The position numbers and the translations under genes are program-made. Below the pieces are notes generated by a model, which saw nothing but the letters and a program-made list of their open reading frames with translations, had not been told where the DNA came from and did no database searches. This document shows positions 1 to 37,082 of a stretch of 37,082 bases of DNA, one piece after another. The first letter of the stretch is position 1; each line of letters begins with the position of its first letter. This DNA is from Spirochaetales bacterium (GTDB lineage: Bacteria > Spirochaetota > Spirochaetia > Sphaerochaetales > Sphaerochaetaceae), in assembly GCA_012514185.1 (NCBI GenBank), contig JAAZAT010000061.1, forward strand, positions 1 through 37,082, written 5' to 3'.

Positions 1-95
1 AAAGTCCATCATAGGATGTCCAAGTCGTTTGGTCAAACAAATACCACAGGATACAGACAATTGAATTGCACCGAATACCATCGTATAGTAGCTCC

Positions 96-893
96 ATGAA
101 TATTCCATATACGTTGACGAACAAGGATATCCCGGCAGTCCTTGACTACATCGCCGAAGAGAAAGAGTTGAATCTCTTCATCGAAGGCGATATCGAGAAC
201 TACGGTCTCGAGGGAGACATCGTAACCATGTACGCCTTCGGTGATGCATGGGATTATCTGGTCCTGCGCTACTATGAGAACTATATGGTCACGACCAACA
301 AACCTGGTGGGGACTTGGCAGAACTTGCAGCATTCCTGAAACAGCAGAACATGCTTTGCTTGAGTGCAAAAGAAGATATTTTATTGGAAATCCAACAGTA
401 CTTCCCCCAGGCCAAGGTGCAGGGTACGTACCTGTGCAGACTCGATAAGGAACATTTCACATCCAAGGCTTTCTCGGATAAGGCAGTCGTTCGACTGACT
501 GCCGATGATTCCCAGGCCATTATCGACCTGTACAAGCAGATTGAGGAGTTTGCCAGACCCTATATTGAGCATGAAGAGGACAAACTGAAGCAGACACGCG
601 AGCTTTTGGAAAGTGGTGGTCTGGGATTCGGTATCTTCGATGGGGCAAAGCTTGTGTGCATGGCCAACATCACAGCCAAAACGAAAAGCGGTGCGATGAT
701 CATCGGGGTGGCCACCCATCCATCCTATCGCAATCGCGGATATGCATCCCTCTTGATGAGCACCCTGTGTTCCCAGTGTTTCTCCGACGGCTTGAGTTTC
801 CTCTGCCTGTTCTACGACAATCCCCTGGCAGGGGCCATCTATCACCGGCTGGGTTTTGAGACCATCGGAAGGTGGGGAATGATGAGATTTTAA
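96..893 (+). CDS. GNAT family N-acetyltransferase
   Basis: A 265-residue protein whose C-terminal half is a GNAT fold. The acetyl-CoA-binding motif A is visible as VATHPSYRNRGYAS (R-x-R-G-Y-A pyrophosphate loop), followed by the late GNAT signature of an aliphatic strand, YDNPLAGAIYHRLGF and a final beta strand. The N-terminal ~120 residues are less conserved and probably form a substrate-specific or degenerate second GNAT-like domain, as in two-domain GNATs of the COG3393 type. The frame is open back to a TTG at 66, but the first ATG at 96 is preferred; neither has a clear ribosome binding site. Transferred group and acceptor cannot be told from sequence. It converges on the transaldolase-like gene with a 7-base gap, so it is not in an operon with it. 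Confidence 0.8.
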   Translation: MNIPYTLTNKDIPAVLDYIAEEKELNLFIEGDIENYGLEGDIVTMYAFGDAWDYLVLRYYENYMVTTNKPGGDLAELAAFLKQQNMLCLSAKEDILLEIQQYFPQAKVQGTYLCRLDKEHFTSKAFSDKAVVRLTADDSQAIIDLYKQIEEFARPYIEHEEDKLKQTRELLESGGLGFGIFDGAKLVCMANITAKTKSGAMIIGVATHPSYRNRGYASLLMSTLCSQCFSDGLSFLCLFYDNPLAGAIYHRLGFETIGRWGMMRF

Positions 894-900
894 GTCAGGG

Positions 901-1578
901 TCAGAGATCAAGCAACGTCTTGTTCCCGTATGCTTTCTTCCAATCATCGGCAAAATCCTGCACTGCCTTCTGGATCGACGGCATGGCAAGGCCGGTTGAG
1001 AGCAACTGGGGCTTCACGGTACAGCATCCCGCTCCGTTTGCGTAGGCGTTGGTAACCTCGGTCACATTGCGAAAACTCGCAGCCAGTACCTGCGTAGAGC
1101 TGGTATTGGTCCAAAGCAGTCCCGCCAGCTCCTTGATGACCCTGGCCGCATCGATGTCGAGGTTGAGCATGCGACCATAAAAAACGGCGACATACCGAGC
1201 ACCGCTGAGCATCGCGAGAATGCCCTGCATGGTTGAAAAAACCGTGGTGGCAGTGATATTCAAACCCTCTTTGGACAGCTCCTTGATGACCGAAAGGCCG
1301 ACCTCTGTCACCGGGACGGCAATGAAGGTTCGCTCTCCCAACTGTGAAACCACGTGGTGAGCTTCCTCCAGCATCGTCTGGTGGTCGGTGGCCATCAGTT
1401 GTACATGCAAGTCTCGTTCTTCTCCGATCAGAGCACGGAGAGCTTTCAAATGCGACATAACATGCGTTTGGGCCAAGCGCGAGAGCATCGTCGGATTGGT
1501 GGTGACTCCCTTTATCGGGTAGCATTGCAGCGCATGTTCCACTTCTGCAAGATCAGCAGTATCAAGCAATAAATCCAT
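901..1578 (-). CDS. Transaldolase/fructose-6-phosphate aldolase-like protein lacking the Schiff-base lysine
   Basis: At 225 residues it matches the length of the small transaldolase family (FSA/TalC, (beta/alpha)8 barrel). Family landmarks are present: LLLDTAD with Asp6, GVTTNPT with Asn28, the VPVTEVGL strand, and LAASFRN late in the barrel. In E. coli FSA the catalytic Lys85 lies in VKVPVT; here the same strand reads FIAVPVT, so Ala87 stands where the Schiff-base lysine should be. The codon is GCC, so no single-base change restores lysine. The rest of the barrel is intact, so this is not a decayed gene. Normal aldol chemistry through an imine seems impossible; the protein may bind a sugar phosphate without cleaving it or use different chemistry. 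The start has an AGAGG site 8 bases upstream. It is divergent from an AraC gene only 21 bases away. Confidence 0.8.
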   Translation of the reverse strand: MDLLLDTADLAEVEHALQCYPIKGVTTNPTMLSRLAQTHVMSHLKALRALIGEERDLHVQLMATDHQTMLEEAHHVVSQLGERTFIAVPVTEVGLSVIKELSKEGLNITATTVFSTMQGILAMLSGARYVAVFYGRMLNLDIDAARVIKELAGLLWTNTSSTQVLAASFRNVTEVTNAYANGAGCCTVKPQLLSTGLAMPSIQKAVQDFADDWKKAYGNKTLLDL

Positions 1579-1599
1579 GGCAATACCTCTGTAAGCAGT

Positions 1600-2541
1600 G
1601 TGTCATACAATACAAAACTGAACAACTCCCTGCTATCGGTTCTTGACAAACAGATGGGTATGGACAACCATTTCGGCATGAGCGAGACCATACTTACCGA
1701 AAATTCATTCTTCTACGAGCCTACGATGCAGCTGAAAGTGATCAAGCGCGATCCCGAGCTGCCCTACCGGCTCCACAGTCATGAATTTCATGAGTTGGTC
1801 GTAGTCATCAGCGGCAGGGGCATCAACTTCACAGCCACCGAGCAGATGCCGCTGCGTGAAGGCTCCGTATTCTTCATCCCCCCCGGAGTCGAACACGGGT
1901 ACAAAGATGTTGAAAACCTTGTCCTGTACAATATTCTCTATGGGCGGAACCTCATCTCCCGACACGCCCTGGACCTCACGGAGCTACCCGGATTTTGTTC
2001 CCTATTCCTGCAATCGGAACGCATCGAAGGACTCACCCTCTCTCCCTCCCAGATTGCAGAGCTCATACCCTTGGTCCAGCTCATGGAGAAGGAAGCCGAC
2101 GACCAAAGCTATGGCTCAGGCTCGAGAACGCTCGCCTATGCCTACCTCATCGAGTTGCTTGTGCAACTATCGCGCATTTACGACCAAACCCCACGAGAGA
2201 CCAATCAAACCGCCCGCAGGCTTTGGGAAGTGATCTCCTTCATGGACGGAAACCTCGACAAGGCCCTGACAACCGAGGACCTTGTCACCATTGCAAACAT
2301 GAGCACCAGTACGCTCAACCGCTGTTTCAAGCAGAGCACCGGCCTCTCTCCGATTGAGTTTCACATCCACAAGCGCATCGCCTACGCATGCTCGCTCATC
2401 CAGGAACGAGGATTGTCCATGGGACAGGTCAGTGAGGCATGCGGGTTCAACGACCCGAATTACTTCTCGCGCCAGTTCCGCAAGGTCATGGGGATGAGCC
2501 CCAAGCAGTATCAACGCATCTTCACCAGTCGCTTTACTTAA
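1600..2541 (+). CDS. AraC family transcriptional regulator (RhaS/RhaR-like)
   Basis: A cupin-type sensor domain comes first (YRLHSHEFHELVVVISGRG, then FFIPPGVEHGYK), followed by a C-terminal double helix-turn-helix of about 100 residues ending FRKVMGMSPKQYQRI. The layout and spacing resemble the rhamnose regulators RhaS/RhaR, so a sugar ligand is likely, but the ligand cannot be assigned. The longest frame begins with GTG at 1600, which leaves only 21 bases to the divergent transaldolase-like gene and has no ribosome binding site. ATG codons at 1654 and 1678 would still leave the whole cupin intact and give room for promoters, so the true start is uncertain. Its last 8 bases overlap the end of the convergent sulP-family gene. 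Confidence 0.85.
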   Translation: MSYNTKLNNSLLSVLDKQMGMDNHFGMSETILTENSFFYEPTMQLKVIKRDPELPYRLHSHEFHELVVVISGRGINFTATEQMPLREGSVFFIPPGVEHGYKDVENLVLYNILYGRNLISRHALDLTELPGFCSLFLQSERIEGLTLSPSQIAELIPLVQLMEKEADDQSYGSGSRTLAYAYLIELLVQLSRIYDQTPRETNQTARRLWEVISFMDGNLDKALTTEDLVTIANMSTSTLNRCFKQSTGLSPIEFHIHKRIAYACSLIQERGLSMGQVSEACGFNDPNYFSRQFRKVMGMSPKQYQRIFTSRFT

Positions 2542-4177
2542 GTGACTCCAAGGCTGTAACAGCCGACGAGAAGAACTTGTCCTTACCCACAAACTCATAG
2601 AAATCGAGGCGCCTCATCAGCGATTGCACCGACGGCTGCAGCCCGCAAAACAGAATATCAACCGAGTGTTTCCTGCACAGCTGAACAATCTCGGCAAACT
2701 CATTGATGGAGCTGTGATCGATGGTGGGCACACCGCGAAGGCTGAAGATGATGCGGCCGACCCCTTCGGCAACAAGATTCTCCACAACCTGGGTCAGTTG
2801 GTCCTGGCTGCCGAAGAACAGTGAACCATCAACATACACAACCGTCGTATCAACATCCTTGGGCTTCAGGTCGGAGGTTACTGGATCGATTTCAATGGAG
2901 ATGTGATGACTGTGAACGATGAACATGATCATGGAGAACGCAATGCCTGCGAAGATTGCCGTTGTCAAATCAAAGAGAACCGTAGCACCCATGGTTATGA
3001 GAAATTGAAAGATTGAAGTCTTGATGCGTTTGGAGAAAATCTGGCGGATGGCAAACCATTCATTCATCCTCCAAGCGGTGACCATCAGCACACCGGCAAG
3101 GGCGGCCAGAGGTATCCTGCTCATGTAGGGCCCAAGGATATACATGGAAGCCAGCAAGCCTATGGCATGTACAATACTGGTGAGCCTCGTCTGCTGTCCG
3201 CTTCGAATCGCCACCGATGTGCGGGCAATGGCGGCGGTAGCAGGGATGCCTCCGAAGAAAGGAATGATGATATTGCCGATTCCCTGGGCATAGAGCTCCC
3301 TGGTGGCATTGAACTTCTCCCCTTTCATTTTTCCTGCATAGGTTCCACAGAGCAGACTTTCAACCATACCTAGTGCAGCCAGGGATATGGCCGGTGAAAT
3401 AACCTGGGGAAACAGATGCCAGGGAATTGAGAACGCATGGAGGCGGTCAGGGGAAACCAGTGAACGGGGGATTGCACCGACCTCTGCAACATCCAGGTTC
3501 AGCACCATTTGAGCGGCCAGGCAGATGATGAGTCCTACCAGGCTTGCATGGAGCTTTGCATTCCACGCTTTCGGCCAGAAAATCATGAAAAGCACAACAA
3601 AGAGGCCGTAGGCAAGCGTGGGAATATCCACGGGAAATCCCAACTGCCCATAGGAGAGAAGCTTCATCAAAATATTGCTGCCTGCACTTGTCGTGCCGAA
3701 GAAATTATCAATCTGCCCGAAGGCGATGATGATTGCAATGCCGCTTGTAAATCCGGTGGTCACCGGACTTGGGATATACGAAACCAACGCCCCAACCCGA
3801 AGCAAGCCGGCAAGCAGCCGAACGATACCGCTGAGGAACCCCGCAAACAACATTCCCTCGATCCCATAGTTTGCAGACAAGGCGATCAGGATCGTCGCCA
3901 TCGTTCCGGTAGGCCCGGAAATCTGGTACGATGCCCCGCCAAGGGACGCAATGATGAGACCCGCCAGAATTGCGGTGATCAAACCGCTTCCCGCGCTTTG
4001 CCCGGAACTGACAGCAAAAGCCAAGGCCAAAGGCAGAGCGACTGCAGCAACCGTCAGTCCCGCCAAGATATCCTTGGAAAATTTGGTCGCAGAATAATCG
4101 GAGAACTCTCGCGATAAATCCTTGAAAAATGAGAACTTGTTCAGCCAACCACCTTCACGCACCCCACCCACCCCCAT
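2534..4177 (-). CDS. SulP family anion transporter with STAS domain
   Basis: A 547-residue polytopic membrane protein. The SulP core shows ILAGLTVAAVALPLALAFAV as the first membrane helix, then SGPTGTMATILIAL and FTSGIAIIIAFGQI, with about 11-14 hydrophobic segments through residue 430. A C-terminal STAS domain (about 440-540) contains GVPTIDHSSINEF, matching the conserved loop before helix 2 of STAS domains. Bacterial SulP proteins import sulfate, bicarbonate or dicarboxylates; the substrate is not readable here. The first ATG at 4177 overlaps a good promoter -10 hexamer (TATATG, 4175-4180), so translation probably begins a few codons later, for example at GTG 4162. The gene is monocistronic and convergent with the AraC gene. 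Confidence 0.9.
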   Translation of the reverse strand: MGVGGVREGGWLNKFSFFKDLSREFSDYSATKFSKDILAGLTVAAVALPLALAFAVSSGQSAGSGLITAILAGLIIASLGGASYQISGPTGTMATILIALSANYGIEGMLFAGFLSGIVRLLAGLLRVGALVSYIPSPVTTGFTSGIAIIIAFGQIDNFFGTTSAGSNILMKLLSYGQLGFPVDIPTLAYGLFVVLFMIFWPKAWNAKLHASLVGLIICLAAQMVLNLDVAEVGAIPRSLVSPDRLHAFSIPWHLFPQVISPAISLAALGMVESLLCGTYAGKMKGEKFNATRELYAQGIGNIIIPFFGGIPATAAIARTSVAIRSGQQTRLTSIVHAIGLLASMYILGPYMSRIPLAALAGVLMVTAWRMNEWFAIRQIFSKRIKTSIFQFLITMGATVLFDLTTAIFAGIAFSMIMFIVHSHHISIEIDPVTSDLKPKDVDTTVVYVDGSLFFGSQDQLTQVVENLVAEGVGRIIFSLRGVPTIDHSSINEFAEIVQLCRKHSVDILFCGLQPSVQSLMRRLDFYEFVGKDKFFSSAVTALESLK

Positions 4178-4202
4178 ATACGATTGTATGATTATGAGTC
4201 AA
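4175..4202 (-). promoter_or_regulatory. Predicted sigma-70 promoter of the SulP gene
   Basis: On the minus strand, TTGACT (4197-4202) and TATATG (4175-4180) are separated by 16 bases. The -10 covers the first possible ATG of the SulP frame, which suggests the true start is downstream and the leader is very short. Confidence 0.5.
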
Positions 4203-4251
4203 GCATAGAACTTTCGCTTCACAAGCTCAAGGGACTGAAAGTGCTGCTTTC

Positions 4252-4623
4252 TTACTTCTTGGGCACAATCTCCAACCAGTAGCCGTCAGGGTCGACGATG
4301 AAATAGATACCCATGTTGACATTCTCATAACAGATGCACCCCATCTCTCGATGCTTGGCGCGGGCGGCCTCCATGTCATCAACCTCGAACGCCAGGTGGA
4401 ACTCATTGTCCCCCAGATTGTAGGTGCCTTTCTCCCAGTTGCGCAGCCAGGTAAGCTCCAGCTGATGCTTCGACTGCCCGTCACCAAGGAAAACGAGAAT
4501 GAAGGAGTTGTCGGTGGCGACTTTGCGTCGGACCTCGACCAAGCCCAGCGCCTCCTTGTAGAAAGCAAGAGACTTTTCCAAATCAGTGACATTGAAATTA
4601 TTATGGGCGAACGTGAATTTCAT
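4252..4623 (-). CDS. Glyoxalase I-like VOC family protein
   Basis: A 123-residue vicinal-oxygen-chelate protein with two beta-alpha-beta-beta-beta modules. The four metal ligands expected for GloA-type enzymes can be matched: His in FAHNNFNV, Glu in HQLELTW, His in EFHLAFEV and Glu in YWLEIVP. DLEKSLAFYKEALGL is the usual first helix. The likely activity is isomerisation of a hemithioacetal of methylglyoxal, or related VOC chemistry on a hydroxy-keto substrate. The start is the ATG at 4623, with GGAGGA 5-6 bases upstream. This ATG overlaps the stop of the upstream metallo-hydrolase gene (ATGA), so the two are translationally coupled and may act together. Confidence 0.85.
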   Translation of the reverse strand: MKFTFAHNNFNVTDLEKSLAFYKEALGLVEVRRKVATDNSFILVFLGDGQSKHQLELTWLRNWEKGTYNLGDNEFHLAFEVDDMEAARAKHREMGCICYENVNMGIYFIVDPDGYWLEIVPKK

Positions 4624-5303
4624 AGATTCCTCCAAGTTTGTATTTCATTTGTGAGTTGCAGGACCTCGACATCCTCATCCTTCAACTCGGCTTTCAGCTT
4701 TTCACACACCGAGCTATCCTTCCAAAAGTGCATGGGGATCAGGGTTTTTACCTTCACCCGAGCCACGAGGTCCTTCGCACCCAAGCTGTAGAAAGGTCCA
4801 AGCCGTGGGTCCACGGGAACAAAGGCAAGGTCGAGCTTTGCGGGGAGCAACCTGAGTTCGGCATGGTAATCACGCTTCATCTGCAGGTTGTAAGCCTCGC
4901 TCTCGCCCTCCCAATGCCAATGGTTGAGGTCCCCGGCATAGTAGATGGTCCTACCCTCAGCCTGTATGACAAAAGCAACACCCTCGTCGGTAGACTTCAA
5001 GGTCCTGACCGCCACATCGTGGATGCTGATCTCCTCATAGGGGCCCATCCAGCGGACCTGCACGTCCTGCGGTACGAGATGGGTGGCGATATCGGAAGAG
5101 AGAATGAACACAGCATCCCGCTTCTGAGCGGCAAGCGAGAAAATCGCCTTGTTGAAGTGGTCCCCATGCCGGTGGCTGGCGAACACCAACAGGTTCTTTT
5201 TTCGCTCAGGAAGCTCCAGAGGGCCTCCGGTGTAATCGAAAAGAAGCAATGCATGCTCTGTCTCAAGCAAAAACGTGCTATGACCCAAGTATGTGCAATT
5301 CAT
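4620..5303 (-). CDS. MBL-fold metallo-hydrolase
   Basis: A 227-residue metallo-beta-lactamase-fold protein. The zinc motif HxHxDH appears as SHRHGDHF; an Asp in YYAGDLNHWHW and a His in LIPMHFW complete the expected ligand set. It belongs to the broad COG2220-like group, which includes L-ascorbate-6-phosphate lactonase relatives, so a lactone or phosphoester substrate is possible but not established. The frame runs back to a TTG at 5324, but ATG 5303 (MNCTYLGHSTFLLET) puts the first beta strand at the N terminus as usual. It overlaps the glyoxalase-like gene by ATGA. Pairing with a GloA-like protein recalls the glyoxalase I/II pair, but this is not a GloB by length, so that reading is only suggestive. 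Confidence 0.85.
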   Translation of the reverse strand: MNCTYLGHSTFLLETEHALLLFDYTGGPLELPERKKNLLVFASHRHGDHFNKAIFSLAAQKRDAVFILSSDIATHLVPQDVQVRWMGPYEEISIHDVAVRTLKSTDEGVAFVIQAEGRTIYYAGDLNHWHWEGESEAYNLQMKRDYHAELRLLPAKLDLAFVPVDPRLGPFYSLGAKDLVARVKVKTLIPMHFWKDSSVCEKLKAELKDEDVEVLQLTNEIQTWRNL

Positions 5304-5380
5304 ACTACAACCATGGACGAACAAAAGGTTGCTGTCAAGTAAGTGCTCCTATGCTATAGTGGGCAAGCAGGAGGAAGCAG

Positions 5381-6157
5381 ATGCACATAGAAATTCTGGA
5401 CAAGGATTGCAAGGTGATGGGAAGGAGCGTTGAAAGCGGATATGGATGCGCCCTGGTGCACCAAACAGCCTACAACGAGGGAGATCATATCATCATCCAT
5501 GTCCCCCAGAGCGGCCTCTACCAGCTCCAACTCGACGAATCGTTGGGCAGCCATATCGTCTATCTCAAGGAAGAAGCCCGCTATGCCATCCCGACCCGGC
5601 CTGCACAGCGCACCTGCTATCCACCCCAGGCTTTCCTGGGCAGTCTTCATCTGCTCACCCTTTCCAAGGCAGGGCGACTTGGTCGAAGAAACCTTGCCCT
5701 CAACCCGTATGACCACCATCACACCCAAGGAATATTCCCCCATGCAACAGCCAATGTGGAGACCCGCGGGGAGATGGTCTTTGCAGCACGCAATGCAATC
5801 GACGGGAACTTCACCAACCACAGCCATGGCGGGTATCCCTTCGAAAGCTGGGGAATAAACCGCGACCCGAAGGCCGAGCTCACAGTCGACTTCGGCAGGC
5901 CGATTCTCGTTGATGAGATCAGGTTGACCATCCGCGCCGACTGGCCGCATGACAGCTGGTGGACCGAAGCCTCTTTGACCGACAACGAAGGCCGGACGCA
6001 TGTCTTTCAGCTCCAGAAGGATCCCCTTCCCCAATGCTTTCCGATCGAGGCGACGGTGGTGAGCAGCCTTACCCTCCACGACCTGAAGAAGGAAGCGGGC
6101 GACCCCTCCCCCTTCCCCGCCCTCACCCAACTTGAAGCCTGGGGTGTCGAGGTCTAG
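5381..6157 (+). CDS. Discoidin-like carbohydrate-binding protein, cytoplasmic
   Basis: A 258-residue protein with no signal peptide or membrane segment. Residues 1-80 form a small beta-rich region. From about residue 100 there is a galactose-binding-like (F5/8 type C, discoidin) jelly roll: RNLALNPYDHH, a NAIDGNFTN segment, then WGINRDPKAELTVDFGRP and VDEIRLTIRADWPHDSWW. The line 'ELTVDFGRPILVDEIRL' is the typical discoidin core strand pair. No catalytic domain is attached, so it is probably a stand-alone sugar-binding module or a subunit acting on imported glycans. The start has a GGAGGAAG site 5 bases upstream. The last four bases overlap the end of the convergent GH38-like gene. Confidence 0.65.
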   Translation: MHIEILDKDCKVMGRSVESGYGCALVHQTAYNEGDHIIIHVPQSGLYQLQLDESLGSHIVYLKEEARYAIPTRPAQRTCYPPQAFLGSLHLLTLSKAGRLGRRNLALNPYDHHHTQGIFPHATANVETRGEMVFAARNAIDGNFTNHSHGGYPFESWGINRDPKAELTVDFGRPILVDEIRLTIRADWPHDSWWTEASLTDNEGRTHVFQLQKDPLPQCFPIEATVVSSLTLHDLKKEAGDPSPFPALTQLEAWGVEV

Positions 6158-8214
6158 GTAAAGCGAAGGGTGCTCTGACCGTCCTCCTCATACCAAAGCG
6201 GGAAATTGGTGTTCCAGATGTTGTTGTACAGGTTGAAATGAAACACTCCATCGTCTTGGGGCAGTTCATCATCGAAGCAGAGCAGCTTCCTTCGGCTGAG
6301 TGAAACCAAGGGGGAATCGAGGTTCTCAACAAGCAGGCTCCTCCCCTTGTTTTCATATACCAGACCTTCGACAGCGTGTATCGACCGGGCTCCTTTGGAG
6401 ACAGTCGAATCCAGAGGCAACTTGTGAGCGAGCTTGAGCATGCGCCATGCTCCTCCCGCCTCGGTCTGCAACCCCAGCGAAAACCACAGGGCCTCAGGCA
6501 GGCGGGTCGCCTCCTTCCTGCTCCAGGCAAGCGTCATCTCAAGAAGTTTTCCCTCCTTGCTGAATCGATACACAATCTCTATGCTTCTCGGTGCCCCCCT
6601 CGGGCTCTCCTCATCAGCCTCAAGCGAGGCACAAAGCTCAATGGTTGCCCGACCATCCAATCGAACCAGGTTTTTCAGCCTTCCCTTACAGAGCCGGTGC
6701 TCGACCTTCGGCACTACAGCCTCCATGCCCGGTTTGCCATAGTCTGCAAGGATCCAATCCCTGCCTGCATCAAAGTTGCGGTTGTACTGGTGGTGGAAGG
6801 CATCATAATCGTCGGCACTGAAGCTCTCATACCGATATACCCCGATCCCCTCCCCCTTGACCGATTCAGTCCCCTCTGCAGAACGCAGCGAAGCAATACT
6901 GCCGTCATCGGCGATGACAACCTGGGACGAGCCGATTACGATAGGTGTATTCGATGAGAGCCGCTTTGCTGCTGGGTTCGTGCACATACTGCCGATGTCC
7001 AAGGGTTTCAGGACATCGCTTGCCTCAATCTGCAGAGTGCGAGGAAGCGCAGCGACCGCTTCATCCAGATACGACCTCTGTTCCTGATGACTTGAGGTAA
7101 AGCCTGAATATCGCCGGGTGCTTCGCCTTTGGTCCGCTTCCCCAAAAATATGGGCATACTCTTTTTGGGCGAATGCTTCGATGAATTGGTAGGCCGGGGG
7201 AACTGCAGAAGCAGCTATTACATCAAGCTCCCTTGCCCGGTGGAAATCTTCGATCGAATAATTTGTATAATCACCCAGGTACTTTTTGAAATCCATGCCC
7301 CACGTATGTTCGCATATCATCAAGAGACGGTCCATGAACCCGTCATTGTGCACTACCTCGGCCTTGTTCGCGGCCCAAGCAAGCAGACGTTTCAAACACC
7401 TGACTTTGTACGGGTCGCTGCCGATGCCATGTATCCAGGTATCCCCGATCTCGGCTGTTACGACAGGGAGCGTATGCTTGAACGGAAGGATTGCACGGGC
7501 ATACGAAGAGAGATCGCTTGCCTGAATCGTTGCCCCAGGATATTTTTGTCTCAATTTTTCAAAGACGGCGTACACCTCCTGGACATCAGGCGGCCCTGCG
7601 TTGTCGGCACTGTTCTCGATGACCAGTACATCCTGCAGTTCCCCGATCGGCTCAGAAGAGCCGTACGAGGCATCGTACTGAACCATCACCTCCTCTCCCG
7701 TAGGAGCCTTCCACACAAAAAGAGGAGGGACATCGGGCAGAGGAGAGCCTCCGTTGACTCCGATGTGCAGGAACTGCACCCCGGCTTTGGCAAGGTAGGG
7801 AACCAAGGCAAGGGTGTGGCCGGGGACATCGGTCATTTTTGCAGCAATTGTTGCATGTCCGAACCGGGCGTCGAGGTTCTTTGACAAGGAGAGTGCATAC
7901 TCAGCCAAACTGCTGTTCATCAATTCCGTATGGGTGGTGAACGGCAGGGCGTGCCAGGTGATGTCACCCTCCTCAATCGCTTCTATGAACAGCGCCCGAT
8001 CGTGCTCCTTTGCATGCTCAAGGTAGTTCTTGACCAGCCAACTGCCGGTTGTCCAGACCAGGCGCTCATTTGCTTGAGCATCACGCAGCTGCTTTGCCAC
8101 CCTGATCGCCTGGGGGATGAACTGCTTGTGATACCGTTCGATGGTTCTCGCAGCCAAATCAGTAAAACCAATATCCAAATGGGTCTTGAAAACCACGTGC
8201 ACGGTTTTGATCAT
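6154..8214 (-). CDS. DUF5054 / GH38-like protein, putative glycosidase
   Basis: A 686-residue cytoplasmic protein of the DUF5054 type, distantly related to GH38 alpha-mannosidases. It opens with VHVVFKTHLDIGFTDLA, where His-x-Asp replaces the HxHxD metal motif start of GH38. The segment KMTDVPGHTLALVPYLAKAG aligns with the GH38 nucleophile strand, so the Asp in TDVPGH is the candidate nucleophile. Another motif, CEHTWGMDFKKYLGD, may supply a metal ligand. The C-terminal 330 residues are beta-rich like GH38 C-terminal domains. ATG 8214 is chosen because AAGGAGA lies 10 bases upstream; the longer frame from 8241 would consume that site. It is divergent from an AraC gene that probably controls it. 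The substrate is unknown. Confidence 0.75.
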   Translation of the reverse strand: MIKTVHVVFKTHLDIGFTDLAARTIERYHKQFIPQAIRVAKQLRDAQANERLVWTTGSWLVKNYLEHAKEHDRALFIEAIEEGDITWHALPFTTHTELMNSSLAEYALSLSKNLDARFGHATIAAKMTDVPGHTLALVPYLAKAGVQFLHIGVNGGSPLPDVPPLFVWKAPTGEEVMVQYDASYGSSEPIGELQDVLVIENSADNAGPPDVQEVYAVFEKLRQKYPGATIQASDLSSYARAILPFKHTLPVVTAEIGDTWIHGIGSDPYKVRCLKRLLAWAANKAEVVHNDGFMDRLLMICEHTWGMDFKKYLGDYTNYSIEDFHRARELDVIAASAVPPAYQFIEAFAQKEYAHIFGEADQRRSTRRYSGFTSSHQEQRSYLDEAVAALPRTLQIEASDVLKPLDIGSMCTNPAAKRLSSNTPIVIGSSQVVIADDGSIASLRSAEGTESVKGEGIGVYRYESFSADDYDAFHHQYNRNFDAGRDWILADYGKPGMEAVVPKVEHRLCKGRLKNLVRLDGRATIELCASLEADEESPRGAPRSIEIVYRFSKEGKLLEMTLAWSRKEATRLPEALWFSLGLQTEAGGAWRMLKLAHKLPLDSTVSKGARSIHAVEGLVYENKGRSLLVENLDSPLVSLSRRKLLCFDDELPQDDGVFHFNLYNNIWNTNFPLWYEEDGQSTLRFT

Positions 8215-8235
8215 ACTCAGATTCTCTCCTTGTGC

Positions 8236-8264
8236 TTGCATGAAGGCCCCAACAAATGCATACT
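8236..8264 (+). promoter_or_regulatory. Possible promoter of the AraC gene at 8283
   Basis: TTGCAT (8236-8241) and CATACT (8259-8264) are separated by 17 bases, in the short divergent region between the DUF5054 and AraC genes. The implied leader is only about a dozen bases, which weakens the call. Confidence 0.3.
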
Positions 8265-8282
8265 GCCTAGAGAGGATTTACC

Positions 8283-9182
8283 GTGGACACCGAACTGAAC
8301 AAAGCTTCCAGGCGCCTGTCTGAGCTTCCCATCAGCATTGAACTTTCCGGCTTCACCATCGATGTGCAGTGGCTTCGCGTCATGCAAAAATCGGGGCAGT
8401 GGGAGATTGAACGTCATGCCCACTCCAGTTTTGAATTCCATATCATCGCCCGTGGCTCCTGCACGGTCGCCACCGACGCTCACTCCTTCATTGCCGAAGC
8501 GGGAAGTTTCTACCTCACCGCACCAGGAGTGTACCACCAGCAATGGTCCCTCTCCGATGAAGACCTGGTCGAGTACAGTCTTGACTGCACCTTCCGTCCC
8601 CGAAAAGAGAGCATGGGATCGACAAGTGAATGGGGGCCTCTGCATGAGTTCTTCCTCTCCTGTGCCTGTCTTCCTGTCAAAGACACCAGCGGCGTCATCG
8701 CCCTGTTCGAACAAGCCATCGATGAGGCACTTGAGCTGAAACCCGGCTACTCGATAATCATCCACTCCCTTGTTCCCTCCATCCTGGTCGCTGCTGCACG
8801 AAGCATGGGCCTGCATACCAATCCATCCAACGCCAAAGAGAAGAGCAGGATGGATATGATCGCCGACTTTGTCGAGGACAACATCTTCAGACCCATCAGC
8901 CCCGCCGATATCGCCGCCTTCATGAACCTCAGCGAGAAACAAGTCTCCCGCATCGTGTTTGCATCCGAAGGGTATTCAACCAAGCGATTCATCACATTGG
9001 CAAAAATCGAGCAAGCCAAGAAAATGCTCACCTCAACCTCATACTCCCTGGGTGAGATCTCCAAGGAGCTGGGCTTTGCAACAACCAGTTACTTCAATAC
9101 GGTTTTTCGAAAAACCGAGGGAGTTACACCTGGCGTGTATCGCGAACAGATTTTGGAGAAGCTCGATATACATCATACATAA
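8283..9182 (+). CDS. AraC family transcriptional regulator
   Basis: A 299-residue regulator. The N-terminal cupin contains IERHAHSSFEFHIIARGSC and FYLTAPGVYHQQW; the C-terminal pair of helix-turn-helix motifs covers about residues 190-290 and ends FRKTEGVTPGVYREQ. The GTG start at 8283 is supported by GAGAGGA six to seven bases upstream; no ATG in a comparable position exists. It sits between the divergent DUF5054 gene and a downstream ABC transporter operon, so it is the natural candidate regulator of both. The effector is likely a sugar or sugar derivative (inference from the family). Confidence 0.88.
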   Translation: MDTELNKASRRLSELPISIELSGFTIDVQWLRVMQKSGQWEIERHAHSSFEFHIIARGSCTVATDAHSFIAEAGSFYLTAPGVYHQQWSLSDEDLVEYSLDCTFRPRKESMGSTSEWGPLHEFFLSCACLPVKDTSGVIALFEQAIDEALELKPGYSIIIHSLVPSILVAAARSMGLHTNPSNAKEKSRMDMIADFVEDNIFRPISPADIAAFMNLSEKQVSRIVFASEGYSTKRFITLAKIEQAKKMLTSTSYSLGEISKELGFATTSYFNTVFRKTEGVTPGVYREQILEKLDIHHT

Positions 9183-9195
9183 ATGTCTAAAAATT
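9181..9195 (+). repeat. 15-bp direct repeat, copy 1
   Basis: AAATGTCTAAAAATT occurs here and again at 9299-9313, same orientation, 118 bases apart. It starts right at the stop codon of the AraC gene and opens the AT-rich region before the ABC operon. A repeated regulator-binding site is the simplest explanation. Confidence 0.7.
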
Positions 9196-9298
9196 TACAA
9201 ATAAAAAATTGACTTTTGACTGAAAATTCACACTCTATAAACCTCTTTTCGCTATATTGTATAGTTTTATTACTGTAAGTCATAGCAAATATTATTAA

Positions 9299-9313
9299 AA
9301 ATGTCTAAAAATT
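9299..9313 (+). repeat. 15-bp direct repeat, copy 2
   Basis: Second exact copy of AAATGTCTAAAAATT. It lies about 22-36 bases upstream of the predicted -35 of the ABC operon, where an activator could contact RNA polymerase, while the other copy is 118 bases further upstream. That arrangement would suit DNA looping. Confidence 0.7.
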
Positions 9314-9334
9314 GAAATCCTGACAACTTTTTAT

Positions 9335-9364
9335 TTGTCTATTTTTTATAATCCATGGTATACT
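9335..9364 (+). promoter_or_regulatory. Predicted promoter of ABC operon A
   Basis: TTGTCT (9335-9340) and TATACT (9359-9364) are separated by 18 bases. The poor spacing and -35 would suit an activator-dependent promoter. The rest of 9183-9334 is very AT-rich and holds the two direct repeats but no gene. Confidence 0.45.
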
Positions 9365-9379
9365 GCCCCTGCAAGGAGG

Positions 9380-9398
9380 GTGCGTCATCATAACGCAC
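9380..9398 (+). promoter_or_regulatory. Inverted repeat just after the predicted transcription start
   Basis: GTGCGT and ACGCAC form a perfect 6-bp inverted repeat around a 7-base loop. It lies about 10 bases after the expected transcription start, so it is either an operator or a 5'-end RNA hairpin. Confidence 0.4.
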
Positions 9399-9435
9399 GT
9401 TGCATAGAACCAATACAATCGAATCAAGGAGTAGT

Positions 9436-10320
9436 ATGAATAAATCGTTGGGAAGACAGCTGAAGAAATACCGTATATTCTACCTCATGTTCCTTCCTGT
9501 CGCCGTGTACTTCATCATATTCACCTACTATCCATTCCTTCGCGGGCTTATCATGAGTTTCCAGGAGAACAGGCTCTTGGGCAACCGGCCGTTTGCCGGC
9601 TTGGCCAACTACCGGTTCGTACTCAAGGACTCCAACTTCCTGGCGGCGGTGGCAAACTCGTTGATCATCGGCCTCTGGGACATGGTGTTGTACTTCTTCT
9701 TCTCCCTGGGTTTTGCCCTCATTCTCAATGAGCTGGTTCATCGGACAGTCAAGCAGACCATCCAAACGATTGCCTACATACCCTATCTTTTCAGTTGGGC
9801 GGTCATCGGAGGCGTCTGGGTCCTGATCTTCGACCTGCAGGGCTTGGTCAACCAATTCCTCTCCATCTTCGGAACCGAACCCATTTTCTTTCTTGCAACC
9901 CCCGACTATGCCCGCCCCCTGATCATCGCCATGGGGGTATGGCGCTCGATGGGGTACTTTGCACTGCTCTTCACCGTGGCAATCATGAACATCGAGGGGC
10001 AGCTCTATGAGGCTGCCCGCATCGATGGCGCCTCGCGTTTCATGCAAATCCGCAAGATCATCCTCCCCTCCCTGATTCCCACCATGAAAACAATCATCGT
10101 ACTGCTCTCCATCGGGGTGCTGACCCACTTCGATGAGATTTACGTCATGGTCAATCCTGCCAACCGCAGATTGATCAGCACCTTGCTTCTCTTTGTATAT
10201 GAAACCGGCATCCTCAACTTCCAAACCGGCACTGCATCGGCGGGGGCGACCCTGGTGATGGCCGGCACCCTCTTGATCACCGGCCTGATGAGAAAATTCA
10301 TCGGGTACGACAAGGAGTAG
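9436..10320 (+). CDS. Sugar ABC transporter permease, LplB type
   Basis: A 294-residue inner-membrane permease with six predicted membrane helices, starting with YLMFLPVAVYFIIFTYYPF. The cytoplasmic EAA loop that contacts the ATPase reads EAARIDGASRFMQIRKIILP. It resembles LplB-type permeases, which import plant or bacterial oligosaccharides such as aldouronates. ATG 9436 has AAGGAG 4 bases upstream, so an upstream frame extension to 9400 was not used. The next permease begins directly after its stop codon. No ATP-binding subunit is encoded nearby; such CUT1 systems commonly share a general MsmX-like ATPase. Confidence 0.92.
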   Translation: MNKSLGRQLKKYRIFYLMFLPVAVYFIIFTYYPFLRGLIMSFQENRLLGNRPFAGLANYRFVLKDSNFLAAVANSLIIGLWDMVLYFFFSLGFALILNELVHRTVKQTIQTIAYIPYLFSWAVIGGVWVLIFDLQGLVNQFLSIFGTEPIFFLATPDYARPLIIAMGVWRSMGYFALLFTVAIMNIEGQLYEAARIDGASRFMQIRKIILPSLIPTMKTIIVLLSIGVLTHFDEIYVMVNPANRRLISTLLLFVYETGILNFQTGTASAGATLVMAGTLLITGLMRKFIGYDKE

Positions 10321-11193
10321 ATGATGAAGAGCAGACTGAGCAAGAAAGACAATCTACCCCTTGGCTTGAGTGCTCTGAACATCCTGCTGCTGGTCCTTGT
10401 GGTGGTCCTGATGGGTCTTCCCATGCTCAACGTCCTGGCAGTTTCGCTCTCTACCCAGGCAAAGAGCGATGCTCCCGGCTTGGTGCTTCTTCCCACCCCG
10501 CCCACCTTCGAGGGATACACCTTCATCTGGAAGCATACAAACCTTCCCCGCCCCTTCTTCAACACCGTCTATGTTTCGGTGGTGGGGACTGTCCTGCATG
10601 TGCTGATGGCCTCCCTCGCCGGGTATATTCTCTGTCAAAACAAGCTGCCGTTTCGCAAGGCGATGACAACATTCATCCTGCTCACCATGACCGTCCCCTA
10701 CGAGCTTACCATGATCGGTATCTATGCGGTGAACCGGGACCTCGGCCTTACCAATACGTATGCAGGGCTCATCATCAACGGCATGGTCAGCGGATTCAGT
10801 GTCTTTTTGATGCGAAACTACTTCCAGGCCATTCCCCTCTCGCTTGCCGAGTCGGCACGCATCGACGGATCGGGGGAATGGAGAATTTTCTCCTCCATCT
10901 ACCTGCGCCTCTCGGTTTCGGGCTTGATGACCATAGGAACACTCGAGTTGATCAGACGGTGGAACAACATCACCATGACCATCACCCTCATCAGTGACAT
11001 GAAGAAATGGACGTTGCCGGTTGTGCTGCGCTTCATCCTGTTCGACCAGACATCCACGTCGGGAACCAGCTACATTTTCGCCAATGCAAAAATGGCTGCG
11101 GTGGTCATGACCGCCCTTCCCTTGGTTGTGCTGTACTTTTTCACCCAGTCATTCTTCTCGAGCGGAATTATGATCGGGTCGGTGAAGGAATAA
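10321..11193 (+). CDS. Sugar ABC transporter permease, YtcP/LplC type
   Basis: A 290-residue permease, partner of the preceding one. The first membrane helix is LNILLLVLVVVLMGLPMLNVL and the EAA loop is LAESARIDGSGEWRIFSSIY. It keeps the long periplasmic loop after helix 1 typical of the LplC/YtcP group. The ATG immediately follows the stop of the upstream gene and its AAGGAG site sits inside the upstream gene's last codons, indicating translational coupling. The substrate-binding protein follows 62 bases downstream. Confidence 0.92.
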   Translation: MMKSRLSKKDNLPLGLSALNILLLVLVVVLMGLPMLNVLAVSLSTQAKSDAPGLVLLPTPPTFEGYTFIWKHTNLPRPFFNTVYVSVVGTVLHVLMASLAGYILCQNKLPFRKAMTTFILLTMTVPYELTMIGIYAVNRDLGLTNTYAGLIINGMVSGFSVFLMRNYFQAIPLSLAESARIDGSGEWRIFSSIYLRLSVSGLMTIGTLELIRRWNNITMTITLISDMKKWTLPVVLRFILFDQTSTSGTSYIFANAKMAAVVMTALPLVVLYFFTQSFFSSGIMIGSVKE

Positions 11194-11255
11194 GACTCTT
11201 CGCTAGCGAGGAGACAAGCAATATTACGTACCATGAATCCAAAAGGAGGATGCAT

Positions 11256-12665
11256 ATGAAACGTACTCGCGTATTGGTAATGTTGGTGGTGCTGCTGGCC
11301 ATCAGCCTCACGCTGTTCGCCCAAGGTCAGGTAGACAAGGCTGCGGTGGAGGTCAAGGTGCTGGCCGGAGTAACCGGCGGGAAGGATGACGCTGAGAACA
11401 AGTTGTTCGAAGAGGCCATGGAGAAAGGAACCGGTCTGAACATCACCTGGGAGAAGGTTCCCTCGGGATATGACCAGGTATTAATGCAGAAGCTCGGCGC
11501 TGGTGAGCAGTATGACCTGATCTACCTCAACCAGTTCCAGATGTACACCCTGGGCAAACAAGGGGCGTTGATGGACTTGACCGATAGGATTGCCGCATCA
11601 AAAGTCTATGCTGAGAACGTAGACAAGACCGAGCTTGAGAAAATCCAGTTCAACGGCAAGTACTATGCCGGCTTCAACAAGCTGGAGGTATTCCCCCTGG
11701 TCAACGTCAACAAGGCCATCACCGACAAGGTCGGCATCGATTTGAGCAAGCTCTCCACGTTGGATGACTACTACCAGATGCTGAAGAAAGTGAAGACCCA
11801 CATGGAACAGACCGAGGGACGAAAGCCCTACTATCCGTTCTTCACCTACATGCCGGACATTTGGGACCTGCAGCCGTGGTTCAGCTCGGTCGGTCTCAGA
11901 CGTGGTGTCTTCATCGATGCGAACGGCAAGAAATTCGCCCCGTACGTCGATCCGAAAGCCAAGGTCGTCTGGGAATGGCTTGCCAAGCTCTATCGTGAAG
12001 GCTTGATGGATCCCACTTCCTTCACCGGCAAGACCGGGGACATGCGCAGCAAGATGTGGCAGAGTCAGGACATCGTCATGGATGTCGACTGGGCTGCCTG
12101 GACCGGGCTGTACAACAACAACGCACGCACTGCAGGCACCTATCCCGCAAAGGTCAACGTAGTGGGACTGCCTGGAACCAAGGGCCCGAGCGGCAAGTAC
12201 ATGCTCGAGCAGGGCGGAGCCTCCCTGTGGGCGATTCCCGCCAACGCCAAGAACCCCGATGAAGCATTCAAGATCATCGAGCACATGGCTACCAAGGAAG
12301 GAGCACTGTTGCTCTCGGCAGGTATCGAAGGTCATGACTACAATCTCAAGAATGGAAAGATCGAGTACACCGAGGCAGGCAGGGCCCACGCAAAGGACCA
12401 TGGGGCCCCGTTCCCGATCTCCAAGCTGTTCGACCTTTCCGTCCTGGGTGAGATGAACCCCGGTGTGTTGGAATCGGTGTCGATCGGCAAGCGCGCCGAC
12501 GTCGAGGTTGCTCCGATGGGATATGCCAACGGAGAGCTGGACGCCCGCAAGTACTATGATATCATGTCCAAGTGGATGACCGAATGCGTGATGGGAAAAA
12601 CCACCGCCGAGGCAGCCATGAAGGGTGCTGAGAACGAGCTGAGGACCAACAAGCTCATCGACTGA
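11256..12665 (+). CDS. Extracellular solute-binding protein, family 1 (sugar)
   Basis: A 469-residue secreted protein. Residues 1-23 are a signal peptide (VLVMLVVLLAISLTLFA, cleavage near LFA-QG), without a lipobox cysteine. The mature part is a type-1 sugar-binding lobe pair, about the length of LplA-like proteins, with late landmarks ISKLFDLSVLGEMNPGVLE. The chosen ATG has AAAAGGAGG 6-7 bases upstream; in-frame codons further up to 11007 lie inside the preceding permease gene. As the third gene of the operon it should be the specificity component for the two permeases. A terminator-like hairpin follows, consistent with high expression of the binding protein relative to the next gene. Confidence 0.93.
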   Translation: MKRTRVLVMLVVLLAISLTLFAQGQVDKAAVEVKVLAGVTGGKDDAENKLFEEAMEKGTGLNITWEKVPSGYDQVLMQKLGAGEQYDLIYLNQFQMYTLGKQGALMDLTDRIAASKVYAENVDKTELEKIQFNGKYYAGFNKLEVFPLVNVNKAITDKVGIDLSKLSTLDDYYQMLKKVKTHMEQTEGRKPYYPFFTYMPDIWDLQPWFSSVGLRRGVFIDANGKKFAPYVDPKAKVVWEWLAKLYREGLMDPTSFTGKTGDMRSKMWQSQDIVMDVDWAAWTGLYNNNARTAGTYPAKVNVVGLPGTKGPSGKYMLEQGGASLWAIPANAKNPDEAFKIIEHMATKEGALLLSAGIEGHDYNLKNGKIEYTEAGRAHAKDHGAPFPISKLFDLSVLGEMNPGVLESVSIGKRADVEVAPMGYANGELDARKYYDIMSKWMTECVMGKTTAEAAMKGAENELRTNKLID

Positions 12666-12686
12666 TGATACAGCCGTATCAGAATC

Positions 12687-12713
12687 GGGCGCAGCATCGG
12701 CTGCGCCCTTCTT
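12687..12713 (+). terminator. Rho-independent terminator or attenuator after ABC operon A
   Basis: A perfect 9-bp GC-rich stem (12687-12695 with 12700-12708, loop ATCG) is followed by a short T-rich tail, TTCTT. It ends 12 bases before the PHP gene start, so it probably reduces rather than abolishes read-through into that gene. Confidence 0.75.
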
Positions 12714-12725
12714 GCAGGAAACGCC

Positions 12726-14012
12726 ATGGAAGAAATCCGCTTGAGCAGGACCTATACCCGTGAGGACCGGAGACAGTACGTTCGCATCCCCTTCCAGGTA
12801 GGGGAAGATATCCAACGTATTGAGATAACCTATGCCTATGAACGCCATCAGGTACGGCAAACCGCCTTTGGACAGGAGATGAGGGAGATCAACATCATCG
12901 ACCTGGGGCTGTTCGATGAGAACGGGCAGCTGTGTGGCTGGTCGGGCTCTGAGCGGCTTTCCATCGCAGTGAGTGAACAATCCAGCACTCCAGGATACCG
13001 AAGACTTCCGATCAAGAGCGGAACCTGGCAGGTTGCCTTGGGAATCTACAAGGTTCAGTCCAGCGTAGAGGTCCACTTGGTTATCCGCCTCATTCCCAAA
13101 GAGAGGCGTTGGCTGAAAGGCGATCTGCACATGCATACCCTCAACAGCGACGGCATCTACACTACAGGGGAAGTCATCAGCTACGCAAAGCATGCAAAGC
13201 TGGATTTCATCGCCCTCACCGACCACAACAACACCGAGCAGAACAGGGAAATAGGCAATCCGGAGGGGATTACCGTTATAGCGGGGATGGAATACACCAA
13301 CTACGGCGGGCACGCAAACTTCTTCTTTACCGATGAGGGAATCTTTACCGCCGATCCACTCTCCAATACCAGGGAAGAGATGCAAGCTACCGTGGATGAA
13401 GCAAAAAAGAGAGGTGCCATCGTTTCGCTGAACCATATCTGCGACACCTCCTGCCCGTGGGTCCTGGGCTTTGACATTCCCTACGACCTGATTGAAGTCT
13501 GGAACGGCCTCCCCAAGCCTTCAGACATGGAGGCGATTGCATGGTGGCACCAAAAGCTGGTGGAGGGCAGGCATTTGGCAGCCGTTGGAGGTTCCGATAC
13601 CCATCGAATCGAGCAGGGTCGCAGTCATGGGACTCCCACCACGTATGTCTACGCACGCTCATCCGGTCGCAAGGACATCCTCGATGCCTTGGTGGAAGGA
13701 CGGTCGTTCATCACCGCTTCATCAGACGGGACCCGGCTGGATCTGCACCTCGGGACCTCAGGGTTGGGAGAGTGTGCTCTCTGGGATGAACAGCTTGGGG
13801 GACAGGCCTCTGTTGACAGGGCAAAGCAGGGCGATCGCTTGGTGCTTATCAGTGACAGGGGCATCGAAGCGACCTGGGACATTGTTGACGAGGGCAGGCT
13901 CGCCTTTCCATTCAAGGTGGAGAAACGAAAGTTTTACCGAATCGAGCTCTATCGAAGAACCCTTGGAATAGAACTGCTTGCAGCCCTTACAAACCCTGTC
14001 TACCTGCGTTGA
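12726..14012 (+). CDS. PHP-domain metallohydrolase (CehA/McbA type)
   Basis: A 428-residue protein. Residues 1-130 form a beta-rich N-terminal domain ahead of a PHP phosphoesterase-like domain (about 135-340). PHP metal motifs are present in order: GDLHMHTLNSDG (HxH), ALTDHNNT (DH), GMEYTNYGGHANFF, LNHICD and GGSDTHR. The CehA/McbA group includes an ester hydrolase and microcin B processing protein, so the family does not fix the reaction; a phosphodiester or ester attached to a sugar is possible. The start has AGGAAA 6 bases upstream. Placement after a binding protein and terminator suggests it processes the substrate brought in by ABC system A at lower expression. Its end overlaps the convergent LacI gene by 13 bases. 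Confidence 0.85.
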   Translation: MEEIRLSRTYTREDRRQYVRIPFQVGEDIQRIEITYAYERHQVRQTAFGQEMREINIIDLGLFDENGQLCGWSGSERLSIAVSEQSSTPGYRRLPIKSGTWQVALGIYKVQSSVEVHLVIRLIPKERRWLKGDLHMHTLNSDGIYTTGEVISYAKHAKLDFIALTDHNNTEQNREIGNPEGITVIAGMEYTNYGGHANFFFTDEGIFTADPLSNTREEMQATVDEAKKRGAIVSLNHICDTSCPWVLGFDIPYDLIEVWNGLPKPSDMEAIAWWHQKLVEGRHLAAVGGSDTHRIEQGRSHGTPTTYVYARSSGRKDILDALVEGRSFITASSDGTRLDLHLGTSGLGECALWDEQLGGQASVDRAKQGDRLVLISDRGIEATWDIVDEGRLAFPFKVEKRKFYRIELYRRTLGIELLAALTNPVYLR

Positions 14013-15001
14013 GCAGTGGAATCACGCTGAACAAACGTGAACGGCAGGGCTATGCTCACCGGCAGGCCGTTCTTGCTGGTGATCAAAGAGTGCAGCAGCG
14101 CTACCGACATCTGCCCCATCTCTACAATCGGCTGGCTGATGGTGGTCAAGCGGGGGACGGAGAACGAGGAGAGCTCGATATTGTCAAAGCCGACGACTGA
14201 AACATCGCCGGGAACGCTGAGGTTGTGATCGGCCAGGCCGCGGATCGAGCCGAGAGCAAGCTCATCGGTGATGGCAAACAGTGCAGTAAAGGTGGCCTTT
14301 GAATCCAGCAGCTGGTTCAATGCCTTGGCTCCTCCTTCCATGTTGTACACATCGGCAAAGGCAACCTTGCTTGCATCATAGGGGATCGAAGCCTGCTCAA
14401 GCGCCTTGCGGTACCCCTCCAGCCGTTGGGATGAAAAGCTGTATTTGGTTCCTCCGATGCAGGCGATATCGCGATGGCCGAGCTTGATCAGGTGGCTGAC
14501 CGCCTGCAACGCAGCTTCATCCTCACTGATATGGATCGAGGTGGCCTTCCACCCATCCCTCTCGAAGGTGGCAAGCACGGTCGGAATCTTATTCTCTTCC
14601 AAGTAGGTGCGAAACTCTGGCAGCGCCACCTCATGCAAGATGATGAGGCCGTCCAGCCGGTCCGCCTTCAAGCGCCTGAGACATGCCAGTTCCCCTTCCT
14701 CGTCGGTGGAGGCAAAATAGAAGCTGGTATGGTAGCCGAACTGCTCCAGATGGTGTACCACGATGCTGAACAGCTGGCGTTGGAACATGTTGAACATGCC
14801 CGGAAGCACGATGCCGACGGTGGATGTATGCTTGCTGACCATATCGCGGGCGGCGCGATTGGGAACATAGCCGGTCTGCTTGATCGCAGCAAGGATACGC
14901 TCACGCTTGTCAGCCTTGACGTTATCCTGATGGTTGAGCACTCGGGAGACTGTGGAAACAGAGACTCCTGCCAATTTTGCTATGTCCTTGATACTTATCA
15001 T
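14000..15001 (-). CDS. LacI family transcriptional regulator, probable iol operon repressor
   Basis: A 333-residue LacI/GalR regulator. The N-terminal helix-turn-helix reads IKDIAKLAGVSVSTVSRVLN and the hinge contains YVPNRAARDMV, followed by a periplasmic-binding-protein-like effector domain (GIVLPGMFNMF, then VVGFDNIELSSFSVPRLTT near the end). ATG 15001 is preferred to the in-frame GTG at 15007 because AGGGA lies 7 bases upstream. It is divergent from iolG, and the shared region contains two AACGTT-centred palindromes of the kind bound by LacI proteins, one in front of each gene. An inositol-derived inducer is therefore likely. This is not the DeoR-type IolR of Bacillus. Confidence 0.93.
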   Translation of the reverse strand: MISIKDIAKLAGVSVSTVSRVLNHQDNVKADKRERILAAIKQTGYVPNRAARDMVSKHTSTVGIVLPGMFNMFQRQLFSIVVHHLEQFGYHTSFYFASTDEEGELACLRRLKADRLDGLIILHEVALPEFRTYLEENKIPTVLATFERDGWKATSIHISEDEAALQAVSHLIKLGHRDIACIGGTKYSFSSQRLEGYRKALEQASIPYDASKVAFADVYNMEGGAKALNQLLDSKATFTALFAITDELALGSIRGLADHNLSVPGDVSVVGFDNIELSSFSVPRLTTISQPIVEMGQMSVALLHSLITSKNGLPVSIALPFTFVQRDSTAQRR

Positions 15002-15018
15002 ATTCACATCCCTATGCT

Positions 15019-15030
15019 GAGAACGTTGTC
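15019..15030. promoter_or_regulatory. Predicted LacI-family operator (lacI side)
   Basis: GAGAACGTTGTC is an imperfect palindrome around a central CG, close to the LacI-family consensus. It lies 18 bases before the regulator's start codon and would give autoregulation. Confidence 0.55.
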
Positions 15031-15092
15031 ACAAATGCATCATGCCACCTCCGCAATTACTTTGTCAAATGGATTCACCCAGGCGAAATTTC

Positions 15093-15120
15093 TTTACAAA
15101 CATACGCTATGTTGTATACT
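15093..15120 (+). promoter_or_regulatory. Promoter of the iol operon
   Basis: TTTACA (15093-15098) and TATACT (15115-15120) are separated by 16 bases. This predicts a transcription start near 15127, just before the downstream operator. Confidence 0.7.
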
Positions 15121-15130
15121 CAAAGAAACT

Positions 15131-15142
15131 GGTAACGTTTTC
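15131..15142. promoter_or_regulatory. Predicted LacI-family operator (iolG side)
   Basis: GGTAACGTTTTC is a palindrome around a central CG. It falls about 4-15 bases after the predicted transcription start, a position where bound repressor would block initiation. Together with the copy at 15019-15030 the half-site consensus is G(A/G)(G/C/A/T)AAC. Confidence 0.6.
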
Positions 15143-15170
15143 ATAAAATAAGAAGAGAGGAGAATCTTTC

Positions 15171-16205
15171 ATGGATACAATCGTAAGAATCGGAATTATC
15201 GGAGCCGGGCGAATCGGCAAGCTGCATGCAGAGAATATCACAAAATTCGTGAAGTCGGTGGAGGTGGTGGGTATCAGCGATGTCCTGATGAATGAGCAGA
15301 TGGAAGCTTGGGCGAAGGACTTGGGAATCCGGTTTGTCACCAAGGAAGCCATGGATTTGATCAAGCACCCTGACATCGACGCCATCATGGTCTGCAGTTC
15401 CACTGCAACCCATGCCGACTTTACCATTGCAGCTGCAAAGGAAGGCAAGCACATCTTCTGTGAGAAGCCGATTGACTTGTCAGTAAAGAAAGGTTTGGAA
15501 GCCATCAAGGCAGCCAAGGCTCATAAGGTAAAACTACAGCTCGGTTTCAACCGCCGCTTCGACCACAATTTCCGTCAGGTAAGAGAGCTGACCAAGGCCG
15601 GCAAAGTCGGAGATGTCCACATTGTGAAGATCACCAGCCGCGACCCGGCTCCCCCGACAGCCGCATATGCAGCAGTTTCGGGTGGTATTTTCCTCGACAT
15701 GATGATTCATGACTTCGATATGGCCCGCTACCAAGCCGGCAGCGAAATCGTCAGCGTCCATGCGACCGGTGCAGTCTTGGTCAATCCGGAGATTGGAAAA
15801 GCCGGGGATGTAGACACCGCCATCGTCACGCTCACCTTCGAAAACGGAGCGATCGGGGTCATCGACAACTCCCGCAAGGCGGTCTATGGTTACGACCAGC
15901 GTGTTGAAGTGTTCGGCTCCAAAGGCTGTGCAAAGGCTGAGAACGACACCCCGTCGACCGTGTCCCTCTCCACCAGTGAGCATGTCGCCTCCGACAAGCC
16001 CCTCTACTTTTTCCTGGAGCGGTACAAGGATGCTTTTGTGGATGAGGTTGTCTCCTTCGCCCAGGCAATCGTTGAAGATACCGACGTATTGGTCAGCGGA
16101 GAAGACGGACTTGAGGATATGGTCGCAGCCCTTGCCGCAGGCAAGAGCCTGAAGGAAGGCCGACCGGTGACCATAGCCGAGATGAAGAAAGAGCTCGGGC
16201 TCTAA
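15171..16205 (+). CDS. iolG: Inositol 2-dehydrogenase (Gfo/Idh/MocA family)
   Basis: A 344-residue NAD(P)-dependent dehydrogenase that should oxidise myo-inositol to 2-keto-myo-inositol (scyllo-inosose). The Rossmann motif GIIGAGRIGKLHAENI opens the protein; the catalytic set of the family is complete with Lys99 in CEKP, and Asp176 and His180 in GGIFLDMMIHDFD. RRFDHNF is typical of IolG-type enzymes. GAGAGGAGA precedes the ATG. It is the first gene of a six-gene plus-strand operon, followed by iolD after a 10-base gap, which makes inositol (rather than another polyol) the likely substrate. The stereoisomer specificity cannot be read from the sequence. Confidence 0.9.
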   Translation: MDTIVRIGIIGAGRIGKLHAENITKFVKSVEVVGISDVLMNEQMEAWAKDLGIRFVTKEAMDLIKHPDIDAIMVCSSTATHADFTIAAAKEGKHIFCEKPIDLSVKKGLEAIKAAKAHKVKLQLGFNRRFDHNFRQVRELTKAGKVGDVHIVKITSRDPAPPTAAYAAVSGGIFLDMMIHDFDMARYQAGSEIVSVHATGAVLVNPEIGKAGDVDTAIVTLTFENGAIGVIDNSRKAVYGYDQRVEVFGSKGCAKAENDTPSTVSLSTSEHVASDKPLYFFLERYKDAFVDEVVSFAQAIVEDTDVLVSGEDGLEDMVAALAAGKSLKEGRPVTIAEMKKELGL

Positions 16206-16215
16206 GGAGATGCGC

Positions 16216-18081
16216 ATGGCAACGATTCGACTGACAATGGCGCAAGCCCTGCTGCGCTTTTTGGACAACCAATACCTATGGTTCGATGGGGAGGAGACTA
16301 AATTCGTCGAAGGCGTCTTCGGCATCTTCGGCCACGGCTGTGTGGTAGGCATTGGGGAGGCACTTGCTGATGAGCAGAACAAGCTGCCCTTCTACCAGGC
16401 AAAGAACGAACAAGGAGCGGTCCATGCAGCCACTGCGTTCGCCAAGGAGCACAACAGGAGAAAAATCATGGCGGTAACCAGCTCCATCGGCCCTGGAGCG
16501 TCGAACATGGTCGTGGGTGCCGGTACGGCTACCGCAAACCACATTCCGGTGCTCCTGCTTCCCGGTGATGTCTTCGCTTCCCGCCAGCCCGACCCCGTAT
16601 TGCAGCAAATTGAGATTCCGACCGATTACTCCAACACTGCCAACGACGCATTCCGCTCGGTATCACGATACTGGGACCGGGTGAACCGTCCTGAACAGCT
16701 GATGAGCGCCCTGATCAATGCGATGCGGACCCTCACCGATCCCGCAGAAACTGGTGCAGTGACCATAGCCCTCCCCCAGGATGTCCAGGGCATGGCCTAT
16801 GACTACCCCCTCGAGTTCTTTGCCAAGCGGGTGCACTATGTTGAACGAAGAATCCCAACCCCCTTCCAGCTCGACCGGCTTGCCAAGCTGATCGCCAAGG
16901 CAGAAAAACCCTTGGTCATCTGCGGCGGCGGTGTACGATACAGCGAAGCCGGGGATGCGTTGGCCGCTTTCTGTGAACGGTTTGCCATCCCCTTCGCCGA
17001 AACCCAGGCCGGCAAAGGGACAGTCCTTTGGGACAACCCATACAACCTCTCGGGTATCGGGACCACCGGCAGCCAGGCGGCGAACCGCTTGGCCAAGCAG
17101 AGTGACCTGGTCATCGGGGTGGGAACCCGTTTTGGTGACTTCACCACCTGTTCGAAGTGGCTCTTCCAGAACCCGGCCTGCGAGTTTATCTCGATCAACG
17201 TTGCGTCCTTCGATGCCTATAAGCTCAACAGCCTTCCCATCGTCGCCGATGCCAAACTCACCTTGGAAGCTTTGCTCTCTCAGCCTCAGCTCTCCGGCTA
17301 CAAGAGTGGTTGGGGCGAGACGATTGAGACGGAACGAAACCTGTGGAAAGAAGAGGTCGACCGGCTCTATCAAGAAGTTGTTCCCTCTTCGCTCTCCCAG
17401 GCACGCGTGCTCGGCGAACTCAACGACCGCCTGCTTCCACCCTCGGCCATCGTGGTTTCAGGCTCCGGCTCGATTCCCAGCGACATGCAAAGGGTATGGA
17501 GAACCCGGGTGCGGGGAACCTATCACATGGAGTATGCATTCTCCTGCATGGGCTACGAGGTGGCGGCGGCTCTCGGAACCAAGATTGCCCACCCTGACCG
17601 TGAAGTAGTGACCATCATCGGCGATGGCGCCTACACCATGCTGCACACCGAGCTGCTCACCTCCATCCAGGAAGGCAGGAAGATCATCGTAGTGGTGTTG
17701 GACAATGCCGGTTTTCACTGCATCGACAACCTGCAAAACAGCCAGGGCATCGTCCATTACGGCAATGAGTGGAGGCGGCGCGAGAAGGAGACCGGCCGTT
17801 TGACCGGGTCCTCACTGTCGGTCGACTACGCCCTCAATGCACAGAGCTGGGGTGCGGTGGGCCTGAGAGCGGATACCATCGAGGAGTTGGAACAAGCTGT
17901 GAAGCAGGCTCTGGCCGAGAAGGTCTCGACACTTATCCACTGCCACGTGGCTCCCAAATCCATGACCAAGGGGTACGACTCCTGGTGGCGGGTGGGGACT
18001 GCAGAAGTTTCAAACAACCCCAAGGTGGTTGAAGCCTGGACCGAATTGCAATCAGAGATTGCAAAGGTACGACAATTCTAA
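16216..18081 (+). CDS. iolD: 3D-(3,5/4)-trihydroxycyclohexane-1,2-dione hydrolase
   Basis: A 621-residue thiamine-diphosphate enzyme, close in length to Bacillus IolD (about 637). It cleaves the cyclic diketone of the inositol pathway to open-chain 5-deoxyglucuronate. IolD-specific features include [31 protein letters not shown] and the activating Glu65 in [10 protein letters not shown]. The TPP motif is GDG (469-471) with Asn497 in [13 protein letters not shown] 16216 is preferred to ATG 16210 because the AAGGAG site abuts the latter. It lies between iolG and iolE, so the first three steps are encoded together. Assignment is firm and anchors the operon to inositol. Confidence 0.93.
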
Positions 18082-18094
18082 AAAGGAACAGAGT

Positions 18095-18988
18095 ATGAGC
18101 AAAGAAACCATAAAACTTGCAATCGCCCCGATAGGATGGACCAATGACGACCTTCCCCAGCTCGGAGGCGATATCACTTTTGAACAATGCGTCAGCGAGA
18201 TGGCCCTTGCCGGATTTACCGGCAGTGAAGTGGGCAATAAATACCCCAAGGACACCGAGGTGCTCAAGAAGGCACTGAAGCTCAGGGGCCTTCAGATTTG
18301 CAACGCCTGGTTCAGCACGTATCTGACCACCCAAAGCTACGATCAAGTGGAGAAAGCGTTTGTACAGCACTGCACCTTCCTCAAGACCATGGGGGCGACC
18401 ATCGTTGGTGTTGCCGAACAGGGCAACTCCATCCAAGGCCGACAAGACCTGCCGGTGTTCGATGCAAAGCCGGTCAATACAGAGGCAGAGTGGAAACTTC
18501 TGACCGAAGGGCTGAACAAGCTCGGCAAAAAGGCCAAGGAGATGGGAATGCAGCTCACCTACCACCACCACATGGGAACCGGGGTGCAGACCAGAGGTGA
18601 AATCGACCGCCTTATGGAACAAACCGACCCTGATCTGGTGGGCCTGCTCTATGACAGCGGCCACCTGGTATTCAGCGGAGAGGATCCGATGGAGGTGCTG
18701 ACCAAGTGGATGGGCCGCATCCGTCACGTACACCTCAAGGATGTGCGCGCCGACAAGCGCAAGATGGCCATCGAGCAGAAGTGGTCATTTCTGAAGGGAG
18801 TCCTGGAGGGTGTGTTTACCGTTCCCGGCGATGGTTGCATCGACTTCAAACCGATTCTCGATGAACTGATCAAAGCCGGGTACAAAGGCTGGTGGGTGGT
18901 TGAAGCCGAGCAGGACCCTGCAAAAGCCAACCCCCTCGAGTATGCAATGAAGGCACGGGCCTATATCCGAAATACTGCGGGAATCTAA
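18095..18988 (+). CDS. iolE: Inosose dehydratase
   Basis: A 297-residue TIM-barrel protein of the sugar phosphate isomerase/epimerase (AP endonuclease 2-like) superfamily. IolE signatures are strong: [19 protein letters not shown] at the start, [14 protein letters not shown], and late metal ligands in [18 protein letters not shown] and [12 protein letters not shown]. It should dehydrate scyllo-inosose to the cyclohexane-1,2-dione that IolD cleaves. AAGGAA lies 6-7 bases before the ATG; an upstream frame extension into iolD was discarded. The next gene starts 11 bases downstream. Confidence 0.93.
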
Positions 18989-18999
18989 GGAGAACCAAC

Positions 19000-20034
19000 A
19001 TGAACAAAATCAAAGTCGGCGTAGCCGGATACGGAGTAATTGGACAGCGTCTTGCTGACGGAGTCGCCCTGCAGGGTGACATGGAACTGATCGGGGTTGC
19101 CGATGTCGCCCCAACACTCAGTGTACGGGCCTTGAAGGAAAAGGGCATGCCCTACAAGTTCTTTACCGCCGCGCCGGACAACACTGCAGCCCTTGAGGCC
19201 GTGGGGATTCCCATCAGCGGCACGCTTGAGGACCTGGTGAAGCAGGTGGACATCATGCTCGATGCCACCAGTGCCGGGGTTGGACTGAAGAACAAGGAAA
19301 TCTATAAGAAGTACGGAAAAAAGGCCATTTTCCAAGGCGGGGAGAAGAACGCAATCGCCGATGTATTCTTCCACGGCTATGCCAACTACGAGAAAGGTCT
19401 GGGTGTCGACTACTTGAAACTCACCAGCTGCAATACCACCGGTCTCATTCGTGCAGTGGACTGCATCGATCGTGAAGTCGGGGTGGAAAAGGTTGCCATC
19501 ACCATCATCCGCCGCGTAGCCGACCCCGGCGACTATCACCGCGGCCTGACCAATGCCCTGCAGATCGACAAGGCTCCCAGCCACCAGGCTGTCGACTTGA
19601 TGACCATCATGCCGCATGTTGAGGCTACCGGCATCCTCGTGCACACCCCGGTAACCCATGGGCATATCATCACCGTCGTCATGACACCTAAAAAGGACAT
19701 CTCGGTTGACCAAGCCATCGCCATATTCGAGAAGCATCCCAGGATTCGGGTGGTCTCCATCGATGAGGGCTTCTTGGGCAACGCGAGCCTCTTTCGGTAT
19801 GCCCGCGACCTCGGCAACCCCCGCGGGGACATGTATGAGATCGCCCTGTGGAAGGACTCGGTGGTCAAGAGCGGCAGGGACCTGATGTTCGCCATCAACA
19901 TCCCCCAAGAGTCGGTGGTGATCCCTGAGAACATCGATGCCGTACGCGCTGCCATGCAGATGCAAAAGGACCGGACGAGCGGGACCGAGGCAACCAACAC
20001 CTATCTGGGGATTGGAACATGGAAGAAACAGTAA
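19000..20034 (+). CDS. Type II (archaeal-type) glyceraldehyde-3-phosphate dehydrogenase homologue
   Basis: A 344-residue phosphorylating-aldehyde-dehydrogenase homologue. The Rossmann motif VGVAGYGVIGQRLADGV is archaeal-GAPDH-like, and the thiol site is SCNTTGL with Cys144. Arg171-Arg172 and Asp175 (RRVADPGD) and His195 in PSHQ match the phosphate-binding and acid-base positions of the family; the C terminus, ESVVIPENIDAVRAAM, is also canonical. Two differences stand out: the loop normally read as GPxNAxxP is GLTNALQID, and Asp35 (GVAD) replaces the basic residue that favours NADP, suggesting NAD. Bacterial glycolytic GAPDH is type I, so this is a second, specialised enzyme. In this operon I infer that it converts the aldehyde of 5-deoxyglucuronate to an acyl phosphate. 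AAGGAG precedes the ATG. Confidence 0.88.
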   Translation: MNKIKVGVAGYGVIGQRLADGVALQGDMELIGVADVAPTLSVRALKEKGMPYKFFTAAPDNTAALEAVGIPISGTLEDLVKQVDIMLDATSAGVGLKNKEIYKKYGKKAIFQGGEKNAIADVFFHGYANYEKGLGVDYLKLTSCNTTGLIRAVDCIDREVGVEKVAITIIRRVADPGDYHRGLTNALQIDKAPSHQAVDLMTIMPHVEATGILVHTPVTHGHIITVVMTPKKDISVDQAIAIFEKHPRIRVVSIDEGFLGNASLFRYARDLGNPRGDMYEIALWKDSVVKSGRDLMFAINIPQESVVIPENIDAVRAAMQMQKDRTSGTEATNTYLGIGTWKKQ

Positions 20035-20036
20035 AC

Positions 20037-21302
20037 ATGATCCGCATGAGAAGCCTCGATGATGTTGAGCTGAAGGGAAAATTCGTACTGTTCCGCCCTG
20101 ACATCAACAGCCCCATCGATCAGGCAACCAAGAAAATCATCAATACAAACCGCCTTGAAAAGGCAGCGCCCACCCTCACGCATTTGCTTGAGGGAGGGGC
20201 AAAGGTAGCCATCATCGCCCACCAAGGCGATACCTTGGACTACCAGAACCTCATTCCGCTCTCCGAGCATGCACGCATCCTTTCAGACCTGAGTGGGTAT
20301 CCAGTCAGGTATTTGGATGATGTATGCGGTCCGGCGGCTATCGAGGCGGTCAAGACGTTGAAGGAAGGCGAAGCGGTGCTTCTGGGAAACCTTCGGTATC
20401 TGAGTGAGGAAATCACCGCCTTCGAGAAGGAAGTGAAGCTGACACCACAAGAGATGCAGAACACCTATCTGGTGCGCTCGCTCGCCCCCCTCTTTGACCT
20501 CTATGTCAACGACGCCTTTGCCGCCGCCCATCGAAGCAGCCCTTCCATGGTTGCATTCCAGGAAGTGCTGCCTACTGCAGGCGGCAGACAGCTGGTGGCC
20601 GAGTACACCGCCCTCTCCAACGTTGCGTCACATCCCATCCATCCCTGCATCTTTGTTCTTGGCGGGGGAAAAATCAGCGATGCCTTTGGCATGATGAAGC
20701 ATGTCTTGGCCAACAATACCGCCGATAAGATCCTGTGCGGCGGCATCACAGCCTTGGTCATGCTGCTCGCTCAAAACAAGGAGCTTGGGCAGAAAACCAG
20801 GACATTCCTCCAGGACCGCGATCTGACACACTTCATCGATGAGGCCCGGGAGCTGCTCACCATATGGCCCGACCGTTTTGTCACCCCCATCGACCTTGCC
20901 TACGAGCAGGACGGTGAGCGCCTTGAGGTTGATGTATCGGACATTGTCGGTAGTGCTGAACTGCAGGCAAAACTCTTCCCCGACCTGGGCAGCAAGAGTA
21001 TCGAGCTGTACAAGACAGAGATTGCCAAGGCGGGCTCGGTCTTTGTTAACGGGCCGGCCGGCGTCTACGAGGACGGCAGGTGGGAGAAAGCAACCAAGGA
21101 GATTTGGAATGCAATCGCAGCATGCAAAGGCTACACCGTCATCGGCGGCGGCGACACCATCACAGCAGCCACCAAGTTCACCAATCTTGAGGATTACTCC
21201 TATGTCTGCACCGCAGGAGGCGCAATGGTGCGCTTCCTTTCTGGGAAGAAACTTCCCCTCATCCAGGCAATGGAGAAGGCTTGGGAGCGAGACAAGGAGT
21301 AA
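20037..21302 (+). CDS. Archaeal-type phosphoglycerate kinase homologue
   Basis: A 421-residue two-domain kinase fold that looks archaeal rather than bacterial: LFRPDINSPID near the N terminus, YVNDAFAAAHRSSPSMV, VLGGGKISDAFGMMKHVL, and the nucleotide-site GPAGVYED with GGGDT. Key residues Arg20, Asp22, Asn24, His62, Arg120 and Arg166 are kept. The conserved Arg of the 3-phosphate patch (SHLGRP in bacteria, AHQSRP in archaea) is Asp65 here (AHQGDTLD), a charge reversal. So phosphoryl transfer from an acyl phosphate to ADP should work, but 3-phosphoglycerate is an unlikely ligand. Start at ATG 20037 is chosen by family alignment; an in-frame ATG at 20019 overlaps the previous gene. larA-like follows at +3. 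Confidence 0.88.
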   Translation: MIRMRSLDDVELKGKFVLFRPDINSPIDQATKKIINTNRLEKAAPTLTHLLEGGAKVAIIAHQGDTLDYQNLIPLSEHARILSDLSGYPVRYLDDVCGPAAIEAVKTLKEGEAVLLGNLRYLSEEITAFEKEVKLTPQEMQNTYLVRSLAPLFDLYVNDAFAAAHRSSPSMVAFQEVLPTAGGRQLVAEYTALSNVASHPIHPCIFVLGGGKISDAFGMMKHVLANNTADKILCGGITALVMLLAQNKELGQKTRTFLQDRDLTHFIDEARELLTIWPDRFVTPIDLAYEQDGERLEVDVSDIVGSAELQAKLFPDLGSKSIELYKTEIAKAGSVFVNGPAGVYEDGRWEKATKEIWNAIAACKGYTVIGGGDTITAATKFTNLEDYSYVCTAGGAMVRFLSGKKLPLIQAMEKAWERDKE

Positions 21303-21305
21303 GCC

Positions 21306-22562
21306 ATGCAGGTGAGCATCCCGTACAACAAGAATGAGCAGGTACTGCTGGGCATCGACAATGAGCTGTTGCTCGGCATCTACGAGCCCAATGCAATTCC
21401 CTCCCTTGGCCCTCAAGAGGCCTTGCTCCAAGAGCTGGGAGACAAACTAGAGGCCTTCTTGGGAAGTGCATCAAGCGTTCTGGTAATTATCAACGATGCC
21501 ACCCGCCCCACCCCTACCCGCGCCATGCTCAGTGCACTAGTACCCTGTTTTGAGAAAGCAGGCATCAGTGATGACAATCTGTTGCTTCTGGTTGCAACCG
21601 GAGCCCACCGTCCGGTGAAGCAGGATGAACTTGATCAACTGCTCGGCCCTTTCAAACAGCGGCTTTCGCCCAGATTGGTCAGTCATGAAGCAAAGGATGA
21701 GAAGAGCCTGGCAAGGATCGGGGTGACACGCAACGGAACCCCGATCCTGCTGAACAAGCTGCTCTTTGCCTATGACCGCATCGTTGTGACCGGCAGTGTC
21801 GAACCCCACTACTTTGCAGGCTTCACCGGAGGTCGGAAAGCCTTCCTCCCGGGCATCGCCGGCTACGAGACCATTGTGGCGAACCACAAACTCGCCGTCA
21901 GTGATGAGGCCCGCTCCTTAGCGCTCGAAGGCAATCCGGTCCACGAGGATATGATGGATGCACTCTGTCATATCAAGGCTCCCGTATTCTCACTGATGAC
22001 CGTCTTGGACAAGGAGCAGAATGTAGTTGCGGCAACCGGCGGAGACATCATCGAAAGCTTTGAGAAAGCGGTGGCGATTGCAAGGAAGGTATTCTGCGTA
22101 CCGATTCCCCAAAAGGCCGATATCGTGGTCTCAATTGCCAAGTTCCCTATGGATATCAATCTCTATCAGTCTCAGAAGGCCATCGACAACGGCGCTCTTG
22201 CCGTCAAGGACGGAGGTACGCTGATTCTGGTCTCTGCATGCAGGGAAGGGATTGGCGACCAAGAGTTCGCCGACCTGCTGGACTCTTGCAGTTCTCCTGA
22301 TGAAGCCTTGCAAGTAATCGACAAGACCTACAAGCTCGGCTATCACAAGGCAGCAAAAATGGCATCGGTCTGCAAACGCATGAAGGTATTGGCATATACC
22401 ACATTGGCCGACCGTCAGGTCGCCTCCCTCTTTCTTGAGCCGGTGGCAGACCTGCAGGCAGCCTTGGATGGTGCGATTGCCGAAGCAAGGGCAAAAGGAA
22501 TAGAAAAACCTTCCGTCATCCTGCTCCCTGACGGTTGCGTTACCGTACCGACTCTGGAGTGA
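21306..22562 (+). CDS. LarA-family nickel-pincer alpha-hydroxyacid racemase/epimerase
   Basis: A 418-residue LarA (DUF2088) homologue. All characteristic active-site residues are found with the right spacing: Asp64 and Arg67 in NDATRPTP, His101-Arg102 in TGAHRP, His168 in VEPHYF, Lys178 in GGRKAF (the residue that carries the pincer nucleotide in lactate racemase) and His194 in VANHK. It should therefore interconvert the configuration of an alpha-hydroxy carboxylate using the nickel-pincer cofactor; LarB, LarC and LarE, needed to make that cofactor, are not in the window. In the operon I infer that it epimerises the hydroxy acid formed by the GAPDH/PGK homologues, not lactate. Its ribosome site AAGGAG lies in the end of the kinase gene. 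The last 23 bases overlap the convergent AraC gene. Confidence 0.9.
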   Translation: MQVSIPYNKNEQVLLGIDNELLLGIYEPNAIPSLGPQEALLQELGDKLEAFLGSASSVLVIINDATRPTPTRAMLSALVPCFEKAGISDDNLLLLVATGAHRPVKQDELDQLLGPFKQRLSPRLVSHEAKDEKSLARIGVTRNGTPILLNKLLFAYDRIVVTGSVEPHYFAGFTGGRKAFLPGIAGYETIVANHKLAVSDEARSLALEGNPVHEDMMDALCHIKAPVFSLMTVLDKEQNVVAATGGDIIESFEKAVAIARKVFCVPIPQKADIVVSIAKFPMDINLYQSQKAIDNGALAVKDGGTLILVSACREGIGDQEFADLLDSCSSPDEALQVIDKTYKLGYHKAAKMASVCKRMKVLAYTTLADRQVASLFLEPVADLQAALDGAIAEARAKGIEKPSVILLPDGCVTVPTLE

Positions 22563-23562
22563 GCAGTTCCTTCTTCTTTACCGCCCGGTATTCATCCTCG
22601 CTCTGCAACGCCTTTGAAGGCGTTGCATCGGTGTTGCGTTCAGGGTCCAGGGAACGAAGCAACTTCTCGGAACGGTGATCGCTGTTCTTGCGGAATTCAG
22701 AGGGTGTCACGCTGCAGAACTTGGAAAACACCCGGTTGAATTGACTGAACGAGGAGAATCCACACTGCTCGCAGATGTCCTTTATTTTCAAAGAAGAGTA
22801 AAGAAGCAACTGCTGTGCATTCTTCACCCTGATCTGCTGCAGATAGCTTACAAAGTTCAACCCTGTAACCCGCTTGAATTGGTGCGACAGATAAAACGAA
22901 CTGACCGTGAAATAGTCAGCGACATGTTGCAATCGCAGCTCCTCGGAGAAATGGGTGTGCAGATAGCTGGTCACCTCATAGATTTTCTGCGTGATGGAAT
23001 CAGTAATCTCTTGCTTGGTATAGGTATTTGCTTTCCTATTGATGAAAAGAAGCCACAACAGCTCGACAAACTTGTTGTGAATCATCAACTCATAGCCGAC
23101 CCTCAGCTCATTTCCCAGGATGTATATGGCATTGAACAAGTCCACAATCTTCATCTGGATCTCCAAGGGGAACCGAAAGATTGGAGGTTGCTGTTCAAAG
23201 ATGGTGAACAACCGCTTGAGCTGACGCTCCAAACCCGGCATCACATCGGGAAAACGAAAGGCCACGATGAGACGTGCCTTCGGATCCTCACCTTTCGGAT
23301 ACATGGTCATATGCAGGCATGAAGGCTTGAGCAAGACCAGGTCATACCGCTGCAAGCTGAAGTACTCCCCTTCAATAATATGGCTGGCATGGTCGTCGAC
23401 CAAGAAGAAGAGCTCATAAAAGTCATGGAAGTGCTGGAACTCCATATTCATGGAATCAGACCGCACCCCATAGTCGAATACATAGAACAACGGGCTTCTG
23501 TCATTGTTGACGGTAATTGAGAAATCTGGCCTGAATACCAATCGCTTATCCCATTGTTCCAT
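22540..23562 (-). CDS. AraC family regulator, paralogue A, last gene of system B operon
   Basis: A 340-residue regulator with a cupin sensor (MNMEFQHFHDFYELFFLVDD, then IIEGEYFSLQRYDLVLLKP) and a C-terminal double helix-turn-helix (ICEQCGFSSFSQFNRVFSKF). It is a close paralogue of the protein at 33640-34635: long identical stretches such as IIEGEYFSLQR, TDSITQKIYE and CGFSSFSQFNRVF, and both carry a charged C-terminal tail beyond the DNA-binding domain containing DPERN. It lies 42 bases downstream of the GH105 gene and is probably co-transcribed with it. No clear ribosome site is seen before ATG 23562, but the paralogue has the same N-terminal length. A perfect 9-bp inverted repeat lies in its 3' coding region. 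Confidence 0.9.
   Translation of the reverse strand: MEQWDKRLVFRPDFSITVNNDRSPLFYVFDYGVRSDSMNMEFQHFHDFYELFFLVDDHASHIIEGEYFSLQRYDLVLLKPSCLHMTMYPKGEDPKARLIVAFRFPDVMPGLERQLKRLFTIFEQQPPIFRFPLEIQMKIVDLFNAIYILGNELRVGYELMIHNKFVELLWLLFINRKANTYTKQEITDSITQKIYEVTSYLHTHFSEELRLQHVADYFTVSSFYLSHQFKRVTGLNFVSYLQQIRVKNAQQLLLYSSLKIKDICEQCGFSSFSQFNRVFSKFCSVTPSEFRKNSDHRSEKLLRSLDPERNTDATPSKALQSEDEYRAVKKKELLTPESVR
22604..22627. other. Perfect inverted repeat downstream of the iol operon
   Basis: TGCAACGCC and GGCGTTGCA form a 9-bp stem around a 6-base loop, 41 bases past the larA-like stop and inside the convergent AraC coding region. No T-run follows in either direction, so factor-independent termination is unproven, but it could form the 3' end of the iol transcript. 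The AraC paralogue encodes different residues at this spot. Confidence 0.5.
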
Positions 23563-23604
23563 AAAGTGACGATACAGGGCATTCGACCGGTTTGCAAGGG
23601 TGGA

Positions 23605-24687
23605 TCACCCTTGTATTTCCATCAGGAACAGCATTGCAAGTGCTTGCCCGTAAGGCATCGGCCTGAGCGGTATTTCCTTGTAGAAATTCTTGCTCTCCCG
23701 TCCCATGGGCGTCCCATAGGAGACCTGCTGAACCACTCCGTTCTCGTCCACAACAGCAAGCAGTGCTTGCAATGCCTTGTCCGAGATAGCACAGTATGAT
23801 CGGTCCAACAACCCCATGTTCACCGCCTTAAGGATTCCGTATCCGAACCCGCAGGTCGCACTGCTCTCCAAGTAGCTGGTCGGGTCGTCCAACACGGTAT
23901 GCCACATTCCGCTCTCATCCTGCAATGCAGAGAGGGCTTTGATCTGACGGACCAAGACAGTCTTCAGGTAACGGCTGACTGAGTCGGGGACCTCCACCAT
24001 TTCAAGGAATATCGGAATTGCGATGGTAACCCAGCAATTGCCCCTTCCCCAAAAAGCCTCACTGAAATGATGTCTTCCCTCGAACGTCCAGCCATGGTAC
24101 CAAAGCCCGCTCTTCACATCGCATAGATACTCGATATGCAGCAAAAATTGGTAGACGGCCTCATCGATATACTCCTGCCTGCCGAGAATCCGCCCCATAT
24201 TTGCGACCGCCAGGACAGTCATCATCAAGGTATCGTCCCAGAGCTCGCCGGGATTCTCATCATCGGTGGTACGATGCTGGAAGCCGCCTTCCTCCGTTCG
24301 GTCCAAACCACCTTTCATCACCCATTCAACCCATTCGATGGCTATATCCAGATACGCTTGCTTGTTTGTGTATTCAGCAAGAAAGGAGAGAGCCAGGATG
24401 GGAGCCATGGTATTGACGTTCTTGCCCGGCAGACCCTGCTCGATGCGCTGGTCATAGTACTGCGTCAGGATATCCAGGTAGCGCTTCTCCCCGGTCTTCT
24501 CGAACAACTTCCAGAGTCCGAAGAGCCCGACACCATGCGGCCACTCCCAAAATTGGTAGAGCTTGCGCTGTACATCATCAATTGCACCCGCCAATTTATG
24601 GGAGGCATAGTCAGGATCATCAGGTGCATAGAGCACCGGCAAAAACCCGGCAACCAACTTCTTCAAGGTCTCATCCACTTCTCGCAT
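23605..24687 (-). CDS. GH105 unsaturated uronyl hydrolase
   Basis: A 360-residue (alpha/alpha)6-barrel protein without signal peptide, matching the YteR/YesR-type GH105 family in length and motifs. The catalytic Asp is in GELWDDTLMM (151-152), with the aromatic and glycine loop WGRGNCW (213-219) and SYLESSATCGFGYGI later. Such enzymes hydrate and release a terminal delta-4,5-unsaturated uronic acid produced by a polysaccharide lyase, in the cytoplasm after import. It starts with GAGGAGA 5-6 bases upstream and follows the GH38 gene by 9 bases. The pairing with an alpha-mannosidase points to an uronyl-mannose substrate rather than rhamnogalacturonan (inference). Confidence 0.88.
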   Translation of the reverse strand: MREVDETLKKLVAGFLPVLYAPDDPDYASHKLAGAIDDVQRKLYQFWEWPHGVGLFGLWKLFEKTGEKRYLDILTQYYDQRIEQGLPGKNVNTMAPILALSFLAEYTNKQAYLDIAIEWVEWVMKGGLDRTEEGGFQHRTTDDENPGELWDDTLMMTVLAVANMGRILGRQEYIDEAVYQFLLHIEYLCDVKSGLWYHGWTFEGRHHFSEAFWGRGNCWVTIAIPIFLEMVEVPDSVSRYLKTVLVRQIKALSALQDESGMWHTVLDDPTSYLESSATCGFGYGILKAVNMGLLDRSYCAISDKALQALLAVVDENGVVQQVSYGTPMGRESKNFYKEIPLRPMPYGQALAMLFLMEIQG

Positions 24688-24696
24688 GACATCTCC

Positions 24697-27600
24697 TCAT
24701 TCATCGTCCAAGACAAGTTCCACACTCATAATCTCATGACCTTTCATTGCAATTTCCACAGACTGGGCAGTAATGGGCAGTTGTTCCAATCGCTGTTCGA
24801 TCAGATTGCAAATCCACGCCTGTTTGACGGCAAGCGGGAAATGAAGCGTGAATCTCCCATCCCTGCCGGCCATACTGATCAAGCGGAGGATGAGCGACGG
24901 CCGCTCTTCACACTTCTTTATGGTCTCGATCACCACCCCCGCCGGATCCACCTTGGCCAAGGAGAATTGACCGGCAAACAAGCCGGTTGCCTGATGTGAA
25001 CGCTCGGCTACCAGGCTTTGGTGAAGGGCGTACCCCTCTTCGATCACCTTGCCTTGCTCATAGCCGCCTTCATGGGGCAAAAGAGCGTAGCAGAAGTCGT
25101 GAGCACCCCTATCGGCTGTTGGGTTGGGATAGGTGGGAGCGCGAAGCAGGGAAAGCTTCAGCACATTGCCCTTGGCCGAGTACCCATACGACTGTCGGCT
25201 GAGCAGGGCAACCCCATGGGTTTTCTCACTGAGGTCCACCCACTTATGCGCCGGCACCTCGAACTGCACCTCGTCCCAACTGGTGTTGGCATGGGTGGTT
25301 CGTTCACACACCCCGTAGGCAATGTCATAGGAAGCCCTAGGTGATCGGACATCGACGGAGAAGGCGGTGCGAAGCATCAGGTGGTCCTCACGCCAATCTA
25401 CATGGAGATTGAAATCGATGCGCTTGCTGTGGGCATGGAACGTAATCTGCTGAGAATACGTCGACTTGAGCCAGGTCCATGTTGCTTCAAGGGTTATACC
25501 GAGCTCTGAACAGGAGCGTACACGGTAGTGCACCTCACTGTCCAAGGCATACTGCATCACAACACCCTGCTTGCCGATATTCCACGCGTCGAACTGGCTG
25601 GGATGATCGACAGCAAGGCTGAAGACGTTGCCCCGCCCGTCTTTTGCGAGCACGTCCCGCCCCTGCTGCTTGTCGTACAGATGTACAAGAGAACCATCAT
25701 CGGCAAAAACCACTTCGTAGTAGGGAGTGCTGAGTTTTGGTTCATTCCACTTGAACGGAGGTTCCATTTTGATCTCTTGACTACCCAAGCGATACCGCTT
25801 CCACCCCTTGGACGGCACCTTACAGGCAATGAAAGAGAGTGTTGAGCCTTGCTTGGCTGAAGGAAGGCGCCTGCCTTGTTCGTCATGGATGCTGCAACAT
25901 GAAGCCGATTCAATACTGCATACATCACTGCGCTCAAAATCCAGGGTATTGAAAACCAGTACGTCCTCGGCACTCTCCGCGATGCGGGAAACCAAAAAAG
26001 TGCGGGCACGCCGCCCTGCTTCATCGAAGGTGTCCGCAACCTGCTGCAGCTGGGGTATGGTTGTCTCATAGACTTCCCGGATGCAAGAACCAGGAAGGAT
26101 GTCGTGAAATTGATTGAGGGCCAGCAGCTTCCAAGCTTGCTCGAAGCTCTGGTGAGGATACTGCTGTGTTGCATCCAAAGCCCAAGCAAGAGCACAGAAA
26201 AACTCCGAAGCAAAAGCCTTTTGTTCGCACAGCCGGTTGAGCCGTTTAACTTCAGCCATCGTTGTATAGGTGCCACGATGGTACTCAAGGTACAGCTCTC
26301 CTTCCCAGACAGGAGGAGATTGCACCTCTTCCTTGGCTTTATCCAAGAAAGCCCGGACTGTACTGCTGTACGTCTTGGGAAGGCCGGGAAGGCCCTCTTT
26401 CATTCTCTGATGGTTCTCGAGCATCTGCTTGGTCGGGCCCCCTCCACCATCACCGTAGCCGTAGAGATGGAGGTTCGAGAAGCAAAGCTCTTTGTCCTGG
26501 AACCGCTGACGGGTGCCGAGAATCTGACTGGGCGTGAGCACCCCGTTGTAGGTTGTCTCGTTGCTGGTCTTCTTCGGATAGGAGCCAAGACTCTCATAGT
26601 CGGTGGTGCTGACCAAATAACTGAATATCCGGCTGCCGTCCAATCCTTGCCAGGCAAAGACGTCGTGGGGGAATCGATTGGTCTCATTCCAACCGAGCTT
26701 GGTGGTGACAAAGGAGGAGATGCCTGCACCCTTCATAATCTGCGGCAGGGTCGCCGGGAAGCCGAAACAGTCGGGAAGCCAAAGAACCACACTGTCCTTG
26801 CCGTACTCCTGCTTCATCCATCGCTTGCCCCAATAGAACTGGCGGGCAAGCGACTCCCCGCTGGTGAGGATGGTATCGCTTTCGACCCACATCCCCCCTT
26901 CCACTTCCCATCTGCCCTCAGCAATCCTGGCCTTGATGCGTTCATACAGGGAGGGCATGTCAGCCTTGATGAAAGCAAGCAATTGCATCTGGCTTGAGCT
27001 GAACACATAGTCGGGATACTGCTCCATCAGCGAGAGCACAGTGCTATAACTGCGTATGCTCTTCTCCCGGGTTTGGTCGACTGTCCACAGCCATGCCATA
27101 TCGATGTGACTGTGTCCTGTTACAGCCACCTTGGCCGAAGAAGGTACTGAGAGAGAAGCAAGAACTTCATCAAAGACACCCCTCGCCCGCTTGAGCATCG
27201 GTACATCCTGCAACGCTTCGAGACTGGAGAAATCCACTGCCTTGACAGCCTCAATGCAAGCTTTGCAGAGAACAAGATATGCTTCACTGCCCGTTTCAAC
27301 CGTCATTGCCGTTTCATAGGCAAGATCCAGATCGTAGACAAAGGCCTCAAGCTCCTCGTTTGCCAGGTACATGCTGATGTCCAAGAATACGTCCTGCTTC
27401 TCGCTGGAAACGTAGGAGTAGAGCACCAACTCCACCTCTGCCTTGGGAGGAAGATCGACTTCGGTATGGCGGACATCCAAGCCACAGGAGAGCCTGTCGT
27501 CCAGGTAGACCAGAAATTGGGGGTTGTTGAAGTTCCAGATGTCTTGAGCCCCGGTTTCAACCTTCAAACGAACCTGCTTCCCAACCCAGGAGGTAGGAAC

Positions 27601-27819
27601 TTTCAGCACAGTCTTGAAGAGGGCATGGTACTCCTTTCCTCCATAGCCGCGGCTCTGGTCGAAAGGCAGCCAACCATCTGCTTCGTGACGCTTGTCCCAG
27701 TCATGATAACCACAGGGTTTATAGTGCAGATCCTGCACATCCACGCTCTTGCTATACCGGCTCTGCTTGAGTACCTGAAGCGGCCCCTGAACAAATAATT
27801 GGAGTTGTTGTTTTGTCAT
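24697..27819 (-). CDS. GH38 alpha-mannosidase
   Basis: A 1040-residue cytoplasmic enzyme with the domain order of class II alpha-mannosidases of the Ams1/MngB-like type: an N-terminal beta domain (1-225), the catalytic domain (from about 230), a three-helix bundle and long C-terminal beta domains. The zinc-binding motif is GHSHIDMAWLW (His236, Asp240 region) and the nucleophile is Asp350 in LWLPDCFGFPATLPQ. Another typical motif is YGDGGGGPTKQML. It should release alpha-linked mannose from imported oligosaccharides. The permease gene ends 9 bases upstream and the GH105 gene follows 9 bases after, so all are in one operon. Confidence 0.93.
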   Translation of the reverse strand: MTKQQLQLFVQGPLQVLKQSRYSKSVDVQDLHYKPCGYHDWDKRHEADGWLPFDQSRGYGGKEYHALFKTVLKVPTSWVGKQVRLKVETGAQDIWNFNNPQFLVYLDDRLSCGLDVRHTEVDLPPKAEVELVLYSYVSSEKQDVFLDISMYLANEELEAFVYDLDLAYETAMTVETGSEAYLVLCKACIEAVKAVDFSSLEALQDVPMLKRARGVFDEVLASLSVPSSAKVAVTGHSHIDMAWLWTVDQTREKSIRSYSTVLSLMEQYPDYVFSSSQMQLLAFIKADMPSLYERIKARIAEGRWEVEGGMWVESDTILTSGESLARQFYWGKRWMKQEYGKDSVVLWLPDCFGFPATLPQIMKGAGISSFVTTKLGWNETNRFPHDVFAWQGLDGSRIFSYLVSTTDYESLGSYPKKTSNETTYNGVLTPSQILGTRQRFQDKELCFSNLHLYGYGDGGGGPTKQMLENHQRMKEGLPGLPKTYSSTVRAFLDKAKEEVQSPPVWEGELYLEYHRGTYTTMAEVKRLNRLCEQKAFASEFFCALAWALDATQQYPHQSFEQAWKLLALNQFHDILPGSCIREVYETTIPQLQQVADTFDEAGRRARTFLVSRIAESAEDVLVFNTLDFERSDVCSIESASCCSIHDEQGRRLPSAKQGSTLSFIACKVPSKGWKRYRLGSQEIKMEPPFKWNEPKLSTPYYEVVFADDGSLVHLYDKQQGRDVLAKDGRGNVFSLAVDHPSQFDAWNIGKQGVVMQYALDSEVHYRVRSCSELGITLEATWTWLKSTYSQQITFHAHSKRIDFNLHVDWREDHLMLRTAFSVDVRSPRASYDIAYGVCERTTHANTSWDEVQFEVPAHKWVDLSEKTHGVALLSRQSYGYSAKGNVLKLSLLRAPTYPNPTADRGAHDFCYALLPHEGGYEQGKVIEEGYALHQSLVAERSHQATGLFAGQFSLAKVDPAGVVIETIKKCEERPSLILRLISMAGRDGRFTLHFPLAVKQAWICNLIEQRLEQLPITAQSVEIAMKGHEIMSVELVLDDE

Positions 27820-27828
27820 ACCAGCAGT

Positions 27829-28665
27829 TTACCCTTTCACCCCTGAAGCCGAAAGTCCTCCAACGATGTATCGCTGCAGAATAATAAACAAGATGATGAT
27901 CGGGATGATGGACATAACCGAGGCTGCGAGGATGCTGCTCCAATCGACGCCGTTGAATCCAATGTAATTCTTGATGGCGATCTGGATGGTGTACTTCTTC
28001 TGGTCGCTGAGAACAAGCAGCGGCAGGATATAATCATTCCAACGCCACATGAAACTGAAAATTGCAAGCGTAACTGTACTGGAAGTACCCAAGGGCAGCA
28101 TGACGTAAAGGAAGGTCTGCGCCTCATTGCTGCCGTCGATGCGGGCCGCCTCTACAAAGGAGAGGGGAATCGAAAGATAGTGCTGACGGAACATGAATAT
28201 CCCGGTTGTGGTGGTCACCACGGGGAGAATCACTCCCCAGATATTATTGTACAGGCCAAGCTCGCTGATGACCGTCACTTGCGGTACGGTCAACGTCTCG
28301 CCTGGGATCAAGGTACCCAGCAGGAAGATGCCGAACACAAGGTTGGTGTATGAGACTTCATGTCGATAGATGGCAAGAGCATAGCCGCACATCGCACTGA
28401 TCACCAAGGTGATAGCGGTCCCCACTACTGCAAGAAAGAGACTGTTGAAGACATACCCGAAGAAGCCTTCGCCGATGACCTTCCGGTAGTGCACGAAGGT
28501 GAAGCGTGAAGGAAGCATGGCCAAAGGATAGCTGAAAAGCTCCCCGGTTTCCTTGAATGAGCTGAGGACCAGCCAGACAATGGGGAACAGAATCGCCAAG
28601 GATACCAGCAGGGTCACGGTCGAAGGGACCCATTTTCTGGAAACACGCAGCAATGGCTTGCTCAT
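27829..28665 (-). CDS. Sugar ABC transporter permease (MalG/UgpE type)
   Basis: A 278-residue CUT1 permease with six membrane helices; the first is VTLLVSLAILFPIVWLVL. The EAA loop reads FVEAARIDGSNEAQTFLYVM. It is the second permease of ABC system B. The ATG overlaps the stop of the upstream permease as ATGA, indicating coupled translation and a one-to-one complex. Family membership predicts import of an oligosaccharide; the specific sugar is inferred only from the downstream GH38 and GH105 genes. Confidence 0.93.
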   Translation of the reverse strand: MSKPLLRVSRKWVPSTVTLLVSLAILFPIVWLVLSSFKETGELFSYPLAMLPSRFTFVHYRKVIGEGFFGYVFNSLFLAVVGTAITLVISAMCGYALAIYRHEVSYTNLVFGIFLLGTLIPGETLTVPQVTVISELGLYNNIWGVILPVVTTTTGIFMFRQHYLSIPLSFVEAARIDGSNEAQTFLYVMLPLGTSSTVTLAIFSFMWRWNDYILPLLVLSDQKKYTIQIAIKNYIGFNGVDWSSILAASVMSIIPIIILFIILQRYIVGGLSASGVKG

Positions 28666-29540
28666 CGGTCACCTCCATTGCTGAATTTAAACTGCACAAA
28701 GGCGATGAAGGCAAAAACAACCATCACAACCAGGGAGATGGCCGAGGCGTAGCCATACTGCATCTGGTTGAACCCCTTATCGAAAATGAACTGGATGATG
28801 AAGGTTGTATTCAAGCCCGGTCCGCCCTGGGTGATACCTTGCACCAAGGCGTACTCCTTCAAGAGATTCACCGTTGAGAGCAGGGTTACCAGGAATGTCG
28901 TGGGAGCGAGCATGGGAATGGTAATGCGCAAAAATGTCTGCATTGTGGTACTTCCATCGATGGCTGCCGCTTCATACATCTCCTGAGGGATGTTGTTGAG
29001 TCCTCCGATGAAGATAACCATATAAAAACCGGTGGAGGCCCAGTTGGAAGCAAAACTGATCACAAACGTTGCTAGCTTGGGATTAAGCGCCCACTGAAGC
29101 GGGGTACCTCCTAGAACTTGGATGACGTAATTGACCAGGCCATACTCGGCACTGAACATCCAGTTGATCGTGATACCGACGACCAATGCGCTGAGCAGTG
29201 AAGGAATATACGTCAAGGTCCTTGCCAGTGCTTTGATCTTCACCCGTTTGGAAGTAACCAGGCTGGCGATGAGCAAGGGTATAATAACCTTGAAAGGAAG
29301 ACTGAACAGGGTATAGGCAAACGTTCTGCCAAGCGATTGATAAAATTTGGTGTCGGCGAACAGCTCCTTGTAATTCGCCAATCCAATAAAGTTCATCACT
29401 TTCCAACCATCATAGTTGGTAAACGAAAAACCAACACTCAACCCCAGCGGAATGAGGAAAAAGGTGGAAAAGAGCAGCAGACAGGGGGCAACGAACAACC
29501 AGAAGGCTCGTACGTGCCGTTTTACATATCGTGTCTTCAT
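28662..29540 (-). CDS. Sugar ABC transporter permease (MalF/UgpA type)
   Basis: A 292-residue CUT1 permease. It starts MKTRYVKRHVRAFWLF at ATG 29540 with AAGG about 7-10 bases upstream; the longer frame to 29654 would overlap the end of the binding-protein gene and lacks permease similarity. The first membrane helix is LFVAPCLLLFSTFFLIPLGL, the short NYDGW loop follows, and the EAA loop is YEAAAIDGSTTMQTFLRITI. It lies 61 bases after the binding-protein gene, with a strong hairpin between them. Confidence 0.93.
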   Translation of the reverse strand: MKTRYVKRHVRAFWLFVAPCLLLFSTFFLIPLGLSVGFSFTNYDGWKVMNFIGLANYKELFADTKFYQSLGRTFAYTLFSLPFKVIIPLLIASLVTSKRVKIKALARTLTYIPSLLSALVVGITINWMFSAEYGLVNYVIQVLGGTPLQWALNPKLATFVISFASNWASTGFYMVIFIGGLNNIPQEMYEAAAIDGSTTMQTFLRITIPMLAPTTFLVTLLSTVNLLKEYALVQGITQGGPGLNTTFIIQFIFDKGFNQMQYGYASAISLVVMVVFAFIAFVQFKFSNGGDR

Positions 29541-29565
29541 ACCATACCTTGTTTCTTGCAACGAT

Positions 29566-29594
29566 GTCCGGGCTGCCAGGCAGGCAACCCGGAC
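29566..29594 (-). other. Intercistronic hairpin between binding protein and permeases
   Basis: On the minus strand, GTCCGGGTTGCC pairs with GGCAGCCCGGAC to form a 12-bp stem (one G-T wobble) with a 5-base loop. There is no U-run, so it is better read as an mRNA stabiliser for the binding-protein message, as found between malE and malF, than as a terminator. Confidence 0.7.
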
Positions 29595-29601
29595 AGAGAT
29601 G

Positions 29602-30870
29602 TCAATACTTGAGACCCCAGCCTGACTTCTTGGAAAGCAGGGCTGCAAAATCATTGAGAGCCTTTGCGGCGGTGAGATCGCCGTTTACGGCCTGTTTCAT
29701 CGCATCGCGGTACTCATTGTCATAATAGTTTCTCCACATGGAACTCTCATCGACGCTGAATGCGTAGGTGACCTTGCCGACTTCACTCTGCAATACTTTG
29801 TAGTCCTCGGCAACCTGTGCATCCGAAGGAGAATACGTCACACCGACCAAGGATGAGAGACCCTTGTCACGATTGAGATACTGCTGGAAATTCTCCTTGG
29901 TGTAGAACCACTTGAGGAAGGAAATCGCCACATCCTTGTTCTTTGCTTTCGCCGGTACGCCAAGACCGCTGCCACCGAGAATGGCACTTGCGCTCTTTCC
30001 AACCGGAGAGGGCATGACACCCCACTTGAAGTTCTTGATCTGGTTGTAGAAGGAGTTGTAGTTCCAGCTTCCACTGAAGTAGATGCCTACGTCGCCGTTC
30101 TTGAAGTAGTCGGCCGGGTTGTCTGTCGTACCGCCGGCCCAGATAGCCTTGGGCATGAACTTGTTGTTCCAGTCGATGAACTTTTGCAAGGTGGCGATAT
30201 TCTGGGGGCTGTTGATGGTGACATTGAAACTTGCTCCATCCTTCTCAACCATCGATCCACCATGGGCATACATCAGGTTGTCGTAGCGTGCACGCGAAGC
30301 ATCCATCGCCATTCCATACTTGACCCCGCCCTTCTCCTTGAGCAGGATTGCATTCTTCTCCAGCTCCTCGAATGTCCAAGGCTTCTCAACCGTAGGTGCA
30401 GTGAGGCCTGCACGAGCGAAAGCGTCCTTGTTGTAATACACATTGGTAATCGTGAATTGCTGCGGCAGAATGGGTTTCTTGGAGGACTTATAATCCTGCA
30501 CGATGATCTCGACCGCCATCTTCTCGAAGATGGACATATCGAAATACTCTGTCATATCAAGGAACTCATCCGGATAAAGACGTGAGAGACGGGTAGTGGT
30601 GAGCAGGTCGGGCAGGTCGTTGTTGCGTGCCATCAAAGGGAACTTGGTCAATTGGTCTTCATAGGGAATAACCATGACATCCAAGATGTTTCCTGTCTCA
30701 GCAGCCCACTGCTTCATGGTATTGAGCAGTGCATCCTCACTTGAAGGTTCTTCACTGAGCATCACCTTCAATACCTGAGGACCGGTACTCGCAGCTTCTT
30801 TTGTTCCAGCAGCAAAAACCATGCTGGAAAGCAGAAGAACCATCAAGAGAATCGTCGATACTTTCTTCAT
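29602..30870 (-). CDS. Extracellular solute-binding protein, family 1 (sugar)
   Basis: A 422-residue binding protein with a signal peptide (ILLMVLLLSSMVFA, cleavage near VFA-AG) and no lipobox cysteine. The mature domain has the usual two-lobe sugar-binding hallmarks, for example ITNVYYNKDAFARAGL, WTFEELEKNA and GDVGIYFSGSWNYNSF. ATG 30870 is preceded by TAGGAGGTATGAT, a strong ribosome site. It leads the ABC system B operon (binding protein, two permeases, GH38, GH105, AraC) and has its own predicted promoter region with two palindromes. A bulky oligosaccharide is likely given the downstream hydrolases. Confidence 0.93.
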   Translation of the reverse strand: MKKVSTILLMVLLLSSMVFAAGTKEAASTGPQVLKVMLSEEPSSEDALLNTMKQWAAETGNILDVMVIPYEDQLTKFPLMARNNDLPDLLTTTRLSRLYPDEFLDMTEYFDMSIFEKMAVEIIVQDYKSSKKPILPQQFTITNVYYNKDAFARAGLTAPTVEKPWTFEELEKNAILLKEKGGVKYGMAMDASRARYDNLMYAHGGSMVEKDGASFNVTINSPQNIATLQKFIDWNNKFMPKAIWAGGTTDNPADYFKNGDVGIYFSGSWNYNSFYNQIKNFKWGVMPSPVGKSASAILGGSGLGVPAKAKNKDVAISFLKWFYTKENFQQYLNRDKGLSSLVGVTYSPSDAQVAEDYKVLQSEVGKVTYAFSVDESSMWRNYYDNEYRDAMKQAVNGDLTAAKALNDFAALLSKKSGWGLKY

Positions 30871-30907
30871 ATCATACCTCCTACGTATGAGAAAATAAGC
30901 CGGATCG

Positions 30908-30922
30908 GAGAGCTAGGCTCTC
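30908..30922. promoter_or_regulatory. Palindrome at the predicted start of system B transcription
   Basis: GAGAGC-TAG-GCTCTC is a perfect 6-bp inverted repeat. It begins 6 bases downstream of a minus-strand TATACT at 30929-30934, so it overlaps the expected transcription start. It could be an operator or a 5'-end hairpin. Confidence 0.4.
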
Positions 30923-30928
30923 ATATTC

Positions 30929-30934
30929 AGTATA
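30929..30934 (-). promoter_or_regulatory. Probable -10 element for the system B binding-protein gene
   Basis: TATACT on the minus strand, 58 bases before the start codon. No good -35 is found at 16-18 bases (TTGTAG is 19 away), which would suit activation by an AraC-family protein. Confidence 0.4.
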
Positions 30935-30960
30935 AAGAGCACCAGCTAAGAAACTACAAC

Positions 30961-30976
30961 TTTATTGCCCAATAAA
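30961..30976. promoter_or_regulatory. AT-rich palindrome upstream of system B promoter
   Basis: TTTATTG-CC-CAATAAA is a perfect 7-bp inverted repeat with 2-base spacer, roughly 40-55 bases before the predicted transcription start. That is a normal activator position. It is AT-rich, and no U-run follows, so a terminator for the upstream gene is less likely. Confidence 0.4.
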
Positions 30977-31003
30977 TCGTTTTCAGTGTGCATATCTTGC
31001 GTT

Positions 31004-33523
31004 TTATCGCTCGTTATACCACAGATTCGTTCCAACCGGGTCAAAACCATTGTACCTGACCGGCCGTCCTTGAACCTGCAGCGAAACATCCCATCCACCC
31101 TCCAACCGTCCCAAGGCCGCATCCTCGAAAACATACGTTTCAGCTGTTGCAGCCATGGGCGTGTTTTGCATCGCCTTCATGAAAGATTCAAAGCTGCCGT
31201 AGCCATGTTTAGAGCCAACCCTGAGCAGGTAAACAGCCTTCCTACCCTGTGCAATGAACTCCCGGTCCTTGTTCGGACCGTAGAGCAACCGCTGTAACTT
31301 CGTGCTGCAGTACACACCGACATACCCGCCATTGTGTGCTTCGGCAAAGAGCCAATTCCCTCTCTGCTCAAAGGTTGCGAACTCCATGGTCGGCAGGTAT
31401 ACATGAGTGAAATCAACAGGATGCTTTGGATTGTTGTTGAAGATAACACAGGCAAAGTTCTCATACTGGTTCACCCGCGGCAACGTCCCATTTCCAGCCC
31501 AGTAGGAGGGTCTGGCATGGCCAAAGAGGTTGTGCTCACCTGGATGGTTGACCCACACCTGCTCGGTGGCGGAGAAAATCAAGTGGATGGGGTTTTCCTG
31601 AAAACCCCGTTCTCCGACTCGGAAATTGTTGGCGCTGCTGAGCAGGGAGCAGGAAGTCTTGCAGGCATAGACATCGGCATGGCCGTTGTAGCCGTGGGTC
31701 GATTGGCTGACCAATGCCTTGCCTTGGGGAACCTGGCAGAACTGCCGGTATTCCTGTGGAGCCTGGTAGTCGGAGAAACAGAGAGCTGTCACGCCCTTGC
31801 CGGCGTGGCTGGAATTGCCGATGCCGTAGCCGATCCAGTTGATGAAAGACGGGCAGTTGGAGTTGTTGCCGAACAACTCCTTGGGATAGGTCCGGCCGGC
31901 GGTGGTACAGAAGATTCCATCGAGCGAGTAGACGGCTAGAATGTAATAGATTGAGTCCATCGCCTTCTTGGCAAGGGCCTTCATCTCCTGGTTGCTTGTC
32001 TGTGCATACAGGCTTGCAAACCCCAGTGCATCGATCGGCAGGTAGGGGGGATTGTTCCATTCAGTAAAACCAATGGCAAAAAAGGTCTCAAACCAAGGAC
32101 GCAGCAGGCCGATGGCCTTATGTTGCATCTGGACTCCTGTCATGCCGCTGTTGGTGAAGGTCTCATCCGGGTAGAGTTCTCCTGCGAGCAACTGGCAGAC
32201 ATGAAACATGAGGGCATGGTTCTCACTGTAGAACCACATGGCATCATCACCAGGTTCGTCATGCCAGTACCGGAAATTGAGCAAACATTGCTTCATCTCA
32301 CTCTTCAGATCCACGGTAACATAAGGATGGTCGGCAAAGGTTCTGAGAATGTGGGGGAAGTACGAGAGATAGAAGTCACTACAGTCGCTTCGCTTGTTGA
32401 TGAAGGTGATCTGGCGTCGCAGGATATGTTCAAACTCATCCTGAGGCCCTCCTGCATGCAGAATCGCCACCGCCCGGTTTGCATTGCGCTCACCGTATCG
32501 TGCGAGCACCTCGAAAGCCTGTTGCTTGCGCTCATCCATGGTCGGTTTGGCTTGGGGAACCAGGGAGAGGGGAAAGTTCTCAAAAGCCAAGTGATAGCTC
32601 ATGCTCATCCCCTGCACACGGGTAGTGGCCTTGAACTGTAGGTATCCAATGGGAAGCTTCTCGCACGGACCGAGTGAGCAGATGCTCGTCGAGGGAAGAA
32701 AGACAGCCGTAGTCTCGTAGAGATCTCCAACCATGTAGTTTTCCTCGGTGGCCCCTACAAGGTGGATTTCAAGATTCTGGTTTTCATAGGGATTTGGACA
32801 GAACAGCTCAACTTCACCTGTGCGCACATGGTTGCTCTTGCAGCTGAGATTTCCCAAAGCTTCCTCGACCGCCAATACCAGCTCGGCATCGCGCTCACCG
32901 ATGGGAAGCTTCTGCACAAGACCTTCCGGTTTCGAATCCAATGTGAGTGAAAAGGAACAATCGCTGTCACGCTCTGCAAACTCATCCCAAAACACCACCA
33001 CCTCATTCTTCCCTTTATTCAGAGGCAGCGTGATATGCTTTTTCTGCATCTGATTCCTGGCATGCGGGGTAAACGTGGCTATCAGCTGTTGGTTCACCCA
33101 TATCCTCGCCCCTCCACAGACAGAGAGTTCACATCCTGCATCCATAGGTATAGGTGAGTCGAGATACGTGATAGCCGTTGCACTGATCCACGTGGGATTT
33201 GGATAGAAGCCGGAGAGTGAAAGTACCGGGTCATTGAAGGGGAAGCGTGCAAAAAGTTCCAGCTCCTTGCCCCCATGGAGAACAGAGCCCCCGACAGCCT
33301 TTTTGGTGAATGCAGGATAGGGGTCGACCGCATCTCTGCGCAGTTGTACGAAGGTCTCCCGAACGGGATTGACATGGGATGCGGCTCCCAATGAACCCTC
33401 CCAGACATTGGCCTCCTTCTGAATGACTACCGCTTCACCTTTGACAGGCTGTGCATGCGTTTCACTGACGAGAAACCGATTGATGATGTTCCCCTGCTGT
33501 AAAGCATAGCTTAGGTATTGCAT
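31004..33523 (-). CDS. Uncharacterised cytoplasmic protein, probable carbohydrate-active enzyme with toroid-like domain
   Basis: I do not recognise a family. The protein has 839 residues and no signal peptide. Residues about 90-210 look like a beta-sandwich carbohydrate-binding module, with GGARIWVNQQLI and KGKNEVVVFWDEF. Residues about 360-640 are helix-rich with aromatic clusters such as MWFYSENHALMFHVCQLL, LRPWFETFFAIGFTEWNNP and LPIDALGFASLYAQT; this alternation resembles an (alpha/alpha)6 toroid as in lyases and glycosidases. The Glu-Asn-His of SENH (near residue 433) and the NWIGYGIGNSSH segment are the best catalytic candidates. A C-terminal beta domain ends the protein. Start ATG 33523 has GGGAGGAG 6-7 bases upstream. 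It has its own promoter, divergent from AraC paralogue B, and lies upstream of the GH38/GH105 operon. Confidence 0.6.
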   Translation of the reverse strand: MQYLSYALQQGNIINRFLVSETHAQPVKGEAVVIQKEANVWEGSLGAASHVNPVRETFVQLRRDAVDPYPAFTKKAVGGSVLHGGKELELFARFPFNDPVLSLSGFYPNPTWISATAITYLDSPIPMDAGCELSVCGGARIWVNQQLIATFTPHARNQMQKKHITLPLNKGKNEVVVFWDEFAERDSDCSFSLTLDSKPEGLVQKLPIGERDAELVLAVEEALGNLSCKSNHVRTGEVELFCPNPYENQNLEIHLVGATEENYMVGDLYETTAVFLPSTSICSLGPCEKLPIGYLQFKATTRVQGMSMSYHLAFENFPLSLVPQAKPTMDERKQQAFEVLARYGERNANRAVAILHAGGPQDEFEHILRRQITFINKRSDCSDFYLSYFPHILRTFADHPYVTVDLKSEMKQCLLNFRYWHDEPGDDAMWFYSENHALMFHVCQLLAGELYPDETFTNSGMTGVQMQHKAIGLLRPWFETFFAIGFTEWNNPPYLPIDALGFASLYAQTSNQEMKALAKKAMDSIYYILAVYSLDGIFCTTAGRTYPKELFGNNSNCPSFINWIGYGIGNSSHAGKGVTALCFSDYQAPQEYRQFCQVPQGKALVSQSTHGYNGHADVYACKTSCSLLSSANNFRVGERGFQENPIHLIFSATEQVWVNHPGEHNLFGHARPSYWAGNGTLPRVNQYENFACVIFNNNPKHPVDFTHVYLPTMEFATFEQRGNWLFAEAHNGGYVGVYCSTKLQRLLYGPNKDREFIAQGRKAVYLLRVGSKHGYGSFESFMKAMQNTPMAATAETYVFEDAALGRLEGGWDVSLQVQGRPVRYNGFDPVGTNLWYNER

Positions 33524-33543
33524 GGATGACTCCTCCCACATAA

Positions 33544-33609
33544 GCAAGTATATGGTTGGATTATTGCAAGAACCACGTATTTCTTGCTGTAATATATATT
33601 CAAGCTTGC
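33544..33609. promoter_or_regulatory. Symmetric array of four GCAAG half-sites
   Basis: GCAAG occurs at 33544-33548 and 33566-33570 on the plus strand and its complement CTTGC at 33583-33587 and 33605-33609. Both pairs share the same centre (33576.5), and the same-strand copies are exactly 22 bases apart, two helical turns. The inner pair extends to GCAAGAA...TTCTTGC. The outer left copy overlaps a minus-strand -10 (TATACT, 33547-33552) of the 839-residue gene, whose -35 region is poor and covered by the inner left site, as expected for AraC activation. The AraC paralogue B gene begins 30 bases to the right. Confidence 0.55.
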
Positions 33610-33639
33610 ATTTCATGCGTTCTGAGCTAGGATGGGAGT

Positions 33640-34635
33640 ATGAAGTACGAAAAATTGGACATGCTTTTCAATGAGACCTTGGTGATCAAGGTCAACCATG
33701 CCGAGGACCCGGTTTTCTATGTCTTCGATTACCAGAAGCGCCATTTGAATATGGAGTTCCAACATTTTCACACCTATTATGAGGTGTATGTCCTGATCGA
33801 CGATGCTGCGACTCACATCATTGAAGGCGAATATTTTTCGTTGCAGCGAGGAGACATCGTCCTGCTCAAGCCGAGGTGCCTGCATAAAAGCCTCTATCCT
33901 GAGCATGAGAATCCAAAAGCCCGATTGATCATCGCTTTTCAGTTTCCCCTGCCTTCAGGTTTTGAACGGCAGACGGAGCGCCTCCTTTCCCTCTTCGAGG
34001 AGAAAGTCCCCATTTATCGTTTCGAGCCTGCGATACTGCAGAGCATCATCAAGCTGTTCAATGAGATTTACCTGATGGGAACCAGCAGTATTCCCGGATC
34101 GGATTTGATGATCCACCACACATTCCAGAAAATACTTTGGATCATTGCCACCAACCGGAAGGCCAATCGCTATACAAAGCAGGAGATTGTCGATTCAATC
34201 ACCCAGAAAATCTACGAGATCACCAGCTACATGCACGGCCATTTCGAAGAGGACCTGCCGCTTGCCGACATAGCACTCAAGTTCTCCATCAGCCCCTTCT
34301 ACCTCTCCCGTCAATTCAAGGAAGTGACGGGAACCAGCTACATCACCTACCTGCAACTGGTTCGGGTGCGCAATGCACAGAATTTGCTGCTGTACAGCAA
34401 TACCTCGATCAGGGATATCTGCTCACAATGCGGGTTCTCCTCATTCAGTCAGTTCAACCGTGTTTTCCACAAGTACTGCAATATGAATCCGACCGAGTTC
34501 CGAAAGGATGTGAATCACCAATCGCAGCTGCTGTTACGTCAATCAGATCCCGAACGCAATGCCCATGCATCACTGCCCAGGATATTGCAAACTCCTGAGG
34601 AACAGGAGGGCAAGCGTTCAGAGTTGCATCGATGA
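33640..34635 (+). CDS. AraC family regulator, paralogue B
   Basis: A 331-residue regulator, close paralogue of the one at 22540-23562. It has the same cupin (MEFQHFHTYYEVYVLIDD, IIEGEYFSLQRGDIVLLKP) and the same double helix-turn-helix (SQCGFSSFSQFNRVFHKY). The C-terminal tail continues past the DNA-binding region with SDPERNAHASLP, mirroring DPERN in the paralogue. ATG 33640 is preceded by GGATGGGAG. It is divergent from the 839-residue gene, with the GCAAG array between them, so it likely regulates that gene and itself. Its end overlaps the convergent oxidoreductase gene by 18 bases. Together the two paralogues bracket the glycan locus. Confidence 0.9.
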   Translation: MKYEKLDMLFNETLVIKVNHAEDPVFYVFDYQKRHLNMEFQHFHTYYEVYVLIDDAATHIIEGEYFSLQRGDIVLLKPRCLHKSLYPEHENPKARLIIAFQFPLPSGFERQTERLLSLFEEKVPIYRFEPAILQSIIKLFNEIYLMGTSSIPGSDLMIHHTFQKILWIIATNRKANRYTKQEIVDSITQKIYEITSYMHGHFEEDLPLADIALKFSISPFYLSRQFKEVTGTSYITYLQLVRVRNAQNLLLYSNTSIRDICSQCGFSSFSQFNRVFHKYCNMNPTEFRKDVNHQSQLLLRQSDPERNAHASLPRILQTPEEQEGKRSELHR

Positions 34636-35688
34636 GGTCCCAAAGTCATGCAAAGGCAGTGAAACCGGCATCTTCTGTACATGGCTCTTGTAGGCGGCGA
34701 GCACCAACTCCAGAGCATCGCGTCCGCATCGGCCATCAACTGTTGGTTGGCTTCCCCTCTGCAAAGCATGTTTAAAATCTGCATATACCCTGCCGTGGCT
34801 TGTACCATACACCGAACTTTGGATCGAGATGCCAACCTCATCACGCATTGCTTCGATTGCCGGGTCGCTGAACTCCCACACTTCGATTTGTTGAGCGCAC
34901 TCACCACCGAGCACCGCGGTACCGTTCTCCCCTATGACGGTGATGCGTTCCTCCAAATTCTTCTTGTAGAGGTTCGTAGTACCTTCAAAGCTCCCGATTG
35001 CCCCATGAGAGAACTGGACAAAGCCGATGCCCACATCCTCCACTTCAAGATACGGATGATAGCGGTTGGCAAGCGTTGCACTAACAGAAGTGATCTCCGA
35101 CCCCCCGAACCAACGCATCAAGTCAAGTCCATGGATGCATTGGTTCATCAAAGCCCCGCCATCCTTCTCCCAGGTTCCCCTCCATGAGTCCTGTGCATAG
35201 TAATCGGCATCACGCCACCATCGCACCTGTACGGAAACATGGCTGAGCTTACCGAATCCTCCGCAGTCCAAGGCCTTCTTGACCAATAAGCTTGCATCAT
35301 TGAATCGGTTCTGCTGGCATACTCCGAAAAGAACGTTGTGCTTTTCGGAAAGAGCGAGCATTTCGTCGGCATCCGCCAAACTCAGGGCCATAGGTTTCTC
35401 TACCAGAACAGCAATTCCACGAGAGAGACACTCTTTGACTATACCGGCATGGCTGCCGCTGTCGGTGGCAATGGCAACCATATCCAATGTTTCACAGTCA
35501 AGCATTCTTTGATAGTCTGAATATTGCTTCACATGCAGCTCAGAAAGGTTTAAACCCTCTAAAAGGACATCAATCGCTTGGGGATTGATGTCACACAGTG
35601 CAACAACCTCCATACCACAGCCAAGGGCTGAAGGCAGATGGTTGGGTGCAATCCTCCCGCATCCGATCAACGCATAGCGAATACTCAT
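34618..35688 (-). CDS. Gfo/Idh/MocA family oxidoreductase 1
   Basis: A 356-residue NAD(P)-dependent dehydrogenase. The Rossmann motif is RYALIGCGRIAPNHLPSAL, the catalytic lysine is in VLVEKPMALS, and the substrate motif GGALMNQCIHGLDLMRWFGG holds the conserved His/Asp pair. RWWRDADYYAQDSWRGTW is typical of sugar-nucleotide or ketosugar-forming members near the WlbA/WbpB group, but the substrate is not settled. Its ATG overlaps the stop of the upstream oxidoreductase gene as ATGA, so the two are coupled and may act in sequence or as partners. Confidence 0.88.
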   Translation of the reverse strand: MSIRYALIGCGRIAPNHLPSALGCGMEVVALCDINPQAIDVLLEGLNLSELHVKQYSDYQRMLDCETLDMVAIATDSGSHAGIVKECLSRGIAVLVEKPMALSLADADEMLALSEKHNVLFGVCQQNRFNDASLLVKKALDCGGFGKLSHVSVQVRWWRDADYYAQDSWRGTWEKDGGALMNQCIHGLDLMRWFGGSEITSVSATLANRYHPYLEVEDVGIGFVQFSHGAIGSFEGTTNLYKKNLEERITVIGENGTAVLGGECAQQIEVWEFSDPAIEAMRDEVGISIQSSVYGTSHGRVYADFKHALQRGSQPTVDGRCGRDALELVLAAYKSHVQKMPVSLPLHDFGTSSMQL

Positions 35689-36758
35689 CTGATTCTTACT
35701 GCCTTTGTCTCTGCTTCGATGGCAAGCTCTATGGCTCTGAATGTATGCTCTTGTTTCATTGCTGTCTCTGTACGGTCCAGCACATCGCGGATGAGCCTTC
35801 CGAAATAGGGGAAGCCGACCTTCCCTCCGACTCGATAGTGGTGCTCTCCCGTATCATTGACGAGAATTACATTGTCGCCCTCTGAAGAGGCGGCAACATC
35901 GATATACTTGCGCAGTTCGATATACCCCTTGGTGCCGACGATGAATATACGGCCATCCCCCCAGGTCCCCAAGCCGTCGGGAGTGTACCAATCGAGACAG
36001 AAATAACAGGGTATCCCATTGCTGGCGGTAAAGCAGGCGTCCCCGAAATCCTCAAGACCGGGATACTCTGGATGGTAGAGATTCCCCACCCTGCTCGAAA
36101 CCAGTGTCGCATCCTCAGCACCGCTGAACTGCAGGATCTGTTCGAGCTGGTGACTGCCGATATCCACCAGAATGCCACCGTACTTGTCCTTTTCGAAAAA
36201 CCAAGCCGGACGGGTAGTTGCGGCAAGCCGGTGAGGGCCCCATCCCCGGATGGAGACGATGTTGCCGATTGCTCCCTCGTTGAGCAATCTTTCTGCATAG
36301 ACGGCAGCTTCCACATGAAGACGCTCACTGTAGTAGACGAACCACTTTCGACCTGTTTGGGCAACTTTCTTCCGAGCCTGATCAACCTGTGCCTGGGTGG
36401 TGAACGGCGGCTTGTCGGCAAAGAAATCCTTGCCGTGGTCGAGGGCCTCAAGGCCGAGGGGGCCACGGTCGCATGGGATGCCGGCAGTTGCTATGAGGTG
36501 AATCGCAGGATTTTCCATCAACTCCTGCTTGCTCAAGCCAATTTTTGCCGTAGGAAACTTGGTCACGAATGCTTCCACTTTTTTCGGGTCGGGATCATAC
36601 ACATACGCAATCTCGGCTCCGGCTTCAGAAAGTCCATTGCACATCCCGTAAATATGGCCGTGATCGAGACCGATTACCCCTACCATGAACTCCCCTCTCT
36701 TGCAAACCAGTTGAGGCTTTCCCTCTGGGGCGTAATTCTGTCCATCCATCTTTTGCAT
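35685..36758 (-). CDS. Gfo/Idh/MocA family oxidoreductase 2
   Basis: A 357-residue member of the same superfamily but of a different branch. The Rossmann part begins only after about 24 residues (FMVGVIGLDHGHIYGMCNGL), the catalytic Lys lies in FFADKPPFTTQAQ, and the substrate segment is YGGILVDIGSHQLEQILQFSG, with His at the usual site. The long hydrophilic N-terminal extension is real, since AAGGAGGT sits 6 bases before ATG 36758. The motif GLDHGHIYGM recalls dehydrogenases of uncharacterised sugar-degradation clusters. It is translationally coupled to the next gene and follows another oxidoreductase by 11 bases. Confidence 0.87.
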   Translation of the reverse strand: MQKMDGQNYAPEGKPQLVCKRGEFMVGVIGLDHGHIYGMCNGLSEAGAEIAYVYDPDPKKVEAFVTKFPTAKIGLSKQELMENPAIHLIATAGIPCDRGPLGLEALDHGKDFFADKPPFTTQAQVDQARKKVAQTGRKWFVYYSERLHVEAAVYAERLLNEGAIGNIVSIRGWGPHRLAATTRPAWFFEKDKYGGILVDIGSHQLEQILQFSGAEDATLVSSRVGNLYHPEYPGLEDFGDACFTASNGIPCYFCLDWYTPDGLGTWGDGRIFIVGTKGYIELRKYIDVAASSEGDNVILVNDTGEHHYRVGGKVGFPYFGRLIRDVLDRTETAMKQEHTFRAIELAIEAETKAVRIR

Positions 36759-36769
36759 AATCGACCTCC

Positions 36770-37082
36770 TTATTTTCCCATAGTACCGAGGCTGATCTCG
36801 GTGTCCTGTAGATTTTCCACCGACTTGCCTTTCTTGTGGTATCGAACCATCCGCGCCAGCATCCCTTCTGTCGTATAGAACGGGTCGTCCTTAGCCAAGG
36901 GCAACTGCACCCGCACCCCTTCGGTGGAGGATTTGTACATGGCACAAATCAATTCGACGGCCTTCCTTCCTTCAGAGCCGGTGACCAATGGCTGGACACC
37001 ATCCAAAACCGCCTTCAGGACGTTTTCAAGTTGGGCTTCATGCCCTTCCACCACAAGGGAAGGCAGTGCTTGGTACCGCTTC
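36770..37082 (-). CDS. Gfo/Idh/MocA family oxidoreductase 3, C-terminal fragment
   Basis: The open frame runs off the right edge, so only the last about 103 residues are visible. The piece contains GSEGRKAVELICAMYKSS, which is the conserved late helix of Gfo/Idh/MocA proteins (usually GxxGRxAVEL..A.Y.S), followed by VRVQLPLAKDDPFY. The upstream codons remain open to the edge, so internal starts are not meaningful. It is the first visible gene of a three-gene oxidoreductase run; the stop is 11 bases before the next start. Confidence 0.8.
   Translation of the reverse strand, partial: KRYQALPSLVVEGHEAQLENVLKAVLDGVQPLVTGSEGRKAVELICAMYKSSTEGVRVQLPLAKDDPFYTTEGMLARMVRYHKKGKSVENLQDTEISLGTMGK

Follow-up and report, generated by a model that had tools for sequence, protein, structure and literature searches.

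Inositol genes joined to glycolytic-enzyme homologues look like part of an undescribed bacterial route from myo-inositol to malate and ATP

Introduction

Myo-inositol, which comes from phytate, plants and lipids, is plentiful in guts, soils and sediments. Its canonical breakdown runs through IolG, IolE, IolD, IolB, IolC and IolJ, as set out in the available sections of a study on Anaerostipes (PMC8355322). The system analyzed here shares with that pathway IolG, IolE, IolD, an IolB-family protein and the intermediates up to 2-deoxy-5-keto-gluconate. However, the canonical pathway uses IolC, for which none of the 22 family genomes examined scored above the cut-off, and the operons described below hold transketolase, type II GAPDH, PGK and LarA in its place.

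Related chemistry is known from other systems, which we compare as far as the accessible parts of the sources describe them. In the sulfo-TK pathway of sulfoquinovose breakdown (SqwGH; PMC9594981), as in the route proposed here, a ketose that bears another anion instead of phosphate is the substrate cleaved by a transketolase, and the ketol can be passed to glyceraldehyde 3-phosphate (G3P). The anion there is a sulfonate, whereas here it would be a carboxylate, with an aldehyde exactly isosteric with G3P; the accessible sections mention no GAPDH/PGK step that acts on the aldehyde set free. Carnitine degradation (PMC11353897) involves, on our chemical reading, an aldehyde of the same constitution: malic semialdehyde is oxidised enzymatically to D-malate, which leads on to pyruvate. 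In contrast to our proposal, this oxidation is carried out by an NAD(P)-dependent dehydrogenase, the available part of the text describes no phosphorylation, and D-malate is handled by a D-malate dehydrogenase that makes a racemase unneeded. A synthetic pathway to 2,4-dihydroxybutyrate (PMC5481828) likewise has a kinase and a phosphorylating dehydrogenase that connect malate semialdehyde with malyl phosphate, but it is engineered, runs in the reverse direction, uses malate-4-semialdehyde (with the aldehyde beside CH2) and was built from aspartokinase and ASD templates. Its authors stated in 2017 that neither these activities nor the intermediates had previously been reported (PMC5481828, as excerpted).

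Here, we analyze a stretch of 37,082 nucleotides from a Spirochaetales bacterium (contig JAAZAT010000061.1; hereafter the window). Its inositol genes appear to belong to a bacterial mode of inositol breakdown that has not been described, in which repurposed copies of glycolysis enzymes would make malate and ATP.

Results and discussion

The window contains six open reading frames in the order iolG-iolD-iolE-gap2-pgk2-larA:

15171-16205, + strand: iolG, inositol 2-dehydrogenase (TIGR04380, 457 bits; cut-off 355)
16210-18081, + strand: iolD, trihydroxycyclohexane-1,2-dione hydrolase (TIGR04377, 899 bits; cut-off 715)
18095-18988, + strand: iolE, inosose dehydratase (TIGR04379, 424 bits; cut-off 290; ATG from the sequence)
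19000-20034, + strand: gap2, type II GAPDH homologue, proposed phosphorylating D-malic semialdehyde dehydrogenase (NF003251, 412.5 bits; cut-off 185)
20037-21302, + strand: pgk2, phosphoglycerate kinase homologue, proposed malyl-phosphate:ADP phosphotransferase (PF00162, 8.7e-98)
21306-22562, + strand: larA homologue, proposed malate racemase (scores highest with NF052593, the model for malate racemase LarAH6: 384 bits, short of the cut-off of 500)

The NCBIfam equivalog cut-offs are exceeded by iolG, iolD, iolE and the type II GAPDH. If iolE begins at the ATG at 18095 and pgk2 at that at 20037, both chosen from the translations although longer upstream starts are also possible (20019 for pgk2), the successive intergenic gaps are 4, 13, 11, 2 and 3 bases. 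The gene order with gaps of 2-13 bases reported in the first-pass annotation is therefore borne out for all six genes.

Both glycolytic homologues share sequence families and catalytic Cys, His and Arg residues with archaeal type II GAPDH and PGK (PDB 2czc, 1cf2, 2cun), at 37-43% identity. A PDB sequence search returned four matches for gap2, which we take to be all of the archaeal type II GAPDH kind. For pgk2 the best match was 2cun (262 bits, versus 191 for 1vpe), with 37% identity to both. The earlier label "archaeal-type" is thus fair for the GAPDH and describes only a tendency in bit score, at equal identity, for the PGK. The catalytic Cys of gap2 (SCNTT) is kept in 78 of 78 aligned neighbours, and at residue 35 an Asp replaces the Lys of archaeal type II GAPDH, a change that suggests NAD as cofactor.

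In canonical PGK, according to the accessible part of PMC7729029, Arg 65, 122 and 170 bind the 3-phosphate. Alignment with 75 neighbours showed this set to be incomplete in pgk2: the Arg65 equivalent is Asp (residue 71, numbered from the upstream start at 20019) and D, S or G in 75 of 75 neighbours, while the other two are retained in 75 and 74 of 75. The same position is Lys in archaeal 2cun, and the glycolytic PGK of the same genome keeps its Arg (GRP). Because one 3-phosphate Arg is missing, we call pgk2 a PGK homologue and not a 3-phosphoglycerate (3PG) kinase; because the genome also encodes a canonical gap-pgk pair, gap2 and pgk2 would be spare for glycolysis. This Asp is not specific to inositol loci, since 16 aligned PGKs from the 18 loci without any pathway context (see below) carry it too. 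In gap2, of the positions that are shared by two archaeal enzymes but differ in the inositol group, just 218 and 325 tell inositol loci apart from no-context loci.

The window LarA matches the Lar_N and LarA_C domains. It misses the curated LarAH6 cut-off (384 versus 500 bits), which the Clostridium magnum protein exceeds (585), and LarAH6 was the best model by E-value, among the models matched, for 25 of 25 LarA proteins scanned. Its closest solved structure and closest model both belong to the LarAH6/Mar2 malate racemase of Thermoanaerobacterium (PMC7583248; PDB 6d6z), from which it differs in falling below the model cut-off; the accessible sections of that paper do not deal with inositol. 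Both share the G-x-H-K malate-racemase signature, which is found in 52 of 52 aligned LarA sequences (51 loci plus the window, where it reads G-Y-H-K); the corresponding residues in lactate racemase (PDB 2yjg) are DQWE. From the portions available, H/Q-K at these positions is usual in malate racemases (PMC7583248, PMC11770544), and gluconate epimerases have an E-V-A-H pattern (PMC11770544). Residues D64, R67, H101, H168, K178, H194 and K291, which serve catalysis and cofactor binding, are invariant in 25 of 25 aligned proteins, window included. As for the nickel-pincer cofactor, neither LarC nor LarE was found above cut-off in the window's genome (86% complete) or in the single-contig genomes G091, G113 and G094. 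Across the 22 module-bearing genomes of the window's family, LarC occurs in only 4 and LarE above cut-off in 3; in the other set of relatives, by contrast, 20 of the 22 genomes have LarC.

Within the order (139 genomes), gap2 (E <= 1e-30) and iolD (E <= 1e-150; 21 above cut-off) were each detected in 22 genomes. They occur together in 20, with two genomes having gap2 alone and two iolD alone, which is more than chance would give (Fisher p = 7e-20, shared ancestry uncorrected). We then surveyed 80 gap2 loci, the best of at least 509 relatives and many of them cut by contig ends. These include larA (51), iolD (35), iolE (34), IolB (26), a split transketolase (33) and malic enzyme (23). In the 36 inositol loci, larA is found in 28, IolB in 26, the split transketolase in 25 and malic enzyme in 10 (absent within the examined flank in 8, 10, 11 and 26, respectively), and transketolase, larA and IolB jointly in 16. 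No inositol genes lie in the examined flank of the other 44, of which 26 have larA, transketolase or malic enzyme and 18 have none. A near-complete operon is seen in Clostridium magnum (L101): ABC transporter-malic enzyme-gap2-pgk2-split transketolase-iolB-iolD-iolE-iolG-larA. Sphaerochaeta halotolerans (L079) has iolG-iolD-iolE-tktN-tktC-gap2-pgk2-larA, and a second inositol cluster in genome G080 (L070) ends in iolB-tktN-tktC. The idea of transketolase and malate preceded the identification of these neighbours as a split transketolase, when their gene lengths were known, and later of malic enzyme.

Transketolase and IolB are absent from the window operon and encoded elsewhere in the genome; we infer their link to the operon from relatives. 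The window's genome has six matches to the transketolase N subunit, all outside the operon, and malic enzyme, which is part of the proposed route, is also encoded outside it. The transketolase loop motif did not distinguish the operon enzymes from other split transketolases. The IolB-family member (PF04962; G000:C283) has IolB as its only NCBIfam match, at 87 bits against a cut-off of 205, and eight IolB homologues scanned reached 87-105 bits against the same cut-off. A KduI/IolB-family gene is present in 21 of the 22 module-bearing family genomes; 19 matches are strong (E < 1e-45; window's genome included) and are putatively of IolB type, as assigned by family. IolC exceeded its model cut-off in none of these 22 genomes (best match 228 of 300 bits; own genome 86% complete). 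This agrees with the first-pass view that GAPDH, PGK and LarA stand in for the lower inositol pathway without IolC. Of the iolB-iolC-iolJ set that was to speak against this view if encoded elsewhere, iolC was not found above cut-off in the 86% complete genome, and a putative IolB-type gene is present outside the operon. The surroundings of four sub-threshold IolC matches were inspected by eye: three of them adjoin a gene resembling KDPG aldolase, and the other (C76) adjoins the same type of regulator and transporter. Two of 22 genomes in the second set carry IolC above cut-off besides the module.

We estimate a probability of about 75% that the operon is the local part of a transketolase-type myo-inositol route, a carboxylate analogue of the pentose phosphate pathway and glycolysis. 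IolG, IolE and IolD, as known enzymes, would yield 5-deoxy-D-glucuronate, which IolB would convert to 2-deoxy-5-keto-D-gluconate (DKG). DKG resembles D-xylulose 5-phosphate in carbon skeleton and in its D-threo configuration, but has CH2-COO- instead of CH2-OPO3. Transketolase could transfer DKG's two-carbon ketol to an aldose phosphate and release D-malic semialdehyde (OHC-CHOH-CH2-COO-), which mimics D-glyceraldehyde 3-phosphate with a carboxylate. With phosphate and NAD, gap2 would form D-malyl phosphate and NADH, and pgk2 would pass the phosphate to ADP, yielding D-malate and ATP; the substrate-level ATP foreseen in the first-pass annotation would thus come from these two enzymes. LarA would then convert D-malate to L-malate, and malic enzyme L-malate to pyruvate and CO2. 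Such a route would need neither IolC kinase nor IolJ aldolase and would form no malonic semialdehyde. By stereochemical reasoning, C4 of 5-deoxy-D-glucuronate would give D-malate, which provides a role for a malate racemase.

We also think it likely that this represents a natural "carboxylate glycolysis" shared by many members of the Spirochaetes, Clostridia and Chloroflexi. In it, dedicated paralogues of transketolase, GAPDH and PGK would act on carboxylate isosteres of xylulose 5-phosphate, G3P and 1,3-bisphosphoglycerate, with D-malyl phosphate as a natural energy-rich intermediate, and ATP, NADH and malate would be obtained without spending kinase ATP. If so, a large number of bacteria rely on a route masked by the annotations "GAPDH", "PGK", "transketolase" and "lactate racemase", with an energy yield and product (malate, then pyruvate) that differ from the known malonic semialdehyde pathway. 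Core glycolytic enzymes would have been transferred as a set to non-phosphorylated substrates, D-malyl phosphate would be a natural metabolite, and the presence of a malate racemase in an inositol operon would be accounted for.

The first-pass annotation had placed ATP formation before any carbon-carbon cleavage: gap2, pgk2 and LarA would act on 5-deoxyglucuronate, giving 5-deoxyglucaroyl phosphate, then 5-deoxyglucarate and ATP, and finally the C2 epimer. That substrate does have an aldehyde beside a hydroxyl, and in the window operon, which has no IolB or transketolase, iolD is locally followed only by iolE-gap2-pgk2-larA. However, the IolB-family isomerase of 26 of 36 inositol loci would consume this aldehyde, and nothing would be left to do for the transketolase (25 of 36) or the malic enzyme (10 of 36). 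Moreover, the 52 of 52 LarA proteins show the malate signature and not the gluconate-epimerase E-V-A-H (PMC11770544, in the part available), and no 5-deoxyglucarate dehydratase or aldolase appears among the annotated half or so of the 45 commonest neighbour families. IolB, split transketolase, malic enzyme and the LarA signature therefore favour malic semialdehyde and malate formed through carbon-carbon cleavage, and we consider 5-deoxyglucuronate an improbable substrate. Even less credible is an unphosphorylated aldolase splitting DKG into dihydroxyacetone and malonic semialdehyde, with gap2 and pgk2 making malonate and ATP in place of IolA. This would retain IolB and make IolC unnecessary, but malonic semialdehyde, unlike the substrate that GAPDH usually takes, has no alpha-hydroxyl, the same annotated neighbour families include no aldolase, and transketolase, LarA and malic enzyme would be left unexplained.

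Somewhat easier to entertain, though still unlikely, is a plain glycolytic role (G3P to 3PG) for gap2 and pgk2, which would be co-regulated with inositol use and drain trioses from transketolase/pentose phosphate flux, with LarA and malic enzyme serving separately. Both families are named for G3P/3PG, in 18 of the 80 loci the flank shows none of the inositol, larA, transketolase and malic-enzyme genes, and 3 of 22 genomes examined show no canonical GAPDH, so that gap2 might serve glycolysis there. Against this stand the window genome's own gap-pgk pair, the canonical GAPDH in 9 of 12 no-context genomes tested, the absence of one of three 3-phosphate Arg in 75 of 75 aligned pgk2 neighbours, and the malate-signature LarA and malic enzyme beside gap2-pgk2, which would go unexplained. 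Within the malate route itself, the LarA step may be idle in the window's family for want of nickel-pincer cofactor synthesis, leaving D-malate as end product or as substrate of a D-malate dehydrogenase, or LarA may take a scavenged cofactor. The scarcity of LarC and LarE in the family and their absence from the four genomes given above fit this variant, but the conserved catalytic and cofactor-binding residues of the window LarA argue for its use, and we regard the variant as doubtful.

Upstream of iolG lie a regulator gene and a putative control region:

14000-15007, - strand: LacI-family regulator, divergent from the operon (PF00356 and PF13377)
15018-15143, no strand: intergenic control region (consensus matches only: two palindromic sites and a promoter-like element)

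The two 14-bp sites, of the form TGnnAACGTTnnCA as judged by eye, are TGAGAACGTTGTCA (15018-15031) and TGGTAACGTTTTCA (15130-15143), and a sigma-70-like element, TTTACA-16-TATACT (15093-15120), lies between them. A promoter scan gave four promoter-like sites versus 3.0 expected in shuffled sequence, a result that is weak on its own. With predicted sites flanking a sigma-70-like promoter next to a divergent LacI-family gene, the single LacI-controlled promoter suggested for the operon in the first pass is plausible. A homologue of this regulator also adjoins iolG in genomes G113, G112, G094 and G099.

An inositol operon with a GAPDH-PGK-LarA module and its surroundings

The operon reported in the first-pass annotation was recovered with the same genes, order and extent. 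Based on family assignments, it reads as follows, opposite a divergent LacI-family gene:

15171 to 22562, + strand: iolG-iolD-iolE-gap2-pgk2-larA

Here, gap2, pgk2 and larA encode homologues of type II GAPDH, PGK and LarA, respectively (together referred to as the module). Sequence matches upstream of iolG comprise a promoter-like site flanked by two LacI-type palindromic sites. The operon contains neither transketolase nor IolB. The source genome (G000; 2.76 Mb, 315 contigs, 85.9% complete), of which the window is contig C198, encodes an IolB-family protein on contig C283, malic enzyme on C295 and matches to the transketolase N-subunit on C53, C145 (two), C235, C17 and C224. Within the window, only 56 bases (5325-5380) lie between genes 4620-5324 (−) and 5381-6157 (+); in the relatives G113 and G115, an IolB-family gene (L063:9180-10028; L065:9885-10694) is located between the homologues of these two genes. 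On the 3' side of larA, window positions 22540-30870 (−) encode an AraC-type regulator, a GH88-family protein, a 1040-aa protein and a sugar-type transporter set. This block, which may be an unrelated glycan locus, adjoins the module also in genomes G091, G113, G115 and G093.

Among 139 genomes of the order, gap2 was found in 22, every one within the window's own family, and IolD likewise in 22 (E ≤ 1e-150; 21 exceed the cut-off). Both occur together in 20 genomes and neither in 115 (Fisher p = 7e-20, a value that ignores the relatedness of the genomes). G108 and G022 carry gap2 without IolD. IolD without gap2 was seen in G097 and G104, where the lack of gap2 may be an assembly gap because the contigs stop within or just past the inositol genes.

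Transketolase, IolB and malic enzyme accompany the module in relatives

The surroundings of gap2 were examined in 20 of the 22 gap2-bearing genomes (G129 was left out, and G000 is the window itself). Many of their iol clusters include an IolB-family gene. In G093/Sphaerochaeta halotolerans, the order is iolG-iolD-iolE-tktN-tktC-gap2-pgk2-larA, where the genes adjacent to iolE were identified as the subunits of a split transketolase, first by eye and then by model. The idea that a transketolase would release malic semialdehyde had been drawn from IolB before the identity of these genes was seen, their lengths being already known, and malic enzyme emerged as a neighbour after that idea had been set down. 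In G113, iolE is likewise followed by this transketolase pair, and the module lies ~10 kb further along; in G091, ~13 kb with transporter and dehydrogenase-like genes separates iolE from gap2. A second inositol cluster in G080 reads iolD-iolE-(Gfo/Idh/MocA oxidoreductase)-iolB-tktN-tktC; the oxidoreductase is 30% identical to iolG, and an iolG of 51% identity lies further upstream. The loop motif GSDPG...GGTHMP was rejected as diagnostic of this transketolase, as it is common to other split transketolases.

A species-level genome collection was scanned with the gap2 alignment, yielding at least 509 relatives. The best 80 were analysed, a survey that leans towards the query's relatives and in which a contig often stops within the locus. 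By record title, these loci include Spirochaetes, Clostridia, Chloroflexi, Atribacteria and two labelled Deltaproteobacteria. Their flanks contain gap2 (78) and pgk2 (78), both as called by the ORF filter, larA (51), iolD (35), iolE (34), split transketolase (33), IolB (26) and malic enzyme (23); both malic-enzyme Pfam domains were matched by 24/24 malic-enzyme proteins. When inositol loci were defined by iolD, or by iolE with iolG (n = 36), larA was present in 28, IolB in 26, transketolase in 25 and malic enzyme in 10, with transketolase, larA and IolB all present in 16. A near-complete arrangement is that of Clostridium magnum DSM 2767 (locus L101), where a ribose-type ABC transporter, malic enzyme, gap2, pgk2, tktN, tktC, iolB, iolD, iolE, iolG and larA follow each other in one direction. 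This transporter, consisting of a periplasmic protein, an ATPase and a permease (neighbour families 13, 11 and 10; L101 members scanned by model), lies directly upstream of the inositol operon in four Clostridium loci (L096, L098, L100, L101) and is likely an inositol importer.

A probable route from inositol to malate

Judged by homology, genes for IolG, IolE, IolD, an IolB-family isomerase, transketolase, GAPDH, PGK, LarA and malic enzyme travel together. IolG, IolE, IolD and IolB yield 2-deoxy-5-keto-D-gluconate (DKG). In DKG, a carboxylate takes the place of the phosphate group of xylulose 5-phosphate; acting on DKG, transketolase would free malic semialdehyde, which is likewise isosteric with G3P. 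The predicted steps are:

DKG + aldose phosphate -> D-malic semialdehyde + ketose phosphate (transketolase)
malic semialdehyde + Pi + NAD -> D-malyl phosphate (GAPDH homologue)
D-malyl phosphate + ADP -> D-malate + ATP (PGK homologue)
D-malate -> L-malate -> pyruvate + CO2 (LarA homologue, malic enzyme)

Fischer projections indicate that both hydroxyl-bearing carbons of DKG are configured as in D-xylulose and that the malate formed would be D, which would give LarA a role. Malic semialdehyde is a natural intermediate of carnitine degradation, where it is oxidised to D-malate, according to the part of PMC11353897 consulted. We consider the pathway probable as proposed (roughly 0.75).

The first-pass annotation had the module oxidise 5-deoxyglucuronate to 5-deoxyglucarate, with LarA epimerising the latter. 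Its kinase-free lower pathway with substrate-level ATP formation appears right in outline, with malic semialdehyde a more likely substrate than 5-deoxyglucuronate; epimerisation of 5-deoxyglucarate has become less likely given IolB, transketolase, malic enzyme and a malate signature in LarA. This signature concerns positions 358/359, where H/Q and K are tied to malate in the consulted parts of PMC7583248 and PMC11770544. We found H-K in 52/52 proteins (51 neighbours and the window) and W-E in the lactate racemase PDB 2yjg. The window's larA (21306-22562) keeps its catalytic residues intact.

Further clues come from PGK, in which three Arg hold the 3-phosphate (PMC7729029, as far as consulted). 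At the Arg65 position, 75 aligned pgk2 neighbours have Asp (63), Ser (11) or Gly (1), with Asp in the window, and the glycolytic PGK of the same genome retains Arg. Asp28, Asn30, Arg45, His68 and Arg126 (numbered as in the window protein) have matching residues in 75/75, and Arg172 in 74/75. This pattern fits a substrate whose far end would be less charged than a phosphate; Asp at the Arg65 position also occurs in all 16 aligned PGKs from loci without an inositol or malate gene. For gap2, only two weak positions separate inositol from other contexts, giving no clear substrate clue, and we therefore make no substrate claim from gap2 alone.

Neither LarC nor a LarE above the cut-off was found in the window's own 85.9% complete genome or in three relatives assembled as single contigs (G091, G113, G094), although larA is present in all four. 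Across the 22 gap2-bearing genomes of the family, LarC occurs in 4 (one partial) and LarE exceeds the cut-off in 3; a second set of 22 genomes with the operon has LarC in 20. LarA in the window's lineage would therefore depend on a cofactor that is scavenged or supplied by another biosynthetic pathway, or on a cofactor of another kind; alternatively, the racemase step may be idle.

The IolB homologues scanned score under the curated IolB cut-off. IolC candidates in the window's own genome (C76, 210 bits; C199, 201 bits) lie next to genes for a tripartite-type transporter and an IclR-type regulator, joined at C199 by a KDPG-aldolase-like gene; from these neighbours, by eye rather than by model, they were taken as KDG kinases. 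Beyond these two neighbourhoods, the IolC model also matches at 221 bits in G112 and 202 bits in G099. In the second genome set, IolC exceeds the cut-off in 2/22 (Clostridium ganghwense and the genome of locus L128), so both inositol routes may coexist.

Inositol catabolism itself is known; we have not seen the enzyme reactions proposed here described. A search of the open-licence literature, with subscription journals and preprints outside its scope, returned no published account of the pathway, and none of the listed matches for malic/malate semialdehyde and malyl phosphate concerned inositol by title. PMC12130570, in the part consulted, handles transketolase and inositol separately, and in a further set of matches PMC5808187 alone contains the word transketolase.

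The module outside the inositol context

Of the 44 non-inositol loci, 18 carry none of larA, transketolase and malic enzyme, and the other 26 carry at least one of the three. Canonical GAPDH is also encoded in 9/12 genomes tested of the 18 no-context loci. A transporter-tktN-tktC-FGGY kinase set stands immediately before gap2 in G108 and G113. The G108 kinase exceeds a ribulokinase cut-off (497 vs 428 bits), and a cluster in G106 consists of ABC transporter, tktN, tktC, iolB and FGGY kinase; the regions concerned are L044:3959-10550, L027:962-8679 and L069:7105-14699. A second, non-inositol substrate may feed the same module. In two Acetobacterium loci (L151, L155) and a Firmicutes MAG (L153), gap2-pgk2-malic enzyme-larA lies beside pyruvate-dehydrogenase-type genes in a flank without inositol genes, which from gene context we read as malate-linked use of the module. 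In seven loci of Clostridia MAGs (L111, L124, L126, L130, L138, L140, L150), gap2-pgk2 recurrently adjoins an MsbA-like ABC transporter and FAD-dependent-oxidoreductase-like proteins.
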